Source: Alphaproteobacteria bacterium SS10 (GTDB taxonomy: Bacteria > Pseudomonadota > Alphaproteobacteria > TMED2). Taken from it: a stretch of DNA of 64,000 nucleotides. A program made the position numbers and the translations under genes. The notes beneath the pieces are model-generated. The model searched no databases and had not been told where the DNA came from. It saw only the letters and a list, made by a program, of their open reading frames with translations. Each line of letters begins with the position of its first letter. Positions within the stretch are counted from its first letter, which is position 1. Of this stretch, positions 1-64,000 are shown piece after piece. The stretch spans positions 1,452,160 through 1,516,159 of the forward strand of contig JAHCML010000003.1 in the NCBI GenBank assembly GCA_019192455.1, in the 5' to 3' direction.

Positions 1-162
1 AGCGATCTCACGCAGGGCGACCACTGGGTTTTTGTCGTTGTCACGCTCGATATGCAGTGGGGTGCCACCACCGATTTCACGTGCACGCTGGGAGGCCAGC
101 ATGACGAGATCAAAACGGTTTGGAACCTTCTCGACGCAATCTTCAACGGTAACGCGTGCCAT
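1..162 (-). CDS. rpoZ: RNA polymerase omega subunit (5' part, cut by window edge)
   Basis: The 54 codons visible here begin [13 protein letters not shown] and continue [16 protein letters not shown], the conserved N-terminus of the omega subunit, which helps fold and assemble the beta' subunit of RNA polymerase. The start ATG is at 162; the 3' end lies beyond base 1. The gene is downstream of folK on the same strand with about 118 bases between them, an arrangement common in Alphaproteobacteria (folK-rpoZ, often followed by relA/spoT). Identification is by family recognition; only the end of the protein is unseen. Confidence 0.93.
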
Positions 163-280
163 GTCTTACAAATCCTCAGCCTAAAAGCAGTCGCGGAAGC
201 CCTATAAATAGGCGCCGCAGATGAATTTTGCACCTGCGAGATGCACGCGGTTCAAACCGCGAACACAGAAACTCTCAATA

Positions 281-778
281 TCAGGATAGGGGCACCGTAT
301 CGCCCGGCGCCGCAGGGGGCAAGGCCTGAAGCAGCATGGCTGCTGTTTTTCCAAGGCGGGGGTGCTGCCAATTGGGATCAATATCGCTAATCGGCTGCAG
401 AACAAACCGTCGTTCATGCAGCCTTGGATGCGGCAGGATAAGGCCCGGCCCTTCCTGAATCTCGGCATCAAAAGCGAGCAAATCCAGATCAACGATGCGC
501 GCGGCATTCACCACCGTCCGCTGACGACCCAGCTGTTGTTCAATCCCATGCAGGGTCGCCAGCAAGGAGTCTGATGTCCCCTCAAACGAGACTTCAACCA
601 CACCGTTCACAAAATTGGGCTGATCGCTAACCGGAACCGGATGGGTTTCATACCAATTGGACCGTCGCAGGATCTTGATGCCGGCCTGCCCCATCGCGGT
701 ACAGGCGGCCTCAATGACCGCCAGCGGTGGGCCAATATCCGGGTGGGGCAAATTACTGCCAAGCGCCACCAGTTTCAT
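281..778 (-). CDS. folK: 2-amino-4-hydroxy-6-hydroxymethyldihydropteridine pyrophosphokinase
   Basis: HPPK transfers pyrophosphate from ATP to 6-hydroxymethyl-7,8-dihydropterin, the step before dihydropteroate synthase in folate synthesis. The 165-residue length is normal for the family. Visible signatures are the N-terminal LGSNL, the substrate-binding stretch around RSNWYETHPV, the signature RIVDLDLLAFD with its metal-binding aspartates, and LPHPRLHERRFVLQPI near the C-terminus. The start ATG at 778 begins MKLVALGSN, the usual family start. It lies upstream of rpoZ on the same strand and may be co-transcribed with it. Confidence 0.95.
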   Translation of the reverse strand: MKLVALGSNLPHPDIGPPLAVIEAACTAMGQAGIKILRRSNWYETHPVPVSDQPNFVNGVVEVSFEGTSDSLLATLHGIEQQLGRQRTVVNAARIVDLDLLAFDAEIQEGPGLILPHPRLHERRFVLQPISDIDPNWQHPRLGKTAAMLLQALPPAAPGDTVPLS

Positions 779-949
779 AAGCGTCGATATCCAAAATGTG
801 ATGAGGTCCTAACAACTTAAAGGACCATATCCAGATCATCAGGGAGCCTGACCGGTTACGCTTGCCGTTCCGGCTTACCCCCTGCTATCACCCGACATAG
901 CCAGACGGCAACCGGCTGGCTTAACCCTATTTCTATAAAGGCATTTTTA

Positions 950-1549
950 ATGATCATTTATAAACAAGAGCGCCTGGCGATGTTTATCGACGGCGCCAAT
1001 CTTTACCACGCCGCGAAGAACCTCGATTTCGACATCGATTACAAATCACTGCTTCGCTGGGCGACCCAGCGTGGCCGGTTAATCCGCGCCTATTACTATA
1101 CCGCGATTGATGAGGATCAGGAGTACTCCCCCCTCAAGCCACTGGTCGATTGGCTCGATTACAATGGCTACACCATGGTCACCAAGCGACCGAAAGAGTT
1201 CACGGATAGCGCCGGCCGCCGCAAAACCCGCGGCAACATGGATGTGGAACTGGCCGTCGATGTGATGGAGCTCGCGCCCCATCTAGATCATGTCATGCTG
1301 TTCTCTGGTGATGGTGACTTTGCCCCGCTTGTCGATGCCATTCAGCGCAAAGGCCTCCGGGTGACTGTGATCAGCACCACCCGCACCAACCCGCCCATGG
1401 TTGCGGATGAGCTTCGCCGCAAAGCCGACAACTTCTTTGACCTCTCGGATCTGGTTGAGGAGTTTGCCCGCGCAGATCGTGATGAACCACGCCGTCCCCG
1501 CCGCCGCCAGGATGAGGACGATGACTATGATGATGAGGATGACTACTAA
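950..1549 (+). CDS. NYN domain (LabA/DUF88 family) protein
   Basis: A 199-residue NYN-domain protein, a PIN-like nuclease fold. The N-terminal FIDGANLYHAAK carries the first conserved aspartate. TRGNMDVELAVDVM carries the next acidic cluster, and LFSGDGDFAPLVDAI is the third motif, so the predicted metal-binding acidic residues are intact and RNA cleavage or binding is plausible. The C-terminal 30 residues are an arginine/proline-rich patch followed by a run of Asp, Glu and Tyr, a charged disordered tail. Two upstream start choices are possible because MAMF-like codons lie further in; ATG 950 gives MIIYKQERLAMF, where the internal Met is also feasible. It is followed 34 bases later by a DNA glycosylase gene, so the two may be co-transcribed. 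Substrate unknown. Confidence 0.85.
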   Translation: MIIYKQERLAMFIDGANLYHAAKNLDFDIDYKSLLRWATQRGRLIRAYYYTAIDEDQEYSPLKPLVDWLDYNGYTMVTKRPKEFTDSAGRRKTRGNMDVELAVDVMELAPHLDHVMLFSGDGDFAPLVDAIQRKGLRVTVISTTRTNPPMVADELRRKADNFFDLSDLVEEFARADRDEPRRPRRRQDEDDDYDDEDDY

Positions 1550-1583
1550 TCGGTCCGACCACTTACCGATTTAGCGTTGCCCC

Positions 1584-2228
1584 ATGACCTTCATCCCTGC
1601 CCCACCGAGCGATTGCTCAGACTGCCCGCGCCTGTCCCAGTTCCTAGCCGACACGCGGGTTAAGCTGCCCGATTATCATAACGCGCCGGTGCCATCATTT
1701 GGCCCAACGGATGCAGAGTTGCTGATCGTAGGCCTCGCACCCGGCATGCATGGGGCCAATCAAACCGGACGTCCATTCACCGGCGATTATGCCGGTGACC
1801 TGCTCTACGCCACCCTCGGTAAGTTCGGGTTTGCCACGGGCACTTATGCCAAGCGTCCGGATGATGGCCTTCAGCTTACCGGTTGCCGGGTCACCAATGC
1901 GGTTCGTTGTGTGCCACCGCAGAACAAGCCAGAAACCAAAGAGATTGCCACCTGTCGGCCCTATCTGACTGGTGAGCTCGACCTACTGCCCAATCTGAAG
2001 GCGGTGCTGACCCTTGGGCTGATCGCCCATAAATCAACACTTGCCGCCATTGGCCTAAAGCAGAGCTATGTCCCCTTCACCCATGGCGGGAAGCATGAGG
2101 TGGGCAAGCCTTGGAAGCTGTTCGGCAGCTATCACTGCTCACGCTACAACACCAATACAGGACGTCTGACGACCGAGATGTTCGAGGCAGTGTTTCAGGG
2201 CATTCGCACCCATTTAGACCAAGCATAA
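1584..2228 (+). CDS. Uracil-DNA glycosylase, family 5 (UdgB-type)
   Basis: Removes uracil and other deaminated bases from DNA in base excision repair. The 214-residue protein has motif 1 GLAPGMHGANQTGRPF near residue 50 and motif 2 HCSRYNTNTG near residue 183. The family 5 form of motif 1 lacks the catalytic Asp or Asn seen in families 1 and 4, and Ala is present here as expected. Cysteines for a 4Fe-4S cluster are present: two in SDCSDCPRL near the N-terminus and two around residues 112-127 (VRCVPP and ATCRPY). Start ATG 1584 puts the first Cys motif close to the N-terminus, as in relatives. It lies downstream of the NYN gene. Confidence 0.9.
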   Translation: MTFIPAPPSDCSDCPRLSQFLADTRVKLPDYHNAPVPSFGPTDAELLIVGLAPGMHGANQTGRPFTGDYAGDLLYATLGKFGFATGTYAKRPDDGLQLTGCRVTNAVRCVPPQNKPETKEIATCRPYLTGELDLLPNLKAVLTLGLIAHKSTLAAIGLKQSYVPFTHGGKHEVGKPWKLFGSYHCSRYNTNTGRLTTEMFEAVFQGIRTHLDQA

Positions 2229-2297
2229 ATCGGCTTTATCCACACCGAATCGGGGTTATCCCCTGACGCGACTCGTATTTCGACTCGCCAGTCTGAA

Positions 2298-2344
2298 TGC
2301 GCATATCTAGTGTTTATCTGATTATTGAGCACTAGATATGGTTA
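2298..2344. promoter_or_regulatory. Tandem NrdR-like boxes upstream of the NrdJ-like gene
   Basis: Bases 2302-2312 (CATATCTAGTG) and 2330-2340 (CACTAGATATG) form a perfect 11-base inverted repeat. Each arm fits half to most of the known 16-base NrdR operator pattern (ACACTAKATATNGTGT-like). Aligned to that pattern the boxes cover 2298-2313 and 2329-2344, and their centres are 31 bases apart. NrdR boxes are known to occur as pairs spaced by whole helical turns, close to this value. The left half of the first box is weak. The pair ends 9 bases before the ATG at 2354, so it would overlap the promoter or leader, consistent with repression. Confidence 0.6.
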
Positions 2345-2353
2345 ATTCGGGCG

Positions 2354-5092
2354 ATGCAGATCCATCGATACTATGCCCTGTCCGGGCTTTCGGCACCGAC
2401 CATGCGGTCGGTCGAGATCGACGCACCGGTATGGGACGATGCGGCGGGACACGGCGCCCCAACCCATGTCTCAGTTCCGGCGGACTGGCCCGATGAAGCG
2501 GCGCGCAACTTTGCCCGTGTAGCTTGCTATCCTGCCCGCCTCCCCCGTCACTTAAAGCCAATTGGCGCCACCAATGTGCCAGAGCCACTGTGGCGGCGCG
2601 GCGTCGATAAGCAGGCCTCAAAAGCAGCCGCAAGGCAGGACCGGTTTCAGTATGAGAATGATACGGTGGCGGTGGCGGACCGTGTTTCCAACAGCCTCGC
2701 CTATTGGGGCTGGCGCCTCGGTTACTTTGACAGCGCGGGCGATGCCGAAACATTCCGCGATGAGCTATCAGCCCTTATCCTAAGCCGCCGCATAATCCCC
2801 GGCGCAAAGATGTGGGCGCGAATGGGCCTGCATTGGGCCTATGGGATCAACGAGGCGCCATCGCTTGGTGCGGGCCGTGACGGCTTCTCCCTCTCTGCTG
2901 ACCAACAGCAGATCGACCGGATTACCAGCCTGGTTGAACGCCCCGATCTCTCTGACCTGAAGCCATCGGGCATTTCCCATGATCACGATGCCTTGGATGA
3001 GTTAGGCAACCGCGATTGGTTGGCCGCCACCCATGCTGTGGGGGCTGGTAAGCTATCCCGTGCCGCAAAGGCGCTTATGGACAGCCTATCTGGCGAGCCA
3101 TCGGTCAACAGCATCGTTGAAGCCTTCTCCAAACCAGAGATTGCCAAGGCGGTGGCAGAAGCCCGTGATTCGGGCCTCACTGATCCCCTAATCATGCGGG
3201 CCGTGCAGCTGTATCTCGACGGTAGGCTGGATCGCTTTGGCGCCTGGATCGCCTCAATGACCGGCGTGGAGCCGGATGCCCCGGCACCTCTAACCATTGG
3301 CATCGGTGATGACGCGTTAGAGCGCGCCCTGCTGGTTGAGGCCGAGGGTCCAGCCATGACCACCGGCAGTGACGCCGATGCGCGTGGCCTGATGGACGCG
3401 CTTGAATGGCATGCCTGGACCAGTGGTCAGGCCAATGTGCGTTTTGAGGATACCGCCGAAGCCTGGCGCAATGGCGATTGCACCGATAGCGAGGCGCCGC
3501 GCCCACTGCTGACGGTGATGCCGGGCGCCTTCCTGCTTGATCCGGATAGCAGCGACGACACCATTGATTTTGACCTGCCTGGCTACGTCCACACCTGCCG
3601 ATTAGCGGTCATTGCCTTGGACATTGCCGTTAGCCTACAGCACCACCCACTTGAAGCTGATGCCATCGCAACCCGTGATGGCCGGGCCATCGCACTGAAT
3701 ATCGGTCCCCTGGCCCCGATGCTTGAGCATCTAGAGCTGGATGTGGAAGACAGCGCGGCGCAGTCGCTCTGTGCTGGTATCGCCAGTGTGACCAGCGCGC
3801 TTGCCACCGGCTGTTCCGCCGAACTGGCCCAGAATTTGGGCGCCTGTCCTGCTGGCAGCACGGCCGAACCACGTATGCTCGCCGTATTGGAGAACCGGGC
3901 ATTGGCAGCTGCCGGCCAAACCACCGGCTACCTAAACCTCGATATCCAACCACTGCCGTTTCAGATGCTGGATTGCCCACTGCCCAGCTTGGCAGAAGCG
4001 GTCGGCACCGCCTGGATTGATGCTCTCGCCATGGCCACCGATTGCGGGCAACGCAACCTCTCAACCGTCACCATGGTCGATATGGGTGAGATGACTGCAA
4101 TGGCTGAAGGACGCCACGCCCTGGCCCTTGCCGGTGATGAGACCAGTGCCCTAGCCCAGATTGAGATGATGGCGGCCTGCCAGCCCTATCTCTCCATGCC
4201 GATTGATCAGACCATCGACCTACCCTTCGACACCGACCTGTCCAGCACCGGTGATTTGATCCTGAAGGGCTGGCGCCGTGGGCTATGGACCATGCGCTGC
4301 TATCGTGAGGCTGGCCCTGCCGGGCAGCCGTGGCGCCTGCCATTCGATATGCCGGAAGTGGCCGCAAACACGCCGCAAGCGGCCAACGCGAACGATGTTG
4401 ACCAACGTCGCCGATCAATGCCCGGGCGCCGCAAGGGCTATACCCAGAAGGCCACCGTCGGTGGGCATAAGGTCTACCTTCGCACGGGTGAGTATGAGGA
4501 TGGGCGTCTCGGCGAAATCTTCATCGATATGCATAAGGAGGGCGCAGCCTTCCGCTCACTGATGAATAACTTCGCCATCGCGGTGTCCATTGGCCTGCAA
4601 TATGGCGTGCCGCTGGAAGAGTTTGTCGAGGCGTTCACCTTCACCCGGTTTGAGCCTGCCGGCCCGGTCGATGGGAATGAGGCTGTAAAGATGGCCACCT
4701 CTGTTCTCGACTACATGTTCCGTGAACTGGCGATCTCGTATCTTGGCCGGGATGACCTGGCCCATGCGCGCCCCGATGATATGCGCCATGACAGCCTGGG
4801 CACAGGCGATAGCCAGGGTGATCTCCCCCAGGCACCGGCAGCCGGTGAAATGCTGAAGCGTCTGGCCTCACGCGGTTATATGCGTGACCCGCTATATGCG
4901 CTGGATCGTGATGGCAATGCCGCCAAGCCGCAAAACGCCCGTGCGGCACAAGCCATGGCCATGGGGTTCTTGGGTGAGCCCTGCCCGAATTGCGGCAGCC
5001 TTACCCTGATGCCAGGCGAGGATGGCGCCTCCTGCCGCACCTGCAACTATGTGGTTGATCAGAGCCGCAGTGATGCCGGCGCCCTACTCTAG
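2354..5092 (+). CDS. Degenerate class II (B12-dependent) ribonucleotide reductase-like protein
   Basis: A 912-residue protein collinear with the ends of alphaproteobacterial NrdJ but not with its catalytic core. Matching parts: [16 protein letters not shown] and [12 protein letters not shown] (residues about 110-170), a middle stretch [39 protein letters not shown], and an almost canonical TSCPD domain from about residue 688 ([20 protein letters not shown] and [20 protein letters not shown]). The C-terminus has CPNCG (about 876) and CRTCNY. Missing: the NPCSEY finger loop with the thiyl-radical Cys and Glu, the APTGTIG phosphate loop, and the PHACFIQ and GSGTGSNFS segments; at the expected finger-loop place there is [12 protein letters not shown]. 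The frame is open throughout, so this looks like a conserved pseudoenzyme rather than a decaying gene. It is preceded by two NrdR-like boxes. A true nrdJ would be needed elsewhere. Start ATG 2354 is the first in-frame ATG after the boxes. Confidence 0.8.
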
Positions 5093-5100
5093 GCAAAACC

Positions 5101-5814
5101 TTACAGCGCAACACCGGGCTTCATGGCAGGAGCGTGCCCAGCCTCTGCCATCGGTCGGCTGTCGCCCCGACGCGGGCGCATCAATGAGCGGGATGGCATT
5201 GGGATAGACCGGTGCATCCAGGCGCGCATCCATCCGGCCGCCGCCTCGGCACTATCAAACTGAACCGGATCGCTAAGGCGTGATGGGTTGGTCGGTATCC
5301 GTCGGTCCTTGGGCGTCGTCGCCTGCTCACCAACTTGCAGCTCCACCACCTCGGCTGGTTTTGGGCCACCGGCCCAACCTTGGGCGGCACCCTCTAGCGC
5401 TGCAGCAGAAAGCTTCAGCGGCAGCATTTGCATCTGCCACATGCCGAGCATGGTGCGGGCCGCTGCACCGCTTAACGTGTCGGCGTGGATGTTGGGATAT
5501 CGCGCGCGCTCCAAACGCTCTTTAGAGCCTTCAAGGGCCACAACGGGCGCCTTCGGCACCGGGGCCGCCCCCTCGCCATACTCGGTCGTGATGATCGTAC
5601 CGCTCGGGTTGAACTGCAGCGTAAAGGCCCGATCCCGATGGGTGCCAACCTCAGATATCTGAACGATGTGCAGATCGCCTGCAGGGGCAGAGTACCCCCT
5701 GACTGAGAACTCACTGCCGCGCAGCACTGCGCGCGCTTGCGTTTCCTCAACCACCGCGGCCAGTTGTGGCGCCGTGCGGTGCAAGAAGTCTAACGGGGAT
5801 TGACCTGCAGACAT
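5101..5814 (-). CDS. Conserved hypothetical protein
   Basis: A 237-residue protein of unknown function with no signal peptide and no recognised motif. The sequence begins MSAGQSPLDFLHRTAPQLAA and is rich in Ala and Pro towards the C-terminus. The frame stays open upstream to 5967, but ATG 5814 has a strong ribosome site (AGAAGGA, about 8 bases before it) and the extra 51 residues look non-coding (Arg/Trp/Cys rich), so I chose 5814. It is convergent with the NrdJ-like gene (8 bases between the stops) and divergent from the RidA gene. No function can be given. Confidence 0.7.
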   Translation of the reverse strand: MSAGQSPLDFLHRTAPQLAAVVEETQARAVLRGSEFSVRGYSAPAGDLHIVQISEVGTHRDRAFTLQFNPSGTIITTEYGEGAAPVPKAPVVALEGSKERLERARYPNIHADTLSGAAARTMLGMWQMQMLPLKLSAAALEGAAQGWAGGPKPAEVVELQVGEQATTPKDRRIPTNPSRLSDPVQFDSAEAAAGWMRAWMHRSIPMPSRSLMRPRRGDSRPMAEAGHAPAMKPGVAL

Positions 5815-5912
5815 GATTATCGTCCTTCTACGCTGGCAATTTAGGGAGAGATTTGGCCAGCCTTCATAGGCACGCGAACAAACCACCACCCTCACAGGAA
5901 AACACCAACGCC

Positions 5913-6371
5913 ATGATCGAAGAAACTTTACAAAAGCTGGGGTTAACCCTGCCCAATGCCGCCGCACCCGCCGCTAATTACGTGCCCAGCGTGCAGCATG
6001 GCAGCCTCTTGTTCATTTCCGGCCAGTTGCCACTGCTAGACGGTAGGTTATTCGCCACTGGAAAACTGGGCGCCGAGGTTGATCTGGAAACCGGGCAACA
6101 GGCGGCACGCCATTGCGCCCTTAACATTTTGGCCCAGCTGAACCGTGCAATTGACGGCGATTGGTCAAAGTTTGATCGGATCATCAAACTGACCAGCTTC
6201 GTTAACTCCACACCTGAATTCGCTGACCACCACCTCGTCACCAACGGCTGCTCTGACTTGCTGGGTGAGGTTTTGGGTGACGCTGGCCGCCATAGCCGGT
6301 CCGCTGTTGGTATGGGCAATCTGCCCCTGAATGCTGCGGTTGAGATCGAGGCAATTGTTGGCCTGAAGTAA
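5913..6371 (+). CDS. RidA family protein (YjgF/YER057c/UK114)
   Basis: A 152-residue member of the RidA superfamily, trimeric proteins of which many hydrolyse reactive enamines or imines. It shows the typical N-terminal region FISGQLPLLDGRL, the middle RIIKLTSFVNSTPEF, and the end RSAVGMGNLPLNAAVEIEAIVG. The catalytic Arg of true RidA (in the R-S/T-A-V stretch, here RSAVGMGNLPL) is present. Length and the G(L/N)LPLNA variant place it in the YjgH/Rid2-7-like subgroups rather than classic RidA. Start ATG 5913 has AGGAAA upstream; the frame extends to 5853 but those residues are unlike the family. Confidence 0.85.
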   Translation: MIEETLQKLGLTLPNAAAPAANYVPSVQHGSLLFISGQLPLLDGRLFATGKLGAEVDLETGQQAARHCALNILAQLNRAIDGDWSKFDRIIKLTSFVNSTPEFADHHLVTNGCSDLLGEVLGDAGRHSRSAVGMGNLPLNAAVEIEAIVGLK

Positions 6372-6449
6372 GTGTTGGGCAGGGTTGCCCTTGCATCTGC
6401 GCTGCGGCGCACCATCCTCTGTGGTGGTCCCTGATTAGCCAAGGCAACC

Positions 6450-7622
6450 ATGCCCGATACCGCAGATCCCGAAAACCAGCTGACAGTTGAGGTCGCACAC
6501 GGCCTCGACCAGATCGACCGCGACGTGTGGGATGCCTGCGCCGGGACCGATAACCCGTTTCTAAGCTACGACTTCCTGCATGCGTTGGAGGCCAGCGGAT
6601 CAGCCACGGCAGATACCGGCTGGTTACCGGCCCATATGCTGATCAAGCGCCCTGTGCATGGCGATGTGGTCGCGGTTGCCCCGCTCTATCTCAAAGGGCA
6701 TTCCCAGGGCGAGTATGTCTTTGACCATGGCTGGGCCCATGCGTTGGAAAGTGCGGGTGGCGACTACTATCCAAAGCTGCAAGGGGCCGTCCCCTTCTCC
6801 CCTGTCACTGGCCCACGGATCCTGGTGCGCCCCGACGCGGACAAGCAATGGCTCTACTACCTTGCCGCGCGTGGGATGGAGCAGATCGGCGAGCGCTACG
6901 ACATCTCCTCAATCCATGTGACCTTCCTAACCGAGGAGGAATGGACAGCCCTTGGCGATGCCGGTTGGCTGCAAAGAACGGGCTGCCAATACCATTGGTA
7001 TAATCAGGGCTATGAGAGTTTTGATGACTTCCTAGGCGCCCTCAATTCCCGCAAGCGAAAGGCCGTACGCAAGGAACGGCGTGAGGTGGCGGAAACCGGC
7101 TTGACCATGCGCCATTTGACCGGCGATGACCTAACACCGGAGGTTTGGGACCGGTTTTTCCAATTCTACCTGGACACCAGTGGTCGCAAGTGGGGCAGCG
7201 CCTACCTAACCCGAGACTTCTTCCACATGATCGGGGAGACGATGGCCGATAAGTGCCTGCTGGTTGCCGCCGAAGATGACGGTGAGATGATTGCCGGTGC
7301 GTTCAACATGATTGGCGGCAACGCCCTTTATGGCCGCAACTGGGGTTGCCTTGATCGGTATAAGAACCTGCATTTTGAGGCCTGCTACTACCAGGCGATC
7401 GATTTCGCGATTGAGCATAAGCTGGAATTGGTTGAGGCCGGTGCCCAGGGTGAACACAAGATCCAGCGCGGCTACCTGCCAACAAAAACCTACTCTGCCC
7501 ACTTCATCTACAACCCACGCTTCCGCGAAGCGGTGGATGACTTCCTAACCCGCGAACGCCCAGCGATTAATCGCCAGATCAAATATCTGGGCGAAGAGAG
7601 CCCTTATAAGCAGGGGGACTAA
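6450..7622 (+). CDS. COG3146 (DUF482) GNAT-fold acyltransferase
   Basis: A 390-residue protein of the COG3146 family, related to the FemX/peptidoglycan-bridge type of double GNAT fold. The visible family features are NPFLSYDFLHALEASGSA near the N-terminus, AVAPLYLKGHSQGEYVFDHGWA, the basic segment LNSRKRKAVRKERREV, and the C-terminal GAQGEHKIQRGYLPTKTYSAH. Members are annotated as N-acetyltransferases, but the substrate is not established. The stop codon overlaps the stop of the convergent CoA-transferase gene by 4 bases (7619-7622). It lies 78 bases after the RidA gene and may share its transcript. Confidence 0.85.
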   Translation: MPDTADPENQLTVEVAHGLDQIDRDVWDACAGTDNPFLSYDFLHALEASGSATADTGWLPAHMLIKRPVHGDVVAVAPLYLKGHSQGEYVFDHGWAHALESAGGDYYPKLQGAVPFSPVTGPRILVRPDADKQWLYYLAARGMEQIGERYDISSIHVTFLTEEEWTALGDAGWLQRTGCQYHWYNQGYESFDDFLGALNSRKRKAVRKERREVAETGLTMRHLTGDDLTPEVWDRFFQFYLDTSGRKWGSAYLTRDFFHMIGETMADKCLLVAAEDDGEMIAGAFNMIGGNALYGRNWGCLDRYKNLHFEACYYQAIDFAIEHKLELVEAGAQGEHKIQRGYLPTKTYSAHFIYNPRFREAVDDFLTRERPAINRQIKYLGEESPYKQGD

Positions 7623-8713
7623 TCCCAGAGCATCAGCGCTGCCTGGCTCGTTAGCTCTCGAACAGGTTGCCGTGTTTGGGGGCCCTTCCCATCGAGCTTA
7701 AGCCCGCTCAACACCTGCCCATCAGCCACCAGCCCTCGTTTGCGAACGTGCTGATGTTCAGTGATCTCGTCCCAACCCAAGACCGGTTCAACACAGCAAT
7801 CGATGTCTTGAAAGACGGCCATCCATTCATCCCGATTTTGGGTAGCAATGATCGAGGCGACCTCAGCCACCAAGCCGGTCTGCGGAAGCGGTCTCTCAAA
7901 CTGCCGTTGGATTAGATCGGTTCTTTCCAGAGCCTCACAGAACCTTGCCCAGAACTTCTCTTCCAGCGCGCCGACGCTTAACCACGCCCCATCCGCGCAT
8001 TGATAGAACTGATAGCAGGCAGCACCACCGCTGAGCAGACCAGCACCGCGTTTGACTGGGTTACCAGCAACAGCCTCAGCCAGGCCAAAGGACTGCCAGG
8101 CGAGCATCGTCTCCATGATGGAGAGGTCGTAGAAACCGCCCTGCCCGCTTTGGCCCGCTTTATGGATGCCAGCCAGCGCGGCAATCGCCACCATCATGCC
8201 GCTTGCCATATCCGCCATCGGTGGGAATGGCGCAACTGGCCGCTCCTCCGTGCCAGAGGCGGCAAAGCTTCCGGCAATCGCACCATAGTTGATGTCGTGG
8301 CCCGCCCGCATGGCATAGGGGCCGGTTTGGCCCCAGCCGGATAGGGCGACATGAACCAATCTAGGATTATCTTCGATCAGCGCGGCATGCCCCAAGCCAA
8401 GGCGGTCCATGGTTCCCGGCCGAAAGCTCTCAACCAGGATATCGGCACGACTGATAAGCTGCTTGGCCTGGCCCAAACCGTCATCGGACTTAAGGTCTAA
8501 GCGGGTCACCACCTTACCGGCATTGATCGCCTGATAGATCGGGCTGTCACCATCACCCTCCTGATCGAGGTGGCGCATGGGGTCACCGCCCGGGGGCTCA
8601 ATCTTGATCACCTCCGCCCCAAGGTCGGCCAGGATCTGCGTGCCATAGGGGGCCGGAAGGTATTGGGCCAGTTCCACAACCCGAACACCGGTCAGCAGCG
8701 AATTTGGTCCCAT
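7619..8713 (-). CDS. CaiB/BaiF family CoA transferase (alpha-methylacyl-CoA racemase-like)
   Basis: A 364-residue class III CoA transferase-fold enzyme. LTGVRVVELAQYLPAPYGTQ and LADLGAEVIKIEPPGGDPMRHL are the N-terminal CoA-binding motifs; GWGQTGPYAMRAGHDINYGAIAG contains the catalytic Asp (GHDINY) region shared with alpha-methylacyl-CoA racemases. The ending LKLDG is usual for family members. The short length and the HDINY box favour racemase-like rather than formyl-CoA transferase activity, but substrate cannot be read from sequence. Start ATG 8713 fits the family N-terminus; the frame runs further upstream through the clpA terminator and clpA tail, which is not coding for this protein. It lies downstream of clpA, separated by a terminator. 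Confidence 0.88.
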   Translation of the reverse strand: MGPNSLLTGVRVVELAQYLPAPYGTQILADLGAEVIKIEPPGGDPMRHLDQEGDGDSPIYQAINAGKVVTRLDLKSDDGLGQAKQLISRADILVESFRPGTMDRLGLGHAALIEDNPRLVHVALSGWGQTGPYAMRAGHDINYGAIAGSFAASGTEERPVAPFPPMADMASGMMVAIAALAGIHKAGQSGQGGFYDLSIMETMLAWQSFGLAEAVAGNPVKRGAGLLSGGAACYQFYQCADGAWLSVGALEEKFWARFCEALERTDLIQRQFERPLPQTGLVAEVASIIATQNRDEWMAVFQDIDCCVEPVLGWDEITEHQHVRKRGLVADGQVLSGLKLDGKGPQTRQPVRELTSQAALMLWD

Positions 8714-8724
8714 GGCCAACAATC

Positions 8725-8759
8725 CCAAAAAAGAAACGGCGGTGAAGCACACCGCCGTT
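8725..8759 (-). terminator. Rho-independent terminator after clpA
   Basis: On the minus strand AACGGCGGTG and CACCGCCGTT form a perfect 10-bp stem (8735-8744 with 8750-8759) around a 5-base loop, followed by CTTTTTTGGG. It lies 40 bases beyond the clpA stop and just before the CoA-transferase start. Confidence 0.9.
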
Positions 8760-8798
8760 CTTAATGCCTTGTCGGTATCAACCGCAATGGGAGCCGAA

Positions 8799-11156
<2,358 letters not shown>

Positions 11157-11283
11157 ACCGGGGTCCTTTCGCTTCCGGTGCCGGTGTCTCCGTAGGCCTA
11201 GCGGCTATCATGATGCTGATCCCGCTACTCCTTCATTAATGCGCACCTGATTTTGCGGCGCTGTTTTATACATGGGGAGGTGA

Positions 11284-11634
11284 TCACTCCTTCTCCAGTG
11301 TGCATTGGAGCGGGTGTTGATGTTGACGGGCAAAATCCATCACTTGTTGGACCTTGGTCTCGGCGATTTCATAGGTAAAGACGCCGCAGACACCGACGCC
11401 CCGCTTGTGCACATGCAACATGATACGCGTTGCTTCCTCGCGGGTCTTGTTGAAAAACCTCTCGAGAACGTGAACAACGAATTCCATGGGAGTGTAATCG
11501 TCATTCAGCATAAGAACCCGGTACATCGACGGCTTTTTCGTCTTTGTCCTGGTTTTAACGACGACACCGGTACCGCTACCCCCATCATTATCGCCATCAT
11601 CATCGAAGCGATTCGGGTCTGACAGCCGCGGCAT
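11284..11634 (-). CDS. clpS: ATP-dependent Clp protease adaptor ClpS
   Basis: Delivers N-degron substrates to ClpA. The core is present: [25 protein letters not shown] with the substrate-binding NDD and Met residues, the HVHKRG stretch, and the [13 protein letters not shown] region. The chosen start ATG 11634 gives 116 residues with a short acidic/glycine N-terminal tail, usual for the family. The frame is open to 11802, but a good promoter (11808-11836) would start transcription at about 11800, leaving no leader for that start. It precedes clpA on the same strand, the usual alphaproteobacterial arrangement. Confidence 0.93.
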
Positions 11635-11807
11635 CACGCCACGTAAACCCGCCGCGGATGCCGTCGGCAGGAACAGGGCATTGATCTTGGAAACGTCAGA
11701 ATGGGGCACGGATAGTAATCTCAAGGCGCGGTGAAGAGGTGGGTGACAGTCCAGCGCCGCACCGACCTCGGCCACTGAACCCGGGCAAGTATGACTGCCC
11801 ACCCTTA

Positions 11808-11836
11808 ATGATATTGGATGCGCCGCAGCGGTTCAA
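11808..11836 (-). promoter_or_regulatory. Predicted sigma-70-type promoter for clpS-clpA
   Basis: On the minus strand TTGAAC (11831-11836) and TATCAT (11808-11813) are separated by exactly 17 bases. It sits about 170 bases upstream of the chosen clpS ATG in the 389-base gap between clpS and the phasin gene; nothing else in that gap was recognised except the phasin terminator. Confidence 0.5.
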
Positions 11837-11944
11837 AGGGTTGACCGGCAAATCTCTCGGAAATTAGGCGAGAAAATCCCGATCCTGGGCAGTAATCCAC
11901 CAAATCAAGGCAACTTAACCCCAGACAGCAGCCCAGAACGCAAG

Positions 11945-11972
11945 AACGCCCTGGCCGATTGACCAGGGCGTT
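11945..11972 (-). terminator. Likely terminator after the phasin gene
   Basis: AACGCCCTGG (11945-11954) and CCAGGGCGTT (11963-11972) form a perfect 10-bp stem with an 8-base loop, about 50 bases beyond the phasin stop. The base run after it on the minus strand is only moderately T-rich (CTTGCGTTCT), so termination strength is uncertain. Confidence 0.6.
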
Positions 11973-12023
11973 ATCTTATCGCGAGGGCTGGGAACGCTCC
12001 CTGCCCTGCTATCGCAGTGCGAT

Positions 12024-12809
12024 TTAGCTAGCAGCGACGAACTTGGACACAACTTCGTTCACACGGCTGGCGAGTGGCTCAGCAGCGTCGTTGGCAACTT
12101 TGATCGACATTTCAGAGATCTTGGTGCCTTCAGCGACGAACTGGTCGAAGCTTTTCTTAGCGAGGTCGTTTTGCAGCTCGGTGACTTCTTTGAAGGTTTT
12201 CGCCTTCATCAGAGCCTGGCTAGCAGCAACAGACTGCTCAACAGAGTTTTGAGCGAGGTCGAACATCGCGCGGGTCAGGTCTTCCACACCTTTGGAGAAG
12301 ATTTTGGTGGAAGCGACGACGGCATCGACGTTGTCTTTGCCGAGGCTTTGAAGTTCTTCGAAGTTACCCATAACGTTGGCGTTCATGATCATCATTCCTT
12401 TATCAGAGAAGTAGGGGTTAGCGACTTTCGTCTGCTTGGTAGTGGTCTTGGTTGATTTCGGTGCAGCCTTGGCTGTGGTTGCGCGCTTAACCGGTGCTGC
12501 CTTCTTGGTCACCTTTTTGGCAACTGGCTTCTTAGCAACGGTTTTAGCAGCAGGCTTGGTTGCCTTCTTCGCCGCTGGCTTGGCAGCAGCCTTAACAGGG
12601 CGCTTAGCGGCGGGCTTAGCAGCAGGCTTCGCTTTCGCGGTCACTGGCTTAGCGACTGGCGCCGCAGGCTTTGGAGCCGGGGTTGCAACGGCTGGCGCTG
12701 GCTTCGCAGCCACTGGCGCTGGTGCGGCAGCAGGCTTGGCAATCGGAGCCTTAGCAACAGCTGGTTTGGCAGTCGGCGCAGCCGGCTTCTTGATTGGTTG
12801 TTCGCTCAT
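12024..12809 (-). CDS. Phasin with histone H1-like Ala/Lys/Pro N-terminal region
   Basis: Phasins coat polyhydroxyalkanoate granules. The last 120 residues (from MNANVMGNFEELQSLGKDNVDAV) are a typical phasin domain: amphipathic helices, no Cys or Trp, ending ASRVNEVVSKFVAAS. Residues about 6-130 are a repetitive Ala/Lys/Pro/Val tract (AAKPAAKKATKPAAK and similar), like the DNA-binding tails of PhaF or histone H1, but at the N-terminal side whereas PhaF carries it at the C-terminus. Start ATG 12809 gives MSEQPIKKP. A second start at 12386, with its own ribosome site, would make the phasin domain alone. A promoter with TTGACA lies at 12925-12954. Confidence 0.85.
   Translation of the reverse strand: MSEQPIKKPAAPTAKPAVAKAPIAKPAAAPAPVAAKPAPAVATPAPKPAAPVAKPVTAKAKPAAKPAAKRPVKAAAKPAAKKATKPAAKTVAKKPVAKKVTKKAAPVKRATTAKAAPKSTKTTTKQTKVANPYFSDKGMMIMNANVMGNFEELQSLGKDNVDAVVASTKIFSKGVEDLTRAMFDLAQNSVEQSVAASQALMKAKTFKEVTELQNDLAKKSFDQFVAEGTKISEMSIKVANDAAEPLASRVNEVVSKFVAAS
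12384..12401 (-). promoter_or_regulatory. Internal ribosome site and start codon inside the phasin gene
   Basis: On the minus strand AAAGGA (12396-12401) is followed after 9 bases by ATG at 12386, in frame with the phasin gene. Translation from here gives a 120-residue protein that is exactly the phasin domain, starting as many ordinary phasins do. Two extra in-frame ATG codons lie between. This suggests two products from one gene, with and without the basic tail. Confidence 0.5.
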
Positions 12810-12902
12810 GTTTCTGTCCGTGTCCCGTCTCATACGGTTGTTCTGGTTGCATCGCTCAGCCATCAATCGGATGACCTCACGAGGAAGCTTCTACACCCGA
12901 CC

Positions 12903-12975
12903 TTGCTGCACTGCAACACGACAATGGATATGGGAATGACCTAATTCATGTCAACGGATTTTTTGTGCACCGCAA
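12903..12975 (-). promoter_or_regulatory. Phasin promoter with flanking TGC-rich repeats (possible PhaR operator)
   Basis: On the minus strand a perfect -35 TTGACA (12949-12954) is followed after 17-18 bases by ATATCC/TATCCA (12925-12931). The inverted repeat TTGC-N6-GCAA (12903-12916) lies at the expected transcription start, and TTGCGGTGCA lies just upstream of the -35. The PHA-granule repressor PhaR is known to bind TGC-rich inverted repeats at phasin promoters, so autoregulated control is plausible. The remaining part of the gap to the carboxypeptidase (12976-13144) shows nothing else I can name. Confidence 0.4.
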
Positions 12976-13144
12976 CATAAACGATAATTTCGAGATAAAA
13001 GTAGACGGTATTTTAAGCGCATTGTGGCATCGATGAATCACCGGCAAGACGGAAAAATGGTGATACGTCAAAGACATGGACAGCCAGAGGTTCAGCACAT
13101 ACCATTTTCGTAACTTCCTGGACCAATGATTGAAAGCCCCCTCA

Positions 13145-14749
13145 ATGACAGATGTCTGCGGTTCACATTTTCATAGTGAAAATCAGGCACTTGGCACCAC
13201 CAAGCCAGGCGCTCGCAAAGCGACAAAACTGCTTTCCGCGGCACTGATTGGCCTGACTGCCATCGCGATAATCGGCCTCGCCCCGCTGAACCAAGCGTTC
13301 GCGAACTCAAAATACGCCTCGATTGTTATCGATGCTTATACCGGTGAGGTGCTGTCATCCGACCGGGCTGATAAACGCCTGTTCCCCGCCTCCCTCACCA
13401 AGATCATGACCCTGTTCATGGTTTTTGAGGCGTTGGAGAAGGGCCAGATCTCACTCGACGAACGCCTACCAGTTTCCAAACGCGCTGCCGGCATGCAGCC
13501 ATCCAAGCTGCACCTCAAGCAGGGCAGCACGATCCGGATGGAAGATGCGATTCTGGCGCTGGTGACCAAATCAGCCAACGATGTGGCGGTCGTCATTGCT
13601 GAACGGCTCGGCGGTTCTGAAATCCAGTTCGCACGGAAAATGACTGAGCGGGCACGCCGCCTGGGCATGGCGAGCACCACCTTCCGTAACGCGAGCGGCC
13701 TGCCAAACCGGTATCAGCGGTCGACGGCACGGGATATGGCCACCCTTGGCCGCGTACTGATCTCTCGCTATCCGGAATATTACAGCTATTTCTCCACGCG
13801 CCGTTTTGAGTATGCGGGCCGCAAGTACCGGAACCACAATCGCCTACTCGGCAGCTATGACGGTGTCGACGGCATAAAGACTGGTTACATCAACGCCAGT
13901 GGCTTTAACCTCGTCGCCTCCGCACAGAAGGATGGCCGCCGCATCATCGGTGTTGTCTTTGGTGGTCGCACCGCCGCCCGCCGTAACAACCACACGGTGA
14001 AGCTGCTGGACCGTGGTTTTGCGACAGCCTCCCGCCGTAACCTTGTCTTGGCTGGCATCCCCCCTATTCCTAAGGCACGCCCATCGAGCACCACCGTTGT
14101 CGCCGCCACCGTGGCAGAGGAGCGGTTGCTGCAGGTAGCCCAGATGCAAAAGCCTGAGTTCGTTGAGAGCCCAGCCACCGCCATCGCCGTTGCTAGCCTG
14201 GCTGAGCGCGCGGCCGTTGCCGAACCACAGCCCGATGTGGCGCCAGAGGATATGCTGACGCTTGAGCCATCGGCGGCTCTAGTGCCCCAACCGAATGAGA
14301 AACCATCGGCGACGCCTCGCCTGGTTGTGGCTGGCTCCGGCCCGTATGTGCAGCCCGATGCCACGCCAAATGGTCAGGGCGATGTCAGCCCGAATGTCGA
14401 TCCTGCGCCAGAGCTTGAGCAGGATCACCCGGTCAACAACGAGATCCCCGTCGCCTCAATCGGAACGGAACCAACGGCCCTCACCAGCCTATTGGGCGGG
14501 TGGAGCATTCAGGTCGGCGCGTTCCGCAGTGAGGATCGCACCAGCGCCGCAATTGCCAAGGCCGTCTCACTGGCGCCTGGCCTGCTGAGCTGGGCCGAGC
14601 CACTAATTAAGCCGATCGTCACGGGTCGTGGTACGCTCTATCGCGCACGCCTTGCGGGCCTCGATAAAGATACCGCACGTGATGCCTGTGATCAGCTTGA
14701 GCGAGCTGGCGTTGGCTGCCTCGCCGTTCGTAACACCACCAGCCAATGA
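13145..14749 (+). CDS. D-alanyl-D-alanine carboxypeptidase with C-terminal SPOR domain
   Basis: A penicillin-binding protein of the S11 family (DacA/DacC/DacF group) that trims the terminal D-Ala from peptidoglycan side chains in the periplasm. A signal segment spans residues about 27-54, ending AFANSKYAS. The three catalytic motifs are SLTK (about residue 83), SAN (about 142) and KTG (about 245). A Pro/Ala/Glu-rich linker (about 310-445) leads to a C-terminal SPOR domain (GGWSIQVGAFRSEDRTSAAI and the end), which binds denuded glycans at the septum. The frame opens with TTG at 13130, but ATG 13145 is a better start. The stop overlaps the next gene by 4 bases (ATGA). Confidence 0.93.
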   Translation: MTDVCGSHFHSENQALGTTKPGARKATKLLSAALIGLTAIAIIGLAPLNQAFANSKYASIVIDAYTGEVLSSDRADKRLFPASLTKIMTLFMVFEALEKGQISLDERLPVSKRAAGMQPSKLHLKQGSTIRMEDAILALVTKSANDVAVVIAERLGGSEIQFARKMTERARRLGMASTTFRNASGLPNRYQRSTARDMATLGRVLISRYPEYYSYFSTRRFEYAGRKYRNHNRLLGSYDGVDGIKTGYINASGFNLVASAQKDGRRIIGVVFGGRTAARRNNHTVKLLDRGFATASRRNLVLAGIPPIPKARPSSTTVVAATVAEERLLQVAQMQKPEFVESPATAIAVASLAERAAVAEPQPDVAPEDMLTLEPSAALVPQPNEKPSATPRLVVAGSGPYVQPDATPNGQGDVSPNVDPAPELEQDHPVNNEIPVASIGTEPTALTSLLGGWSIQVGAFRSEDRTSAAIAKAVSLAPGLLSWAEPLIKPIVTGRGTLYRARLAGLDKDTARDACDQLERAGVGCLAVRNTTSQ

Positions 14750-15132
14750 TTAGAGGTATGGCGGCCGTCCCGGCCGCCACCTTCATTTCATCCACCGCCA
14801 TCACAATGAATGCAGCGGCTGGCGAAGCTGATGTTATCCGCGCCGAGATCAGCCCCCTACCCGGCTCCAGCAACGAGTACCGGGTGACCGCGACCATTGA
14901 GCATGCCGATGAAGGTTGGGATCATTACGCCGACGCGTTTGATGTGGTTGCCCCCAATGGCGACGTCCTAGGCACCCGGGTCCTGCATCATCCCCATGTG
15001 ACCGAGCAGCCCTTTACGCGAAGCCTAAGCCGTGTGGCTATTCCCTTTGGGATCAATGAAGTCACAATCCGCGCCCATGACAGCGTTCACGGCCATGGCG
15101 GCCAGACCATCACTCTGTCAGTGCCGCGCTAG
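14746..15132 (+). CDS. Conserved small secreted protein of unknown function
   Basis: A 128-residue protein with an N-terminal hydrophobic segment (AAVPAATFISSTAI, MNAAAGEA) that looks like a signal peptide cleaved near residue 25. The remainder has a beta-rich pattern with EHADEGWDHYADAFDVVAPNG, LGTRVLHHPHVTEQPFTRS and IRAHDSVHGHGG, a set of conserved His and Asp residues I associate with a conserved alphaproteobacterial hypothetical family. It might bind metal through these His residues (inference). Its start overlaps the stop of the carboxypeptidase gene, so the two are translated together; this points to a periplasmic or envelope role. Confidence 0.75.
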   Translation: MIRGMAAVPAATFISSTAITMNAAAGEADVIRAEISPLPGSSNEYRVTATIEHADEGWDHYADAFDVVAPNGDVLGTRVLHHPHVTEQPFTRSLSRVAIPFGINEVTIRAHDSVHGHGGQTITLSVPR

Positions 15133-15142
15133 ACTGCCTGGT

Positions 15143-15832
15143 TCACGGGCGCCAATCAGGCTTATCGCGAATAACCGGCTTCGGTGAGAACTCATACAAT
15201 TCAGACATCCCCATTGCGACCTGATTGCTCATGGGCGCCACGTTCTGAAGCAGGGTGAAGATGGCCTTGGAATCATCGGCATCGCGCGGTGCCAACCCAG
15301 CGCCATATAGAGCATCCTGAACAACACCAGCCGCTGCCATATGCTGCCCCTTGCGAAGACGGTCCATCTCGGTGATCACCGATTGCGCCACAGTTTTGCC
15401 TGATCGCAGCATGCGAGACATGCCAACTACAAAGTCTTGCCGATAGTCATTGGCCATCCGGGTAATCGGCCGACCCGCGATCCGATACTCCGCACGGTCA
15501 TCGGTTATGGTGGATGACACCCTAAAGACGTACTGCCGTGCATCCTTATCGTAGTCGAGCTCCACATCCAGCGGCCCGGGCACATGCCCAAGATCTGTGC
15601 TGCCCCCCTCCGGCTGATTGGCCTTCAGGTAGGTATCCATCTCTATCGTACGGGCTGCTTCATAGATGTCCTGGCGCCAAGACTCTGCTGCATCTGGCCC
15701 CAGGGCCTGATGCGGTGTCATGAGAGTTTCAGACACAGCGAAAGAAGCGACGGCGAACTGATCGCTACCGCTCAGATATCCGCCATCATCCCAGAAGCGT
15801 GGGACCTTTGACCAATCTGTTCGCTCAAACAT
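15143..15832 (-). CDS. Hypothetical protein
   Basis: A 229-residue protein starting MFERTDWSKVPRFWDD that I do not recognise. It has no membrane segments or signal peptide. A GTG codon at 15844 could start it 4 residues earlier; ATG 15832 is preceded by a weak AGG. It is convergent with the small secreted protein gene (10 bases between stops) and is read in the same direction as the following sugar-nucleotide operon, from which it is separated by about 68 bases. Codon usage looks like that of its neighbours, so it is likely real. Confidence 0.65.
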   Translation of the reverse strand: MFERTDWSKVPRFWDDGGYLSGSDQFAVASFAVSETLMTPHQALGPDAAESWRQDIYEAARTIEMDTYLKANQPEGGSTDLGHVPGPLDVELDYDKDARQYVFRVSSTITDDRAEYRIAGRPITRMANDYRQDFVVGMSRMLRSGKTVAQSVITEMDRLRKGQHMAAAGVVQDALYGAGLAPRDADDSKAIFTLLQNVAPMSNQVAMGMSELYEFSPKPVIRDKPDWRP

Positions 15833-15899
15833 TGCCTGCCACACATTGCGCAGCGACTACTACTAACACTGGCAATGTACGGCAAAAATTCGAAAACAG

Positions 15900-17291
15900 T
15901 TAGAAATCTGAAGGGGCGTCGATCCCGCTTTCAGCCAGTTGCTGACGGACCATATCCTTCAGGCGCTCTAGCCCCTCTGGGCTTGTGCTCTCTGCCCGTG
16001 CGACAAGAACGTCCTGGGTGTTGGAGGCACGAAGCAACCACCAGCCATCTGGCGTATTAACCCGAACCCCATCCATGTCATTCACGTCCAGATCGGATTG
16101 GGCGGCCAGGCGAGCCTGAACCTCTTCAATGGCTGGGAACTTACGCACCTCATCCACCTGGAACCGGGTTTCCGGTGTGCTGTGGGTGGATGGCATGTGG
16201 CTGATAAGGTCTGAAACCGGCTTGCCGGCCTTGGACGCGATGGAGATCAGTTTGATCGCGCAGTAGAGCGCATCATCAAACCCATAATTCTCACGGAAGA
16301 AGATGTGGCCGCTCATCTCCCCTGCCAGCGGGGCGTCGAGTTCCTTCATCTTATCTTTGATCAGGCTATGCCCGGTCTTCCACATCACCGGCTCACCGCC
16401 GAGGCGTGCAATCTCATCGAACAGAGTTTGGCTTGCCTTCACATCTGCAATCACTGTCCCGCCTGGATGCTGTGCCAGGGTTTCAGCGGCATAGATGGCA
16501 ATCAGGTGGTCCCCGAACAGGATTGAACCGTTCTGATCGACGGCGCCGATCCGGTCGCCATCACCGTCAAACGCGACGCCAATATCGGCCTTATGCTCGG
16601 CCACTGCGGCCTGCAGATCCACCAAGTTAGCTGGAACCGTTGGATCCGGGTGGTGGTTGGGGAAGGTGCCATCCACATCCTCATAGAGGGAAATGTGGTT
16701 ACCCGGCAGCTTGGCCAGCAATGGCTTTGCCACCGCGCCAGAGGCACCATTGCCGAAATCCCAAACCACGCTTAGCTCGTTTGGGATATCCGCAATTGCG
16801 AGCAGGTGATCGATATAAGCCTGATAGATATCAACCTTCTCAGCATCGCCCATGCCGGCAACAAACCGCCCCTCGGCGGCGCGCTTACCAAGATCTTGAA
16901 TGGCCGTACCAAAGAGTGGGCCACCACCGGTCAACATCTTGAAGCCGTTATAGTTAGGCGGGTTGTGGGAGCCCGTCACCATGATCCCACCAGCAGCGCC
17001 CATATGCTTAACGGAGAAGTAGAGCATTGGCGTCGGGCCCAAACCCACGCGGTTCACCCGCATGCCTGAGCTGACCAACCCTTCAACAAGAGCCTCTTCC
17101 ATATCTGGGGAGCTGACCCGACCGTCATAGCCGACGCAAACTTCATTATTGCCGCCACCGGTCTCGGCGATCATGGCACCGAAGGCGCGACCAAGGGCCA
17201 GCGCATCTTCGCGGTTCAGGCTCTCACCAACGATCCCGCGGATGTCGTATTCGCGCAGAATGGTTTGTTCAAATTGATGGGTATCAGCCAT
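15900..17291 (-). CDS. Phosphomannomutase/phosphoglucomutase
   Basis: An alpha-D-phosphohexomutase of 463 residues that interconverts hexose 6- and 1-phosphates. The four-domain family motifs are visible: active-site phosphoserine loop [13 protein letters not shown] near residue 105, metal loop [11 protein letters not shown], sugar-binding GEMSGHIFF, and the C-terminal phosphate-binding [14 protein letters not shown]. AlgC/ManB-type enzymes of this length act on both mannose and glucose phosphates. It ends an operon with galU and ugd (gaps of 4 and 19 bases), so its glucose 1-phosphate would feed GalU. Confidence 0.93.
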
Positions 17292-17310
17292 GGGTCATGG
17301 GCCCCTTTGA

Positions 17311-18642
17311 TTATTGTTCTGTGACTGGCGCACCAACGGCTGGGCGCCCAACGGAGACATAATGGAAACCGGCCTCGGCCATCTCATCCGGCTTATAAAT
17401 GTTGCGTAGATCGACGACGAGCGGTGTCTTCATGGCGGCCTTAAGGCGATCAAGCTGCAGCGCGCGGAATTCATTCCACTCAGTCACCAGCACCAGGCAA
17501 TCGGCCCCCTCAAGCGCTTCGTAGGCGCCTTCGGCCCAGGTGACATCCTGGAAATGGGTTGCCGCCTCATCCATCCCAACAGGGTCGAACGCGGTGACCT
17601 TGCAGCCCGCCTCTTGCAGGGCTGGAATAATATCAAGGCTAGGCGCATCCCGCATGTCGTCGGTATTCGGCTTAAAGGTAACGCCGAGCACCGCGACATT
17701 GGCCCCTTTAGCCTTATCACCCAGCGCGGCGAGCACACGCTCAGCCATCGCGCGCTTGCGGCGATCATTAACCCGCACCACAGACTCAACGATGCGCACC
17801 GGGCTTTCGTAATCGGCAGCCGTCTTAACCAGCGCCAACGTATCCTTCGGGAAGCAAGAGCCGCCATAGCCAGGACCGGCATTCAGAAACTTCCGACCAA
17901 TCCTGCCATCAAGGCCGATACCCCTGGCCACATCCTGCACGTTACCGCCTACCTTCTCGCAAAGGTCCGCCATCTCATTAATGAAGGTGATCTTGGTCGC
18001 GAGGAATGCGTTGGCGGCGTATTTGGTCAGTTCCGCCGTCTCCAGTGATGTCTGAAGGATCGGCGTCTCATTGAGGTAAAGCGGACGGTAAAGCGCTCGC
18101 ATGACATCCAGTGCCGCTTCACTATCAGTGCCAATCACCACACGATCGGGGCGCATGAAGTCATTGATCGCTGAACCCTCACGCAGAAACTCAGGGTTTG
18201 AGCAAACGTCAAACTCGGCATCCGGGTTGGTTTCCCGGATGATGCGGGCAACCTCTCGGCTGGTCCCCACCGGCACCGTCGATTTGGTGACCACCACCGT
18301 ATAGCCGTCAATCGCCTCGGCGATCTGTTTCGCCGCCTCATACACATAGGTCAGATCAGCATGGCCATCGCCGCGACGGCTGGGTGTGCCAACCGCAATA
18401 AAGACGGCATCCGCCGTGCTTACCGCCTCGGCCAGATCGGTGGTGAAGAACAAACGATCACCGGCCGCATTACCGCGCACCAGGGTGTCCAGGCCAGGCT
18501 CATAGATTGGGATCTCCCCCAACCGCAGGCGTTCGATCTTATTAGTGTCGAGGTCAACACAGGTGGTCTCGTGCCCGAACTCTGAGAAACAGGCACCGGA
18601 AACCAGGCCAACATAGCCAGTACCGATCATCGCGATACGCAT
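17311..18642 (-). CDS. ugd: UDP-glucose 6-dehydrogenase
   Basis: Oxidises UDP-glucose to UDP-glucuronate with two NAD. The 443-residue protein has the Rossmann start IAMIGTGYVGLVSGACFSEFGH, the middle EFLREGSAINDFMRPDR, and the catalytic Cys in GPGYGGSCFPKDTLAL near residue 260. NAD- and UDP-binding C-terminal motifs GVTFKPNTDDMRDAPS are present. It is in the middle of galU-ugd-phosphomannomutase, 4 bases after galU, so the operon makes UDP-glucose and UDP-glucuronate for surface polysaccharide. Confidence 0.96.
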   Translation of the reverse strand: MRIAMIGTGYVGLVSGACFSEFGHETTCVDLDTNKIERLRLGEIPIYEPGLDTLVRGNAAGDRLFFTTDLAEAVSTADAVFIAVGTPSRRGDGHADLTYVYEAAKQIAEAIDGYTVVVTKSTVPVGTSREVARIIRETNPDAEFDVCSNPEFLREGSAINDFMRPDRVVIGTDSEAALDVMRALYRPLYLNETPILQTSLETAELTKYAANAFLATKITFINEMADLCEKVGGNVQDVARGIGLDGRIGRKFLNAGPGYGGSCFPKDTLALVKTAADYESPVRIVESVVRVNDRRKRAMAERVLAALGDKAKGANVAVLGVTFKPNTDDMRDAPSLDIIPALQEAGCKVTAFDPVGMDEAATHFQDVTWAEGAYEALEGADCLVLVTEWNEFRALQLDRLKAAMKTPLVVDLRNIYKPDEMAEAGFHYVSVGRPAVGAPVTEQ

Positions 18643-18646
18643 GGCC

Positions 18647-19528
18647 CTACCCCTCCGCCATAAGCAGATCAGATGTCATGCGGCGCACATCCTCGGCCAA
18701 GTCTTCCCTCGCCAGGGCAAACGCCAAATTGGCCGCAACGAAACCAGCCTTGGTTCCGCAATCATAGCGGGTGCCGGTAAAGCGGAAGCCGTGGAATGGC
18801 ATCGGGCCGATCAGCTTTGCCATGGCATCGGTAAGCTGGATTTCACCGCCTGCACCGGTCTCATGGCTCTCCAGCATCTTGAAAATTTCTGGCTGCAGAA
18901 TATAGCGACCAATGATTGAGAGATTGGATGGCGCATCGGCGGGGTCTGGCTTCTCAACCAAGCCGGTCGCGCTGGCCAGGCGGCCATCATCCTGATCAAC
19001 ATCTAGAATGCCGTAGCGATTGACCTGGTCGCGCGGCACTTCCTCTACGGCCACCATGTTGCCACCGGTATCGGCATAAGCCTCAACCATCTGCTTCAGT
19101 GCAGGCTGATCACCGAGGATGACGTCATCGGGCAGGATAACCGCGAAGGGCTCATCACCAACGAAGTGGCGTGCGCACCAAACCGCATGCCCCAGGCCAA
19201 GCGGTACATGTTGGCGGAAGATTGCGAGGTCACCGGCGGTAATCTCTGTTGCCTTTGCGGCCTCAAGCTCGGCCGCCTTTTCGCGCCGCTCGAGAGTTTC
19301 ATAGAGCTCCGCATGGGTATCGAAATGATCTTCGATCAGGGTTTTGCCCTGGCTCGTCACGAAGGCAAAGCTGGTGACGCCAGCGGCCCTCGCCTCCTCA
19401 ACCGCATATTGGATCAGTGGCTTATCAACCAGGGCCAGCATCTCCTTGGGCATTACCTTGGTTGCTGGCAGAAACCGGGTTCCCAGGCCTGCTACCGGGA
19501 AAACCGCCTTACGCACCGGTCGTGTCAT
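18647..19528 (-). CDS. galU: UTP-glucose-1-phosphate uridylyltransferase
   Basis: Makes UDP-glucose from UTP and glucose 1-phosphate. The 293-residue protein (usual size about 290) has the nucleotide-binding FPVAGLGTRFLPATKVMPKEML near the N-terminus, LGLGHAVWCARHFVGDEPFAVILPDD, and KPDPADAPSN with RYILQPEIF. The frame is open upstream to 19564 (12 extra residues), but ATG 19528 matches the family start MTRPVRKAVFPV; the ribosome site is weak for both. It heads the galU-ugd-phosphomannomutase operon. Confidence 0.96.
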   Translation of the reverse strand: MTRPVRKAVFPVAGLGTRFLPATKVMPKEMLALVDKPLIQYAVEEARAAGVTSFAFVTSQGKTLIEDHFDTHAELYETLERREKAAELEAAKATEITAGDLAIFRQHVPLGLGHAVWCARHFVGDEPFAVILPDDVILGDQPALKQMVEAYADTGGNMVAVEEVPRDQVNRYGILDVDQDDGRLASATGLVEKPDPADAPSNLSIIGRYILQPEIFKMLESHETGAGGEIQLTDAMAKLIGPMPFHGFRFTGTRYDCGTKAGFVAANLAFALAREDLAEDVRRMTSDLLMAEG

Positions 19529-19632
19529 GAGAAGCTCTTTTAAGCGTGCTTGGTCGACCGGCATGGTCGCCGAATGGCGCCGGTCATCGACCCCTTAGTG
19601 ATACCGCGCTGCGGTCCTGGCCACAACCGGGC

Positions 19633-20517
19633 TTAGTTCGCGACGGGTCGGAACTCCGCAAGCGGCGGTAGTCGGATTTGGTCGATCAGGCTGCGCACCT
19701 CTTGCCGGGCCGCCACATGGGACATGTTGAGGGCAATCTCACCATCCTCAATCAAATCGAGGAGGGTAAGCCCCTTCAGGTAGAGTTCCCGGAAGATCAC
19801 CCGCTCACCAAAGCCGGGGGCCTGGCGGAAACCAATTCGCTGGCCCAGCCGCTCAAGGATCTGCGCAATATCGCGCTTATTGCGAGCATCAATATGGCCC
19901 AGGCGATTGCGCATAACGATCCAATCGATTGAACCCCGATCCCGCATGGCACGCCGCTTCCGTGTCTCCCAGACCAGTTCCGAGTAAACCGAGGGCCGGA
20001 TCACGGCGAGGGTTTCCGGGTCCACCGTCGCCAGCAGATCCAGATCGATGAAGCTGTCATTCATCGGGGTAATCAGCGTATCCGCATAGGAATGGCCGTG
20101 GCGGCTTAGATAATTGTCAGAGCCCGGCGCATCGATGACCAACACATCATGATCCATGGCCAGTGCTTGGATGGTGTGATCAAGGGCGGAACGCTCCTCG
20201 GCTTCCATCGCCTCACGGGTATCAGCCTCAGATCGGAACACGGCGCGATGGGTTGGGCACGGCAGATCCCCACCAGTGGCATCACGTCGGGCAACCCGGC
20301 GCTCGAAATATCGGCTCAACGTGCCTTGGCGGGCATCAAGATCGATGGCACCGACCCGGTAGCCCTGGCGCAGTAGGCCAACGATTACATGCATGGCCGC
20401 CGTGGACTTACCAGAACCGCCCTTCTCATTGCCCAGGACAATGACATGGCAGCCGGCGACGCCGCCGCCGCCTTGATTGGGGTTGGTACGGGGATCAAAA
20501 GCAGGCGCTAAGCGCAT
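19633..20517 (-). CDS. mipZ: MipZ-type ParA-family ATPase (division site positioning)
   Basis: A 294-residue P-loop ATPase of the ParA/MinD superfamily. MipZ forms a polar gradient that keeps FtsZ off the poles in Alphaproteobacteria. The deviant Walker A GNEKGGSGKSTAAMH is near residue 29, then AIDLDARQGTLSRYFERR (switch I region with the Asp), and LVIDAPGSDNYLSRHGHSYADTLITPMNDSFIDLD, closely like the MipZ of Caulobacter (TPMNDSFVD). Start ATG 20517 gives a Pro/Gly-rich lead of about 20 residues before the core. It stands upstream of galU by about 105 bases and divergently from a 744-residue unknown protein. Confidence 0.88.
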   Translation of the reverse strand: MRLAPAFDPRTNPNQGGGGVAGCHVIVLGNEKGGSGKSTAAMHVIVGLLRQGYRVGAIDLDARQGTLSRYFERRVARRDATGGDLPCPTHRAVFRSEADTREAMEAEERSALDHTIQALAMDHDVLVIDAPGSDNYLSRHGHSYADTLITPMNDSFIDLDLLATVDPETLAVIRPSVYSELVWETRKRRAMRDRGSIDWIVMRNRLGHIDARNKRDIAQILERLGQRIGFRQAPGFGERVIFRELYLKGLTLLDLIEDGEIALNMSHVAARQEVRSLIDQIRLPPLAEFRPVAN

Positions 20518-20698
20518 AACAAACCACTAAATCCAAACAAAAAACGATCCTATCGCTGTGCCGCAAAGCAGGCGATCAAGGCAAGGATTAGCAGTGATAT
20601 GTGGAGGAAATGAGACGCCGGGTATGGCTATCTCCCGTAACCATAACCCGGCTTCAGCGGCTGAAAGGCAGAGACAACCGCAATTTAGTCCCAATTAG

Positions 20699-20799
20699 AA
20701 ACTCGTTCAGAAAATCGACCGTCCCCCAGAGGTGCCGTCGGTAGGGGGGATTGGGTTGGCACCTCTTTGGGGGTCGAGTCGGGCGATTTTTCCGAGTTT
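20699..20799 (+). ncRNA. Candidate structured RNA: long stepped hairpin in the mipZ upstream gap
   Basis: In the 658-base gap 20518-21175, three stacked stems pair in register: AAACTCG (20699-20705) with CGAGTTT (20793-20799), AAAATCG (20711-20717) with CGATTTT (20784-20790), and CCCCCAGAGGTGCC with GGCACCTCTTTGGGGG (two-base bulge), around a G-rich 21-base loop. The total is about 100 bases. It could be a small RNA, a leader element, or a bulky DNA hairpin. I see no open frame in it and no clear U-tract after it. The rest of the gap holds two G-runs (about 20808-20822) and AT-rich stretches but nothing I can name. Confidence 0.35.
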
Positions 20800-21175
20800 G
20801 GAGCCTGGGGGTTGGGGGTGATGGCCCGCAAAAGCTCGGATACGCCTGAAACGCCATCGTGATCGCTATGCGTTACACGACTTTGTTAAGCCGAATATGA
20901 CAGTGACGATAGAAAGCGGGAAATAGTTTCTCAGAATTATCTAATCAACCAAAAAATGTTTTCCCGCTGGTAACCAGACATCCGGCACCCCCAATATCTA
21001 GTAGCCAGCAAGCGCGCAGACACAATTTATCCACCGAAATCTGCGAATCGTTGGATTTCTCGCTTCCGACTCGCTGATTTCCAATGCTACATGTTGTGCA
21101 CACATGGCAGATAGCCACAAATTGTAGTGGGCCGAGCATAGGTTTTCGGCCACTTGGCGAGATTGAGGTGCCGCA

Positions 21176-23410
21176 ATGGCCAGCATTCTAACCCCGCAAG
21201 ATGTCGACCGTCTGATCGAGAGCTGTGTCGCCAGCTTGCCCGGCGAACCCAATGATCCCCTGCGTCTACATCAAGAGAGCGCAACCGAGCTTCTGATCGA
21301 TGAGCTTGCTGCCGCCCTGAGCGCGCGGGTCGCCCCGGACCTGGTTACCCTGGAAGAGCGACTGGCCGCCGACCTTGAAGTTGAGCAGCTGCCACCATGG
21401 ATGACCCGGTCGCGGGTGGTCTTGGTCATGCGTGACGCCGCACAAAACCCAGTGTTCCAAAAAGCCATGGAACGCCTGCCCGCCGCCCAGCGTTATCGTC
21501 TCTATGGTGATTGGGGTAAGCTTGCCGCTTCCCTCTATCGTGATTTCCCGGATGAGCAGATCGCCGGCAAGCCAGCGGTTGCCCTCAATCTCCTTGCTGG
21601 TCAGTCCAAGCCACTTCGTAAGGCATTGGGGCAAGCCCTCAGCATGGAACTCGAAGGGCGGCAGCGTCGTTCTTGGTTTGATGGCCTGCGCAGCATGGTG
21701 GCCAGCAGCCAACCAACAGCGCCCCGTCCGGCGGCTACACCGCGCCGCATCGGCACCGCAAAGCCTGCCGCCCAGCAAGCCGCCAATACGGCTGAGCAGC
21801 AACGCGCAGCGTTTGACCCAGAGGCCGGTATCCGCCGCCCATCTGGCACCCCCCGCCTTGGCCGAAACAGCAAGAAGGCTGCTGCACAGCCAGCCAAGCG
21901 CGTCGCAATGGCTCGCACCACCGCAAAACCACAGCAGCGCCTCGCGCCACCAGTGCAAGCGGCTGCGCCAGCCAAGCCAGCCCCACAGGTTGCACCGCAA
22001 GCGAAGCCAGCCAAGGCACCGGCAATGCCAACCCGTCTTGCCAGCGATAAACCACAGCTGGTCCAGCCAGTTCGGGCCAGCCAGCCCGTGGCGATGCAGA
22101 AGCCGCGCCCAGCAGCCGCTGCCACGGCCAAGCCTGTTCCTGCCAAACAGAAGAAGCGTGGCCTCCGCGCCTTTGAGGCGGGCATCGCCGATCAGTTTGA
22201 AGCCCGAGGTCTGGCACCAATCGCCGTCACCGCCGCTGCCACCGCAGCCATTGTGATGGCAGAGCGGGTGCAGAATGGCGACGCGCCCGACTTCTATGAA
22301 GTTGAGTATGAGGTCATGGCCCGCGCCGGTGAGGCCGTTGCACCTGGTGCTGTGCGCACCTGGACCTTGCATGCCTTTATGGAGTGCATGCGCGACGATT
22401 GGTTCCGTGAGCTGTTCCATGCCCTGCCAAGCCAGGCGCGTGCTGAGACCGTCTGGGTTTGGGCCAAAGCTGCCGCCGAATGGTTCGATGTACCCGCCAA
22501 GCTGCGTGAATTCTGGGTCCGCTCCCTCTCCGGTGGTGATCCCGTCTTGGCCGCTGCTGCCGCTCGCGCATTTGCTGCAAAGACACCACAGCTACCAACC
22601 CGTCCGGTTGCCCCACCGCTGGCCCCAACCCCGCCAGCTGCCGTGATGCACAGCCAGCAAGCAAAGCCAGTTGAGGGACCCAAGGCGCCACCAACGCGGG
22701 TTAGCGATGCCGGTGTGATCGGCTACCAAACCAACTCACTGCCCGCCGCCGCCGTTCAGACGGCACCAGCGACGGTAGAGCAGGCACCACTCCCGGCCGC
22801 AGCCATGCAGTTGATTGAGCAGCAGGCCAATGCCGTGTCTGTTACGCCAACCGCACCAACAATGCCGGTGGCCGCCAGCATGCAAGAGCCTGAAGCCCCA
22901 CAACAACCTGTGGAGCCCATGGAAGCTGAGGCGTTGCCACAGCCACCGCAAAGCATTGCCAGCACGGCAGATCACCAGCCACAGCCAACCTTCCGGCCAC
23001 CGCTAACCGCGGCCTCTGGCGCGGTGCGTGCACGCCCTGCCCTCACCGGCATGGCACAGTCCCCATCAGTGGATACAGCACCGCAGCCGGTTCCAGCCTC
23101 GGCCATGTCACGGCCAACGGTGCCGACACCGCCATCGGTTACGGCACAGCCATTGATTGAGCGGCAAACGCCGCGCGCTGAGATGCGTGAAGAGCCACGG
23201 CAAGAGATGCCAACGCCGCAAGCGATGGCGCAACCGCAGGCAAGCCCGCTGCCTAAGCGGACCCCGCGTGCGCCACTTCGCACAAACCCATCCAGCACCA
23301 CCGGTGCCTTGGGTTCGGCGGAAATCTATTACGGTGCGCCGGGTTCGGCCGGGTCCCCACAGGTGCCACGCGATTTGGCGCAAATGGAGACAATTGGCAG
23401 CGGTGACTGA
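21176..23410 (+). CDS. Large Ala/Pro/Gln-rich protein of unknown function
   Basis: A 744-residue protein with two folded-looking blocks and long low-complexity linkers. Block 1 (residues 1-165) is helical and soluble, with LTPQDVDRLIESCVASLPGE and MTRSRVVLVMRDAAQNPVFQKAMERL. Then comes a Lys/Ala/Pro/Gln-rich linker of about 155 residues. Block 2 (about 325-480) is Trp-rich and helical (RAFEAGIADQFEARGLAPIA, VWVWAKAAAEWFDVPAKLREFWVRSL). The final 260 residues are Pro/Ala/Gln-rich. There is no signal peptide or membrane helix. GAGG upstream of ATG 21176 supports the start. I do not recognise it. It is followed 172 bases later by a TraA-type helicase gene on the same strand. Confidence 0.75.
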   Translation: MASILTPQDVDRLIESCVASLPGEPNDPLRLHQESATELLIDELAAALSARVAPDLVTLEERLAADLEVEQLPPWMTRSRVVLVMRDAAQNPVFQKAMERLPAAQRYRLYGDWGKLAASLYRDFPDEQIAGKPAVALNLLAGQSKPLRKALGQALSMELEGRQRRSWFDGLRSMVASSQPTAPRPAATPRRIGTAKPAAQQAANTAEQQRAAFDPEAGIRRPSGTPRLGRNSKKAAAQPAKRVAMARTTAKPQQRLAPPVQAAAPAKPAPQVAPQAKPAKAPAMPTRLASDKPQLVQPVRASQPVAMQKPRPAAAATAKPVPAKQKKRGLRAFEAGIADQFEARGLAPIAVTAAATAAIVMAERVQNGDAPDFYEVEYEVMARAGEAVAPGAVRTWTLHAFMECMRDDWFRELFHALPSQARAETVWVWAKAAAEWFDVPAKLREFWVRSLSGGDPVLAAAAARAFAAKTPQLPTRPVAPPLAPTPPAAVMHSQQAKPVEGPKAPPTRVSDAGVIGYQTNSLPAAAVQTAPATVEQAPLPAAAMQLIEQQANAVSVTPTAPTMPVAASMQEPEAPQQPVEPMEAEALPQPPQSIASTADHQPQPTFRPPLTAASGAVRARPALTGMAQSPSVDTAPQPVPASAMSRPTVPTPPSVTAQPLIERQTPRAEMREEPRQEMPTPQAMAQPQASPLPKRTPRAPLRTNPSSTTGALGSAEIYYGAPGSAGSPQVPRDLAQMETIGSGD

Positions 23411-23582
23411 TCCGACCTTAGGACCTTGTTTGCACAAGAGATAATGGTCAATTGCGTTGCCTTGTCACAAAAGCTTCTTAAATCAGAGGCTGCAACTTTC
23501 GGCTGAAGCTGTTGTTTTATTAGCAGAAATTGGGCGTTTTCTCCCACTGCCCGCTCCTCTTCTGGTTGAGTAAAGACAACAG

Positions 23583-25385
23583 ATGCCCGATGACGGCAGG
23601 CAAGTAAGTGGCGATTTAAGCGACCCGTTCGGGCAATCGAACGGCATCGATCCCGAGCGCAAAGCCGCGCTTGAGAAGGCTGAGCAATTCCTTGCTGAGA
23701 ACGCTGATAAGCTACTGCACAGCGTTACCGCCCATCACAGCACCTTCACCGCTAATGAGCTGCACTCCGCCCTGATGGATCGCCGTGACTGGCAACCACC
23801 GGAGCTGGTGAAGGATGTCCGCAGTAGCCATCTTGTACGTGAAGCAATTACCACCGGCCTTCTCTCCGATATGAACCGGGTGATTACCTACCCTGGCACT
23901 GTCTATGATTTCGGCGACGATTATAAGACGCGCTATACCACTATTGAGCTGCAAACGATGGAGCAGCAGATCCTGCACGCCGCACGCAGCTGGTCCAATC
24001 AGCCTGGCGCTGGGGTTCGCCGCGATACTGTTGATTTGGCGCTCTCAAATTACCGCGCTGAGCGTGAGGCCGTCGGCAAGAAATACAAGCTGGAAGGCGA
24101 TATCGAGGATGCGATCCGCAAATTCGTTGAGCCTGCCCGCTACCGCTTCCTTCACGGTAATCCGGGCGCTGGCAAAAGTACGGTCATCAATATGGCCGTT
24201 CGCGCCCTCAAACAGGCCGGCCATAGCGTCCTGATAACCGCCCAGCCAACCCAGCTCATCCGCACCCTAGAGCGCGAGAGCGGGCATAAGGCAATGCCGC
24301 TGCACCAAGTGCTCGAGACCCTAGAATCTATTCGCGACCCCGCCCTGGCGCCAGAGCTTGGCCTACAGCGTGGTGGCATGCTGATTGTCGATGAGGCCGC
24401 GATGAGCGGCACGCGGGAGAAGTTCCGCATCATGCAGGTTGCCGCCAAACACAACCTTTCAATCGGCGATATTGGCGGCCTGACCCAGATGAAGGCGATT
24501 GCCCCCGGCGATCCCCTACGCGCAATTGCTGAGGACCCAAACACCCGCATTATCCGGCTTGAGAAAGTCCTACGTCAGCGTAAGGAAAAAGATAAGGAAG
24601 CCACCCTCGCGATGGATGAGGGCAATGCCAAGAAGGCATTGAAGAACTACGACAAGCGCGGTCGGATAAAGTTCACTAAGGACCCGGTTGAGCAGGCGGC
24701 AATTGCCTACACTGAGTGGCGGGTGAAGCCGATAAATGACGGCAAACGCGGTGTGATGTTCACCCTGGACCGCAAGGTGAACCACAAGGCCAATCAGCTG
24801 GCCCGTAAACACCTTAAGGAAGCTGGCTATCTAAGCGACGGTGTCACCATTCAGACCCATGATGGTGAGCGTGAATTCTCACTTCAGGATCGGGTGCTGT
24901 TCCGGGAGACGATCACCCCGGATCAGAGCATGAGTGGCGGTCGAATCACTAAGGGTGCTGTTGGCACAATTGAGGCGATTGGCCCCAATCATATGACCGT
25001 TTTGATCGATGGCGAGGATTCGCCGGTTACCATTAAGGTGAACGAAGGTATTCGCCTTAACCATGCGTATTCATTGACATTATCCCAGCCGGAACCACCC
25101 GCCTGGGAGGAAGGTCACATGATGGATTCGCCCCAAGGCGGCGCTTTAGATTCCACCTTTCCTATTATTACGAGAGAATTGGATCATCCGCAGGCAAACG
25201 TAATGATCACCCGGCACCAACGGGCCATGACATTGTTTGTCGATAAGCGGGTCTACAAAGACCTGGATGCGCTAGCAAAAGACGCATCCCATTTCGAGCC
25301 GGAGGTTACCGCGCTCGCTTTGGCGAACTGGCGTAAGCGGGACGCCAACGACACCGGCCCCGCACCCGGTGGAACGAGAACCTAA
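23583..25385 (+). CDS. Stand-alone TraA/MobF-type superfamily 1 helicase (no relaxase domain)
   Basis: A 600-residue AAA_30/RecD-like DNA helicase resembling the helicase half of TraA/TrwC relaxases. The N-terminal part LLHSVTAHHSTFTANELHSAL is like the TraA linker domain. Walker A is GNPGAGKSTVINM near residue 195, Walker B MLIVDEAAMSGTREK, motif III GDIGGLTQMKAIAPGDP, then RLEKVLRQRKEKDKEATLAMDEG and the later HQRAMTLFVDKR (motif VI region with RH). The relaxase HUH motif and Tyr cluster are absent, so it would unwind DNA but not nick it. In a region with a type IV secretion locus 20 kb away, a role in DNA processing is possible but not shown. The start ATG 23583 has a weak ribosome site. 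Confidence 0.8.
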   Translation: MPDDGRQVSGDLSDPFGQSNGIDPERKAALEKAEQFLAENADKLLHSVTAHHSTFTANELHSALMDRRDWQPPELVKDVRSSHLVREAITTGLLSDMNRVITYPGTVYDFGDDYKTRYTTIELQTMEQQILHAARSWSNQPGAGVRRDTVDLALSNYRAEREAVGKKYKLEGDIEDAIRKFVEPARYRFLHGNPGAGKSTVINMAVRALKQAGHSVLITAQPTQLIRTLERESGHKAMPLHQVLETLESIRDPALAPELGLQRGGMLIVDEAAMSGTREKFRIMQVAAKHNLSIGDIGGLTQMKAIAPGDPLRAIAEDPNTRIIRLEKVLRQRKEKDKEATLAMDEGNAKKALKNYDKRGRIKFTKDPVEQAAIAYTEWRVKPINDGKRGVMFTLDRKVNHKANQLARKHLKEAGYLSDGVTIQTHDGEREFSLQDRVLFRETITPDQSMSGGRITKGAVGTIEAIGPNHMTVLIDGEDSPVTIKVNEGIRLNHAYSLTLSQPEPPAWEEGHMMDSPQGGALDSTFPIITRELDHPQANVMITRHQRAMTLFVDKRVYKDLDALAKDASHFEPEVTALALANWRKRDANDTGPAPGGTRT

Positions 25386-25524
25386 TACCCAGCGGCCTTG
25401 GTTCAGCCGTGCAACAGCCGATGGAGGCATTCTCGCTGCAATGCGATAATTTGGATGGACTCTTGCCGGAATATCCGTGTATCTGGCCCGCGAGTTGGGC
25501 CGAAAGATGATCGGTTCATGGCCA

Positions 25525-25541
25525 TCTTGTGACAGACAAGA
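25525..25541. repeat. Short inverted repeat in the 301-base gap before 25687
   Basis: TCTTGT (25525-25530) and ACAAGA (25536-25541) form a perfect 6-bp inverted repeat with a 5-base spacer, followed by another ACAAG. It could be an operator for the gene at 25687. The rest of the gap 25386-25686 holds nothing recognised. Confidence 0.25.
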
Positions 25542-25686
25542 GTGTTACAAGCCCTGGCTTTTCCAAACAGTCCACGCCAGCTTATCCACCGGGCAACAAG
25601 CGTTTCGTTTGTAAGCATATAAATTTCCCGGTTGGTCGAATGGCCCATTTAGCGATACAAATGTGTCCCTAGGCAGGAGAACTTTA

Positions 25687-26109
25687 ATGTCTCTGATCAA
25701 CGATAATGTCTTCGAAGGTTACGGTTGGCGTAGCTTCGACATGCAGATTGGCCGCGCACAGTTTGAACTGGATCGCATGGCGGCAGCTGCCGATTACGAT
25801 TTCCGCGAGAGCCCACAAACCCTCGCCCGTCGTCTTCAAAATGTTCTGACCATGCTCGCCGCATGCCGCTCTTACGCGTGTAATGCTGCGCACCGTCTGG
25901 CCGCCCAATCTGGTCTTGAGCCAGAAGGCACCCGTGAAATGATGTCGATCCGTGCCTCACTGGCCGATATCGTAAACGCGGTGAACCTGACCGGCGCTGC
26001 AAGCTGCGAGACCTATCGCCATCGCCTGAACATCATCGGCAATCGCGTGTCCCGGATTCAGGACGATCTGCAGATGCTCGAAGATGGTGGTCTACGCGAC
26101 GCGAGCTAA
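25687..26109 (+). CDS. Hypothetical protein
   Basis: A 140-residue soluble, mostly helical protein that I do not recognise. It starts MSLINDNVFEGYGW and contains paired Cys residues (AACRSYACNAAHRL and AASCETYRHRL). Helical periodicity is strong throughout (RAQFELDRMAAAA, RRLQNVLTMLAACR). ATG 25687 is preceded by a strong AGGAGA at 25675-25680 with a 6-base spacer; an earlier GTG codon at 25663 would overlap that site and is rejected. A good terminator follows at 26157-26197, so it is a single-gene unit with strong expression signals. Confidence 0.8.
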   Translation: MSLINDNVFEGYGWRSFDMQIGRAQFELDRMAAAADYDFRESPQTLARRLQNVLTMLAACRSYACNAAHRLAAQSGLEPEGTREMMSIRASLADIVNAVNLTGAASCETYRHRLNIIGNRVSRIQDDLQMLEDGGLRDAS

Positions 26110-26156
26110 TTTTTCGCATTTCGCGATAGTGTAGCGACACCTTCTTACAAAAAACT

Positions 26157-26197
26157 TTCGAAGCGCGTGGGAATTTCCTGCGCGCTTTCGTTTTGAG
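26157..26197 (+). terminator. Rho-independent terminator after the 140-residue protein gene
   Basis: AAGCGCG (26161-26167) pairs with CGCGCTT (26181-26187), followed by a T-rich stretch (TCGTTTTGAG). It lies about 50 bases downstream of the stop at 26109 and 123 bases before the next gene. Confidence 0.75.
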
Positions 26198-26309
26198 TTG
26201 GGAACATGACAGCGTTACGTAAATGGCATGGCGGTTGACGAGTTTTAGTCGATCGTTACACCATCCATGGTGACCCCATGATGATCGTAGTGGACCAAGG
26301 ATTAGGGCC

Positions 26310-26558
26310 ATGCCCAGAGCGGTAAAACGCATGACTTGGAAGGATGAGGACGAGATTGTTCGCGCCCTCGAATTCCACCACCCGCGTATCACCCGCATCG
26401 GCCTCAGCGATGAGGCGATGGACCAGTTGATCCGAAACCTACCCGGCTTTGTCGCTGGGCGTGGTCCTGACGATCCATCCATCTACCAACGGTTGATCAC
26501 CAAATGGATCGACCTGGATGAGGATGAGGGCGACAGCCAATGGGATGCCTACACGTGA
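26310..26558 (+). CDS. IscX-like (YfhJ) small Fe-S cluster assembly protein
   Basis: An 82-residue acidic protein with the pattern of IscX: MTWKDEDEIVRALEFHHPRI near the start corresponds to the W-x-D-x3-I-x2-AL block, then a short spacer, and ITKWIDLDEDEGD matches the C-terminal W-D/L-D-E block. IscX binds IscS and iron in the isc system and has a conserved acidic surface. Here there is no isc operon next to it, so this is an orphan copy; the isc genes could be elsewhere. The N-terminal MPRAVKR extension is 7 residues longer than usual; an internal ATG at 26331 gives the family start. AAGGA lies about 13 bases before 26310. Similarity is judged by eye. Confidence 0.6.
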   Translation: MPRAVKRMTWKDEDEIVRALEFHHPRITRIGLSDEAMDQLIRNLPGFVAGRGPDDPSIYQRLITKWIDLDEDEGDSQWDAYT

Positions 26559-26631
26559 CATGAACCCCCGCCGGGTCCCTGGTTCCATCCGTCCGGTGAC
26601 CCGACAACTGTCATGATAGAGCCCCGATTTT

Positions 26632-28461
26632 ATGCCAAAGCGCCATCGCAATCAGAATAATCACCGGAACAACCGTAATCATGGCCGCCGTGGCCGCAAA
26701 GGCCGCCGCCATGAAGAGCAGGCGCCAGAGATGGAAGCGCAAGAGCCCGTGACGCCGATGCCAAAGGCACCGCCACCGGCACCAGTTTTTGACAGCCCAC
26801 GGCCAGAAGAGCTCGCCATGAAGGGTGAGATGACCTACGCGCCAAAGGGTGGCAACAACCCCGAAGATATCGGCGCCAACTCCGGTATCCTGCGCTATGA
26901 CCCCGCCAATAAGAGCCGTAAGCCAACCGTGCTGCGGATCGATAACGGCACCAAATTCGCCGATCCTGATGGCCCCTATGATGCCATCCTGGCCGATAGC
27001 TCTGATGAGGGCGTGCCAGACGCTGAACTCGTCGGCCACGCGCATGAGGATCACATCGGCGCCTATGCCCACGATTTGGCTCGTGGTGCCGAGGTTGCGC
27101 CAGTTGTCTACGCCACCCCAATCACCCAGGCCTTCATGGAGCAGAGCTTCATAAACCTGAATGTTGATCGGGCGAAATGGCCAGAGTTCCGGACCATCAA
27201 GCCGGGCGAGCCATTCCAAGTCGGCGATGCGTATATCATGCCGGTCCCAGTGAGCCACTCGATCCCAGGTTCCGTTGGTTTCGCGATCTCAACGCCGTCC
27301 GGCACCATGGTCCACTCCAGCGACTATAAGGCCGATCAAACCGGCCCTATTGGCCCCTGGTTCGATAAAGAGCAAACGCCAGGCCTGATTGCCAAAGCGC
27401 TGAAGCGCTATGGCCATGAGCGTGTGGACGTCGCCACCATCGACAGTACCCGCGCCTATGTTGATGGCTTCACCCCAACCGAACAGACGGTGAAAAACGC
27501 CACCAGCCAGGTTGTCTCCGAGAGCGATGGCAACCGCGTTGTTGTCGGCGTGATGGGCCGTAGCCTCGAGCGTATTCTGAACCTCGCCAAGGTCGCCGCT
27601 GAAAATGACCGCCATCTGGTTGTTCACGGCAAGTCCCTGCTCAACTCGCTTCAGGTGCTCGTCCGCGCCGATGAGATCGAACGCGGTATTGAGCTGAAGA
27701 CCCAAAATGGTGGCGGCCGCCGCAGACGCGCGCAGGTGAACACCGATCTCAACAAGATCAACGACATCCTAAGTCGTAAGGTTGGCAGCTCGGTCCGCGT
27801 CGTTGAGGGCCGGGACCAGGCGCTGGATCAAATTCCAGACTCCAAACAGCTGGTGATCGCTACTGGCACCCAGGGTGAGACGAATGCCGCCCTGCCCCGT
27901 GCCGCCCGTGGTGACAACCAACACCTGGTGCTGGGTCCAAACGATGTGGTCATCCGCTCTGCCTCGGTTATTCCAGGTAATGAAGCACCGATTGCAGGCA
28001 TGGATGCTGGCATCAAGGCACAAGGCGTCAAACGACTAGTCACCACCGAGGAAGCGCCAGTGCACTCCTCCGGTCATGGCTATGCCGCCGATGTGGACGA
28101 GTATCTAGAGGCCGTGAACGCACGGGTCGTTATTCCAATCCATGGCTCCGTTGAGCTGATGGAAAAGAATGCTGATCGTATCGAGAGCCGCGCCGGTGAG
28201 CTGGACCTAGAGGTTCTGAAGATGCGCAACGCTGACCGCCTGACCATTGGCGAAGAGGTGAGCGTGTCCCCAACCGATAAGCCCGCCCAGTTCATTGGCG
28301 TGCGCAACACGGTTGAAGATCCGCATGATGCGCAGTTCTACAAAAAGTATGTCTACGAGCCCGTGGATGAGAACGAGAAGCCGCTTGGCCCAGCCGTCGA
28401 TCCTGCTGCTGATATGTCAGCGGCCAACGACCTTCAGCGTCGCCCAGGCCGTCGGGCTTAA
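26632..28461 (+). CDS. Divergent RNase J-like metallo-beta-lactamase protein
   Basis: A 609-residue protein of the beta-CASP metallo-beta-lactamase superfamily. Metal ligands of RNase J are in place: GHAHEDHIGAY near residue 136 (HxHxDH), SHSIPGSVGFA, MVHSSDYKAD, VHSSGHGYAAD and VIPIHGS near the end. RNase J normally begins with a strand leading to GGxxEIG; here an Arg/His/Asn-rich tail of about 45 residues precedes a Pro-rich stretch, and the first strand reads MTYAPKGGNNPEDIGAN, so it is divergent. Likely a ribonuclease with a nucleic-acid-binding N-terminal tail, but exonuclease activity cannot be assumed. The stop lies 19 bases from the convergent FAD oxidase stop. Confidence 0.75.
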   Translation: MPKRHRNQNNHRNNRNHGRRGRKGRRHEEQAPEMEAQEPVTPMPKAPPPAPVFDSPRPEELAMKGEMTYAPKGGNNPEDIGANSGILRYDPANKSRKPTVLRIDNGTKFADPDGPYDAILADSSDEGVPDAELVGHAHEDHIGAYAHDLARGAEVAPVVYATPITQAFMEQSFINLNVDRAKWPEFRTIKPGEPFQVGDAYIMPVPVSHSIPGSVGFAISTPSGTMVHSSDYKADQTGPIGPWFDKEQTPGLIAKALKRYGHERVDVATIDSTRAYVDGFTPTEQTVKNATSQVVSESDGNRVVVGVMGRSLERILNLAKVAAENDRHLVVHGKSLLNSLQVLVRADEIERGIELKTQNGGGRRRRAQVNTDLNKINDILSRKVGSSVRVVEGRDQALDQIPDSKQLVIATGTQGETNAALPRAARGDNQHLVLGPNDVVIRSASVIPGNEAPIAGMDAGIKAQGVKRLVTTEEAPVHSSGHGYAADVDEYLEAVNARVVIPIHGSVELMEKNADRIESRAGELDLEVLKMRNADRLTIGEEVSVSPTDKPAQFIGVRNTVEDPHDAQFYKKYVYEPVDENEKPLGPAVDPAADMSAANDLQRRPGRRA

Positions 28462-28480
28462 GCCAGACTAACCAGCCAGC

Positions 28481-29716
28481 CTAATCAGCCCGCGCCTCAA
28501 GGCGTGGGCTGCGAAGGCTGGGTTCCGGCGCCCCATCAGGCCCAAAGTCACCATTGAATAGACTGGTCTCGGCGGGTTCGCCGAGCGCCTCGGCCGCGCC
28601 TAACCTACCCAACTCATCACCACATTTTGCACCCACGCCATTACCGCCGGTCAGCGCGACGATGCGATCTGTCTGATGATAGATTAGTGGCCGCAGAGTT
28701 TTGGTAAACGAGGTCACACAGCTGGCTGAGGAGACCGAGCGATAGCGAAGGTCCGGCATGAAGCGCAACAACTGTTCGACCTGGAAATCCCTTACTTCTA
28801 GATTTCCGTCGCTACGGAACCATTCGGATATCTCTGCATTGCTTTGCAACAGCTGATCATCCGGGTCCCCACCAATCTTGATGTAGATCTTGCCATCCGG
28901 ATAGCGGACTGGCGGCAAGATATAGGGGTTAAAGGACATATCCGGCGGCTGGTAGATCAGCGACGGCATTGCCTTAAGCCGCTCAGCCTCCACATCATCA
29001 AGCTCTAGAAACGCAACTGTTCGCGCGAACACATCCATTTGGATGGGCTGCGGCAGCAATTCCCGCGAGAATGCCCCAGCGGCAACGACCACCTTGCTGG
29101 CTTGGAACCGCTCACCGTTCACACAGGTGACAGTGACGCCCTCTGGTGCTTCTTCAAGCTGCGAAACCTCTGCATCGACCCTAACGGCGCCAGCGGCCAC
29201 TGCGGCCTTACTCTCCGCCGCCACATGCCCACGCGGATTGATGTAGCCTGCCCCCCTAGGCTCCCAAAGGGCATAGACATCATCGGGAAATGAGAAGATG
29301 GGGAAGTTTGCTGCCAACGCCTGGTTATCGAGAACCGAAAACTCAAGCCCCCGCTCCAATCCGACTGCTTCAGCTCCCTTAAAGTAAGCTGAGCCATCGC
29401 CATCGGATGGACCAACCATTAACGAGCCAACCTCGTGGAAGAAGCTCTCGCCCCCCTCCCGCTCAATCTCAGCATAGCGGTGAATGGCGCGGGCACTAAC
29501 GGTCGCCCAACCGGGCCTTGGATCCAAGTGCCGGGTAATGCGCGCCTCATCATAATGACTGGCAAACACCCCCTGATGCCGCCGTTTATCGGCTGGCTCA
29601 CCAGGGCCAAGCAGTAGTACCGAGGCATCAGACTTGGCCAGGTGTCGAGCCGCTGCCGCCCCCATCAGACCAGCACCAACCACTATAAAATCAAAGGCTT
29701 GCATTAATTCTCTCAA
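28481..29716 (-). CDS. FAD-dependent oxidoreductase (DAO/sarcosine oxidase family)
   Basis: A 411-residue amine- or amino-acid-type oxidase. The FAD-binding start is MQAFDFIVVGAGLMGAAAARHLAKSDASVLLLG with the GxGxxG dinucleotide motif. The C-terminal part has RPLIYHQTDRIVALTGGNGVGAKCGDELGRL, the FAD-binding GxNGxG stretch common in the family. A conserved Cys for covalent flavin, as in monomeric sarcosine oxidases, may be AKCGD but is unproved. The start ATG used here is at 29716 (MRELMQAFDF), or the internal ATG at 29704 (MQAFDF). It is convergent with the RNase J-like gene; the substrate is not clear. Confidence 0.87.
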   Translation of the reverse strand: MRELMQAFDFIVVGAGLMGAAAARHLAKSDASVLLLGPGEPADKRRHQGVFASHYDEARITRHLDPRPGWATVSARAIHRYAEIEREGGESFFHEVGSLMVGPSDGDGSAYFKGAEAVGLERGLEFSVLDNQALAANFPIFSFPDDVYALWEPRGAGYINPRGHVAAESKAAVAAGAVRVDAEVSQLEEAPEGVTVTCVNGERFQASKVVVAAGAFSRELLPQPIQMDVFARTVAFLELDDVEAERLKAMPSLIYQPPDMSFNPYILPPVRYPDGKIYIKIGGDPDDQLLQSNAEISEWFRSDGNLEVRDFQVEQLLRFMPDLRYRSVSSASCVTSFTKTLRPLIYHQTDRIVALTGGNGVGAKCGDELGRLGAAEALGEPAETSLFNGDFGPDGAPEPSLRSPRLEARAD

Positions 29717-29860
29717 GCAAAGCTTGGTAATCGATCGCTGATGCTAGCAGACCAAAAATCCAGCCGCGAGGTGATGTGGCAAACTGCTTTGTCCATACGG
29801 TTTGCCCACAGCTAAGCACTTATACTATTGTGCATATTAGAGATTAATGATGATGGGGGT

Positions 29861-29907
29861 TGCAGCCCTATCAATGGGTCGGCGCCCATTGATGATCTGG
29901 GGCTGCA
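29861..29907 (+). promoter_or_regulatory. Long leader hairpin upstream of the YjbH-like gene
   Basis: TGCAGCCC (29861-29868) pairs with GGGCTGCA (29900-29907), and ATCAATGGG (29870-29878) with CCCATTGAT (29885-29893), with a TCGGCG loop. It lies about 60 bases before the ATG of the lipoprotein gene and downstream of a TATACT at 29821. It may be an RNA control element or a protein-binding site. The rest of the 251-base gap holds nothing named. Confidence 0.4.
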
Positions 29908-29967
29908 CGACGGGCGGCAATCGTTACGGACAGACCAGCTGGTGCCTTGGCACCCGTCCCTTCAGCC

Positions 29968-32088
29968 ATGGCCGATTTGGGGCGCCGATTGCTCACGGGC
30001 GTGATGATCCTGGCACTTAGCGGGTGCCAGGCGGTTTCTGGCGCGGATAGTGCGCCCTCGGCTGAACCCTGGTTCCGTAACACCGCATCAGACAATCCGG
30101 TGACCGAGCTTGGCCGGATCGGCGCCATCCGCACCCCTACCGCCCGCATGGATCCGGCCGGGACAATCCGGGTGCATGCGGCACGGCGGGAACCCTATTG
30201 GGTCGCCGGCGTTTCAGTTCAGCCCCTGGAGAGGTTGGCCCTCACGCTCCGCCGAACCCGGGATGATCGCTCACCAGATCTACGTGGCTTTGAGTTTAGC
30301 GGCGGGCTGGATGCCAAATTCCTCCTCCGCCATGAGGGAGAGATTGCGCCACAGATTAGCCTCGGCGTCGATGCCATCGCCGGTAACGGCATCTTTGGCT
30401 CTGAGTACCTGGTGGCCAGCAAGCGGATTGGCCCCGTCGATCTAAGCCTTGGCATGGGCTGGGGCCGCCTGGCCGGCGCTGGGCCTCTCACCAACCCGTT
30501 CAGCGTCATCGGTGGCCATTTCAAACGGCCGGAGCGGCGGCAGGAACCAGACCGGGGTGAGGATTTCTGGTTCACCGGTGACCGGCTCGGCCTCTTTGGC
30601 AGCGCCGTTTACCGCCTGCCCTTCACCCTGCCCTGGGTCAAAGAACGGCATCGACCAAAGCTAATTCTGGAATATGACAGCGACCAGTTCTGGGCAGAGC
30701 GGCGCTTTGATCCTGATTTTGACCTTGGCAATATCCCGGTAAATGTCGGTCTCTCCACCCCCTTGGGCCAGGGTTTTCAAGCCGGGATCGCCGTTGAGCG
30801 GTTCAAGACCATCTCAGCCCGCCTATCCTGGTCCTGGGACGCCACCAGACGGCGGAAGCCACTAACTGGCCTAGGACTGCCGATAGCAGCGTCAACCACG
30901 CTGGAGGAGCCGGAGAAGCCCAGCATCGCCACCCCTAGCCAGGCAGTATCAGCAAATGGCCGCCAATGGCTTGATGCAGGTACCATCTCCGCCGAGGAAC
31001 TGGCCGCCGAAATTCTGGGTGCTGGCATTGAGGGCGCGGCTGCCAATCCCCTGGATGATGATGTGACGGTGGGTTTGCATAGCCATGGTGTACCCACCCT
31101 TGGCCTCAGCATGGCATCGGCTGATTTGCGCGACCTTGCGAACAATACCGGCTCAGCCAATGAGGTTTGGCAGAATGCCGAGCGCAGCACGTTACAAACC
31201 CTGCCACCAGATACCGGTGGATTCCTGGATCGCGCCAGCCTCAACATTCGACCAGAAACCACCATCGATGCCTTTGAGGCCTCAACCGCCGCCGTTGCAA
31301 GGCAGAGCATTGTGTTGGATGGGCAGTACCGCCGCGGCAATACAATCTATGGTGCGGGCCTGCGGGTGAACCTCGCCGATAATCTTGATCGGCTAGAGCT
31401 TGATCGGGCGGTTATCTCGCTACCGGTGCGCAGTGATTTGGCACTCTTCGCTGACAACAGTTTCTGGTTGGAAAACGCCTATATCGGCAGCTTTGACCAT
31501 GTCTTCCCGGACCTTTATCTGGCCGGCCTAACCGGCATGTTTGAAGAGCAATATGGCGGCCTTAACGCGCAGCTTCTCTACTGGCCCCATGATGCGAAAT
31601 GGGCAGTCGGCGGCCAGTTCAGCCAGGTGTTCCGCCGCAACCCGTTCAACACGTTGGAGTTCCAGGAAGACGTGGTCGGCACTGGTGAGGTGTCGGGTTA
31701 CTACCAGTTCGGCGGTGGCACAGTCGGCAAGATGTCAGTGATTAGCTATCTGGGCACCGAAGCAGGCCTGCGTTTCGATCTGGTCCAGCCGCTGGGTTAT
31801 GGCTGGAAACTTGAGAGCTACCTTGCCTTCAGCGATGGGGAGGATCTAGCGGCCAGTGGCGCCGTTACCTTTGCCGAGGTTGGCGGCGCCGACTTTGGTG
31901 TCCGCCTCACAGCCCCGCTGGCCAGCCTGTTTGGTGGCCGGGTGAAGGTTGCGCCAGAAGTAAATGTCCGGGCGCTGGGTCGGGATCAGGCGCAACGCCT
32001 ACGGGTGCCAATTGAGCTTTATGATCTCGTCGCACCAGCGCATCAGAGCACTGTGATACGATCCTGGCCAGGATTGGGACTGCACTAG
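29968..32088 (+). CDS. YjbH-family outer membrane lipoprotein (exopolysaccharide-related)
   Basis: A 706-residue beta-rich protein of the YjbH family (DUF940). It begins with a lipoprotein signal peptide: LLTGVMILALSGCQAV, lipobox LSGC with the Cys near residue 19. Family blocks are GAIRTPTARMDPAGTIRVHA, PYWVAGVSVQPLERLALTLR, GGLDAKFLLRHEGEIAPQISLGVDAIAGNGIFGSEYLVASKR and LGMGWGRLAG. The repeating amphipathic strands and aromatic girdle (YIGSFDHVFPDLYLAGLTGM) fit an outer membrane beta-barrel. In E. coli YjbEFGH are involved in an exopolysaccharide; no partner genes are adjacent here. The frame is open from 29947 (TTG), but ATG 29968 is preferred. Confidence 0.85.
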   Translation: MADLGRRLLTGVMILALSGCQAVSGADSAPSAEPWFRNTASDNPVTELGRIGAIRTPTARMDPAGTIRVHAARREPYWVAGVSVQPLERLALTLRRTRDDRSPDLRGFEFSGGLDAKFLLRHEGEIAPQISLGVDAIAGNGIFGSEYLVASKRIGPVDLSLGMGWGRLAGAGPLTNPFSVIGGHFKRPERRQEPDRGEDFWFTGDRLGLFGSAVYRLPFTLPWVKERHRPKLILEYDSDQFWAERRFDPDFDLGNIPVNVGLSTPLGQGFQAGIAVERFKTISARLSWSWDATRRRKPLTGLGLPIAASTTLEEPEKPSIATPSQAVSANGRQWLDAGTISAEELAAEILGAGIEGAAANPLDDDVTVGLHSHGVPTLGLSMASADLRDLANNTGSANEVWQNAERSTLQTLPPDTGGFLDRASLNIRPETTIDAFEASTAAVARQSIVLDGQYRRGNTIYGAGLRVNLADNLDRLELDRAVISLPVRSDLALFADNSFWLENAYIGSFDHVFPDLYLAGLTGMFEEQYGGLNAQLLYWPHDAKWAVGGQFSQVFRRNPFNTLEFQEDVVGTGEVSGYYQFGGGTVGKMSVISYLGTEAGLRFDLVQPLGYGWKLESYLAFSDGEDLAASGAVTFAEVGGADFGVRLTAPLASLFGGRVKVAPEVNVRALGRDQAQRLRVPIELYDLVAPAHQSTVIRSWPGLGLH

Positions 32089-32121
32089 CCCCCTACCCCT
32101 TGAGGACAACCGAGATATAGC

Positions 32122-32385
32122 ATGGCTAAGCGTCAGGATAACGAGCCACCAGCGGGTAAGCGCCAAGCGCACCACCAGGCCGATGAAGCGGACAAGCAAG
32201 GGCCCCGGGCCATTGCCCTTAAGACCGAGTTGCTGGTCGGGCCGGTTCTCGCCTTTGCTGTGGGCGCGGTCACAATCGGTGGGTTCCTGGCCTATATCGG
32301 CAGCGGGTTTGGCACGATCATGATTGGCGGCTTAATCGCCGGGGTTGTGATGGCCGTTGGCACCAGTGTCGTTGCCGGGATTTAA
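32122..32385 (+). CDS. Small two-helix membrane protein
   Basis: An 87-residue protein with a charged N-terminal 35 residues (KRQDNEPPAGKRQAHHQADEADK) and then two closely spaced hydrophobic segments, LLVGPVLAFAVGAVTIGGFLAYIG and IMIGGLIAGVVMAVGTSVVAGI, both Gly-rich. No family is recognised. It lies 33 bases after the YjbH-like gene on the same strand and may be co-transcribed. The ribosome site is weak. The gap to the HAD gene (105 bases) is not informative. Confidence 0.6.
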   Translation: MAKRQDNEPPAGKRQAHHQADEADKQGPRAIALKTELLVGPVLAFAVGAVTIGGFLAYIGSGFGTIMIGGLIAGVVMAVGTSVVAGI

Positions 32386-32490
32386 TCCCTGCCAGGGTTG
32401 CATGCACACAAATGGAAATAGTGTTTTGTGTTTCCCTGGTGCAAGATATCGTCAAAGCATAGACCGGTAACCGCTTAGAATCCTTCGATT

Positions 32491-33393
32491 ATGACCAAGC
32501 GCCGATACAAAGCAGCCTTCTACGATGTTGATGGGACCCTCATCGACAGCGAGCAGGTCGGTAAAGACGCGTTCATCAACGTGGCGGCCGGCTATGGCAA
32601 GACCATCACCTCGTCGCAGTTTGATGAAACCACGGGGATGAGCGCCGGTGACCGGTTCAAACTGTTCTTTGGCGATGGCCAATTTGATGGCCACCAGAAA
32701 GAGTTCGAGGCCCAGACCAAGGCCTATGTCGCTGAGCGCAGCAATCAGATTGAGGTGCTGCCTGGCGTCCCGGCCATGTTCCAGATGATCAATGACCGGC
32801 ACATGTTTCAGGCCGTGGTCACCAATGCCCGGGAAGAAACCTCCTGGACCAAGGTTGACCGGATTGGCGAGCTACAAAATGGCCTGATCTTTCGGATCAC
32901 AGCGGGCCAGATGACCAAGAAGAAGCCGCATCCCGAGGGATATCAGAATGCCACCCGGAAGATGCAAGGTGCCTTTGGTGTCGACCCGTCCGAGATCATT
33001 GTCTTTGAGGACAGCAAAACCGGTGTTGAGGCCGCAAAACGCGCGGGCCTGACCGTGGTGCAAATCATCAGTGATGAGAATGAGCGGTTCGACAAGACCA
33101 GTGATATTCAGCCCGACCTAGTGCTGAACGGCATGGGCCGGTTATCCGAGCTCAAAAAGCTTGAAGCCTTTATTGACGCGGGCCCAATCCTCGAGCCCGT
33201 TGGCCGCCCAAGCGAGCCCTTCCGCCCCTTCATGCTGGATAACCTACGCGTGCTGGGCAAGGCCGAGAGCGAGGCCCAGGATCGCGCCGTGGCCCTCCGT
33301 GACGCGGCAGCAGCAAAGGGCGAAGAGTTCGACCCGCTAGACTGGCTAAAGCGCCAGCGCGAGGGCAAAGCCGAAGCCCCCAAACCGAGTTGA
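32491..33393 (+). CDS. HAD-superfamily hydrolase (beta-phosphoglucomutase-like)
   Basis: A 300-residue HAD subfamily IA protein with motif I FYDVDGTLIDSE (DxDGT, with the second Asp as general acid), motif II region VVTNAREETS, motif III KKKPHPEGY (the Lys-Pro-x-P/H pattern), and motif IV IIVFEDSKTGVEAAKRAG. The cap domain follows motif I. Family members act on phosphorylated sugars or related metabolites; the exact substrate is unknown. The final 90 residues extend beyond the usual HAD length (about 210-230) with a Glu/Lys-rich helical tail of unknown use. Confidence 0.9.
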   Translation: MTKRRYKAAFYDVDGTLIDSEQVGKDAFINVAAGYGKTITSSQFDETTGMSAGDRFKLFFGDGQFDGHQKEFEAQTKAYVAERSNQIEVLPGVPAMFQMINDRHMFQAVVTNAREETSWTKVDRIGELQNGLIFRITAGQMTKKKPHPEGYQNATRKMQGAFGVDPSEIIVFEDSKTGVEAAKRAGLTVVQIISDENERFDKTSDIQPDLVLNGMGRLSELKKLEAFIDAGPILEPVGRPSEPFRPFMLDNLRVLGKAESEAQDRAVALRDAAAAKGEEFDPLDWLKRQREGKAEAPKPS

Positions 33394-33409
33394 GCTGCGC
33401 TGTTTCGGA

Positions 33410-33715
33410 TCAGAACGGGATCTTTCCGTCATCGGTCCATTTCGGCACATACATCAGCCAATCGCCTGGGATGGTTTCCTCTAGCGCCTTGGGCACGATT
33501 AGGAAGTGAAGCTCACCCATTTCCTCTTCCACACCATCGACATACTCGTATTCCCCCCGATGCCGGGCCAGCCAATCATCGATTGCATCCCGAACGCGCT
33601 GGATCTTCGCCTGCTCATGCTTGGACAGATCGTAATCATCCTCAATGAACAGGGTGATCCGTGAGGCGCCCTTGAACTTGTTCAGGCGCTCAGCGGTTTT
33701 TTGCGTACGGTTCAT
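33410..33715 (-). CDS. Hypothetical protein
   Basis: A 101-residue acidic soluble protein starting MNRTQKTAERLNKFKGASR. Features: an acidic helix (KIQRVRDAIDDWLARHRGEYEYVDG) and a C-terminal aromatic stretch (DWLMYVPKWTDDGKIPF). I do not recognise a family. It is convergent with the HAD gene (16 bases between the stops) and in the direction of tRNA-Phe and yacG, which are upstream of it on the minus strand by about 120 bases. Confidence 0.65.
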   Translation of the reverse strand: MNRTQKTAERLNKFKGASRITLFIEDDYDLSKHEQAKIQRVRDAIDDWLARHRGEYEYVDGVEEEMGELHFLIVPKALEETIPGDWLMYVPKWTDDGKIPF

Positions 33716-33834
33716 GGTTCTACCCTCGAATAGGTCAGCATAGCCTAGCGCTGGGCGCAGAAAGCCAATACGTCACCACGTGCCCGATCGATGGGGCAGC
33801 TGGCCGGACCAATAAACGGAGTATTGTGGGGGGA

Positions 33835-33910
33835 TGGTGCCCAGGGGCGGATTCGAACCACCGACACGCGGATTTTCAATCCGCTGCTCTACCAACTGAG
33901 CTACCTGGGC
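33835..33910 (-). tRNA. tRNA-Phe (anticodon GAA)
   Basis: 76 bases on the minus strand including an encoded CCA. Acceptor stem GCCCAGG pairs with CCTGGGC, discriminator A. The D-arm contains GCTCAGTTGGTAGAGC. The anticodon stem GCGGA/TCCGC encloses TTGAAAA with anticodon GAA. The T-arm has GGTTCGAATCC. There is no intron. It is downstream of yacG in the infA-maf-RNase G-yacG direction, a known alphaproteobacterial arrangement. Confidence 0.97.
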
Positions 33911-34013
33911 ATCTAGGGCTTGGCCCGGGCGAACCATGTCGCCGCGCCAAACGCGAACCGCCTTATAGAAAACCGGCCCCGGCCTGTCCAGGGTCTAGTC
34001 GGCCTCTAGCTAT

Positions 34014-34235
34014 CTAATCTTCCTGAATGATGATCGGGCCGTCATCATTGGCTGGTTGCCGTGGCCGTTCATCGCCCCGTCGCTGGCCGTCATGGGCGGC
34101 CTCATCCCCTACCGGGATGGCGTAATCTTCATTCAGCCACTTGGCGAGATCGAGCTGCGCGCAGCGTTTCGAACAGAAGGGTCGAAACTGATGTACGGTC
34201 GGCTTACCGCAGGTTGGGCATTTAGCCTTACTCAT
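34014..34235 (-). CDS. yacG: DNA gyrase inhibitor YacG
   Basis: A 73-residue protein with the YacG zinc knuckle: CPTCG near residues 6-10 and [15 protein letters not shown] near residues 21-35, giving the C-x2-C...C-x3-C zinc site, followed by NEDYAIP. YacG of E. coli binds the GyrB subunit and inhibits gyrase. The C-terminal 30 residues are acidic and low-complexity. The gene follows the RNase E/G-like gene on the same strand (22 bases between), usual for Alphaproteobacteria. Confidence 0.93.
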
Positions 34236-34257
34236 TCAGATTTCATCCAATCGGGAG

Positions 34258-35331
34258 CTAACCTGGCGAATGCGCCAGAATTTCATGCAACATGGGCCAA
34301 CGGCGGCTGATCGACAACTCCAATAAACCGCCACGGCTGACACCATGAACCGTCGCCGCCATATCCGCCTGCTCAAGGTAGTTGGTCATGGCCTTCTTTA
34401 CCTCGGCCGGGTCGATGCCTCTTGGCAAGTCGATGACGATCGAGCCGCATAGGTTGCGCAGCTGGATTTGCCTCACCGCCTCCAACAGGCCGGCATGGCA
34501 ATGCTCAAGGCTCGCCAGGTCCATATCAATGGCGATCAAAGCCTCTGTCGGCTCAATACAAAGTTGGCCACCATCAAACGGTGCCACCGCCTGCTGCAGT
34601 TCATATTGATGGCGATCGAGATCTAGGCGATCACCTGCCTCTTGCTCAGCCCTAATCGCCTCGCTTGGTAACAGCGCCGCCATCTTGTTCATGGTCTCGT
34701 CGCTAAGCTTGGCATCAAGAATGACGTCGACCGTGTCAGGCTCAACCACCATCTCTTGGAAGATGCGAGCGGGTAAGCTCATGGCTGGACGGGTTGAGCT
34801 AGTCCAGTCAGCCAGCAAGCGCTGTGCCTCCGCTAGAACGGTGGTGGGCTCAACATCCAAGGCATTATGACGAATGATCCAGCTGCCTGCCTCTTTCTGC
34901 ATCTCCGCCACTAACGGCTCGACCGCACCCGCGGCCATCCGATTGGACAGCTTGACGCCCCGCCCCTTCGGATCGCGCAACACGAGGTAACGGCCAGCGG
35001 CACTGATCTGTGCAGTGCCCCGGGCTGGCTTCTGACGCCCTGTACCCGTGCCGCGTTGGGGGGCCGCAATGATCTCGATGGGCAGAGTAGCAATCTCTTG
35101 GCCAACACCACGGGCGGGCACCTGAACGGCCCCTTCCCCAGGAACCTCGACGGTCAGCGACCCCATGGCACTGTTTCGCCCATTAATCGCCCCCTCAACA
35201 ATGGCACCGGGATAGAGGCTGGGCGCTGGGTCCGGCATCAACCAGAACTGGCGCAACCGCCCCCCAGCCTGAAACAGGGCAGCGCGAATAGCTTCGCCAA
35301 CCGGTTCAATAATCAGGGTTGGGCGTGTCAT
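34258..35331 (-). CDS. RNase E/G family ribonuclease (short, divergent)
   Basis: A 357-residue protein of the RNase E/G family. The S1-like N-terminal region (LYPGAIVEGAINGRN) is followed by ISAAGRYLVLRDPKGRGVKLSNRM and the catalytic block: TEALIAIDMDLAS (Asp as in IDVN of RNase E/G, with Asn replaced by Asp) and GSIVIDLPRGID (second Asp retained). The zinc-link CPxCxG is absent and the protein is shorter than RNase G (about 480). So a truncated or diverged family member; hydrolytic activity is plausible from the two Asp, but not certain. It overlaps maf by 4 bases (35328-35331) and is followed by yacG. Confidence 0.82.
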   Translation of the reverse strand: MTRPTLIIEPVGEAIRAALFQAGGRLRQFWLMPDPAPSLYPGAIVEGAINGRNSAMGSLTVEVPGEGAVQVPARGVGQEIATLPIEIIAAPQRGTGTGRQKPARGTAQISAAGRYLVLRDPKGRGVKLSNRMAAGAVEPLVAEMQKEAGSWIIRHNALDVEPTTVLAEAQRLLADWTSSTRPAMSLPARIFQEMVVEPDTVDVILDAKLSDETMNKMAALLPSEAIRAEQEAGDRLDLDRHQYELQQAVAPFDGGQLCIEPTEALIAIDMDLASLEHCHAGLLEAVRQIQLRNLCGSIVIDLPRGIDPAEVKKAMTNYLEQADMAATVHGVSRGGLLELSISRRWPMLHEILAHSPG

Positions 35332-35906
35332 TTGACGGCCAGCCCATGAAGCATCTGGGAAACCTCAAATAGCGGGAGGCCGACAATGCCCGAGTATGAT
35401 CCGGCAATCTGGCGAATAAACGCCGCTGCATGCCCCTGAATTGCATAGCCGCCAGCCTTACCAAGCCCCTCACCACCGTCGACATAGCCCTCGATGTCGG
35501 CCTTGGTGAGCCGTTTTACCGAGACGCGGGAGCTGACGCATCGACGTGTCATCTGACCAGCCCCTGTTAGCAAGGTAACCGCGCAATGCACTTGATGGGC
35601 ACGACCGGATAGCAGCGCCAGACACTCACGCACGGTCTGGGCATCCTCGGCCTTAGGCAAGATGCGACGGCCTAAGGCGACAACCGTATCGGCCGCGAGA
35701 ATGACCTGGCCCGGCTTGGTCAATTGATGGGCATCACGAACGGCCACCGCCTTCTCATCCGCAAGGCGGATCGCGTAACGGCGGGGTAGTTCTCTCGGAT
35801 GGGGTGTTTCGTCTAAATCGGCGGCCAGAACCTGTGATGGCACTTGTCCAATCTGTTCCAGCAGGGCTAAGCGGCGCGGTGATGCCGATGCTAAGATTAG
35901 TTCCAT
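35328..35906 (-). CDS. maf: Maf-family nucleotide pyrophosphatase
   Basis: A 192-residue Maf protein, an NTP pyrophosphatase proposed to hydrolyse dTTP/UTP or modified nucleotides. It has the N-terminal LASASPRRLALLEQIG, DLDETPHPRELPRRYA, the catalytic-region VILAADTVVALGRRILPKAEDAQTVRECLALLSGRAHQV and AGGYAIQGHAAAFIRQIAGSYSGIVGLPLFEV. The gene lies between infA (63 bases) and the RNase G-like gene (4-base overlap). Length is normal. Confidence 0.96.
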   Translation of the reverse strand: MELILASASPRRLALLEQIGQVPSQVLAADLDETPHPRELPRRYAIRLADEKAVAVRDAHQLTKPGQVILAADTVVALGRRILPKAEDAQTVRECLALLSGRAHQVHCAVTLLTGAGQMTRRCVSSRVSVKRLTKADIEGYVDGGEGLGKAGGYAIQGHAAAFIRQIAGSYSGIVGLPLFEVSQMLHGLAVK

Positions 35907-35969
35907 GGGGTTACCTCCATGGTCGCCCGCGCCGTTGCAGTCTTCATCGACTGGTACGGCAAGTCCCGC

Positions 35970-36188
35970 TTACTTAAAGCGGAAGGTGATGCGGCCCTTG
36001 GTCAAGTCGTAAGGCGTCATCTCAACGGTTACGCGGTCACCGGCCAGCACGCGAATACGATTCTTACGCATCTTGCCTGAGGTGTGCGCCAGGATTTCGT
36101 GGTCATTATCGAGCTTGACCCGGAACATGGCGTTCGGCAGCAGTTCGACGACGGTACCGTTGAATTCAATAAGATCTTCTTTGGGCAT
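35970..36188 (-). CDS. infA: Translation initiation factor IF-1
   Basis: The 72-residue OB-fold protein binds the 30S A site in initiation. The sequence [28 protein letters not shown] through [15 protein letters not shown] is a near-canonical IF-1. It heads the infA-maf-RNase G-yacG group on the minus strand. ATG 36188 is the standard start. The divergent gene at 36342 begins 153 bases upstream. Confidence 0.99.
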
Positions 36189-36341
36189 TAATCACGCACA
36201 GTTGGTTGATCGAGGGGCAATGCAGCGAACCCTTTGATGCTGCACGGCCTGCCTGTAGACTTGGATCACAGGTGTTTAAGAGAGTTCGGCCCAAACAACC
36301 AGTGTAAAGATTGGTTTTTAGGCCAGTTGTTGGGGTTTTAG

Positions 36342-36809
36342 ATGGATAAGCTGAGACAAGCAATGCTGACCGTGGCGATCCTAGGGTTTGGTCTAGCGAT
36401 CGGCCTTAGCCATCCGTCAATTGCCCATGCCGATACCGATGCCGAGGATATGGCGGAGGATTTTGGCCGCGATATGGGTGGTGCCATTGCCTGTGGCGTG
36501 GACCAGTCCCGCATCTTTGACCTTGAGCAGTATCATATTGAAGAGCTTCGCAACGCCGCTGAGAGCGCGCGCGACTATGTTAGGGCGCAAGACAAGTACC
36601 TTGAATTAACGGCCAAGACGAAGCGGCGAGGCCCAAGTGAGGGCTGTGATGCCATCCGCGCCCGGCTCGAATCGCCTGAGCTGCGTCAGGTTCGCGAACT
36701 TGGTGCCCGTGTTGAGTCGTTGGAAGCGCTTAGCGCCCAACAGCTTGAGTTACTGCTGAAGCAGCAAGAGCTGCTGCAACAACAGGTTGACCAACAGAAC
36801 CAGCAATAA
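36342..36809 (+). CDS. Secreted coiled-coil protein of unknown function
   Basis: A 155-residue protein with an N-terminal signal peptide (LTVAILGFGLAIGLSHPSIAHADT, cleavage after AHA). The mature part is charged, has two Cys residues (GAIACGVDQ and SEGCDAIRARL) that could form a disulfide, and ends in a Gln/Leu-rich helix (SAQQLELLLKQQELLQQQVDQQNQQ) with heptad character. It lies 44 bases before the prepilin peptidase gene on the same strand, so it is probably a periplasmic helper of the pilus or secretion machine; no specific family is recognised. Confidence 0.7.
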   Translation: MDKLRQAMLTVAILGFGLAIGLSHPSIAHADTDAEDMAEDFGRDMGGAIACGVDQSRIFDLEQYHIEELRNAAESARDYVRAQDKYLELTAKTKRRGPSEGCDAIRARLESPELRQVRELGARVESLEALSAQQLELLLKQQELLQQQVDQQNQQ

Positions 36810-36853
36810 TCCCTGCTGCCGCCCCAGTTATCTGAACAAGAGCCTTGCTAACC

Positions 36854-37711
36854 ATGACCGAGTTTCTCGACGCGCTGCATTTTGCCCTGGCGCAACCACC
36901 GATCCTGATCACCTTCTCTGCCCTTCTAGGCCTAGTCTTTGGTGGGTTCTCCACCGTTGCTGGTGATCGGCTTGGCCAGCTCGCTGTTGCTGAGGATGAA
37001 GGCATCGAGCTTGAGCAGGAAATGGGCCTTTGGTGGCCGGCTAGTCGATGTGAGAACTGTGGCCGCCCATTGAGCGCCATTGAACGTGCGCCCGGTATTG
37101 GATGGTTCGCGGTCAAGGGCCGCTGCAAGCAATGCGGATTTAAGGTGCCCGTCTCGGCCCCTATGGCGGAATGGGGCTGTGCCGTTCTATTTGCCTTAAT
37201 CGCCTGGAAGTTTGGACCGACCTGGTCGACCCTTGCCTACATGTTTGCCGGTTGGAGCTTCATCGCCATGACCCTGGCTGATGTGAAGCATATGGCACTG
37301 CCCGACCGCCTGACCCTTCCGCTGCTCTGGGTTGGCCTGTTGGCATCAGCCCTGAACATCACGCCTGTGCCGCCTGATTACGCCATCATGGGCGCAGCCG
37401 CTGGCTTTGGCTTCTTATGGCTACTTCAAGAGGCCTATTTCCGCCTGCGCGGCATCATTGGCATTGGTGGTGGCGATGTAAAACTACTGGGTGCGATTGG
37501 CGCCTGGGTGGGCATTGAATACGTGTTCTTAACTGCCGTCTTTGCCGCTCTGCTAGGGCTGCTGGTCTTTGCCGTTCTCGGCCTCCTGCGCCTTTACCAG
37601 GACCAGCATAAACCCTTTGGCCCAATGCTGGCCGCGGCTGGCTGCTGGGCAACCTTGCGGCCTGAGGATATCCAAGCCGTCTTGGATTGGATGGCGACGC
37701 TGGTCACCTAG
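36854..37711 (+). CDS. Prepilin peptidase (PilD/GspO type, A24)
   Basis: A 285-residue polytopic membrane protein that cleaves and methylates type IV prepilins. The bipartite zinc finger is CENCG (residues about 66-70) and CKQCG (about 89-93), as in PilD. The two catalytic aspartates are in LADVKHMALPD (about 141) and IGGGDVKLLGAIG (about 206). Hydrophobic segments fill the rest. It could process the PilS pilin at 42211-42768; in R64 PilU has this role. The TTG codon at 36845 is not needed as ATG 36854 matches the family start. Confidence 0.93.
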   Translation: MTEFLDALHFALAQPPILITFSALLGLVFGGFSTVAGDRLGQLAVAEDEGIELEQEMGLWWPASRCENCGRPLSAIERAPGIGWFAVKGRCKQCGFKVPVSAPMAEWGCAVLFALIAWKFGPTWSTLAYMFAGWSFIAMTLADVKHMALPDRLTLPLLWVGLLASALNITPVPPDYAIMGAAAGFGFLWLLQEAYFRLRGIIGIGGGDVKLLGAIGAWVGIEYVFLTAVFAALLGLLVFAVLGLLRLYQDQHKPFGPMLAAAGCWATLRPEDIQAVLDWMATLVT

Positions 37712-37734
37712 AACCACAGCTAAAACCCAGCCAA

Positions 37735-37770
37735 CAAAAAAGCCGCCGGTCGTAACCAGCGGCTTTCTTT
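37735..37770. terminator. Bidirectional terminator between convergent genes
   Basis: AAGCCGC (37740-37747) pairs with GCGGCTT (37759-37765), extended by a few pairs, flanked by A-run on the left and CTTTCTTTGT on the right. It sits between the stops of the prepilin peptidase gene and the minus-strand hypothetical, so it can serve both. Confidence 0.75.
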
Positions 37771-37792
37771 GTATTCGTATTGGTATCGAGAC

Positions 37793-38428
37793 TTATGCAG
37801 TCTTGCGAATGGTCTCTTCCACACCTGGAACACCACGCTCTGGCACTGCCTGTGGCAGAAGGATGCGGGTATCAACACCACGTGCTTCAATCGACACCAC
37901 AGCGTCTTTGTTGAACAGGGACGCGATCTGGCGTGGGCCGGTCAGTGGATCATCAATCCGGTAGACAATGACGTCTAGGTGGTTGAACTCTGGCTCTTGG
38001 TGCAGGCGACCGATGAAGTCTGGGCGCTCACACACGAAACCAGCGTGACGGAATGGGTCAGCTGGCTCTAGGCCCATCTCTTCAGCGTAACCATCAAACT
38101 TCTGACGGCAGATGTCTTCGAGTGGGCGGGTAATCCGATCCAGATAGAGGAAACGGAAGTTCTCGAGCTTCTCTGGGCTCACCCGGCCATACGGCATCTT
38201 ACCGATTTCAACTTGCAGGGTAACGGTTGCGAAACCAACGGTGTCACTCTCCCAGCGCTTACGGAGGCGTGAAAGCTCTTCCAAAGCGTCGCGGAACCCA
38301 TAAAGGGTGGTCAGGCCACCGGATGGTGGTAGGGCGCGTGGGGGGAGTGGAACATCGGCCAGGGTAACAGACTCTGGCATGTTTCGCCGGTTGTAGGTAA
38401 AGAAGGCGGTCAGCGCGACAGTCGACAT
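37793..38428 (-). CDS. Hypothetical protein
   Basis: A 211-residue soluble protein starting MSTVALTAFFTYNRRNMPESV; no signal peptide or known motif is seen. A central stretch TLYGFRDALEELSRLRKRWESD and RLHQEPEFNHLDVIVYRIDDPLTGPRQIASLFNKDAVVSI stand out, the latter resembling the structure of a small regulatory or structural protein. AAGGA lies 9 bases before ATG 38428; a TTG at 38437 is the longer alternative. The gene is convergent with the prepilin peptidase gene and divergent from the HTH gene; function is unknown. Confidence 0.7.
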   Translation of the reverse strand: MSTVALTAFFTYNRRNMPESVTLADVPLPPRALPPSGGLTTLYGFRDALEELSRLRKRWESDTVGFATVTLQVEIGKMPYGRVSPEKLENFRFLYLDRITRPLEDICRQKFDGYAEEMGLEPADPFRHAGFVCERPDFIGRLHQEPEFNHLDVIVYRIDDPLTGPRQIASLFNKDAVVSIEARGVDTRILLPQAVPERGVPGVEETIRKTA

Positions 38429-38576
38429 GTTGTTCAAATCCTTGGGCTTCGATCGGCACCATTACCGAATTGCACTTCTTCCTCGTGTTTGTTCACTGTT
38501 ATTCACCAGTGGGGGCAAGGCCGTGCAGCTCGATGCGTTGTATTGTGTATAGAAAGCAAGTTTGAAAGGACAAAGC

Positions 38577-39083
38577 ATGATCCCGAAGGATCGACCGGTT
38601 ACCGGCCATGATTTAGAGGACTTACGGGAGAAGCTAGCCCTGTCTGTCACTGACCTTTGTTGGCTTTTCGGCCTCTCAATGCCCAATTGGGGAAAGATCA
38701 AGAAAGCCGGCGGCGACCCGGTTAAAGATCCCGCTGTGGCATTGCTGGCACGGTTTCTCGACACCTATCCAGAGGCTTGCCCCATTCCGCGGCCACCGGA
38801 GCCGGGTGATGTGGCCGACCGCCTGCCGGAGTTGTCCCGTAAAACCCTTGGCATCGCCCTTGGACGTGAGGCCTCCGCCGGTTACCGCTGGGTTGTCCAG
38901 GGTGGCCGCACCTCCCCGATCCTCAACCGCCTGCTGCTGATCCTGTCCTTGCACCTGGATGATCACGGCCAGCGCGCCTGGCAAGAGTGGCAGACCCTGG
39001 TGTCCACCGAAGCCTCTGCTCGCGGCATTGAGAATATCTGGCGGAGTGGCTCTTGGCGCCAACGTGCTGCCAACGACGCCTGA
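38577..39083 (+). CDS. Helix-turn-helix-like protein (possible regulator)
   Basis: A 168-residue protein that begins with a possible HTH: DLEDLREKLALSVTDLCWLFGLSMPNWGKIKKAGGDPVKDPAVALLARFLDTYPE, where SVTDLCWLFGLSMPNWGKIK has the helix-turn-helix spacing. A second similar block follows: RKTLGIALGREASAGYRWVVQGGRTSPILNRLLLIL, so the protein may carry two HTH repeats. A strong AAAGGA (38565-38570) lies 6 bases before ATG 38577. A sharp terminator follows. No specific family is recognised; context with type IV pilus and secretion genes suggests a local regulator. Confidence 0.7.
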   Translation: MIPKDRPVTGHDLEDLREKLALSVTDLCWLFGLSMPNWGKIKKAGGDPVKDPAVALLARFLDTYPEACPIPRPPEPGDVADRLPELSRKTLGIALGREASAGYRWVVQGGRTSPILNRLLLILSLHLDDHGQRAWQEWQTLVSTEASARGIENIWRSGSWRQRAANDA

Positions 39084-39104
39084 TCCGATCAGGCTTACAG
39101 AATA

Positions 39105-39139
39105 GAAAAAGGCCCGGGCGGATAACCCGGGCCTTTTTT
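39105..39139. terminator. Bidirectional rho-independent terminator
   Basis: AAAAAGGCCCGGG pairs with CCCGGGCCTTTTTT around CGGATAA, a long perfect stem with an A-run on the left and a T-run on the right, so it works in both directions. It lies between the HTH gene (stop 39083) and the DsbC-like gene (stop 39160). Confidence 0.92.
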
Positions 39140-39159
39140 CATGTCTTGGTGGTCAGCTC

Positions 39160-40182
39160 TTAGGAGTTGCCGCGAACCAACCGAACCAGATCTCCAGGCA
39201 TGTTGCGTGGCATACCCCGAATAATCCGCGGAATGCCGTCAAAGCCACGGAAGATGAAATGGGGAGTTCCCTCCAAATCATAATCACGGGTGAACTGCTC
39301 ATTCTGCCGGACCAGGAGGATGGAATCCTGGGTCACGGTTGATGGTGGCGGTGGTGATGCCGCACGGCCTTCATAACGCTGCATGGCCTGACCAGGGTTC
39401 GGGCTTGAGATAATCGCCGCTGACTTTGCCAGGCTCGTATCGGCCAGCATGCCGACCGGGATGATCCGCATTTGGATCTGGCCCTGGGCAATAACAGGGG
39501 CCAGATGCCCCATCGCCCGCTCACACCACGGGCAGTTCGGATCGTGGATCATATAGACCACCGAAGCCTCTGGCTGACCGAGGCGGAACCAATTGGTTTG
39601 ATCAACCGCATCCAGGACAGCCTCGGCTTTTGCCTGCTGTTGCTGTGGGCTCAACGGTGCCCGGGTCGCATCTTGCTGCTGCGCCTCGTTCTGGAGGCGC
39701 GTGGCGGCCGCTAGAGCTTGCGGATCGTTCTGCATCAAGCTCATCACCTGCCCCATGGTGATGTTCTGGCCCTGGGTATTGAACATCAGGCCAGCAATCG
39801 CCGCTGTGCCATCAGGTGCGACATAGAAGGTCTGGATGCTGCCATTGGCGGCTTCGGCAAAATACGCGTCTAGGCCGTGAAGCCGCCCCATGAAGCGCAG
39901 CACGTTCCCTCGATTGCGCAGATATTGAAGCGCCGGGGCATTTGGATTGATCGGGCCTTCAGCCGTAGAACCGACACCCGGGATACCTGCTGTCGCTTCC
40001 GCCGGTGGCACCGTAACCGAGCCATCAGTAACCGCCGGTGGCGTGCTGACGTCCTGAGCGTTAGCGATGGCCGTTGGCAGAGCCATCATCATGGCCACGG
40101 CGCCAATAGCCGCCAATCGGCCAAATCCATCAGCCTGAACGGGGCCAAAACCAAGCCCATGTTTCAGATTAGTGAGTCTCAT
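39160..40182 (-). CDS. DsbC/DsbG-like periplasmic thiol-disulfide protein (TrbB-like)
   Basis: A 340-residue protein with a signal peptide (AAIGAVAMMMALPTAIANAQDV), a Pro/Val-rich region, a Gln-rich helical linker (RLQNEAQQQDATRAPLSPQQQQAKA) and a thioredoxin fold with active site NCPWCERA (CPWC) near residue 217 and the cis-Pro in LEGTPHFIFRG. This fits DsbC/DsbG-type enzymes that isomerise or oxidise disulfides. IncI plasmids carry a DsbC-like TrbB next to the transfer genes; the present gene sits beside the Dot/Icm and pil locus, which suggests a similar role in folding envelope parts. That link is inference. The start ATG 40182 gives MRLTNLKH. Confidence 0.82.
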   Translation of the reverse strand: MRLTNLKHGLGFGPVQADGFGRLAAIGAVAMMMALPTAIANAQDVSTPPAVTDGSVTVPPAEATAGIPGVGSTAEGPINPNAPALQYLRNRGNVLRFMGRLHGLDAYFAEAANGSIQTFYVAPDGTAAIAGLMFNTQGQNITMGQVMSLMQNDPQALAAATRLQNEAQQQDATRAPLSPQQQQAKAEAVLDAVDQTNWFRLGQPEASVVYMIHDPNCPWCERAMGHLAPVIAQGQIQMRIIPVGMLADTSLAKSAAIISSPNPGQAMQRYEGRAASPPPPSTVTQDSILLVRQNEQFTRDYDLEGTPHFIFRGFDGIPRIIRGMPRNMPGDLVRLVRGNS

Positions 40183-40500
40183 CCCCTATCCCCGCACTAT
40201 CTAGAAAAAATTTTAGCTAAAATTAGCATATTGTTGCCGCTTGCGCATGCTTGGCGATTCCAGCCCGCTTTAGCGCCGCTTTGCAGTTTGCCACACCCAA
40301 GATTACCCCCATAAACGGCTGAATTCGCCGAAAAAACCATTGTTGACTGGTAATTTATCAGTGGTCTTGCGTATAGTTGTCACAAGGTATCAGCAGTTGT
40401 TTCGGCAGGGATAACGCAAAGTTGATCCGGGCAATGCCGTAGGTAGGGTCCAGAAGCCGATCAGTAGCGATAGGGGCAAGAGCGATGATGGGGGCAGGAA
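40183..40500. other. Intergenic gap with divergent promoters expected
   Basis: This 318-base gap lies between the divergent DsbC-like gene and the hypothetical at 40501. I see an AT-rich stretch (about 40196-40230) and TTGACT at 40343 with TATAGT at 40371, but the spacing (23 bases) is too long for one promoter. No RNA, repeat or terminator is recognised. Confidence 0.3.
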
Positions 40501-41058
40501 TTGGCTGACGACACGCCAATCACCGATGGCGAGCTAGGCAGCGATGCCGGTGGCCCCAGCCTCGAGCATGGCGGCCTTGCCATCAAATTCTCATCCAATA
40601 AGCGGGATGACATCTCGACTGATTATCTTCGTCGGGCACAGATCCGCCGTGACGTGGTGATTGAGCCGCTGATGCAACTCGGCTGTCATGCCGATGTGGT
40701 GAAAGAAAGCCGAACGATTGTCGACTTCGCCACCCTCGCCCTCTTGGTTCATGAGCGGGTGGATATTCCAGCGCGGTGTATTGCTGATGATGCCCCACCA
40801 CGGGCAAGCGATGACGCCTCTATGGGCCCAATCATGCGTGTGCTGCAGAAAGAGCAGGACTTGTCATTGCTCGCCGTGGGCACCGTGGTGCCATCCGAGT
40901 ACTATACCGAAGCTGATGCCCGATCCGCCGTTAAGTATGCGGACCATATGCTCGGCATGATTACCGAGCGCTTGAACCCAAGCTTAGGCCTTGAGGCCAA
41001 ACAAAAGGCTGACAGCAAGTTTGACATGTCATTCCGGCCACTAGGCCGCAGCAGCTGA
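40501..41058 (+). CDS. Hypothetical protein
   Basis: A 185-residue soluble protein, acidic at the start (MADDTPITDGELGSDAGG) and helical afterwards (DVVIEPLMQLGCHADVVKESRTIVDFATLALLVHERV). No family is recognised. No ATG is available; the start is the TTG at 40501, preceded by GGGGGCAGGAA at 40490-40500, which gives a usable ribosome site. The out-of-frame ATGs at 40485 and 40488 are not used. It is convergent with the ATPase gene at 41104 and lies in the secretion/pilus neighbourhood, so a role there is possible. Confidence 0.6.
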   Translation: MADDTPITDGELGSDAGGPSLEHGGLAIKFSSNKRDDISTDYLRRAQIRRDVVIEPLMQLGCHADVVKESRTIVDFATLALLVHERVDIPARCIADDAPPRASDDASMGPIMRVLQKEQDLSLLAVGTVVPSEYYTEADARSAVKYADHMLGMITERLNPSLGLEAKQKADSKFDMSFRPLGRSS

Positions 41059-41103
41059 AAAACCGGCCACCTAGCCAACAGCCCATCTCTATAATTTTAA
41101 TGG

Positions 41104-42027
41104 TTAATCGGCAGCAGGACGCTTCGCGCCCGTACTTCTGATATGGCCTTCAAGTTCACTGAAGTTGCCATTCTTTAGGGCTGCCCGGATTGGATCATCC
41201 GGCTTCCGTGTAGGCAGCAGGACATCCATGACCAGCCGCTGGTCATCGCCAGCAAGCCGTTGGTGGATACACATGGTCAGGGCATCGGACAGCATGTTAA
41301 GGGCGTTATCCCCCTCAACCTCTTCCGCCATCTTGGCGAAGCCCTCCGCTGCATCGATCACATTGGCAGCATACATGGTCGTAACAACGGCCATCTGACT
41401 ACCAGCAGCACGCAACGCCTGGGACACCATGCCCGGGGTAGTTACCTCACCAAGATAGGCGAACTTTGGGCGCCAGCGACGCGCGAGGGCCAATGCATCG
41501 GCGAGCTCATGACCATCGGCATCGATCTGAAAACACCAGCCAGCTTCGCCATGAGGGCCTTCAAGCGGTGCTTCGGGCGGGCTCTCAATCGCCACGCCCA
41601 TGTCCCCGAATGTCGTCAGCCAAGACGCCATCATGGCGGCCGCTGTTGTCGACTTGCCCTGGCTGTTAAGGCCGGTAACTAGGAACAGACCGCGGTCCTG
41701 CGCGAGAGAGACCATGAGATCTGCGAGGTTTGGCGCCACACCAAGCTCTGAGATACCAGGAATTCGGGCCATGCCACGGCGGCAAACCCACCATTTACCC
41801 TGTTGGGAACTGACGCTGCTGACGCGATAAACAACCCCGTCATACCGTACAGAGAACTCAGCACGCTCCCGCGCGGCGACAGATAGAACAGCATGAAGAC
41901 CAATAAGGTCGGGCGCCACCTCTTCCGGGGGCGCCAAAATCCCAACCTGGCCAGGCACACCGCGCAAGAACGCTTCACAATCAACGCTGATGCAAAGGTC
42001 CGAAAAGGCGAGTTCGCGGAGTTTCAT
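41104..42027 (-). CDS. Short PilT/DotB-like ATPase with altered His box
   Basis: A 307-residue protein of the type II/IV secretion ATPase family (T2SSE). Walker A is GLNSQGKSTTAAA; the Asp-box position reads ESPPEAPLEG; Walker B is FAYLGEVTTPGMV with the Glu kept. The His box that reads TGHLVFSTVHAN in DotB is here GSQMAVVTTMYAAN, without the His, so catalysis may be altered. The N-terminal domain is shorter than in PilQ. It is the last gene of the pil group, downstream of the pilS terminator. It might serve as a retraction or accessory ATPase for the pilus (inference). Start ATG 42027 has no good ribosome site. Confidence 0.75.
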   Translation of the reverse strand: MKLRELAFSDLCISVDCEAFLRGVPGQVGILAPPEEVAPDLIGLHAVLSVAARERAEFSVRYDGVVYRVSSVSSQQGKWWVCRRGMARIPGISELGVAPNLADLMVSLAQDRGLFLVTGLNSQGKSTTAAAMMASWLTTFGDMGVAIESPPEAPLEGPHGEAGWCFQIDADGHELADALALARRWRPKFAYLGEVTTPGMVSQALRAAGSQMAVVTTMYAANVIDAAEGFAKMAEEVEGDNALNMLSDALTMCIHQRLAGDDQRLVMDVLLPTRKPDDPIRAALKNGNFSELEGHIRSTGAKRPAAD

Positions 42028-42151
42028 AAATCACTGGCGGCAGGAGCTCTAAATCTTCACCGCCATGCTATAGCGCCCCCTGCTTTGATCAAGCGGAAAG
42101 CGCGCATCCCAATGATAGAAAAGGCCTATGGGCAGTTGAGGCGGCGATTGG

Positions 42152-42186
42152 ACAAAGAAAAACGCCCCGCACAAAGTGCGAGGCGT
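42152..42186 (-). terminator. Rho-independent terminator after pilS
   Basis: On the minus strand ACGCCTCGCAC and GTGCGGGGCGT form an 11-bp stem (42162-42172 with 42176-42186; one mismatch) followed by TTTTTCTTTG. It lies 25 bases after the pilS stop and separates pilS from the ATPase gene at 41104. Confidence 0.88.
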
Positions 42187-42210
42187 CTTCCTGAAACTAT
42201 CGACTGGATC

Positions 42211-42768
42211 TTAGTTAAAGGTCCAGGTGATGTCGTTATCATCAGCTGCGCTGTTGCAAGCACCAACGGCAGTAGCAGTGGTGACTGGAAGAGCGATAGA
42301 AGTACCGCCAACGTCAACATCTGCGAGGCCAGAACCACCGGTACCACCTGGGTTCAGGGTGATCAGCTTAACGCATGCGTTGTTTGGAACCTGCTCAAAC
42401 AGAATGGTGAACTGGTCACCACCGGTAGCAGTAGCAGCGACAACGTCACCACCCCAAGCGTTACGCAGCGTACCGGTCGACACAACCATGTCGGAAGGTG
42501 CAGCGTTTGCTTTGGTGAGAAGCGTGTCGGTGAGACCAGCGTAGTTCGACTGACCAGCATAAAGCGATCGGATACCCGATTGCAGGGTCACGAACTGGTT
42601 AATACCGGTATTCAGCTTGTTGCCAGCGGTTGCCTGCAAGTAAAGCAGCGTACCACCAACAATTGCGAGAGCACCGATAGCCAAGACAAGAAGCGTCTCA
42701 GCAAGGGTCAAACCAGCTTGGCGAACACGCCGCTTGGTCGCCGTAGCGACAGAATTCAATCCCGTCAT
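42211..42768 (-). CDS. pilS: Type IVb prepilin, PilS-like
   Basis: A 185-residue prepilin of the R64 PilS type. A basic leader of 19 residues ends RRVRQAG, then the mature protein starts LTLAETLLVLAIGALAIVGGTLLYLQA: Gly at -1, Glu at +5, hydrophobic helix. The pilin head has GLTDTLLTKANAAPSDMV and Cys residues near the C-terminus (NNACVKLI and VGACNSAADD) that can make the usual disulfide. GGAGGT lies 7 bases before ATG 42768. It follows the PilR gene by 200 bases, likely with its own promoter, and ends in a strong terminator, as expected for an abundant pilin. Confidence 0.9.
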   Translation of the reverse strand: MTGLNSVATATKRRVRQAGLTLAETLLVLAIGALAIVGGTLLYLQATAGNKLNTGINQFVTLQSGIRSLYAGQSNYAGLTDTLLTKANAAPSDMVVSTGTLRNAWGGDVVAATATGGDQFTILFEQVPNNACVKLITLNPGGTGGSGLADVDVGGTSIALPVTTATAVGACNSAADDNDITWTFN

Positions 42769-42848
42769 TATCCCTACCTCCGATTAGCGGCGTAATATGT
42801 TGTGCCGCATCCGTACTAGATGGAGAGCGCCCCCAATAAGCGCTCACA

Positions 42849-42862
42849 CAGTCATCTGACTG
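42849..42862. repeat. Short palindrome upstream of pilS
   Basis: CAGTCA-TC-TGACTG is a perfect 6-bp inverted repeat about 81 bases upstream of the pilS ATG, next to a weak -10-like TATACC on the minus strand (about 42873-42878). It could be an operator in the 200-base gap between pilR and pilS. Confidence 0.3.
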
Positions 42863-42968
42863 TTACGGTGTATGGTATAGCAACTTTCCGACACAAATAC
42901 CACCCTCGATTGTCTCATTGCCGCCACATTTTTGCCCCATTTCGGGAAAGTGGCTTTAGGGCAACAAA

Positions 42969-44042
42969 TTAACCGCCGCTGGCAGCACTTGTGATCTGCC
43001 CCTGCAGGTCAAACAGACCGCCCAAAAGCGTCATGATTGTTATGCCAATCAATAGGATAGCAATAGTGTTCAAAACCTTAGCCTGCGCCTTAATCTTGTC
43101 GACACCAGTCTCGATCCATTCGTTGGCAACGGCCCTCAAGCTCTCATCAAATGAGGATAGCGAAGCATAAATTCGCAAATCTTCGACAATTTCAGGATCT
43201 GGAAAGCCATATTTCCCACGGTGAAGTGCATCCCCCAGGTTAGCCCCGGAATTTACATATCGGAGGGCACTGTCAATCCGTTCCCGCATCCAGGGCGTTG
43301 AGTTTCGGCGCAGCTTCCGGAGCACCTCAGGAACCGAGACACCGATAGTGACCAATGCGGCCACAGCCATCAGAAAACCACCGCCCTCAACTAGGCGATA
43401 AATCGACCATGGGGGTATTTTGTCAAAAAAGGCTCGGACGCGCCCCGTCCAACGAGGGGCCGTGATTGAGAACACGATAATAAACACGACCAACCCAATA
43501 GCGATTGGGACCAGCCAGTTATTTGCAATTGCAGCCATCACCCGCATACCGGCTGCCATGCCGGTCCACTCCTCTTCTGGCAATAGGGCGCCAAAGTTTG
43601 GAATGACCTGGACACCAAATAGGTAGAGCATGCCGCCCAGCATCACCAATAGGATGCCGGGATAGGACAAACCACCAATCAGGGCCCCCTTAATAGCCTG
43701 GGAACTCTCTGCCAGTTTGATCACATTCAATAGGGCTTCATCTAGGCGACTACCCGACTCCCCTGCTTCAACAAGCATCCGCTCACCAAGCGGGGCCCAC
43801 CCTTCAAGGGCTTGACCAAAGGGCCGGCCATTTCGATAGGACTGGCGCCAGGAGTCGATCGCGACAGCGACAGGATCACCCTTTTTCTTACCGCCCTTTG
43901 CTGCTTGGTCCCAAAGGACATCAAGTGCCGCCTGTAGGGAGACACCGTTCGAAAGCAAGCCGGCAATCTTCTTGTAAAGGCGCAGGCGAACCTTCGCGTT
44001 TACCTGCAGCTTGGCAAATGAGATTTCTAAGGACGAAGGCAT
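42969..44042 (-). CDS. pilR: Type IVb pilus inner membrane protein PilR (GspF family)
   Basis: A 357-residue polytopic platform protein of the GspF/PilC family. The first domain begins MPSSLEISFAKLQVNAKVRLRLYKKIAGLLSNGVSLQAALDVLWD, followed by SYPGILLVMLGGMLYLFGVQVIPNFG and later WLVPIAIGLVVFIIVFSITAP, SIYRLVEGGGFLMAVAALVTIGVSVPEVLRKL and a final hydrophobic segment. This two-domain arrangement with internal repeats is typical. GGAGAG lies 5 bases before ATG 44042. It comes 48 bases after the PilQ stop and before PilS, the same order as pilQ-pilR-pilS on R64. Confidence 0.9.
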   Translation of the reverse strand: MPSSLEISFAKLQVNAKVRLRLYKKIAGLLSNGVSLQAALDVLWDQAAKGGKKKGDPVAVAIDSWRQSYRNGRPFGQALEGWAPLGERMLVEAGESGSRLDEALLNVIKLAESSQAIKGALIGGLSYPGILLVMLGGMLYLFGVQVIPNFGALLPEEEWTGMAAGMRVMAAIANNWLVPIAIGLVVFIIVFSITAPRWTGRVRAFFDKIPPWSIYRLVEGGGFLMAVAALVTIGVSVPEVLRKLRRNSTPWMRERIDSALRYVNSGANLGDALHRGKYGFPDPEIVEDLRIYASLSSFDESLRAVANEWIETGVDKIKAQAKVLNTIAILLIGITIMTLLGGLFDLQGQITSAASGG

Positions 44043-44090
44043 CTAATCTCTCCAAAGGACCCGCCGACAACGAGCCGAAATGTTGATGAT

Positions 44091-46943
44091 CTACTCGGCG
44101 GCAACCTTGCGAACGCGATCACGATCCAGTTCTAGTGGGCCCAGCATCCGCTCAATCTCGTAGGTACTACACACACCAGTTTTGGCCTTGAGAATACCGT
44201 GCCCCATCATGGTGATACCGTTTAGGTTCTCAACCCAGTGACGGCGTGCTGAGAGCTTATCGTCGTTCTTCATGTATTCCATGAAGGCATCGTCAGGCAG
44301 CAGAACCTCGGCCACAACCGAACGACCAACAACGCCTGTACCATTACACTTCGGGCACCCCTTACCCTCAACGTAAATACCCTCAATATCGCGGCTATAA
44401 ACGCTGAGCGTACGCTCCCAAAGCTCATCATCAACCATGCCCTCATCCCGGGCCTGCATAATGGGTATCTTACAACCATCGCATAGTGCCCTGGTCAGAC
44501 GCTGACCAACCAGGCCGGTAAAGACCGCAGGGTCATAGAGCTTAAACTCATCAACGCCGATATCTTTCAGACGACTAACGATGGTCAGCGCATCAACCGC
44601 GTGAAGGGTCGCCCACACCTGGTGACCCGTCATGGCCGCTTCGAAGGCTAGCTTCGCACTTTCAGAATCCCGGATCTCACCAATCATGATCACGTCCGGG
44701 TCACTACGGAGTGCGGCACGAATGGCTGCGTTAAACTTCTCTTTCCGCTCTTCAGCCGTTGACGCATTGGTCACCGGCATCTGCTGTGCGCCCTCAATGA
44801 CGTACTCAGGTGGATCCTCAACCGTGAAGGTTGCGATCTCATTCCGACGCTCTTGCATCAGCGTACTCAAAATACGCTGCAGCGTTGTCGACTTACCCGA
44901 ACCGGTTGGGCCAGCCACGATGTTGATACCCATCGGCACGGCCCGCATGCGCTTGATCTGGGTGATCTGCTTTTCTGCGTAACCCAGCGTATCAACGTCG
45001 CCGACCACACCCTGGGTGCGATAAAGGAAACGGGCGACCATATGGCGGCCGCCGTAAGAGAGTGGGTTGAACTGCAAACGCAGGGCTTGCACGCCACCGG
45101 GAAGCCGTACGCTGGTATCAGAAATACGTGCAGCTTGGTACTCATAGGGCTGATAACTTGCATCCGATGCATCGGCCATCGCGAAGGCAGCGGCACAGAA
45201 GTCGGCCCCATAGGCAGACCGCCACTCCATGAAATCCTTCAAAACCCCATCGATGCGAAGTCGGACAATCGCCGATCCATGGCTAACAACAACGTGCGCA
45301 TCACTGGCTTTCAGACGGGCACATTCGGCAATGAACCGAACGATCTCCCGTTGCATGGAGGTGGCTTCATCATCCGCCTTAACGACCTGATCATCACCAC
45401 CGACACCACTCTCATAGCACTTGGCTAGGATAGCGATCTCAACTGGGATCATATCGATGGTCATGCCCTTACGGCGCAGAAGACCAGCGAAAGACAGAAC
45501 ATGCGGATCATCGATGTGAGAGCGTGAGACTAGGAATAGGCCGTTCTCAAACAACGCCATCAATTCTCGTTGCTCAGGACGACGCTCATACGCACCGCCA
45601 GGACCGGTAAGAAGTGCCCCAGCCTCTTCGATCATCATCGTGATGTCTTCAGAGGTTAGGTCTTCCGGGTTCTTCTTGGCTTTATCAGGCTTTGGTGCAG
45701 CCATCGCTGCATCTGGACGTCGCACCGCCCCACTACCGGCATCATCGGTCTTCGCCATCTCCGCTTTCTTAGCGGCAATCAATGCGGCGGCTTTAGACGG
45801 ACGGCGAGCAGGTTTCGCCCCCGTGGCAGCACTTGCGGCGGCAGCCCAGGTATCGGCCTTACCCTTACCTGTGGGCCCAGCGGTAGCTTGAGCGCTCTTA
45901 GCCTGGGTTGGCTTCAGCTGTGTCACATTTGAGGAATCAGCCCCCGACGACGCTGGCTTGGCTGCCTGCGTCTTCGCTGCCTTCTCGGCTTTCTTCTCAG
46001 GCTTCTTACTAGACACCGTAGGTTCTTCGACCTTCTGCTCCGCCACCTTTGCCGCGGCTGCCTTCTTAGATTCAGGCTTAGAGGCCGGTGTTGCCGGCTT
46101 GCTAGCCTTGGCTTCCTTAGAAGCCTCTTGTTTGGGCTGGTCATCGATCACAGGGGCGACAACCTTAGCCTCCTTCGCAGCAACCGGCTTTGAAGGCATC
46201 TTTACCTTTGGCTCTTCGACCGCCTTTTCTGGCTTGGCCTCTGATACATCCGGCTTATCCTTTGCCGCCTTATCGGCCGCCTCTAGCTCTTCCGTCGGAT
46301 CACTCAGTTCGACCTTCGCACCATCTCCTACGGCATCATTTTCTTCAGCCCCCTTCTCCCGACGCTTCTCTGCAATAGTCGGCTTGGGCGGCACACGGGC
46401 AGGTTTTGATGCTACCGGTTTTGGTTCTTCCTTCGCTGACGCCACCTCAGAGTGCGAGCCGCTCTCTTTGGCAACATCCTCTTCTAACTTCGCAGCTTCC
46501 TTAGGTGACTCTAGTTCTGCATCCGCTGCCTGCTGATCTTTCTGCTTATCTAAGCTATCGCTCTGATCAGAAAGCCCAACCTCTGTGTCCTCATCCTTAC
46601 TGTCAAAACCCTCAAATCGACGGCTAGCGGCAGAGAAATCCATTGGCTCATGAGGCACGGATTGTGCTGCTTCAGCCGCTGATGCCTCCAGCTCCGTGTG
46701 AGAACCAGCGCTCTCACTTGTGGCTGAGCCATCAGTGTCTTTGCTGTTTGCTTGAGCGAGCTTGGCCTGAACAGCGGCAACTGAACTCGATGACGGCTCA
46801 GAAACCGACTTCCCGCTTTCCGCCGATGCCCCAAAATTATCTGGAGCAGAGGCATTAGCGGGCTCGGGCTCTGGGCTCGCTTTCGACGATTTGAGGCTCT
46901 TAGATTTAGGCCCCAGCAGTCTCTCAACAAACAAGTTGGTCAT
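44091..46943 (-). CDS. pilQ: PilQ-like secretion ATPase with a long low-complexity N-terminal extension
   Basis: The 950-residue protein has two parts. Residues 1-430 are a Glu/Lys/Ala/Ser-rich low-complexity tract (KPAKPASSGADSSNVTQ-like, many KPESKK and KAEKAAK runs) that is not in R64 PilQ (about 516 residues). Residues about 440-950 form the T2SSE ATPase: Walker A VAGPTGSGKSTTLQRIL near residue 679, Asp box TVEDPPEYV, Walker B IMIGEIRDSESAKLA, His box MTGHQVWATLHAVDAL, and a zinc-type CXXC cluster CDGCKIP and CPKCNGTG. It powers pilus extension at the inner membrane. It overlaps the PilP stop by one base (TAATG) and precedes PilR. Confidence 0.9.
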   Translation of the reverse strand: MTNLFVERLLGPKSKSLKSSKASPEPEPANASAPDNFGASAESGKSVSEPSSSSVAAVQAKLAQANSKDTDGSATSESAGSHTELEASAAEAAQSVPHEPMDFSAASRRFEGFDSKDEDTEVGLSDQSDSLDKQKDQQAADAELESPKEAAKLEEDVAKESGSHSEVASAKEEPKPVASKPARVPPKPTIAEKRREKGAEENDAVGDGAKVELSDPTEELEAADKAAKDKPDVSEAKPEKAVEEPKVKMPSKPVAAKEAKVVAPVIDDQPKQEASKEAKASKPATPASKPESKKAAAAKVAEQKVEEPTVSSKKPEKKAEKAAKTQAAKPASSGADSSNVTQLKPTQAKSAQATAGPTGKGKADTWAAAASAATGAKPARRPSKAAALIAAKKAEMAKTDDAGSGAVRRPDAAMAAPKPDKAKKNPEDLTSEDITMMIEEAGALLTGPGGAYERRPEQRELMALFENGLFLVSRSHIDDPHVLSFAGLLRRKGMTIDMIPVEIAILAKCYESGVGGDDQVVKADDEATSMQREIVRFIAECARLKASDAHVVVSHGSAIVRLRIDGVLKDFMEWRSAYGADFCAAAFAMADASDASYQPYEYQAARISDTSVRLPGGVQALRLQFNPLSYGGRHMVARFLYRTQGVVGDVDTLGYAEKQITQIKRMRAVPMGINIVAGPTGSGKSTTLQRILSTLMQERRNEIATFTVEDPPEYVIEGAQQMPVTNASTAEERKEKFNAAIRAALRSDPDVIMIGEIRDSESAKLAFEAAMTGHQVWATLHAVDALTIVSRLKDIGVDEFKLYDPAVFTGLVGQRLTRALCDGCKIPIMQARDEGMVDDELWERTLSVYSRDIEGIYVEGKGCPKCNGTGVVGRSVVAEVLLPDDAFMEYMKNDDKLSARRHWVENLNGITMMGHGILKAKTGVCSTYEIERMLGPLELDRDRVRKVAAE

Positions 46944-48103
46944 TAAAAGCCCGAAAATCCTCCAGGAACCGGGAAGGTGCCGTTCTGGACACTGTTTGTT
47001 CCAATTGGATTAAATCCACCAGACAAGCCAGGCTCCGGCACCACCGCCGGCATTGGCGGCAATGCTGGTTCGTCAGCCATCGCAATGCGCGTTGCAAAAA
47101 TCAGCCGAACATCCTCATCGCCATCTTCATGCCGCGCAACGACACGATCGGGCACGATCGAAGTGATCGTCCACCCACCCGGAATGCTATCGCCTTCTGA
47201 AACCTCAACTTCTCCCCCTTCTGCAATCACTAGATTAGCACGAAGGATACCACCTGTGCCACGTAGACGCTTAACCACCGGGGCGATTGGCTCTGGCTCA
47301 GGTTCTGGCTCAACAACCTCAATTTCCTCTGGCGCTGGCTCAGCGGCCGGCGCTGTAGATGGGGTGGACACACCAATCAAGCTCGCCAACTCATCTAAAT
47401 CGGCATCAAAAGCGGCACCAACCGTAGGATTGGGGTCTGCCACAAGCGATGTTGGAGATTCAACCGGCGCACCAGGCGCAACAATCAAACTGCCCTCACG
47501 AGGAACCGTACGCTCTACCCGTTGACGCTGCCGAACCTGGGCAGCGTCCACCGTGACACCAGCCGCTTCAGCTGCGCTGTCAGCCTCATTCTGAGCTGCT
47601 GCAGCCGCAGCTGCGGCCTCCTCAGCCTCTAAGGCCTGCTCTTCACGTTGAGTCTGAATTTCTAGCGAGCGCAACAAAGCCTCGCGCTGCGCGCGGAGCT
47701 CAGAGATCCGAAGATCCTCCTCAGCCTCACGAATAGCGCGCTGACGCTCCTCCTCTAGGACCGCCTTCTCCTCTTCCTCACGCAGACGCTCACGCGCCTC
47801 CCGCTCTTCGCGCTGAATTCGCTCACGGTCCAGACGACGATCCGCGTTCCGCTGCTCAAGCTCTTGCATCTGGAGATCCAACTCGCGGCGACGAAGCCTC
47901 AAATCTTCCAGGACAACCTCGCGCTCGAGGACCGAAATCTGGCGCTGCAGATCGGTTAGCTGACGGAACACAGAAGCATCGGGCGCGAACTGTGAGGCAT
48001 CGCCCTGCGCCAAGGCAGAAGCCCCGGGCACACTGATTGCAATCATCGCTGCGGCAACAACCGAGGCGACGGAAACACCTGAATAATAACGTTTTTCTAA
48101 CAT
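46943..48103 (-). CDS. pilP: PilP-like pilus protein with long coiled-coil
   Basis: A 386-residue protein placed at the PilP position between pilO and pilQ. A signal-like segment (GVSVASVVAAAMIAISVPGASALAQG) is followed by about 110 residues of Arg/Glu-rich coiled coil (LQRQISVLEREVVLEDLRLRRRELDLQMQELEQRNAD and EREARERLREEEEKAVLEEERQRAI). The C-terminal part carries VKRLRGTGGILRANLVIAEGGEVEVSEGDSIPGGWTITSIVPDRVVARHEDGDEDVRLIF, the small beta-fold of PilP-type proteins. R64 PilP is much shorter, so this is an enlarged version. GGAGGG lies 5 bases before ATG 48103, inside the pilO end; a longer frame from 48145 is rejected. Confidence 0.78.
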   Translation of the reverse strand: MLEKRYYSGVSVASVVAAAMIAISVPGASALAQGDASQFAPDASVFRQLTDLQRQISVLEREVVLEDLRLRRRELDLQMQELEQRNADRRLDRERIQREEREARERLREEEEKAVLEEERQRAIREAEEDLRISELRAQREALLRSLEIQTQREEQALEAEEAAAAAAAAQNEADSAAEAAGVTVDAAQVRQRQRVERTVPREGSLIVAPGAPVESPTSLVADPNPTVGAAFDADLDELASLIGVSTPSTAPAAEPAPEEIEVVEPEPEPEPIAPVVKRLRGTGGILRANLVIAEGGEVEVSEGDSIPGGWTITSIVPDRVVARHEDGDEDVRLIFATRIAMADEPALPPMPAVVPEPGLSGGFNPIGTNSVQNGTFPVPGGFSGF

Positions 48104-48104
48104 T

Positions 48105-49454
48105 TTAACCCTCCAGAGCGGCATTCTGCTGTTGGACTTCTTCATCGGTTAATTCTTCGTAAACCCTACCGGCATACGACCAGGTGGTTCCACCAATCTT
48201 ATAATCGGCCGAATCAACGATCATTCCAGGGAAGCGATCGAATATCTCAGCCCAAACAAGAGGCGGAAGCTCACTGGTAAAGCTGAAAGTAAAATGGGCC
48301 GGCGGACGCGGACGCGGCGCAAGCGTTGGGTCCTCATCTGGCGGCTTTGGCGGGCGCGCTACCTCGGTAAGGATCACACGGGACTCAAGCCCCTGAAATA
48401 ACTCAAGAAAGTTCTGGCGAATTTCTGGCAACTTCCAAGCCACCTGCTCACCCCTCGCCTCGCCATCCAGGCGGAGCGAACCACGCATATTATTGCCGGA
48501 GGCACCGATCGCGGGATCCGCAATGCCATCCAAGCCATATTGAGCAGACGCAATTGAACCACCAGGCACACGCGTCCAGGCGACCTGGGCGCGACTTTCG
48601 GTGCAACGCAGCGTCTGCATCGACCAACCGGGAACCTCGACCGACAGCCGGTCAAGAGCAGCAGCACAAGAGACAGCCCACTCCGACGGCAAGGAAGCAG
48701 CCTCCCAAATCCGGGCAACCGTCTCTTTATTTCTCAACGCCGCGAGCCGCTCAGCCTCCAGCCGCTCAGCTTCCTGGCGGGCGCGCAGAGCCTCCTGCTG
48801 CTTACGCATCAACTCTTCTTGGCGCGCAATCTCCTCCGCCCGCATCCCCTGGTAGATCGAATACCCGAGATAACCAAGGACACCGACACCAACAACAGAA
48901 GCCGCAGCCGCGATCTTCACCGACTTCGGCAAGCGGCTAAAGAAGTCATTCAGATAGGAGAGCTTAGGCTCCTCATGCCCCTGCAGCAGCTCGTCAAGCG
49001 GGGTGGTATCACCACCCATCCCCCACTCCTCAGGGGTAAACACTTGATCCCAGCCGCCACGAACGAACTCGGTCTCAAACCGGGTCCGCGGCTCATCCTC
49101 ATTGTCATAAAGAACATCACCATCCGGAAGGATGGCATCACGGCGAGAGGCGACAAACCACCAGCCATTATCAGTAGCAAACACCGCCAGCCAGTTACCG
49201 GTTAACGCATCCGCAAGGCACGCAGCCCCTGCAGGCATACCGGATTTATGGCCATAGCTGGTCCAGCCGATAGCCCACTGAGCGACGAAACCCTCGCGCA
49301 TGACAAAGAGGTCGGCCTGATTGACCTCCTGCTTTGCCGCGACCTTAGCTTCGCGCTTTGCTGTCTTAGGATCTTCAGCAGTCTGCCAGAACATGCCAAC
49401 GGCATATTCCTGGTCAGCGACTGAAATCGAACCCGATCGTTCCTGATCCTGCAT
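48105..49454 (-). CDS. pilO: Type IVb pilus PilO (PilO2-like) protein
   Basis: A 449-residue inner-membrane protein of the PilO2 family of R64-type pili. N-terminal blocks: YAVGMFWQTAEDPKTAKREAKVAAKQE and DNGWWFVASRRDAILPDGDVLYDNED fit the family's actin-like start; a membrane helix AAAASVVGVGVLGYLGYSIYQGM spans about residues 180-205, then a coiled-coil (RQEELMRKQQEALRARQEAERLEAERLAAL) and a periplasmic domain. Start ATG 49454 has AAGGGG 7 bases upstream. It sits between the pilN terminator-like hairpin and pilP, and its stop is 1 base from the pilP ATG, so translation of the two is coupled. Confidence 0.85.
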   Translation of the reverse strand: MQDQERSGSISVADQEYAVGMFWQTAEDPKTAKREAKVAAKQEVNQADLFVMREGFVAQWAIGWTSYGHKSGMPAGAACLADALTGNWLAVFATDNGWWFVASRRDAILPDGDVLYDNEDEPRTRFETEFVRGGWDQVFTPEEWGMGGDTTPLDELLQGHEEPKLSYLNDFFSRLPKSVKIAAAASVVGVGVLGYLGYSIYQGMRAEEIARQEELMRKQQEALRARQEAERLEAERLAALRNKETVARIWEAASLPSEWAVSCAAALDRLSVEVPGWSMQTLRCTESRAQVAWTRVPGGSIASAQYGLDGIADPAIGASGNNMRGSLRLDGEARGEQVAWKLPEIRQNFLELFQGLESRVILTEVARPPKPPDEDPTLAPRPRPPAHFTFSFTSELPPLVWAEIFDRFPGMIVDSADYKIGGTTWSYAGRVYEELTDEEVQQQNAALEG

Positions 49455-49596
49455 GCGAATCCCCTTAAATCAAGCCTAGCCCACTTGATTAGACGCACTA
49501 TAGCAGCAGGTTCACGGTAAGTCGGGGCGAAATTTGCCCCACCCATGCAGGATTCGTAGAGCGAGTCGTTTTAACAACACGCTTTTTAAACACCAA

Positions 49597-49628
49597 CGGG
49601 GCGCTCGCTAGTCTCAGCGAGCGCCCCG
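49597..49628 (-). terminator. Strong hairpin between pilN and pilO (possible attenuator)
   Basis: CGGGGCGCTCGCT (49597-49609) pairs perfectly with AGCGAGCGCCCCG (49616-49628). It is 23 bases past the pilN stop. The sequence after it on the minus strand is not T-rich (TTGGTGTTTAAAAAGC), so it may limit read-through or protect the upstream mRNA end rather than stop transcription fully. Confidence 0.6.
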
Positions 49629-49650
49629 CAAGGCCTAAAAGCACTACCGA

Positions 49651-51390
49651 TTACAGCAAATCACCACGCAGAAGCTCTCTAGAGTTCTGAATCTTTGGTG
49701 TAATCAGGACAACAACAATCTCACGGGCAACTTCGGCCGTTTTGGAGCCACCAAGAGCAATATTCTCTGGAACGCCCTGCCCAACCTCAGTTGTGTCGTT
49801 GCTAGCCTCTTCAAAACCAGCCAGTGCAAGGGTCTGACCGCTTCGAACGATGGCTTGTTGAATAAAGCTTGTGACATCAACCGTCGGGATCTGCACGGCC
49901 GCCGCGCTATCCCCAAGCCCCAAGGCCACATTCACCAGGGAGACTAGTTCACTAATGTTGATGGCATACTGAAGCACAACACCACCATCGGCGAGGATCT
50001 TTGGCGTCATCTCAATCGAGAAACCGGTCACCAAATCCTCGACTGTTGCCGTAATCGTCGTTGTGTCGCCACCATCGCCGCCATCTTCAGTTTCTTCCTC
50101 GACCTCGGCAATAAACCGGGTTTGGGTCACCTGCTGGAACGGAACTGTCATGCCATTTGTGGTCACGAGCGTCACAGAGTTCACAACCGAGGCCTTCTCC
50201 TCACGGGCAATTGCCCGTGCTGTTGCCCGACTGCCAGCAATGCTGTCGAGGTTCTCGCTCCCGCCAACAATTGGATCGAGGACCAAGGCAGAAATCGCAC
50301 CAGTGGATGCCACAGGATCAAGCGACGTACCTGGTGTAGTCGTTGTGACCTGAAGCGCATTCTCCAAGAACAGGGAAAGATCGAAATCAATAGCATCTGA
50401 CTGCTCAAGCTCGATTGATAGAACCTGTACATTCAGCGATATCTGGCGAGACAGCTTCTCGTTCTGCTCTGTAATGAATTCAGCGACTAGATCGAGAACA
50501 TGCGGACGGGCAGACACCGATAGCGTGCCACTGGAGGGCGAAACGGCTACCTGGCCATTCGTCCCCACCAGGCCAATCACCTGCTCAGAGATCTCATTGA
50601 ACATGTCGGTGGCAGTGCTTCTGCTTGCCTCAATGCTGGATGAGAGACCAAAGCCACCCGTGTCGGCATCACCAGATGCCGTCGTCCCGACCGTTGTATT
50701 GGTATCGAGGATCGAAGCGAGTGCCAAAAGGGTGAAGACCCGGGTCTCTAGCTCAAAGAAGCGGATCGTATTGTTCTTGTACTCCCAGTTTGTATTGAAC
50801 CGGGTGGACAACAAATCCAAAAGCCCACCAAGGGGGCCGGAATAAGACAGCTGAATAGTATCGCCGCTTGGCTCAACGAATGAGCCACCACCAAATCCAA
50901 CTGGTGCGGGCGCACCACCTGGCGCACCAAACCCACCAGCAGCACCAAACCCGCCAGCAGCACCGAAACCAGCTCCCAGTGTTGGATCACCGGGGATCGG
51001 CGCAGCACCGCCAAACTCATCAACCGTGAAGTCGATCAGTACCGGGATACCCGTCAGGGTAGTGATTTCCGTCGCGATATCCTGAATGCCCAGCGGCTCT
51101 GCTGAGATCAGGGTCACCATATCGGTGGACCGTGGTAGCGGGTCGCCCTTAGCGATGCGAACACTATTGCCACCAAGCCAGATACCGTCATCGGTCTGAA
51201 CCGTATCAGGGGCACGCAGCGGACCAGGCCGCTCAACAAAGCGGTCCAATGTCACCCGCGCCTCAGCGGCATCAACCTGCATCGCAACTTCGGCTGCGTT
51301 GAAGGCTTGGCAACCGGTCAGGACAACGACACCAGCCAGCAATCCAACTGCGTGGCGGCCCAAGCCCGATAAATGCTTCATGTTTTTCAT
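49651..51390 (-). CDS. pilN: Type IVb pilus secretin PilN (lipoprotein)
   Basis: A 579-residue outer-membrane secretin. A lipoprotein signal peptide (GLLAGVVVLTGCQAF) has the lipobox LTGC. After an N0-like domain (QDIATEITTLTGIPVLID) there is a Gly/Ala-rich tandem repeat (GFGAAGGFGAAGGFGAPGG, about residues 130-150). The C-terminal secretin domain has SRQISLNVQVLSIELEQSDAIDFD, KASVVNSVTLVTTNGMTVPFQQVTQT, EMTPKILADGGVVLQYAI and RSGQTLALAGFEE with REIVVVLITPKI. This order is typical of the PilN/BfpB group. AGGA lies 9 bases before ATG 51390. It is 5 bases after the PilL-like gene stop. Confidence 0.93.
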   Translation of the reverse strand: MKNMKHLSGLGRHAVGLLAGVVVLTGCQAFNAAEVAMQVDAAEARVTLDRFVERPGPLRAPDTVQTDDGIWLGGNSVRIAKGDPLPRSTDMVTLISAEPLGIQDIATEITTLTGIPVLIDFTVDEFGGAAPIPGDPTLGAGFGAAGGFGAAGGFGAPGGAPAPVGFGGGSFVEPSGDTIQLSYSGPLGGLLDLLSTRFNTNWEYKNNTIRFFELETRVFTLLALASILDTNTTVGTTASGDADTGGFGLSSSIEASRSTATDMFNEISEQVIGLVGTNGQVAVSPSSGTLSVSARPHVLDLVAEFITEQNEKLSRQISLNVQVLSIELEQSDAIDFDLSLFLENALQVTTTTPGTSLDPVASTGAISALVLDPIVGGSENLDSIAGSRATARAIAREEKASVVNSVTLVTTNGMTVPFQQVTQTRFIAEVEEETEDGGDGGDTTTITATVEDLVTGFSIEMTPKILADGGVVLQYAINISELVSLVNVALGLGDSAAAVQIPTVDVTSFIQQAIVRSGQTLALAGFEEASNDTTEVGQGVPENIALGGSKTAEVAREIVVVLITPKIQNSRELLRGDLL

Positions 51391-51395
51391 GATGA

Positions 51396-52109
51396 TTAAT
51401 CCTGTTTATCAGTGCCGCTGGTCACGACAATGACGCGGTTACCTTTGAAGACTGTTGCCCGAACTGGTGGCTCTGCGCGCGAGAACGCACGGATCAGGTT
51501 AGAGGCCGCGGTCTGGAAATCGCCGTAGAACTCGGCTGAGGCACGAAGTGGGTAATCCCGCTCCGTTTCCCAAGCGATGACCCAGCCGGACTGGCCGCTC
51601 CACTCATCCAGTGTTTGGCGAAGCGTTGAACCACCGAGCGCGGTCCAGGCTGGCACTTCCTCAGGGCCGGCGAGCTGCCCCTCACCGAAGCTTGCCAAGG
51701 CCTGCTCTTCTGGTGATGCAACCCGTGGCGCCGCCCGCACAACCATGAGGCTGCCCTGGCCATCCTCAACGAAAGAGAGGCCAAGTGGGGCAACCGCCTC
51801 GGTCAGTACGTCACGCCATGGACGACCGCCTGCCCAAGATGTCGTTGCGGTTCGATCGACATCGAACTCAAAGACCACCTGGAAGCGGGGTGGCACCACC
51901 TGCGCGACCACGAGATCGAGCGGTAGATCCTTACCGAAACCCTCAACAAGGGCCTCATCCTCGCCGGTGCCACCAATGGGCTCCGGTGGCCGATCCACAA
52001 TTTCAAATCCAGCCAATGCTGGCATCCCGGACATATTCAGCCCGATAGCCAAAACGGCAGCAGCTGGTATGGCGACAGCGCCCGCCATGAGCTTCGTGAG
52101 ACGGTTCAT
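51396..52109 (-). CDS. PilL/TcpQ-like pilus protein
   Basis: A 237-residue secreted protein. It starts MNRLTKLMAGAVAIPAAAVLAIGLNMSGMPALAG, a signal peptide. The rest has two repeats like the TcpQ/PilL C-terminal domain: RPWRDVLTEAVAPLGLSFVEDGQGSLMVVRA and GSTLRQTLDEWSGQSGWVIAWETERDYPLRASAEFYGDFQTAASNLIRAFSRAEPPVRATVFKGNRVIVV, the latter a clear TcpQ block. Such proteins are found with the PilN secretin and are thought to help its assembly. The stop is 5 bases from pilN; its ATG (52109) overlaps the previous stop (TGATG). A GTG at 52112 is the alternative start. Confidence 0.82.
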   Translation of the reverse strand: MNRLTKLMAGAVAIPAAAVLAIGLNMSGMPALAGFEIVDRPPEPIGGTGEDEALVEGFGKDLPLDLVVAQVVPPRFQVVFEFDVDRTATTSWAGGRPWRDVLTEAVAPLGLSFVEDGQGSLMVVRAAPRVASPEEQALASFGEGQLAGPEEVPAWTALGGSTLRQTLDEWSGQSGWVIAWETERDYPLRASAEFYGDFQTAASNLIRAFSRAEPPVRATVFKGNRVIVVTSGTDKQD

Positions 52110-52378
52110 CACCGGTCATCTCCTTTTGCATCGCCATTCAGGCTAGGCAGCGGAATACCGCCACCAATCAATCCACTTGCGTCATACGGGTCGCCATCGA
52201 AGGCGCCCTCTTCTTGCATCCGGCCATCACTATTGCGGCGGCGCTGTTCTTCAACAAAGCCACGCAGCAAGGTGCGCCTCACCCATTCCGCCCGACGCGG
52301 CATGGCCGCATAGGCATCCAAGAAATCACATTCAACCGGCACGTCAGGCCGAAGGTGAATGACCACTCGCTTGCTCAT
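52109..52378 (-). CDS. Small basic protein, possibly ribbon-helix-helix
   Basis: An 89-residue protein between icmT and the PilL-like gene. It begins MSKRVVIHLRPDVPVECDFLDAYAAMPRRAEWVRRTLLRGF, with a strand followed by two helices, the outline of a ribbon-helix-helix DNA-binding fold. The remaining residues are acidic/glycine-rich and disordered. A strong GGGAGG lies about 8 bases before ATG 52378, and the stop overlaps the next start, so it is a real translated gene. The function may be regulation or relaxosome-like DNA binding, but this is only inference from predicted fold. Confidence 0.6.
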   Translation of the reverse strand: MSKRVVIHLRPDVPVECDFLDAYAAMPRRAEWVRRTLLRGFVEEQRRRNSDGRMQEEGAFDGDPYDASGLIGGGIPLPSLNGDAKGDDR

Positions 52379-52475
52379 CGATGGCCTCCCGCGGTCCGTC
52401 CCGGTGACTGCTGTTCAGTTGGTTTCCAACTCATCATCAATGCTCTCATCCCGGCCCAAGACTGGGCCACCGCTC

Positions 52476-52742
52476 CTACTTCCGATAATCCACATGGTGC
52501 CGACGCTCCCACCACGGCACGGCTGGCCGAACCTCGCCGGCAATCCAGGCGCGACCCGCCCTAATCGCGGCAGGCACGGTAAGGCCCTTACGCTCCAAAA
52601 ACGTAAACAGGGTCGCCGTGCCAACGGCCAACATGAAGGTCCAGGTCTCGGCATGCATGATGAACAAGAGCAACGGGATCGTTGCCCGGGCATCGATGCC
52701 GAAGAACCGCATGGGTCGCATGGTGTCGCGCCAGTGAGCCAT
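52476..52742 (-). CDS. icmT: Type IVB secretion protein IcmT
   Basis: An 88-residue inner membrane protein, matching IcmT (TraK of IncI plasmids). The start MAHWRDTMRPMRFFGIDARATIPLLLFIMHAETWTFMLAV and the end GEVRPAVPWWERRHHVDYR follow the Legionella IcmT pattern (MAHWRD...DARA.FPLLLFLLH...WTF and TAVPWW). One hydrophobic segment is visible. GGGAGG lies near the end of dotB, before ATG 52742, with only 2 bases between the genes. In Legionella icmT is in another group; here it follows dotB. Confidence 0.92.
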   Translation of the reverse strand: MAHWRDTMRPMRFFGIDARATIPLLLFIMHAETWTFMLAVGTATLFTFLERKGLTVPAAIRAGRAWIAGEVRPAVPWWERRHHVDYRK

Positions 52743-52744
52743 GG

Positions 52745-53902
52745 TTAGTGACCTCCCGCCTCGGCGCGCGCCGTTACAAGTTTCAGCGTCCGTTCGTCGA
52801 TGACGCCTTGCTCAAACACTTTTCGAGCCGCCATCTCCATGGTCTGACCGCGCTCTTTCAGCAGTTGCCGCGACGCATCGGGCCAATCGTCCACATCAAA
52901 CTGGAGCATCTTGTCCCGGACATACTCGTCAAAGACCAAGTACTCCCGGATCGCGACCCGGTTGCCGTCAATCGTTCGAAGCAGCGCCTGGGTGATCACC
53001 ATGCGCAGGGATTCCATAAGATCGATCGCGCGGCCTTGCCGCTCCTCAGCGGGGAAAACCGCACTCATCCGTCGGATGGTCTCTGCAACGCCATTCGCGT
53101 GAACCGTTGAGAAAACCAAGTGACCCGTCAGGCTGGCCTCACCACAGGCGGCGATAGTTTCAGCATCCCGCGCCTCACCAACGAGAATGATGGTCGGCTT
53201 ACGACGCAGCGCATTACGAACACCGGCCGCAAAGCTTGGTAGGTGACGCGGGATCTCGGTTTGAGAGATGATCGTCGAGGGCCCAGCCACATTGTCGTAG
53301 ACGAATTCAATCGGCGCTTCGTAGGTCAGGATCTTGTGGTTGGCATCAGGATCTTCGGCTAGACCGCGGATCATCCCCGCAAGCAGCGTACTCTTACCCG
53401 AACCGGTTGGGCCGGTGACGAGCACCATGCCTTGTCGCGGTGAGTAGTTTTCAACGATCTCCGGCTCAACATTCATTGATGAGAGCTTGGGTGGATCTTC
53501 CGGCAAGGTACGGGCCGTGATCTGAATGCCGTCGGTACCATCAACAAGAATACCGGTCGCATTGATACGGAAGCGATAACGCTGGTTACGACTAACCTTC
53601 ACCTCATAGGCGATATCGATGTCTCGACCAGACGCAATCTGGGCCGCACCGTTGGGGCCATAAATCCGGTTCAGAACATCGACAACCTCAGCCGGGCTCA
53701 ACCGCCGCTTAGTCACCGGTTGGATACGGCCATAAACATCGGCCCAAACCGGCTGCCCGGTTTGGTACGTGATATCTGAGGCCTGAATTTCGAAGCACCA
53801 TTTGAAGACATCATCGATGGCGTCGTCGGAGAGCCGGCTTGGCTCAACCAGCATCATCGCTGACTTTTTCTTCAGGCGAACACCCTTCACCGGCTTGTTC
53901 AT
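52745..53902 (-). CDS. dotB: Type IVB secretion ATPase DotB
   Basis: A 385-residue hexameric ATPase of the PilT family that powers Dot/Icm transfer. The Walker A is VTGPTGSGKSTLLAGMI near residue 167; Asp box YEAPIEF; Walker B ILVGEARDAETIA; His box TGHLVFSTVHANGVAETIRRM. The N-terminal PAS-like domain (IQASDITYQTGQPVWADVYGRI) fits DotB. R64 TraJ is the homologue. Its ATG overlaps the dotC stop by 4 bases, so it is co-translated with dotC. Confidence 0.96.
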   Translation of the reverse strand: MNKPVKGVRLKKKSAMMLVEPSRLSDDAIDDVFKWCFEIQASDITYQTGQPVWADVYGRIQPVTKRRLSPAEVVDVLNRIYGPNGAAQIASGRDIDIAYEVKVSRNQRYRFRINATGILVDGTDGIQITARTLPEDPPKLSSMNVEPEIVENYSPRQGMVLVTGPTGSGKSTLLAGMIRGLAEDPDANHKILTYEAPIEFVYDNVAGPSTIISQTEIPRHLPSFAAGVRNALRRKPTIILVGEARDAETIAACGEASLTGHLVFSTVHANGVAETIRRMSAVFPAEERQGRAIDLMESLRMVITQALLRTIDGNRVAIREYLVFDEYVRDKMLQFDVDDWPDASRQLLKERGQTMEMAARKVFEQGVIDERTLKLVTARAEAGGH

Positions 53903-54783
53903 GATTTCGGCCTCACCACCACTGGTGTCCAGGTGCTGGACCGTTCATTCAAGCGTGCAGGTACGGTGATCCGTACCAGGCGATCACCAATCTTCAGCTC
54001 ATTACCACCGCCGGTAACACCACGGTCAGCTGCGGCGAAGTACATTTCAGACAGGATGCCCTGGGCCACCAGCGCACGGTAGCGGACCATGCCAGCGACA
54101 TCGCGCTCCAGCTTGGCCAGATCAGCCTCAAAAATATCCTCAGCCTGGGCAATGCCTTGCTTCCAGCCCTCGGCCACATAGCGGCGCCAGACTGTGCGTT
54201 CCTCATCCGTCTTTGGCAGGATTTCAGCGGCCGGCATCTCCACCTCATCCCAGGTGCGGACAAGATAATCACGCCAGTTGGGCATGGTGGTTACGATGCG
54301 CCCCGGTTGCACGATGCGGTAGATCGTGTCGGCGGATGAAGCCACCTGTCCGTCACCGGAAACACGGTAGAGGTCCAATACCTCATTAACGATTGGCGGC
54401 ATGACGATCGAACCGTTCGGTGCGGTGATCGCTAGGCGTTGTAACTGGAAAATACGGTTCAGCTGAAGCTCATGACGCTCCAGCATCGCATTAATCTGGA
54501 AAGAACGTCGGGCTAGCCCCGCTTGCGCGCCAACCATAAGTGCAGCATCGCGCAGACCCTCAAACAGGACCGGGCCAAGATTGTCTTCATCAATCTCGGC
54601 GGCAAGCTCCTGCAAGGTCGTGAGCTCAAGCGGCTCAGCCAAATCAGGTGCCAATGCTTCAGGCAGATCGACCCGCAACCGCGGCGGATCTTCGGCATGA
54701 CCGCACGCAGCAAGCAACACACCGGCGATCAGCACCAGTGGAAGCCATGACATACTGCGAGGGTTACGCCTAGTTAGGGCCAT
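53899..54783 (-). CDS. dotC: Type IVB secretion lipoprotein DotC
   Basis: A 294-residue outer-membrane lipoprotein of the core complex (TraI homologue). The signal peptide LPLVLIAGVLLAACGH has the lipobox LLAAC. DotC signatures include LGPVLFEGLRDAALMVGAQAGLARRSFQINAML, VNEVLDLYRVSGDGQVASSADTIYRIVQPGRIVTTMPNWRDYLVR and EGWKQGIAQAEDIFEADLAKLERDVAGMVRYRALVAQGILSEMY. GAGG lies 6 bases before ATG 54783, inside the dotD end (14-base overlap). In Legionella dotD-dotC-dotB has the same order. Confidence 0.95.
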   Translation of the reverse strand: MALTRRNPRSMSWLPLVLIAGVLLAACGHAEDPPRLRVDLPEALAPDLAEPLELTTLQELAAEIDEDNLGPVLFEGLRDAALMVGAQAGLARRSFQINAMLERHELQLNRIFQLQRLAITAPNGSIVMPPIVNEVLDLYRVSGDGQVASSADTIYRIVQPGRIVTTMPNWRDYLVRTWDEVEMPAAEILPKTDEERTVWRRYVAEGWKQGIAQAEDIFEADLAKLERDVAGMVRYRALVAQGILSEMYFAAADRGVTGGGNELKIGDRLVRITVPARLNERSSTWTPVVVRPKS

Positions 54784-55312
54784 ATCGGACCTCAATTCGG
54801 CGCTGGGCTACATCAACCGAAACCAGTGCACGGCCTGTCGCCTGATAACCAACATTGCGGAGTATCTCGACCAAGCTCTCATTATCGCGAGTGATATCAA
54901 CGACGATTGGCACGGTCGGTTGATCGCCAACGGTGCGGAATTCATACCCACCCTCAGCAGCAATCCTTGCCACCAGCGATGCCAGCGGTCCGTTCCAATC
55001 AATATTAGCCTTGCGGTCCAGCCCCGGCGGCGCCTGTGCCACCCGCCCCGGGTCAGGCACTGGCGTTCTCGTCTGTTCAACTAAAGACAGACGATCTAAG
55101 GCCGTTGATGTACGCTCTGCGGCTGCAAGTAACGACTGGGACACAGGGTCCAAGGTCGTCACGACCGAGGGCGGTGAAATCGCTGCTGCCGTTTCAAATG
55201 GTGCCGGCACGCCGGTGCAACCGGACACGCCGATTGCCATCGCGGCCATGGCCGCCACCCCTCGCAGCTTGCTCAATACTTTGCTCACAGTGCGGGCCTC
55301 GCCCTCAAACAT
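54770..55312 (-). CDS. dotD: Type IVB secretion lipoprotein DotD
   Basis: A 180-residue lipoprotein of the Dot/Icm core complex (TraH homologue). The signal peptide MAAMAIGVSGCTG gives the lipidated Cys at lipobox GVSGC. The C-terminal N0-like domain is NGPLASLVARIAAEGGYEFRTVGDQPTVPIVVDITRDNESLVEILRNVGYQATGRALVSVDVAQRRIEVRYG, the typical DotD region. A start at 55312 (MFEGEART) is used; a GTG at 55288 (MSKVLSKLRGV) is a shorter choice with a better signal peptide. It is the first of dotD-dotC-dotB. Confidence 0.9.
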   Translation of the reverse strand: MFEGEARTVSKVLSKLRGVAAMAAMAIGVSGCTGVPAPFETAAAISPPSVVTTLDPVSQSLLAAAERTSTALDRLSLVEQTRTPVPDPGRVAQAPPGLDRKANIDWNGPLASLVARIAAEGGYEFRTVGDQPTVPIVVDITRDNESLVEILRNVGYQATGRALVSVDVAQRRIEVRYGPN

Positions 55313-55460
55313 CCCTTCTCAGATATGTGATCGGATCGAAATCACCCTAAGCTGTCAATCGCGGTACCGCCCCGGATAGCCAATGTTCAAAAAGTGCACT
55401 GTAAAGTGCAGTTGTTATCCACAAAATGCCCGAGTCGGGCCGGATTCGCCCGCCCAAACA

Positions 55461-55490
55461 CAAAGAAGGCCACCAAATGATTTGATGGCC
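55461..55490 (-). terminator. Terminator after dotO/icmB
   Basis: On the minus strand GGCCATCAAA and TTTGGTGGCC (with a wobble pair) form a 10-bp stem around TCA, followed by TTCTTTGTG. It is about 60 bases past the dotO stop and 150 before the dotD start. The rest of this gap shows nothing else named. Confidence 0.8.
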
Positions 55491-55550
55491 AAACTTCAAA
55501 AAGTTGAAAATTTTAGAGCGAGTCGTGTCGGAGACTCTGTTTCAAGCACG

Positions 55551-58500
55551 CTATTCGGCAGGCACCTGTCGACGCTTCTTCTTGGCACCGGCAGGCGGGC
55601 GTTTGCCTTTTGACGGTCCTTTACGTGGCTTGCCCTTTCGCTCACCACCGCTGCCTTTAGGTTTCCCGTAGCCAGCAACCTCGGCCAGTTTACCGCCGCT
55701 TTGCGCCTCCAACTCTTCAGTTGAGCGCATCTGCACTAACTCCTCGACGATCACATCAATCAAGCTGTTAGCGGCTTCTTCGTCGAGCCCGTCATCAGCA
55801 CTTTCCGCCATGGATGCAACGCGGCGCTCAATCTCGCCTTTCGCAGATCCAGATGGGAACCGCTCGGCCAGCCGGGAGCGAGCTGTCCTGGGTCCAACCC
55901 TGTTATAAAGGCGCTTCCTGATCTCCGCGTCTTCAGCGGTGGTGGACATGGCCCAAAGCTCAACGGGGCCAAGCGTGTTCACCAGGAACTGTTCGTAGCG
56001 ACCATCTTTAAGCGAGAGAACGGCCATCAACGGCGCGCCCGCGGAGGTTGGGCCACTCAAACGGTGACGCAGGACAAATTTCGCCGTCGCACCGAGAGCA
56101 AACCGCTCCGTACACTCTTTAACGGCGCCCTCACTACCGGCGCCAAGGATCCAGATACCCGTCGCCTGATCGACCATCTGGTCATCAAAGTCATCGAGAA
56201 GCTGAGATGCCAAGCAGATCTGCACGCCCCACTTCCGGCCCTCACGAATATCGATCTTTACCTGGGCCCGAACGGCATCCGCCGCACCGGTACGGTGGAA
56301 TTCATCATAGATAAGGCGCTTCGGTGATTCCCGAAGCTCCCGGATACGGGCCATATGGAAGGGCCGGTAAGATGGCGTAAAGCTCTTCAGCACTTCCTCA
56401 TTGAGGAAGTAGTCCCGCGCCAACACATACCGCGCCAGCATATACATAACCGCCGTTTGACGATCGGCCGAGGCACCACCACGCGGCGCAACCTCATCAA
56501 GGTCAAGCGCACAAACACGAGCACCGCCAATATCAAAGCGGGTCGGAGAGGCCAGAATTGGATATTCACGGATCGAGCCCGAGATCATCCGCGTAAAGGC
56601 GACGATCACACTCTCACCAGTAGGGATCTTGGTATCAGCGAACAGATCCTCAACCGCGCGAGAACGGGCGGCCACAACCACATCTTGAAGGACCGGAACG
56701 GCGTAACGCTGGGCCAGCATGGCGCCATGCTCATTCCCAGAGTCATGAAGGGCGTCAACAACCTCCCACCAAGTTGGTTTCTCTTGGAGGCTGATATTGT
56801 GGTCCTTGATGTATTGATCGACCGTCGTGTCATCGCCCTGGGAATAAGGGCGCGGCATACCGGCCTCTGAGAACATCTTGTACATCTCATCGACAACGAT
56901 ACCGACCAAGTCGCTCATCCCATCATAAGGGTTGGGCTGACCAAGCGGGGTCGCGAGGAGCGTCAGAAGGTTCACGATGAACGCACGCTCTGATGGCAGC
57001 GGATGGCGACTGCCGAGCTGGGTATCAAACGGATTGATCGCGTTGTCTGGGCGCATCTGCAGGCGTTTATACATCGCCTCATGCTTCCGCCCCTCTGGCA
57101 GGGCCTCCTGCATCAGGGACACCAGACCAGATGATGATGGGCCAATATCAATGATCGCGATACGCGGCAGTTTGGCTGACCCGGTGCTAGTGCCGGGCGC
57201 TAGACAGCAGGCCAGGTTGATGGTGTTCATCAAAACCGACTTACCGTAACCAGGCGGCGCGAAGACCAGATCGATCCAAGATGTCTGCTGTGAACTGCCC
57301 GGTTGATATGGCCAGGGCTTACCATCTGGCGTTCGGAATAGAACCGGCCCGGCCTTCCAAGGGTTTGCCGCGCGGCCCCATGGCAACCAGTAGACCGCAT
57401 CCTTAATGGGGGCGATCCCTGCTGGGGCCGTTGATCGAACCGCCAGTCCCAGACCAGAAGACATGACGCCCTCTAGTGGGTCACCGGCCATATCGGATGC
57501 CTGGCAGTGTCCCCAGCCTTCAATCGCCCGAAGGAGTACAGCACCACGTTCACGCAGCACCTTCTCCTCATCAACCTTTGCCCAGGTGGCGAAAGACACC
57601 CGGAACTTAACAATCGTTTCACCCTCGATCGTGGAGGCCTTCAACTGCTTGATGGCGTTGTTGATCCGCTTGTTGTCATCAGAGGCCCAGGTCAGCAGGG
57701 ATGCAAATATGCCCTTCATGGAAATTTGGTCTGCACCGCCACCTTCAAACAGGAAGGATATGCGCCAGGGCATACGGTTCTCAGTCAGGCGGGACAGCAA
57801 TGCAGAGAATGCCTGAACCTCTTCCGGTGCTAGGGTCAGATCAACGCCCGTAAACAGCAAATCGCCGACCCGGACCGCCGTCGGTGATATCTGCTCGGCA
57901 TCCCGGTTGAACATCTGTTGCGACAAGGTCGGCCAGATCAGCGCGGAGATATCGTTCTTCTCCCCTCCATCTAGGCCGCGACTTGGTGTCGGATCGCCAG
58001 GCAAGCTGGGCTTCCACTGATTATCGATCGTATCTGGGTAAACGGCGGTTCGGATGGTCCGGAGGGCTTCATGCACCTCCATCAGCTCACAGCGAAGCCC
58101 CAGCGCCGACATGTCCTGCTGCATAGAGGTGATAAAGCCAAGGTGTCGAGAGCGGATATTCTCCGGCGTAAAGGCCAAGCGCATACCGCGTACGTTTTTG
58201 GGCTGTCCCTTTAGGAAATCCCCGGCTTCTTTTTTGGCCTGCTCAGCCTGCGATTTCGTGAGACTGACGGGGCGCGTCCAGAGCGCCATATATAAGCCTT
58301 CAGCCGCCAAATAGCTCGGCAGTCGGCGCTTACGTTCATTGAACAAATCATCGAGCTCTAGGCCAATTGCGCTCGCTGCTTTTTCCGCCGGCTGCAATGC
58401 CCGAGCAACAGAGGTTGGTGCGCCATCGGGGTCCCTGACAAACCAGACCTGGAACGCATGGCCAGCTCGATCGAGATAAGGAGCCAATGCGATACGGGCG

Positions 58501-58703
58501 CCTTCGTTCAGCTCTTCAAGCTCAACGCCGCCAACGATTTTACGCGCACCATCAATGCGCATCAGGGTCATCAACGACCCATCATTACCCACGAATGTGC
58601 GTTTATCGTCGACGGTCTCTAACGCCATCAACGACCCAATAGGCTGCTTAGCCGTTAAGGCTAGAGTTGCCAGTATCTGATCAACATGATCGAGAATAGC
58701 CAC
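55551..58703 (-). CDS. icmB: Type IVB secretion ATPase DotO/IcmB
   Basis: A 1050-residue VirB4-like ATPase of the Dot/Icm system (TraU homologue). Walker A is FAPPGYGKSVLMNTINLA near residue 484; Walker B is RLIYDEFHRTGAA near residue 798. The IcmB N-terminal domain begins MAILDHVDQILATLALTAKQPIGSLMALETVDDKR and the family's ARGKR-like C-terminus is replaced here by a basic tail (KGKPRKGPSKGKRPPAGAKKKRRQ). The start is GTG 58703, with AAAGG 9 bases before. It lies downstream of IcmJ by 200 bases, a gap with no recognised element, in the order J-B as in Legionella. Confidence 0.94.
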   Translation of the reverse strand: MAILDHVDQILATLALTAKQPIGSLMALETVDDKRTFVGNDGSLMTLMRIDGARKIVGGVELEELNEGARIALAPYLDRAGHAFQVWFVRDPDGAPTSVARALQPAEKAASAIGLELDDLFNERKRRLPSYLAAEGLYMALWTRPVSLTKSQAEQAKKEAGDFLKGQPKNVRGMRLAFTPENIRSRHLGFITSMQQDMSALGLRCELMEVHEALRTIRTAVYPDTIDNQWKPSLPGDPTPSRGLDGGEKNDISALIWPTLSQQMFNRDAEQISPTAVRVGDLLFTGVDLTLAPEEVQAFSALLSRLTENRMPWRISFLFEGGGADQISMKGIFASLLTWASDDNKRINNAIKQLKASTIEGETIVKFRVSFATWAKVDEEKVLRERGAVLLRAIEGWGHCQASDMAGDPLEGVMSSGLGLAVRSTAPAGIAPIKDAVYWLPWGRAANPWKAGPVLFRTPDGKPWPYQPGSSQQTSWIDLVFAPPGYGKSVLMNTINLACCLAPGTSTGSAKLPRIAIIDIGPSSSGLVSLMQEALPEGRKHEAMYKRLQMRPDNAINPFDTQLGSRHPLPSERAFIVNLLTLLATPLGQPNPYDGMSDLVGIVVDEMYKMFSEAGMPRPYSQGDDTTVDQYIKDHNISLQEKPTWWEVVDALHDSGNEHGAMLAQRYAVPVLQDVVVAARSRAVEDLFADTKIPTGESVIVAFTRMISGSIREYPILASPTRFDIGGARVCALDLDEVAPRGGASADRQTAVMYMLARYVLARDYFLNEEVLKSFTPSYRPFHMARIRELRESPKRLIYDEFHRTGAADAVRAQVKIDIREGRKWGVQICLASQLLDDFDDQMVDQATGIWILGAGSEGAVKECTERFALGATAKFVLRHRLSGPTSAGAPLMAVLSLKDGRYEQFLVNTLGPVELWAMSTTAEDAEIRKRLYNRVGPRTARSRLAERFPSGSAKGEIERRVASMAESADDGLDEEAANSLIDVIVEELVQMRSTEELEAQSGGKLAEVAGYGKPKGSGGERKGKPRKGPSKGKRPPAGAKKKRRQVPAE

Positions 58704-58903
58704 GCAGTAGCGCCTTTACTCCCAGTTAAGCCATTGGTTTCCCATCCAATGGCCTAGACTGAACCCATCCCAAGAACAGAGATGATACGTGTGGAACCGG
58801 TTCTGAACAAGGGGTGCGATGGCGAGGTGACTATTTGATGCACGAAAGCGCTTTCGCGGTTGCACGGGGCCAACACCGCTGCATCCCGTCGCCCTGCCTA
58901 GCC

Positions 58904-59614
58904 TTAAGAGGTTGGAATTCGCTTAACCAACTTGGACGCCGCCGCTCGCCATTGCTTCGGCCGCGACTTTGCAAAGGGGCCATGGCGAGACACCCAGAAA
59001 TCAACCATCTTGGGGAAGACGTCCCGCTCACCAACATATTTCCGGCCTAACGGCAGGAGGCGAACACCATCCAACACTTCTGCCCGCTTCTCATAAGCTT
59101 CTTCACTGATAGCCAGAAGCGCCTCACCCAAATCTGCGGGATCACTGGTGCCCAGACGGCGGCGCGCCTCCTCAGCCCGGATACGGAGGCCAGAGAAGAT
59201 GGACTCCCCGGCTTCGTTGGTTGTGCCCTTCGTACGCATGGCGACAAAGCAACCGCGGCTCAAATGGTTCAGCTCCGTTTGCGAGAGCTCAGGCAGCCAG
59301 ATCAGCTCCCCCTCACCGGCTAGACCAGCCCGACCGATATGGAAGGACATGTGGCAAAAACTACAGATGGTGGCGAGGTTTCTGGGGTCGTGATTGCTGT
59401 GATCACCATCCAGGTGATGCACTTCCTGCCATTTACGGGATTGGAAACCACAGAATTTGCATTTGAACTGATCCCGCTTGAACACCTTCGGCTTCACGGC
59501 ACGAAAGCGCTCATCAGCTTGGGCATTAGCCTCGTCCTCGCCGCGCCAAGTCGCGCGCTTAGCCCCTAGGACCAGACGTAGTTCGTTCTGCTTTTTCTTC
59601 TCAGATGCGGCCAC
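58904..59614 (-). CDS. icmJ: Type IVB secretion coupling-complex protein DotN/IcmJ
   Basis: A 236-residue cytoplasmic zinc protein of the type IV coupling complex. It has the HNH-like zinc knuckles CKFCGFQSRKWQEVHHLDGDHSNHDPRNLATICSFCHMSFH: Cys-x2-Cys, His-His, Asn and a second Cys-x2-Cys, the arrangement of DotN, in which the metal sites are structural and nuclease activity is lost. N-terminal Lys/Arg/Asn-rich residues follow the GTG start (59614, the best in-frame choice). It lies between the icmD cluster and icmB, the same relative order as icmD-icmJ-icmB of Legionella. Confidence 0.9.
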   Translation of the reverse strand: MAASEKKKQNELRLVLGAKRATWRGEDEANAQADERFRAVKPKVFKRDQFKCKFCGFQSRKWQEVHHLDGDHSNHDPRNLATICSFCHMSFHIGRAGLAGEGELIWLPELSQTELNHLSRGCFVAMRTKGTTNEAGESIFSGLRIRAEEARRRLGTSDPADLGEALLAISEEAYEKRAEVLDGVRLLPLGRKYVGERDVFPKMVDFWVSRHGPFAKSRPKQWRAAASKLVKRIPTS

Positions 59615-59685
59615 GTTTCAAACTTCTAAAAAGCAACCAGCGCCGCTAGCGCCGGGGTGAGTTGAAGAGCACTCAGATTACCAAA

Positions 59686-59716
59686 CGAAAACCGCCCGGC
59701 CAATGACCGGGCGGTT
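59686..59716 (-). terminator. Terminator after the icmD cluster
   Basis: On the minus strand AAACCGCCCGG pairs with CCGGGCGGTTT around TCATTGG, followed by TTCGTTTGG. It lies about 45 bases beyond the last icmD copy and 72 before the icmJ start, so icmJ may need a promoter of its own or read-through. Confidence 0.85.
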
Positions 59717-59761
59717 TCCTGAGATTTGCACCCTCAATAGCGGGCTTAATGCCGCTATCGA

Positions 59762-60163
59762 TTACTGACGGGTAATTGACGTCAGGCCACCACCATTTGC
59801 ATCAGTGGAGTTGCTTCCAGCATTACCAAACAGAGTACCAACCGAGGTACCGAGCACCGCTGGCAGCGCAATCAGTGCACCGGCCACAACCAGGCGAACC
59901 ATAGCGTGGGATAATGGCGTGCCCTGTGGGTTCTCAGAGTGCTGCTTGAACTTCAGCAGGCCACTGGCACCGAACACCAAGCCAACGATGAAGGAAGCCG
60001 CACCGATAAGGTCGGTCAAAGAACCAATCTGATCGCGAAGCTGGTTACCCATGCCGGCAATACCGCCGTTGGCTAATGCTTCGGTTGCAATCATCATGGA
60101 GACACCAACAGCCGACAGCGCAGCGCCGACCATTAGAAGTTTTTTACGAGTAAACTTAGCCAT
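59762..60163 (-). CDS. icmD: IcmD/DotP-like protein, copy 1
   Basis: A 133-residue inner-membrane protein of the IcmD/DotP family. It has a signal-like hydrophobic start (KKLLMVGAALSAVGVSMMIATEALANG), then GIAGMGNQLRDQIGSLTDLIGAASFIVGLVFGASGLLKFKQHSENPQ and GTPLSHAMVRLVVAGALIALPAVLGTSVGTLFG, two membrane helices around a polar loop. This is the last of three tandem copies. The core (about residues 28-110) is almost identical to the other two, and the C-terminus is identical to copy 2. AGGA lies 8 bases before ATG 60163. Legionella has only one icmD. Confidence 0.88.
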   Translation of the reverse strand: MAKFTRKKLLMVGAALSAVGVSMMIATEALANGGIAGMGNQLRDQIGSLTDLIGAASFIVGLVFGASGLLKFKQHSENPQGTPLSHAMVRLVVAGALIALPAVLGTSVGTLFGNAGSNSTDANGGGLTSITRQ

Positions 60164-60200
60164 TTTCATGGTCCTTTCATAAATCGGCTCGCGCCGAAGA

Positions 60201-60231
60201 AAAAGAAACGGGGCTAGCCAAAGCCAGCCCC
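60201..60231 (-). terminator. Hairpin between icmD copies 2 and 1
   Basis: On the minus strand GGGGCTGGC and GCTAGCCCC form an imperfect stem followed by GTTTCTTTTTC. It lies 9 bases past the copy 2 stop. It may be a partial terminator that graduates expression between the copies. Confidence 0.6.
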
Positions 60232-60239
60232 AAATTTCG

Positions 60240-60632
60240 TTACTGACGGGTAATAGAGGTCAGGCCACCACCATTCGCATCAGTGGAGTTGCTCCCAGCA
60301 TTACCAAACAGAGTACCGACAGAGGTACCAAGCACCGCCGGCAGCGCAATTAGTGCACCGGCCACGACCAACCGAACCATGGCGTGGGACAATGGCGTAC
60401 CCTGTGGGTTCTCAGAGTGCTGCTTGAACTTCAGCAGACCACTGGCACCAAACACCAGGCCAACGATAAAGGAAGCCGCACCGATAAGGTCAGTCAGGGA
60501 ACCGATCTGATCGCGAAGCTGGTTACCCATGCCGGCAATACCGCCATTGGCCAATGCTGGTGAAGCAATCAGAAGGCTGGCACCAACCGCCATAAGGCTT
60601 GCACCAGCGATGAGAAGAGTACGCTTTTTCAT
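60240..60632 (-). CDS. icmD: IcmD/DotP-like protein, copy 2
   Basis: A 130-residue member of the same triplicated family. The N-terminal signal segment differs (MKKRTLLIAGASLMAVGASLLIASPALANG), while the following 90 residues match copy 1 residue for residue, including the C-terminal FGNAGSNSTDANGGGLTSITRQ. DNA differs from copy 1 at silent and N-terminal sites. AAAGGA lies 8 bases before ATG 60632. The pattern of diverged start and homogenised core suggests gene conversion. It precedes copy 1 on the minus strand. Confidence 0.88.
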   Translation of the reverse strand: MKKRTLLIAGASLMAVGASLLIASPALANGGIAGMGNQLRDQIGSLTDLIGAASFIVGLVFGASGLLKFKQHSENPQGTPLSHAMVRLVVAGALIALPAVLGTSVGTLFGNAGSNSTDANGGGLTSITRQ

Positions 60633-60708
60633 TGTAGCCATCCTTTAGTTCAGAAACTTAGCTTTCTGGATTTCAAAACCGCGCCTGTACACACGGCAAC
60701 CAATAAAT

Positions 60709-61095
60709 CTACTGACGAGTGATCGAAGTCAGGTTACCGCCGCCAGAGTTGGTGACAGAGCTTGGACCGTTGGCGAACAACGTACCGACCGAGGTACCGA
60801 GCACTGCTGGCAGGGCGATCAGCGCACCAGCCACAACCAGGCGAACCATAGCGTGGGATAATGGCGTGCCCTGTGGGTTCTCAGAGTGCTGCTTGAACTT
60901 CAGCAGGCCACTGGCACCAAACACCAGGCCAACAATGAAGGAAGCCGCACCAATAAGATCAGTCAGCGAGCCAATTTGCCCCTGGAGCTGGGCGCCCATT
61001 CCGGCAATGCCACCGCTAGCCAACGCCTCAGAGGTTGGGACCACGGCAACCGCCGCAACGGCCAACCCGATCGCGATTATTGTTTTGTTTCTCAT
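60709..61095 (-). CDS. icmD: IcmD/DotP-like protein, copy 3
   Basis: A 128-residue member and the first copy in the direction of transcription. The leader is MRNKTIIAIGLAVAAVAVVPTSEALASG; the core GIAGMGAQLQGQIGSLTDLIGAASFIVGLVFGASGLLKFKQHSENPQGTPLSHAMVRLVVAGALIALPAVLGTSVGTLF is shared, but the C-terminal tail (ANGPSSVTNSGGGNLTSITRQ) differs from copies 1 and 2. GAGGGG lies 8 bases before ATG 61095. An upstream -10-like TATAAT at 61282-61287 may drive the cluster. Confidence 0.88.
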   Translation of the reverse strand: MRNKTIIAIGLAVAAVAVVPTSEALASGGIAGMGAQLQGQIGSLTDLIGAASFIVGLVFGASGLLKFKQHSENPQGTPLSHAMVRLVVAGALIALPAVLGTSVGTLFANGPSSVTNSGGGNLTSITRQ

Positions 61096-61394
61096 TTTAA
61101 TGCCCCTCATCCTGAACCCGGCTTCTCAACATTGAGTGCTGGGAGGTTGCAGATCACGCCAGCTTCGACAAGTCGCTTGCTCACGATGATCATGATTTCC
61201 TTAGCTGTTGTTGCCGCAATCAGCAGCGCCAACCCACTAACTCGTCAACCTGCATGCCTTGTTATCAACATTTTTGCCCAAATTATAACAAAATTTTTGT
61301 TACACTCTTAGGCAGCGGTTAACTGACTGATAATATTTACTTATTGCCCCACTGACCCGCATAAAGATGACAGATTCTACCTGTGATTTCCTCG
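61096..61394 (-). promoter_or_regulatory. AT-rich promoter region upstream of icmD copy 3
   Basis: A perfect TATAAT lies on the minus strand at 61282-61287, next to the near-palindrome AACAAAATTTTTGTT (61288-61302), in a strikingly AT-rich patch between icmC and icmD. No good -35 is found at 17 bases. The remainder of the 299-base gap holds nothing named. Confidence 0.4.
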
Positions 61395-62012
61395 CTAAGT
61401 GACCGCAACTAGACACTTACTGTCACAAATCGTCTCCTGTATCAGGTCAACCAAGGCAATGACGTTCGCCGCCATAACGCCCCCCAGAATATGGGTAGCA
61501 GCGGTTCCATAGGACGCCTGCCCGGACCCTTCCGCAGCGCGTTTAAGCATTAGGATGCCCCGAACAAAGGCAATCCAGCCCACCAACTGGACAATCAGGA
61601 TCAAGACAATGACAACCTGATTCCACCTATCAGCAAACGCAATCACTGTTCCTCCGGCACCAAAGCCATCGCCAAGCCCACGATAGGACAGAATGTTGTT
61701 GGCACCCTCTTCAAGGAAGATGGTTTCATTAACGGTCTGGAATGTCCCAGGCAGGCCAATCAGTAGGCCAGCGACTAGGAATCCAACAATAGGACCAGCG
61801 TAAAGGGATTGGGTTGGCGAGAAACCGCCAGAAAACTGGGAGGCGCGGGACAGTCGAACAAGTGACTGCACCATGATCAATAGGCCGACGATGTAACAGA
61901 AGGCTGCAACGAGAATGAAGGCGATGCCATCGCCGAAGGTACCATCATTGCGGGTGCTAACAGCATCGCTGCCGAATAACGCCTCGCCAAACCTGATGAT
62001 TGCCTCATCCAT
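61395..62012 (-). CDS. IcmC/DotE-like (or DotV-like) inner membrane protein
   Basis: A 205-residue protein with four hydrophobic segments: IAFILVAAFCYIVGLLIMVQSLVRL, SLYAGPIVGFLVAGLLIGLP, NQVVIVLILIVQLVGWIAFVRGILML and HILGGVMAANVIALVDLI. This pattern, its position between IcmG/DotF and IcmD, and the Cys pair near the C-terminus (ETICDSKCLVAVT) fit the IcmC/DotE family; IcmC, DotV and IcmD are related, so the exact name is uncertain. GGAGGG lies 9 bases before ATG 62012. It has its own 178-base upstream gap before the DotF terminator. Confidence 0.75.
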   Translation of the reverse strand: MDEAIIRFGEALFGSDAVSTRNDGTFGDGIAFILVAAFCYIVGLLIMVQSLVRLSRASQFSGGFSPTQSLYAGPIVGFLVAGLLIGLPGTFQTVNETIFLEEGANNILSYRGLGDGFGAGGTVIAFADRWNQVVIVLILIVQLVGWIAFVRGILMLKRAAEGSGQASYGTAATHILGGVMAANVIALVDLIQETICDSKCLVAVT

Positions 62013-62189
62013 CTTTGTACACCCTCCAAAAAGTTCGCTACCCAGATCAGCCCTTCAGGCAAATCAACCGTGGACGCAAACCGCAAACCCCAAGATTGAA
62101 GTATCTCAAGAGCTTTAGAATTTTTCGAGTTAAGGTTTTGCGACAATCAACTTGTCGAGTTTTGCGTGCTGCTTCCGCCGCATAGCACC

Positions 62190-62228
62190 ATAAGAAAGCC
62201 GCCCCGCAGTGCTTGTACGGGGCGGCTT
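62190..62228 (-). terminator. Rho-independent terminator after the DotF-like gene
   Basis: On the minus strand AAGCCGCCCCG and CGGGGCGGCTT (62196-62206 with 62218-62228) form a perfect 11-bp stem, followed by TTCTTATGG. It lies 40 bases beyond the stop at 62269. Confidence 0.92.
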
Positions 62229-62268
62229 AATCTCTAGCTAACCTGCAAGGGTTAGCGCGCAATTCATA

Positions 62269-64000
62269 TTACTGGCGAATGATGCCCCGCTCGGTGACCA
62301 CTTCCCAACCGTTGAAGCTGCGGCGGATTTCGGTCACCCGGCCTAGACCAGGCAGGAAATCACCTCGATTAACCGTCAGAACCGTGCCGGAGTCTTGGGC
62401 AGAGACCCAAGCGGTACCAGCAGCCACACCGCGCAGCAGATAGGCGCCACTAGGTTGTGCCAGCTGAGCTTGGGCAACTTGCACCGGCAGGCGGGCACCA
62501 AATGGGCCGGGCTGGGTCAATGGGCCTTGGGCCAAGAAGCGACCAGGTTTCTGTGCCGGCACTGGTGGTGGTGTGCGTGGCGCCGCTGACCGACGGATCA
62601 CTGGTGGACGATCTGCCTGCGCGGCTGCAACAACCGGGGTTGGCGCAGCGGTAGCTGAAGCAGGCTCTGATGCTTCCATCATAGCCTCACCCGAGGCTGC
62701 AGCATCCGCACCACCAGAAACCCCAAGCGCTTGGTTCATGCGCGCTTCCAAATCAGCCACTGCATCCGGGGCTGCTGCCGCAACCTCCATCGTCTCCGGT
62801 TCTGGCGTTGCTGGCTCTGATGCTTCAGCCATCATAGGTTCGATAGCGGTTGGCTCAGCAACCGGCGCCGAGGCTGGTGCCACTGCGACTGGCGTCGGCG
62901 CAGAGGCCATCACCTCTTGCTGCTCGCGGATCAGGTCAATCTGACGCTCCAAGCCGTTGATCTTGGCCTCGAGCAAGACACGCTCTTCTTCAAATACGCT
63001 CTCAACCGTTGATCGCAACTCACCACGAATAGAGCTGATACCACTCTGGATCTCTTGTCTCAGATCACCGCGGAGATTGGTGGCGATCTGGTCAAGGTCA
63101 GCTTGTGACACACCACCGGATAGTCCGGTCGGCAGCTGTACGGCAGGCGCGGGCGTAGGCGCCGCGACAGGAGCAGGCGCCGGCGCTTGTACTGGCTCTG
63201 GCAGCGGATCGGTGGAAAGCCCCAAAGATGGAGACAAACCAGTACCTGGCGTTGTCGGTGGTGGGAGGCTCGGTGCGCCCCCGCCGATTGGCGCTGGTGT
63301 TGTTGGCTGACCCAGGCTTGCAATATCAACATTGCCGCCACCGGTTGGCAAACCGCCGGTCGCTGGCTGTGGTAGCCCCCCGAGATCAGGAATACCACCA
63401 AGGTCAGTTGGCAAGCCGCCCGTAGCTGGCTGAGGCAACCCACCTAAATCGGTTGGAATGCCGCCGGTCACTGGCTGTGGTAGGCCAAGATTTGGTGGCG
63501 ACACCTGGGAAAGATCCGGGGATGGAATATTGTCTATACCCGGCAGGTTATTCGCGAGATCGCCAATACCGCCCTGCCCGGTCACCACAGGCTGACCAAT
63601 CGGCGGCGTAAGTGGATCCGGCTGCACAAAATTACCAAGATCACCAGGCAGTGCATTTGGAATGCCAGGCGCCAATGGATCAGCTTGTTGAGGCGTATTG
63701 TTTGCAACCTGCGTTGGACCACTTGGATCCGGCGCATTCTGGTTCTGCGCTGTTTGCCCCGTAACCGGTGGCAAGGTTTGCCGTGGTGGCGGTGGCTCAG
63801 AACCGCCGCCCAGAATAAATGAATACGCGAAATACCCGATAAACAGCACAAAGCCGCCGATCATCAGGTTTGGCATTTGCTTTTGAATGAACGTGCGGTC
63901 ATCGCCGCCAGCGGCACCGTCTTCGTCTACACCGTCTTCGTCGAAGTCGTCTTCATCACCGTACTCGCCGCCGTCTTCATCCTCATCATCGTATGAGGAT
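62269..64000 (-). CDS. DotF/IcmG-like secretion protein (5' end beyond the window)
   Basis: At least 576 residues; the frame is open through the right edge, so a start at 63876 is internal. The visible N-terminal 41 residues are Asp/Glu-rich and lead into a membrane helix (MPNLMIGGFVLFIGYFAYSFILG). A Pro/Gly-rich periplasmic tract follows with tandem repeats of the type LPQPATGGLPTDLGG. Then comes a coiled coil (residues about 320-355 of the visible part), and a final block AYLLRGVAAGTAWVSAQDSGTVLTVNRGDFLPGLGRVTEIRRSFNGWEVVTERGIIRQ, similar to the C-terminus of IcmG/TraP. An acidic cytoplasmic start, one helix and that end fit DotF, although this protein is about twice as long. It is upstream of IcmC, as in Legionella. 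Confidence 0.6.
   Translation of the reverse strand, partial: SSYDDEDEDGGEYGDEDDFDEDGVDEDGAAGGDDRTFIQKQMPNLMIGGFVLFIGYFAYSFILGGGSEPPPPRQTLPPVTGQTAQNQNAPDPSGPTQVANNTPQQADPLAPGIPNALPGDLGNFVQPDPLTPPIGQPVVTGQGGIGDLANNLPGIDNIPSPDLSQVSPPNLGLPQPVTGGIPTDLGGLPQPATGGLPTDLGGIPDLGGLPQPATGGLPTGGGNVDIASLGQPTTPAPIGGGAPSLPPPTTPGTGLSPSLGLSTDPLPEPVQAPAPAPVAAPTPAPAVQLPTGLSGGVSQADLDQIATNLRGDLRQEIQSGISSIRGELRSTVESVFEEERVLLEAKINGLERQIDLIREQQEVMASAPTPVAVAPASAPVAEPTAIEPMMAEASEPATPEPETMEVAAAAPDAVADLEARMNQALGVSGGADAAASGEAMMEASEPASATAAPTPVVAAAQADRPPVIRRSAAPRTPPPVPAQKPGRFLAQGPLTQPGPFGARLPVQVAQAQLAQPSGAYLLRGVAAGTAWVSAQDSGTVLTVNRGDFLPGLGRVTEIRRSFNGWEVVTERGIIRQ

Follow-up and report, generated by a model that had tools for sequence, protein, structure and literature searches.

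Comparison of sequences gives good support to the view that a phasin gene of Alphaproteobacteria bacterium SS10 would yield two products from one mRNA. The gene lies in the window, by which we mean the whole stretch of 64,000 nucleotides that was analysed. An earlier note made from these letters had suggested that the gene may give a nucleoid-tethering phasin and a plain phasin, and the two-product half of this reading appears sound, given that the junction start is conserved at the nucleotide level in other families. In the explanation that we consider probable, a single mRNA would begin at a promoter that carries PhaR-type operators and lies upstream of an Ala/Lys/Pro-rich tail, and two in-frame starts on this mRNA would be used. 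The upstream start would yield a long phasin whose basic tail is disordered, and the junction start (ATG 12386 behind AAAGGA) a plain phasin of 120 amino acids. The Phasin_2 domain would enable both forms of the window phasin to coat polyhydroxyalkanoate granules, and the tail of the long form would probably bind a polyanion, most likely nucleoid DNA. If it does bind nucleoid DNA, the number of tethers per granule would be fixed by how often each start is used relative to the other. We infer nucleoid tethering from the composition of the tail and from analogy with PhaF and PhaM.

The window gene and its surroundings

The tract rich in Ala, Lys and Pro that the earlier note saw ahead of the phasin domain was found as described. 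It comprises 141 residues with a net charge of +31 (43 Ala, 31 Lys and 24 Pro by composition count) and is followed by a complete Phasin_2 domain (PF09361, profile positions 1-100 of 100, E = 2.5e-25, 89 bits against a cut-off of 24.9). TIGR01841 was matched as well (49.5 against a cut-off of 30.2). A weak solved-structure match to histone H2B (E = 0.032, residues 79-158, mostly tail) was taken as composition. A 167-aa open frame runs antisense to the tail (12436-12939, plus strand) and is probably an artefact, since Ala, Lys and Pro codons seldom yield stops on the opposite strand.

The internal ATG had been placed within the phasin domain. The ATG and its Shine-Dalgarno (SD) motif are present, but they stand at the junction of tail and domain, nine residues ahead of the Pfam domain and not inside it. 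The ribosome site was rightly called well spaced: in the sequence context of ATG 12386 (GAT AAA GGA ATG ATG ATC), AAAGGA is 9 nt before the start codon, and its predicted duplex (-5.6 kcal/mol, paired stretch to ATG 8 nt) is stronger than that of ATG 12809 (-4.5 kcal/mol). The predicted short form has a net charge of -4. Folding of the RNA around the internal start was unremarkable (z = 0.51). Among the other long ORFs of the window, an SD motif at such spacing precedes 13 of 342 in-frame internal ATGs, and GGA accounts for 54 of 1278 Gly codons and AAA for 149 of 557 Lys codons; the window site taken alone is only mildly unlikely by chance. What makes this candidate site significant is the comparison with other genomes. 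There is a second candidate for the start of the long form, ATG 12863. Its SD is better than that of ATG 12809, its distance below the proximal dyad (about 50 nt) resembles that of the long starts in family f129, and it may be the true long start.

Table 1. Features of the phasin locus in the window.
Feature	Position	Strand	Basis
clpA, conserved neighbour	8799..11156	-	sequence resemblance and synteny with annotated S. meliloti
clpS, conserved neighbour	11284..11634	-	sequence resemblance and synteny with annotated S. meliloti
dac, divergent neighbour, presumably D-Ala-D-Ala carboxypeptidase-like	13145..14749	+	
Long phasin reading frame, 261 aa	12024..12809	-	ORF list, translation, profile match
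Ala/Lys/Pro-rich tail, residues 1-141, net charge +31	12387..12809	-	composition
Phasin_2 domain, residues 151-250	12060..12359	-	coordinates computed from residues
Predicted short form, 120 aa, from internal ATG 12386-12384	12024..12386	-	sequence, SD energy, junction start conserved in relatives
AAAGGA, predicted ribosome-binding site of internal start, 9 nt before ATG	12396..12401	-	sequence, SD energy, same form in f129
Alternative upstream in-frame ATG for long form, SD GAGGT, energy -6.9	12861..12863	-	
TTGACA, likely -35 between both dyads; -10 weak	12949..12954	-	read from sequence
Distal PhaR-type dyad TGCGGTGCA	12966..12974	-	same pattern scan as proximal dyad
Proximal PhaR-type dyad TGCAGTGCA	12907..12915	-	motif type from the available part of PMC12542648

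Downstream of the phasin gene and on its strand lie clpS and clpA; upstream, in divergent orientation, lies a gene whose product we assign from its sequence, presumably correctly, to a D-Ala-D-Ala carboxypeptidase-like family (dac). The phasin-clpS-clpA arrangement, often with dac, recurs across Alphaproteobacteria, and 103 of 143 loci had at least one of clpS, clpA and dac in the vicinity of the phasin, a count over unequal flank lengths in which some loci repeat one place. Next to clpA lies a frame that we take to be CoA-transferase-like (7619-8932, minus strand); as listed, its start falls within the end of clpA, and the real one is probably located downstream of that. The window genome encodes a PHA synthase, PhaC (PhaC_N, 265 bits), PhaR (PHB_acc_N, 109 bits) and another Phasin_2 protein, which lacks such a tail. 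The window phasin itself matches PF09361 and not PF05597, which we take to be the family of the PhaF phasins, and a profile search gave no match to a PF05597 phasin in the window genome.

Known phasins and the role of the tail

According to the portions of the sources at hand, PhaF of Pseudomonas putida binds DNA and localises granules, and PhaI is a folded, functional relative of its N-terminal part (PMC5658603, PMC3574117). Like the proposed long form, PhaF joins a granule-binding part to a basic part rich in Ala, Lys and Pro. The earlier note had remarked that PhaF carries its tail at the opposite end, and the available text agrees: the basic part of PhaF is C-terminal, whereas that of the window phasin is N-terminal. 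Pseudomonas has separate genes, PhaF and PhaI, for the tailed and the tailless form, whereas one gene is proposed to supply both here. PhaM of Ralstonia eutropha, likened to the long form by its description in part of PMC5658603, is phasin-like and attaches PHB granules to the nucleoid.

The closest counterpart by position is PhaP2 of Sinorhizobium meliloti, which likewise adjoins clpS and clpA (phaP2-clpS-clpA) and, in the accessible part of PMC12542648, has PhaR-type operators upstream. The shared locus makes the window gene a positional orthologue of PhaP2. Unlike the window phasin, PhaP2 has 117 aa, no tail and one start; the predicted 120-aa short form is thus about the size of a whole phasin. 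One bacterial gene with two N-terminal forms through an internal start is known from SpaO, ClpB and AerR, as far as the sources consulted in part go; these proteins are unrelated to the window phasin and none of them is a granule protein. No two-start phasin was recognised in the part of the literature that was searched, where some matches were mostly about 'phasing'.

The placement of granules and their sharing between daughter cells have been worked out with tailed proteins such as PhaF and PhaM. A tailed phasin with a conserved second start would, if the explanation is true, be one gene with two roles and a built-in ratio. On balance we would expect the phasin-clpS-clpA locus of many Alphaproteobacteria to be a conserved device of this kind, with a PhaR-controlled mRNA on which two ribosome sites set the ratio of tailed to plain phasin, so that one gene would anchor and coat where Pseudomonas has the PhaF/PhaI pair.

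Both forms could be made and the tail could serve, not as a DNA tether, but in polyphosphate or RNA binding, granule spacing or translation control, a possibility of some weight that we nevertheless hold to be the less probable one. It is favoured by the net charges of other tails, which vary between -10 and +29 among Sphingomonadaceae, are about 0 for two genes of family f36, and are near neutral or acidic for some tails of f61. The histone H1-like protein AlgP, moreover, acts on polyphosphate granules according to the part of the source available. Against this, the window tail is strongly basic at +31, rich in Ala, Lys and Pro, and resembles the DNA-binding part of PhaF as given in the accessible portion of PMC5658603.

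Conservation of the junction start

Conservation was compared across the class Alphaproteobacteria, outside the order of the window genome, and the window site is judged by analogy; on that footing we infer that the internal start would be used in the window organism. A phasin match was found in 143 of 149 Sphingomonadaceae genomes, and 70 distinct genes, from 70 of the matching genomes, were taken for comparison (the 30 best by score and 40 picked down the list). To count as a site, an ATG had to fall 130-155 residues ahead of the end of the domain and to have an SD motif 3-12 nt before it. In family f129, 21 genes gave 20 distinct ones, and the count of 14 tailed genes omits three g240 genes that lack a tail and three genes whose tails are short. 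The earlier note had proposed a comparison of orthologues for the internal start, and in these distant relatives the start proved to be conserved, in 65 of the 70 genes from Sphingomonadaceae (elsewhere in the core, 1 ATG out of 409 has such a motif) and in all 14 tailed f129 genes. One of the five others (L202) has GTG in place of ATG behind AAAGGA, and the remaining four have weaker SD-like stretches. Families f36, f16, f47 and f116 also have the junction site, in 1 to 4 genes each.

An SD-like stretch between tail and domain might instead slow ribosomes or encode a conserved Lys-Glu or Lys-Gly peptide, with the long form as the only product. According to synonymous shuffles of the Sphingomonadaceae genes, in which Lys-Glu and Lys-Asp codons favour the motif, the amino acid sequence by itself would give an SD in 42.9 of 65 genes, so the mere presence of an SD is no argument in that family; the argument is carried by codon phase, by GGA and by the GTG case. 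Each of the three codon phases is represented at the SD (by 53, 11 and 1 genes), the 65 genes together show 58 different heptapeptides there, and the peptides it spells vary (KE, KD, KG, QG, EG, QEF) while the nucleotides are kept. Where it contains a Gly codon, this is GGA in 11 of 11 cases; over the genes as a whole, GGA makes up 8.9% of the Gly codons. Spacing to the start codon is 6-10 nt in all genes but one, and the SD is retained where GTG replaces ATG; ribosome pausing would require no start codon at all. The gene of Sphingomonas parapaucimobilis, with CCCAAGGACACCATC before ATG 147, is annotated as a single 297-aa protein, as would be expected if the long form were made alone. Taken together we regard such exclusive use of the long start as unlikely, and return to the reading in which both starts are used.

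In f129 the amino acids account for less, and shuffles gave an expected SD in 2.7 of 17 genes, a set that includes three ordinary starts. The Lys codon of the SD is AAA in 13 of 14 genes and AAG in the gene using AAGGAG, and at all 12 other invariant Lys columns of the core every one of the 14 genes has AAG. The SD Gly codon is the rare GGA in all 13 tailed genes having Gly there. Start codon and SD are thus kept at the nucleotide level in f13 and f129, and the form and spacing of the window site (AAAGGA, 9 nt, ATG) are matched by 7 of the 14 tailed f129 genes. In L227, L228 and L230 of f129, which are too few for a control, the tail is a vestige of 9-14 codons, and K-G is kept before the second Met as AAAGGC or AAAGGG; their second start may have decayed along with the tail.

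At the level of the class, 145 phasin frames in 143 loci gave 127 distinct phasins, and the one scan of named genomes returned two relatives. By rule, 29 of the 127 have N-terminal regions rich in Ala, Pro and Lys. A junction ATG with an SD motif was present in 10 of these (f1, f13, f129, f36, f16, f116), a weaker site in 4 (f61, f137) and none in 15, including the long tails of f40, f52 and f11, so tail and second start are not inseparable. The long regions without a clear second start are those of L006, L066 and L068 (f40), L036 and L064 (f52) and L028 (f11). L029 and L084 have the arrangement and fall outside the tail rule. On a tree built from 117 columns of 101 phasin cores, in which the window row was left unplaced, the two-start label needs 9 changes, at least two of them forced by well-supported branches.

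The tail frame and its promoter

In all 17 pairs of relatives (7 from f129, 10 from Sphingomonadaceae) dN was below dS in the tail, with ratios of 0.10-0.80, which we use for direction only, since the counts are simple, the alignments of low complexity and several dS values saturated. No in-frame stop was found in 65 Sphingomonadaceae and 14 f129 tails. With the junction start conserved and the tail under selection at the protein level in relatives, neither start appears to be a mere annotation artefact. Exclusive use of the internal start, with the tail frame as leader RNA that stays open by chance and an annotation that is too long, is very improbable: the long-start SD is weaker than the internal one in f129 (medians -4.5 and -5.5) and in the window, but the selection on the tails, their lack of stops, the composition kept over a family and the at least equally good long-start SDs of Sphingomonadaceae (median -6.1) speak against it.

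The two window dyads are 59 nt apart, and a generic promoter scan upstream of the gene gave no promoter at its threshold. In S. meliloti, according to the available part of PMC12542648, two copies of the PhaR site flank the -35 of phaP1 and phaP2. All 65 Sphingomonadaceae genes and all 14 f129 genes have a PhaR-type pattern in the 250 nt ahead of the long start, and the 250 nt ahead of the internal start contain it in 2 and 6 of them, respectively. The pattern also stands ahead of the start in 51 of 56 tailless genes, and intragenic control stretches had it in 1 of 65 and 1 of 56 cases. Being upstream of the long start and rare within the gene, it makes the tail most likely part of the mRNA.

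Two phasin genes of sphingomonads were seen on plasmids. That of S. parapaucimobilis (L262, 1446-2339) is tailed, has the junction start and lies beside phaC, and that of Novosphingobium (L263, 1959-2390) encodes a tailless protein of 143 aa and lies beside phbB.

Follow-up and report, generated by a model that had tools for sequence, protein, structure and literature searches.

Within the stretch of DNA analyzed here (the window, 64,000 nucleotides), three intact icmD/dotP open reading frames are arranged head to tail at positions 59762–61110 of the minus strand, where they are placed between icmC/traQ and icmJ/dotO inside a type IVB secretion cluster. The order of the minus-strand genes is IcmC/DotE, three IcmD, IcmJ/DotN, DotO, DotD, DotC and DotB, and upstream of icmC are a DotH with a strong Pfam match and a TrbI-domain DotG candidate. 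The icmC/dotE gene (traQ-like, 61395–62012) is assigned from the NCBIfam profile conj_TraQ_IncI1, which it matches under the cut-off of that profile (E=1.4e-5), and from the map of IcmD-like units described below, while icmJ/dotN (58904–59614) matches NF038221 with 137.7 bits (cut-off 100). The dotO/icmB gene, encoding a traU-like ATPase (55551–58703), is recognized by 46–49% identity to DotO of relatives and by gene order, and dotD, dotC and dotB (52745–55312) are recognized by PF16816, PF16932 and TIGR02524, the last with 494.7 bits (cut-off 463.3).

Directly after dotB (window 42969–52112) are R64-like thin type IV pilus genes, i.e., TcpQ/PilL-like, secretin, PilO, PilQ-like ATPase and PilR/TcpE-like genes. 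The combination suggests, as judged from sequence, a type IVB secretion system with a thin-pilus cluster of the IncI-plasmid type residing on a chromosome. DotA/TraY and a coupling-protein-like gene are found on the same contig, separated from the main cluster by about 0.8 Mb (G000:C3:703206-707913; L169-L171). Protein export would be a more likely function than conjugation because no match to PF03432, the relaxase family tested, was found in the genome, which is rated 100% complete.

The three icmD/dotP genes and the signals between them

The first gene in transcription order, nearest icmC, is copy 60709 (60709–61095); its frame stays open to 61110 and the probable start is the ATG at 61095, with AGGGG about 8 nt upstream. 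The middle copy 60240 (60240–60641) and the last copy 59762 (59762–60169) have probable starts at 60632 and 60163, respectively, each with AAAGGA about 8 nt upstream; all three starts were placed by the distance to a Shine-Dalgarno-like site in the sequence. An AxA motif (ALA) closes each of the signal segments and is followed by S, N and N, respectively, and the predicted mature product is form A for copy 60709 and form B for the other two. At the DNA level the repeats are in register (3 × 300 nt, with 92% and 82% identity to the reference copy), their likeness is far above the chance expectation, and the genome contains exactly these three icmD copies. Three tandem copies with differing signal segments, as given in a preliminary description of this DNA, are thus borne out by the three same-strand frames with in-register repeats and by the protein alignment, respectively. 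The assignment to IcmD/DotP made there is also supported, i.e., by gene order, by homology to TraR and by the Pfam family DUF6750, the profile of which is passed by copies 60240 and 59762 (32.5 and 29.9 bits; cut-off 27), with copy 60709 just under the cut-off (25.7 bits).

A terminator-like hairpin with a T-rich tail lies between copies 60240 and 59762 (60209–60232, minus strand; z -3.4), and a strong hairpin with a weak T tail is found between copy 59762 and icmJ (59689–59720, minus strand; z -5.7). Terminator-like hairpins between icmD copies or before icmJ were seen in the window and in 9 of the 14 relatives tested. In the 299-nt gap before copy 60709, an extended -10-like element, TGTTATAAT (61282–61290, minus strand), is a candidate promoter of the triplet; this pattern is matched twice in the window where 0.74 matches are expected, which is weak, and such matches are not rare. 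An AT-rich palindrome, AACAAAATTTTTGTT (window 61282–61307), overlaps this element and is a possible operator.

Divergence among the copies and gene conversion

The protein core, i.e., alignment columns 47–114 (68 residues), is identical in all three IcmD copies, in agreement with the preliminary description, which overstated the matter in calling the core nearly identical also in DNA: nucleotide alignment gives 87–91% identity, with 19–27 silent differences in 204 nt. The pairwise dS values of the core are 0.44, 0.44 and 0.74 with dN = 0, and outside the core the silent divergence of the ends reaches saturation. Because the silent sites are so far diverged, it is selection and not recency that keeps the core protein constant; most of the sameness of the core is explained by purifying selection, and the predicted genes are old duplicates. 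A recent duplication, proposed earlier, is not supported by these values.

The likeness of copies 60240 and 59762, noted earlier for a shared tail, comprises the entire predicted mature protein, in which all 102 residues agree in spite of 24 silent changes. In copy 60709, 13 mature positions differ, all of them outside the core (4 before and 9 after), and overall IcmD identity within the array is 77–89%. The three genes are thus predicted to yield two mature forms, not three, and since two of the mature products are identical, the multi-subunit ring of variants considered in the preliminary description is apt only in part.

Tandem duplications easily arise and the assembly is a draft of 16 contigs, so that the extra copies might be neutral leftovers or an artefact of assembly. 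This explanation is very improbable: the silent divergence of the core, at least 0.44, excludes a copy made in assembly, a source that was rejected on this ground together with the earlier suspicion of assembly duplicates, and neutral leftovers were rejected because the 24 silent changes are accompanied by not one replacement among the 102 mature residues. The same pattern also recurs in relatives (see below).

Gene conversion, which the preliminary description offered as the other origin of the shared core, is supported for one short tract. Between copies 60709 and 59762, 28 successive degenerate codons are identical (permutation p<5e-5), and within alignment codons 70–94, i.e., positions 60835–60909 of copy 60709 and 59888–59962 of copy 59762 (both minus strand), all of the 7 informative silent positions join these two copies, while outside this segment most such positions join copy 60240 with copy 59762. 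The incongruence is significant when scanned over shuffled labels (p=0.0012), and a swap of partners of this kind is not what one would expect of codon bias. The silent sites thus support conversion between the outer copies in one tract of about 75–90 nt, with purifying selection responsible for the remaining sameness.

The distribution of the differences bears on two further explanations. Copies 60240 and 59762 differ almost only in the signal peptide region (17 of the first 33 alignment columns) and are separated by a hairpin, as might be expected if the copies differed mainly in timing or export, with signal peptides and terminators providing separate control of the same product. Signal peptides, however, drift freely, so that a difference need not mean anything, and the stretches between the icmD copies yielded no second promoter-like site; we regard this explanation as quite improbable. 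Alternatively, the array may vary an exposed pilus or channel surface so that different target cells are bound, as has been proposed for Bartonella TrwL and Anaplasma VirB2. The differences are indeed confined to the mature N-terminus and the C-tail, like the hypervariable ends of Anaplasma VirB2 (PMC3556328), and Bartonella trwL is also tandemly duplicated (PMC2610397), but with the same mature product predicted from two of the three genes there is one variant only, and the Bartonella and Anaplasma arrays are larger, which makes surface variation unlikely as the main role.

Separate and fused IcmD-like units in relatives

Among the genomes compared, the source genome is the only one in its family and order, and a recognizable IcmD is found in 14 of 385 genomes of the same class. 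Because searches at the family and order level return only this genome and an IcmD-only scan of genome contigs yielded nothing, DotO was used as an anchor, giving 80 named loci, largely from Micavibrio or unclassified alphaproteobacterial metagenome-assembled genomes (MAGs). Copies were counted in the 47 loci, including that of the window, in which the stretch of IcmC and IcmD is complete.

One separate IcmD is present in 37 of these loci, most of which also have fused units (see below), two are present in 8, and three in 2 (the window and L067). A single copy in relatives, considered in the preliminary description, is therefore the majority state but does not hold throughout, since 10 of 47 loci, counting the window, have two or three genes. 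In a tree based on 75 columns only, in which the deeper branching is weak, copies from one genome group together in the window, L040, L059, L067, L094, L102 and L125 and, with less certainty, in L043, while L055 and L056 have an older pair in common. An identical core with divergent ends, as in the window, is seen in L040, L067, L094, L102 and L125. The simplest reading of these sequences would be repeated expansion, or expansion combined with concerted evolution. In two related genomes a solo icmD is surrounded by housekeeping genes at a site apart from the secretion locus (L036:9940-10332 and L037:8603-9004). A MAG labelled Micavibrio aeruginosavorus (L096, CP066681.1) has this type IVB cluster; the paper on the genome of M. 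aeruginosavorus ARL-13, in contrast, states that evidence for a type IV secretion system is lacking (PMC3189940).

The IcmD profile also detects units inside IcmC. The IcmC of the window is composed of two diverged IcmD-like units without any extra fused unit, and across architectures the last two units of the relatives' IcmC match these two. The number of extra in-frame units fused to IcmC is 0–4 per locus, i.e., relatives with a fusion carry 1–4 further units in front of the two IcmC units; the front units have a mean identity of 30–43% to separate IcmD, compared with about 20% for the two IcmC units. The fused proteins comprise 306–740 residues (L084:6522-8513, L131:6408-8630, L072:6975-8693 and about 40 more loci), those with five units and about 570 residues being common and six units being found in L084 (663 residues) and L131 (740 residues). 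A structural model of a fused protein displays six hairpins in register (pLDDT 56), from which no ring is claimed. The numbers of fused and of separate units show no significant trade-off (Fisher p=0.17; the loci are not independent). IcmC and IcmD thus appear, from their unit composition, to be built from one common block, which accords with the published remark that the plasmid proteins TraQ and TraR are remote homologues of each other and resemble VirB2 (PMC6112013).

Subunit amplification and comparison with known systems

IcmD/DotP and IcmC/DotE are among the less understood parts of the Dot/Icm machine. A possible link of IcmD to VirB2 was addressed by several comparisons. Of 69 IcmD family members, 27 match DUF6750 and 14 match the TrbC/VirB2 profile at E≤0.01 (best 3.9e-5), with the window copies below the cut-off, and an hhalign comparison of the IcmD family with VirB2 is weak (probability 24%; reversed control 8%). 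The layout of a signal peptide followed by a two-helix hairpin is present in IcmD, the AxA motif being read from the sequence and the helices (35–77 and 84–111) from a low-confidence monomer model (pLDDT 64). A fold search of the PDB with this model gave no significant match, the best weak one being ATP synthase subunit c (E=0.92), nor did a fold search with the fused-IcmC model; profiles of IcmD and of fused IcmC, when run against the PDB sequences, found no real match, so that no solved structure of an IcmD/DotP or IcmC/DotE relative was found by either route, and a PHROGs search yielded nothing. A pilin-like channel or filament is a plausible but not an established consequence of the VirB2 link.

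The array is probably best explained as a copy-number expansion of a VirB2-like subunit, which provides dosage and one surface variant while the core is kept interchangeable. On this view, the three genes would be paralogues that code for the IcmD/DotP/TraR subunit of a type IVB secretion system on the chromosome, and their small, VirB2-like products would have a signal peptide that is cleaved off and a membrane hairpin of two helices. If IcmD is needed in more copies than other parts of the machine, extra genes would supply this dosage, a view taken because two mature products are identical and terminator-like hairpins follow the IcmD genes; such hairpins would allow IcmD to be made in larger amounts than the products of the machine genes downstream. 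Purifying selection, with conversion now and then, would keep the assembling core interchangeable and leave the ends free to vary, so that copy 60709 may provide one surface variant able to co-assemble with the main form. Against this expansion for dosage counts the observation that relatives mostly manage with one separate icmD (37 of 47), and the weakness of the VirB2 link in profile comparison and fold, as well as the absence of a reported pilus of the Legionella Dot/Icm system (PMC9371333), count against the explanation as a whole.

A broader proposal, possible but rather doubtful, is that IcmD-like hairpins are interchangeable protomers of one membrane ring or short filament, the make-up of which is set by gene architecture: the window would supply three free units and a bare IcmC, while Micavibrio-type relatives would carry 1–4 units covalently on IcmC. 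If this were true, the fused IcmC proteins would be natural single-chain concatemers from which the number of subunits in the type IVB inner-membrane channel, and their order, could be read. More generally, the IcmD expansions and IcmD-IcmC fusions suggest that both proteins are composed of one repeated unit, the number of which is changeable by evolution, and this variation offers a direct route to testing a VirB2-like channel or filament and its stoichiometry. The type IVB machine of Pseudomonas putida is described as killing other bacteria (PMC9519443), and the relatives considered here include predatory Micavibrio.

TraQ-TraR of IncI-type (MPF_I) plasmids and IcmC/DotE and IcmD/DotP of Dot/Icm systems are homologous to the proteins of the window and are found in the same order as there, DotI-DotH-DotG-x-IcmC-IcmD-x-DotO. 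The plasmid proteins TraQ and TraR (IncI/IncM) have been described as members of the VirB2 family that are needed for transfer, and within the IcmD/DotP/TraR family plasmid TraR is the one protein for which a requirement in type IVB secretion is known (PMC6112013). The IncI-type plasmids examined have one TraQ and one TraR each, whereas the window harbors three IcmD. Amplification within the VirB2 family is already known from Bartonella, Anaplasma and Patescibacteria; our search of the open-access literature turned up neither an amplified IcmD in a type IVB system nor an IcmD-IcmC fusion, and nothing that treats IcmD/DotP together with pilin. The tandem trwL genes of the Bartonella Trw system (VirB2 family) have variant ends, as does the window array (PMC2610397), but the amplified subunit is not IcmD, and Trw, which is considered to present variant pili, is of type IVA, whereas the window encodes a type IVB system. 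Anaplasma VirB2 paralogues (8–15 copies) share with the present array a conserved two-helix middle, with variable regions close to either terminus (PMC3556328), but they belong to a type IVA system and are more numerous and more divergent. In Patescibacteria, arrays of 2–11 VirB2 pilin genes are found in tandem or one gene apart (PMC12102498), with a within-array identity that averages 25%, compared to 77–89% in the window. In the Micavibrio-like IcmD(n)-IcmC proteins, the same IcmD-like unit is multiplied at the same locus as in the window, but there the units are joined in one chain.
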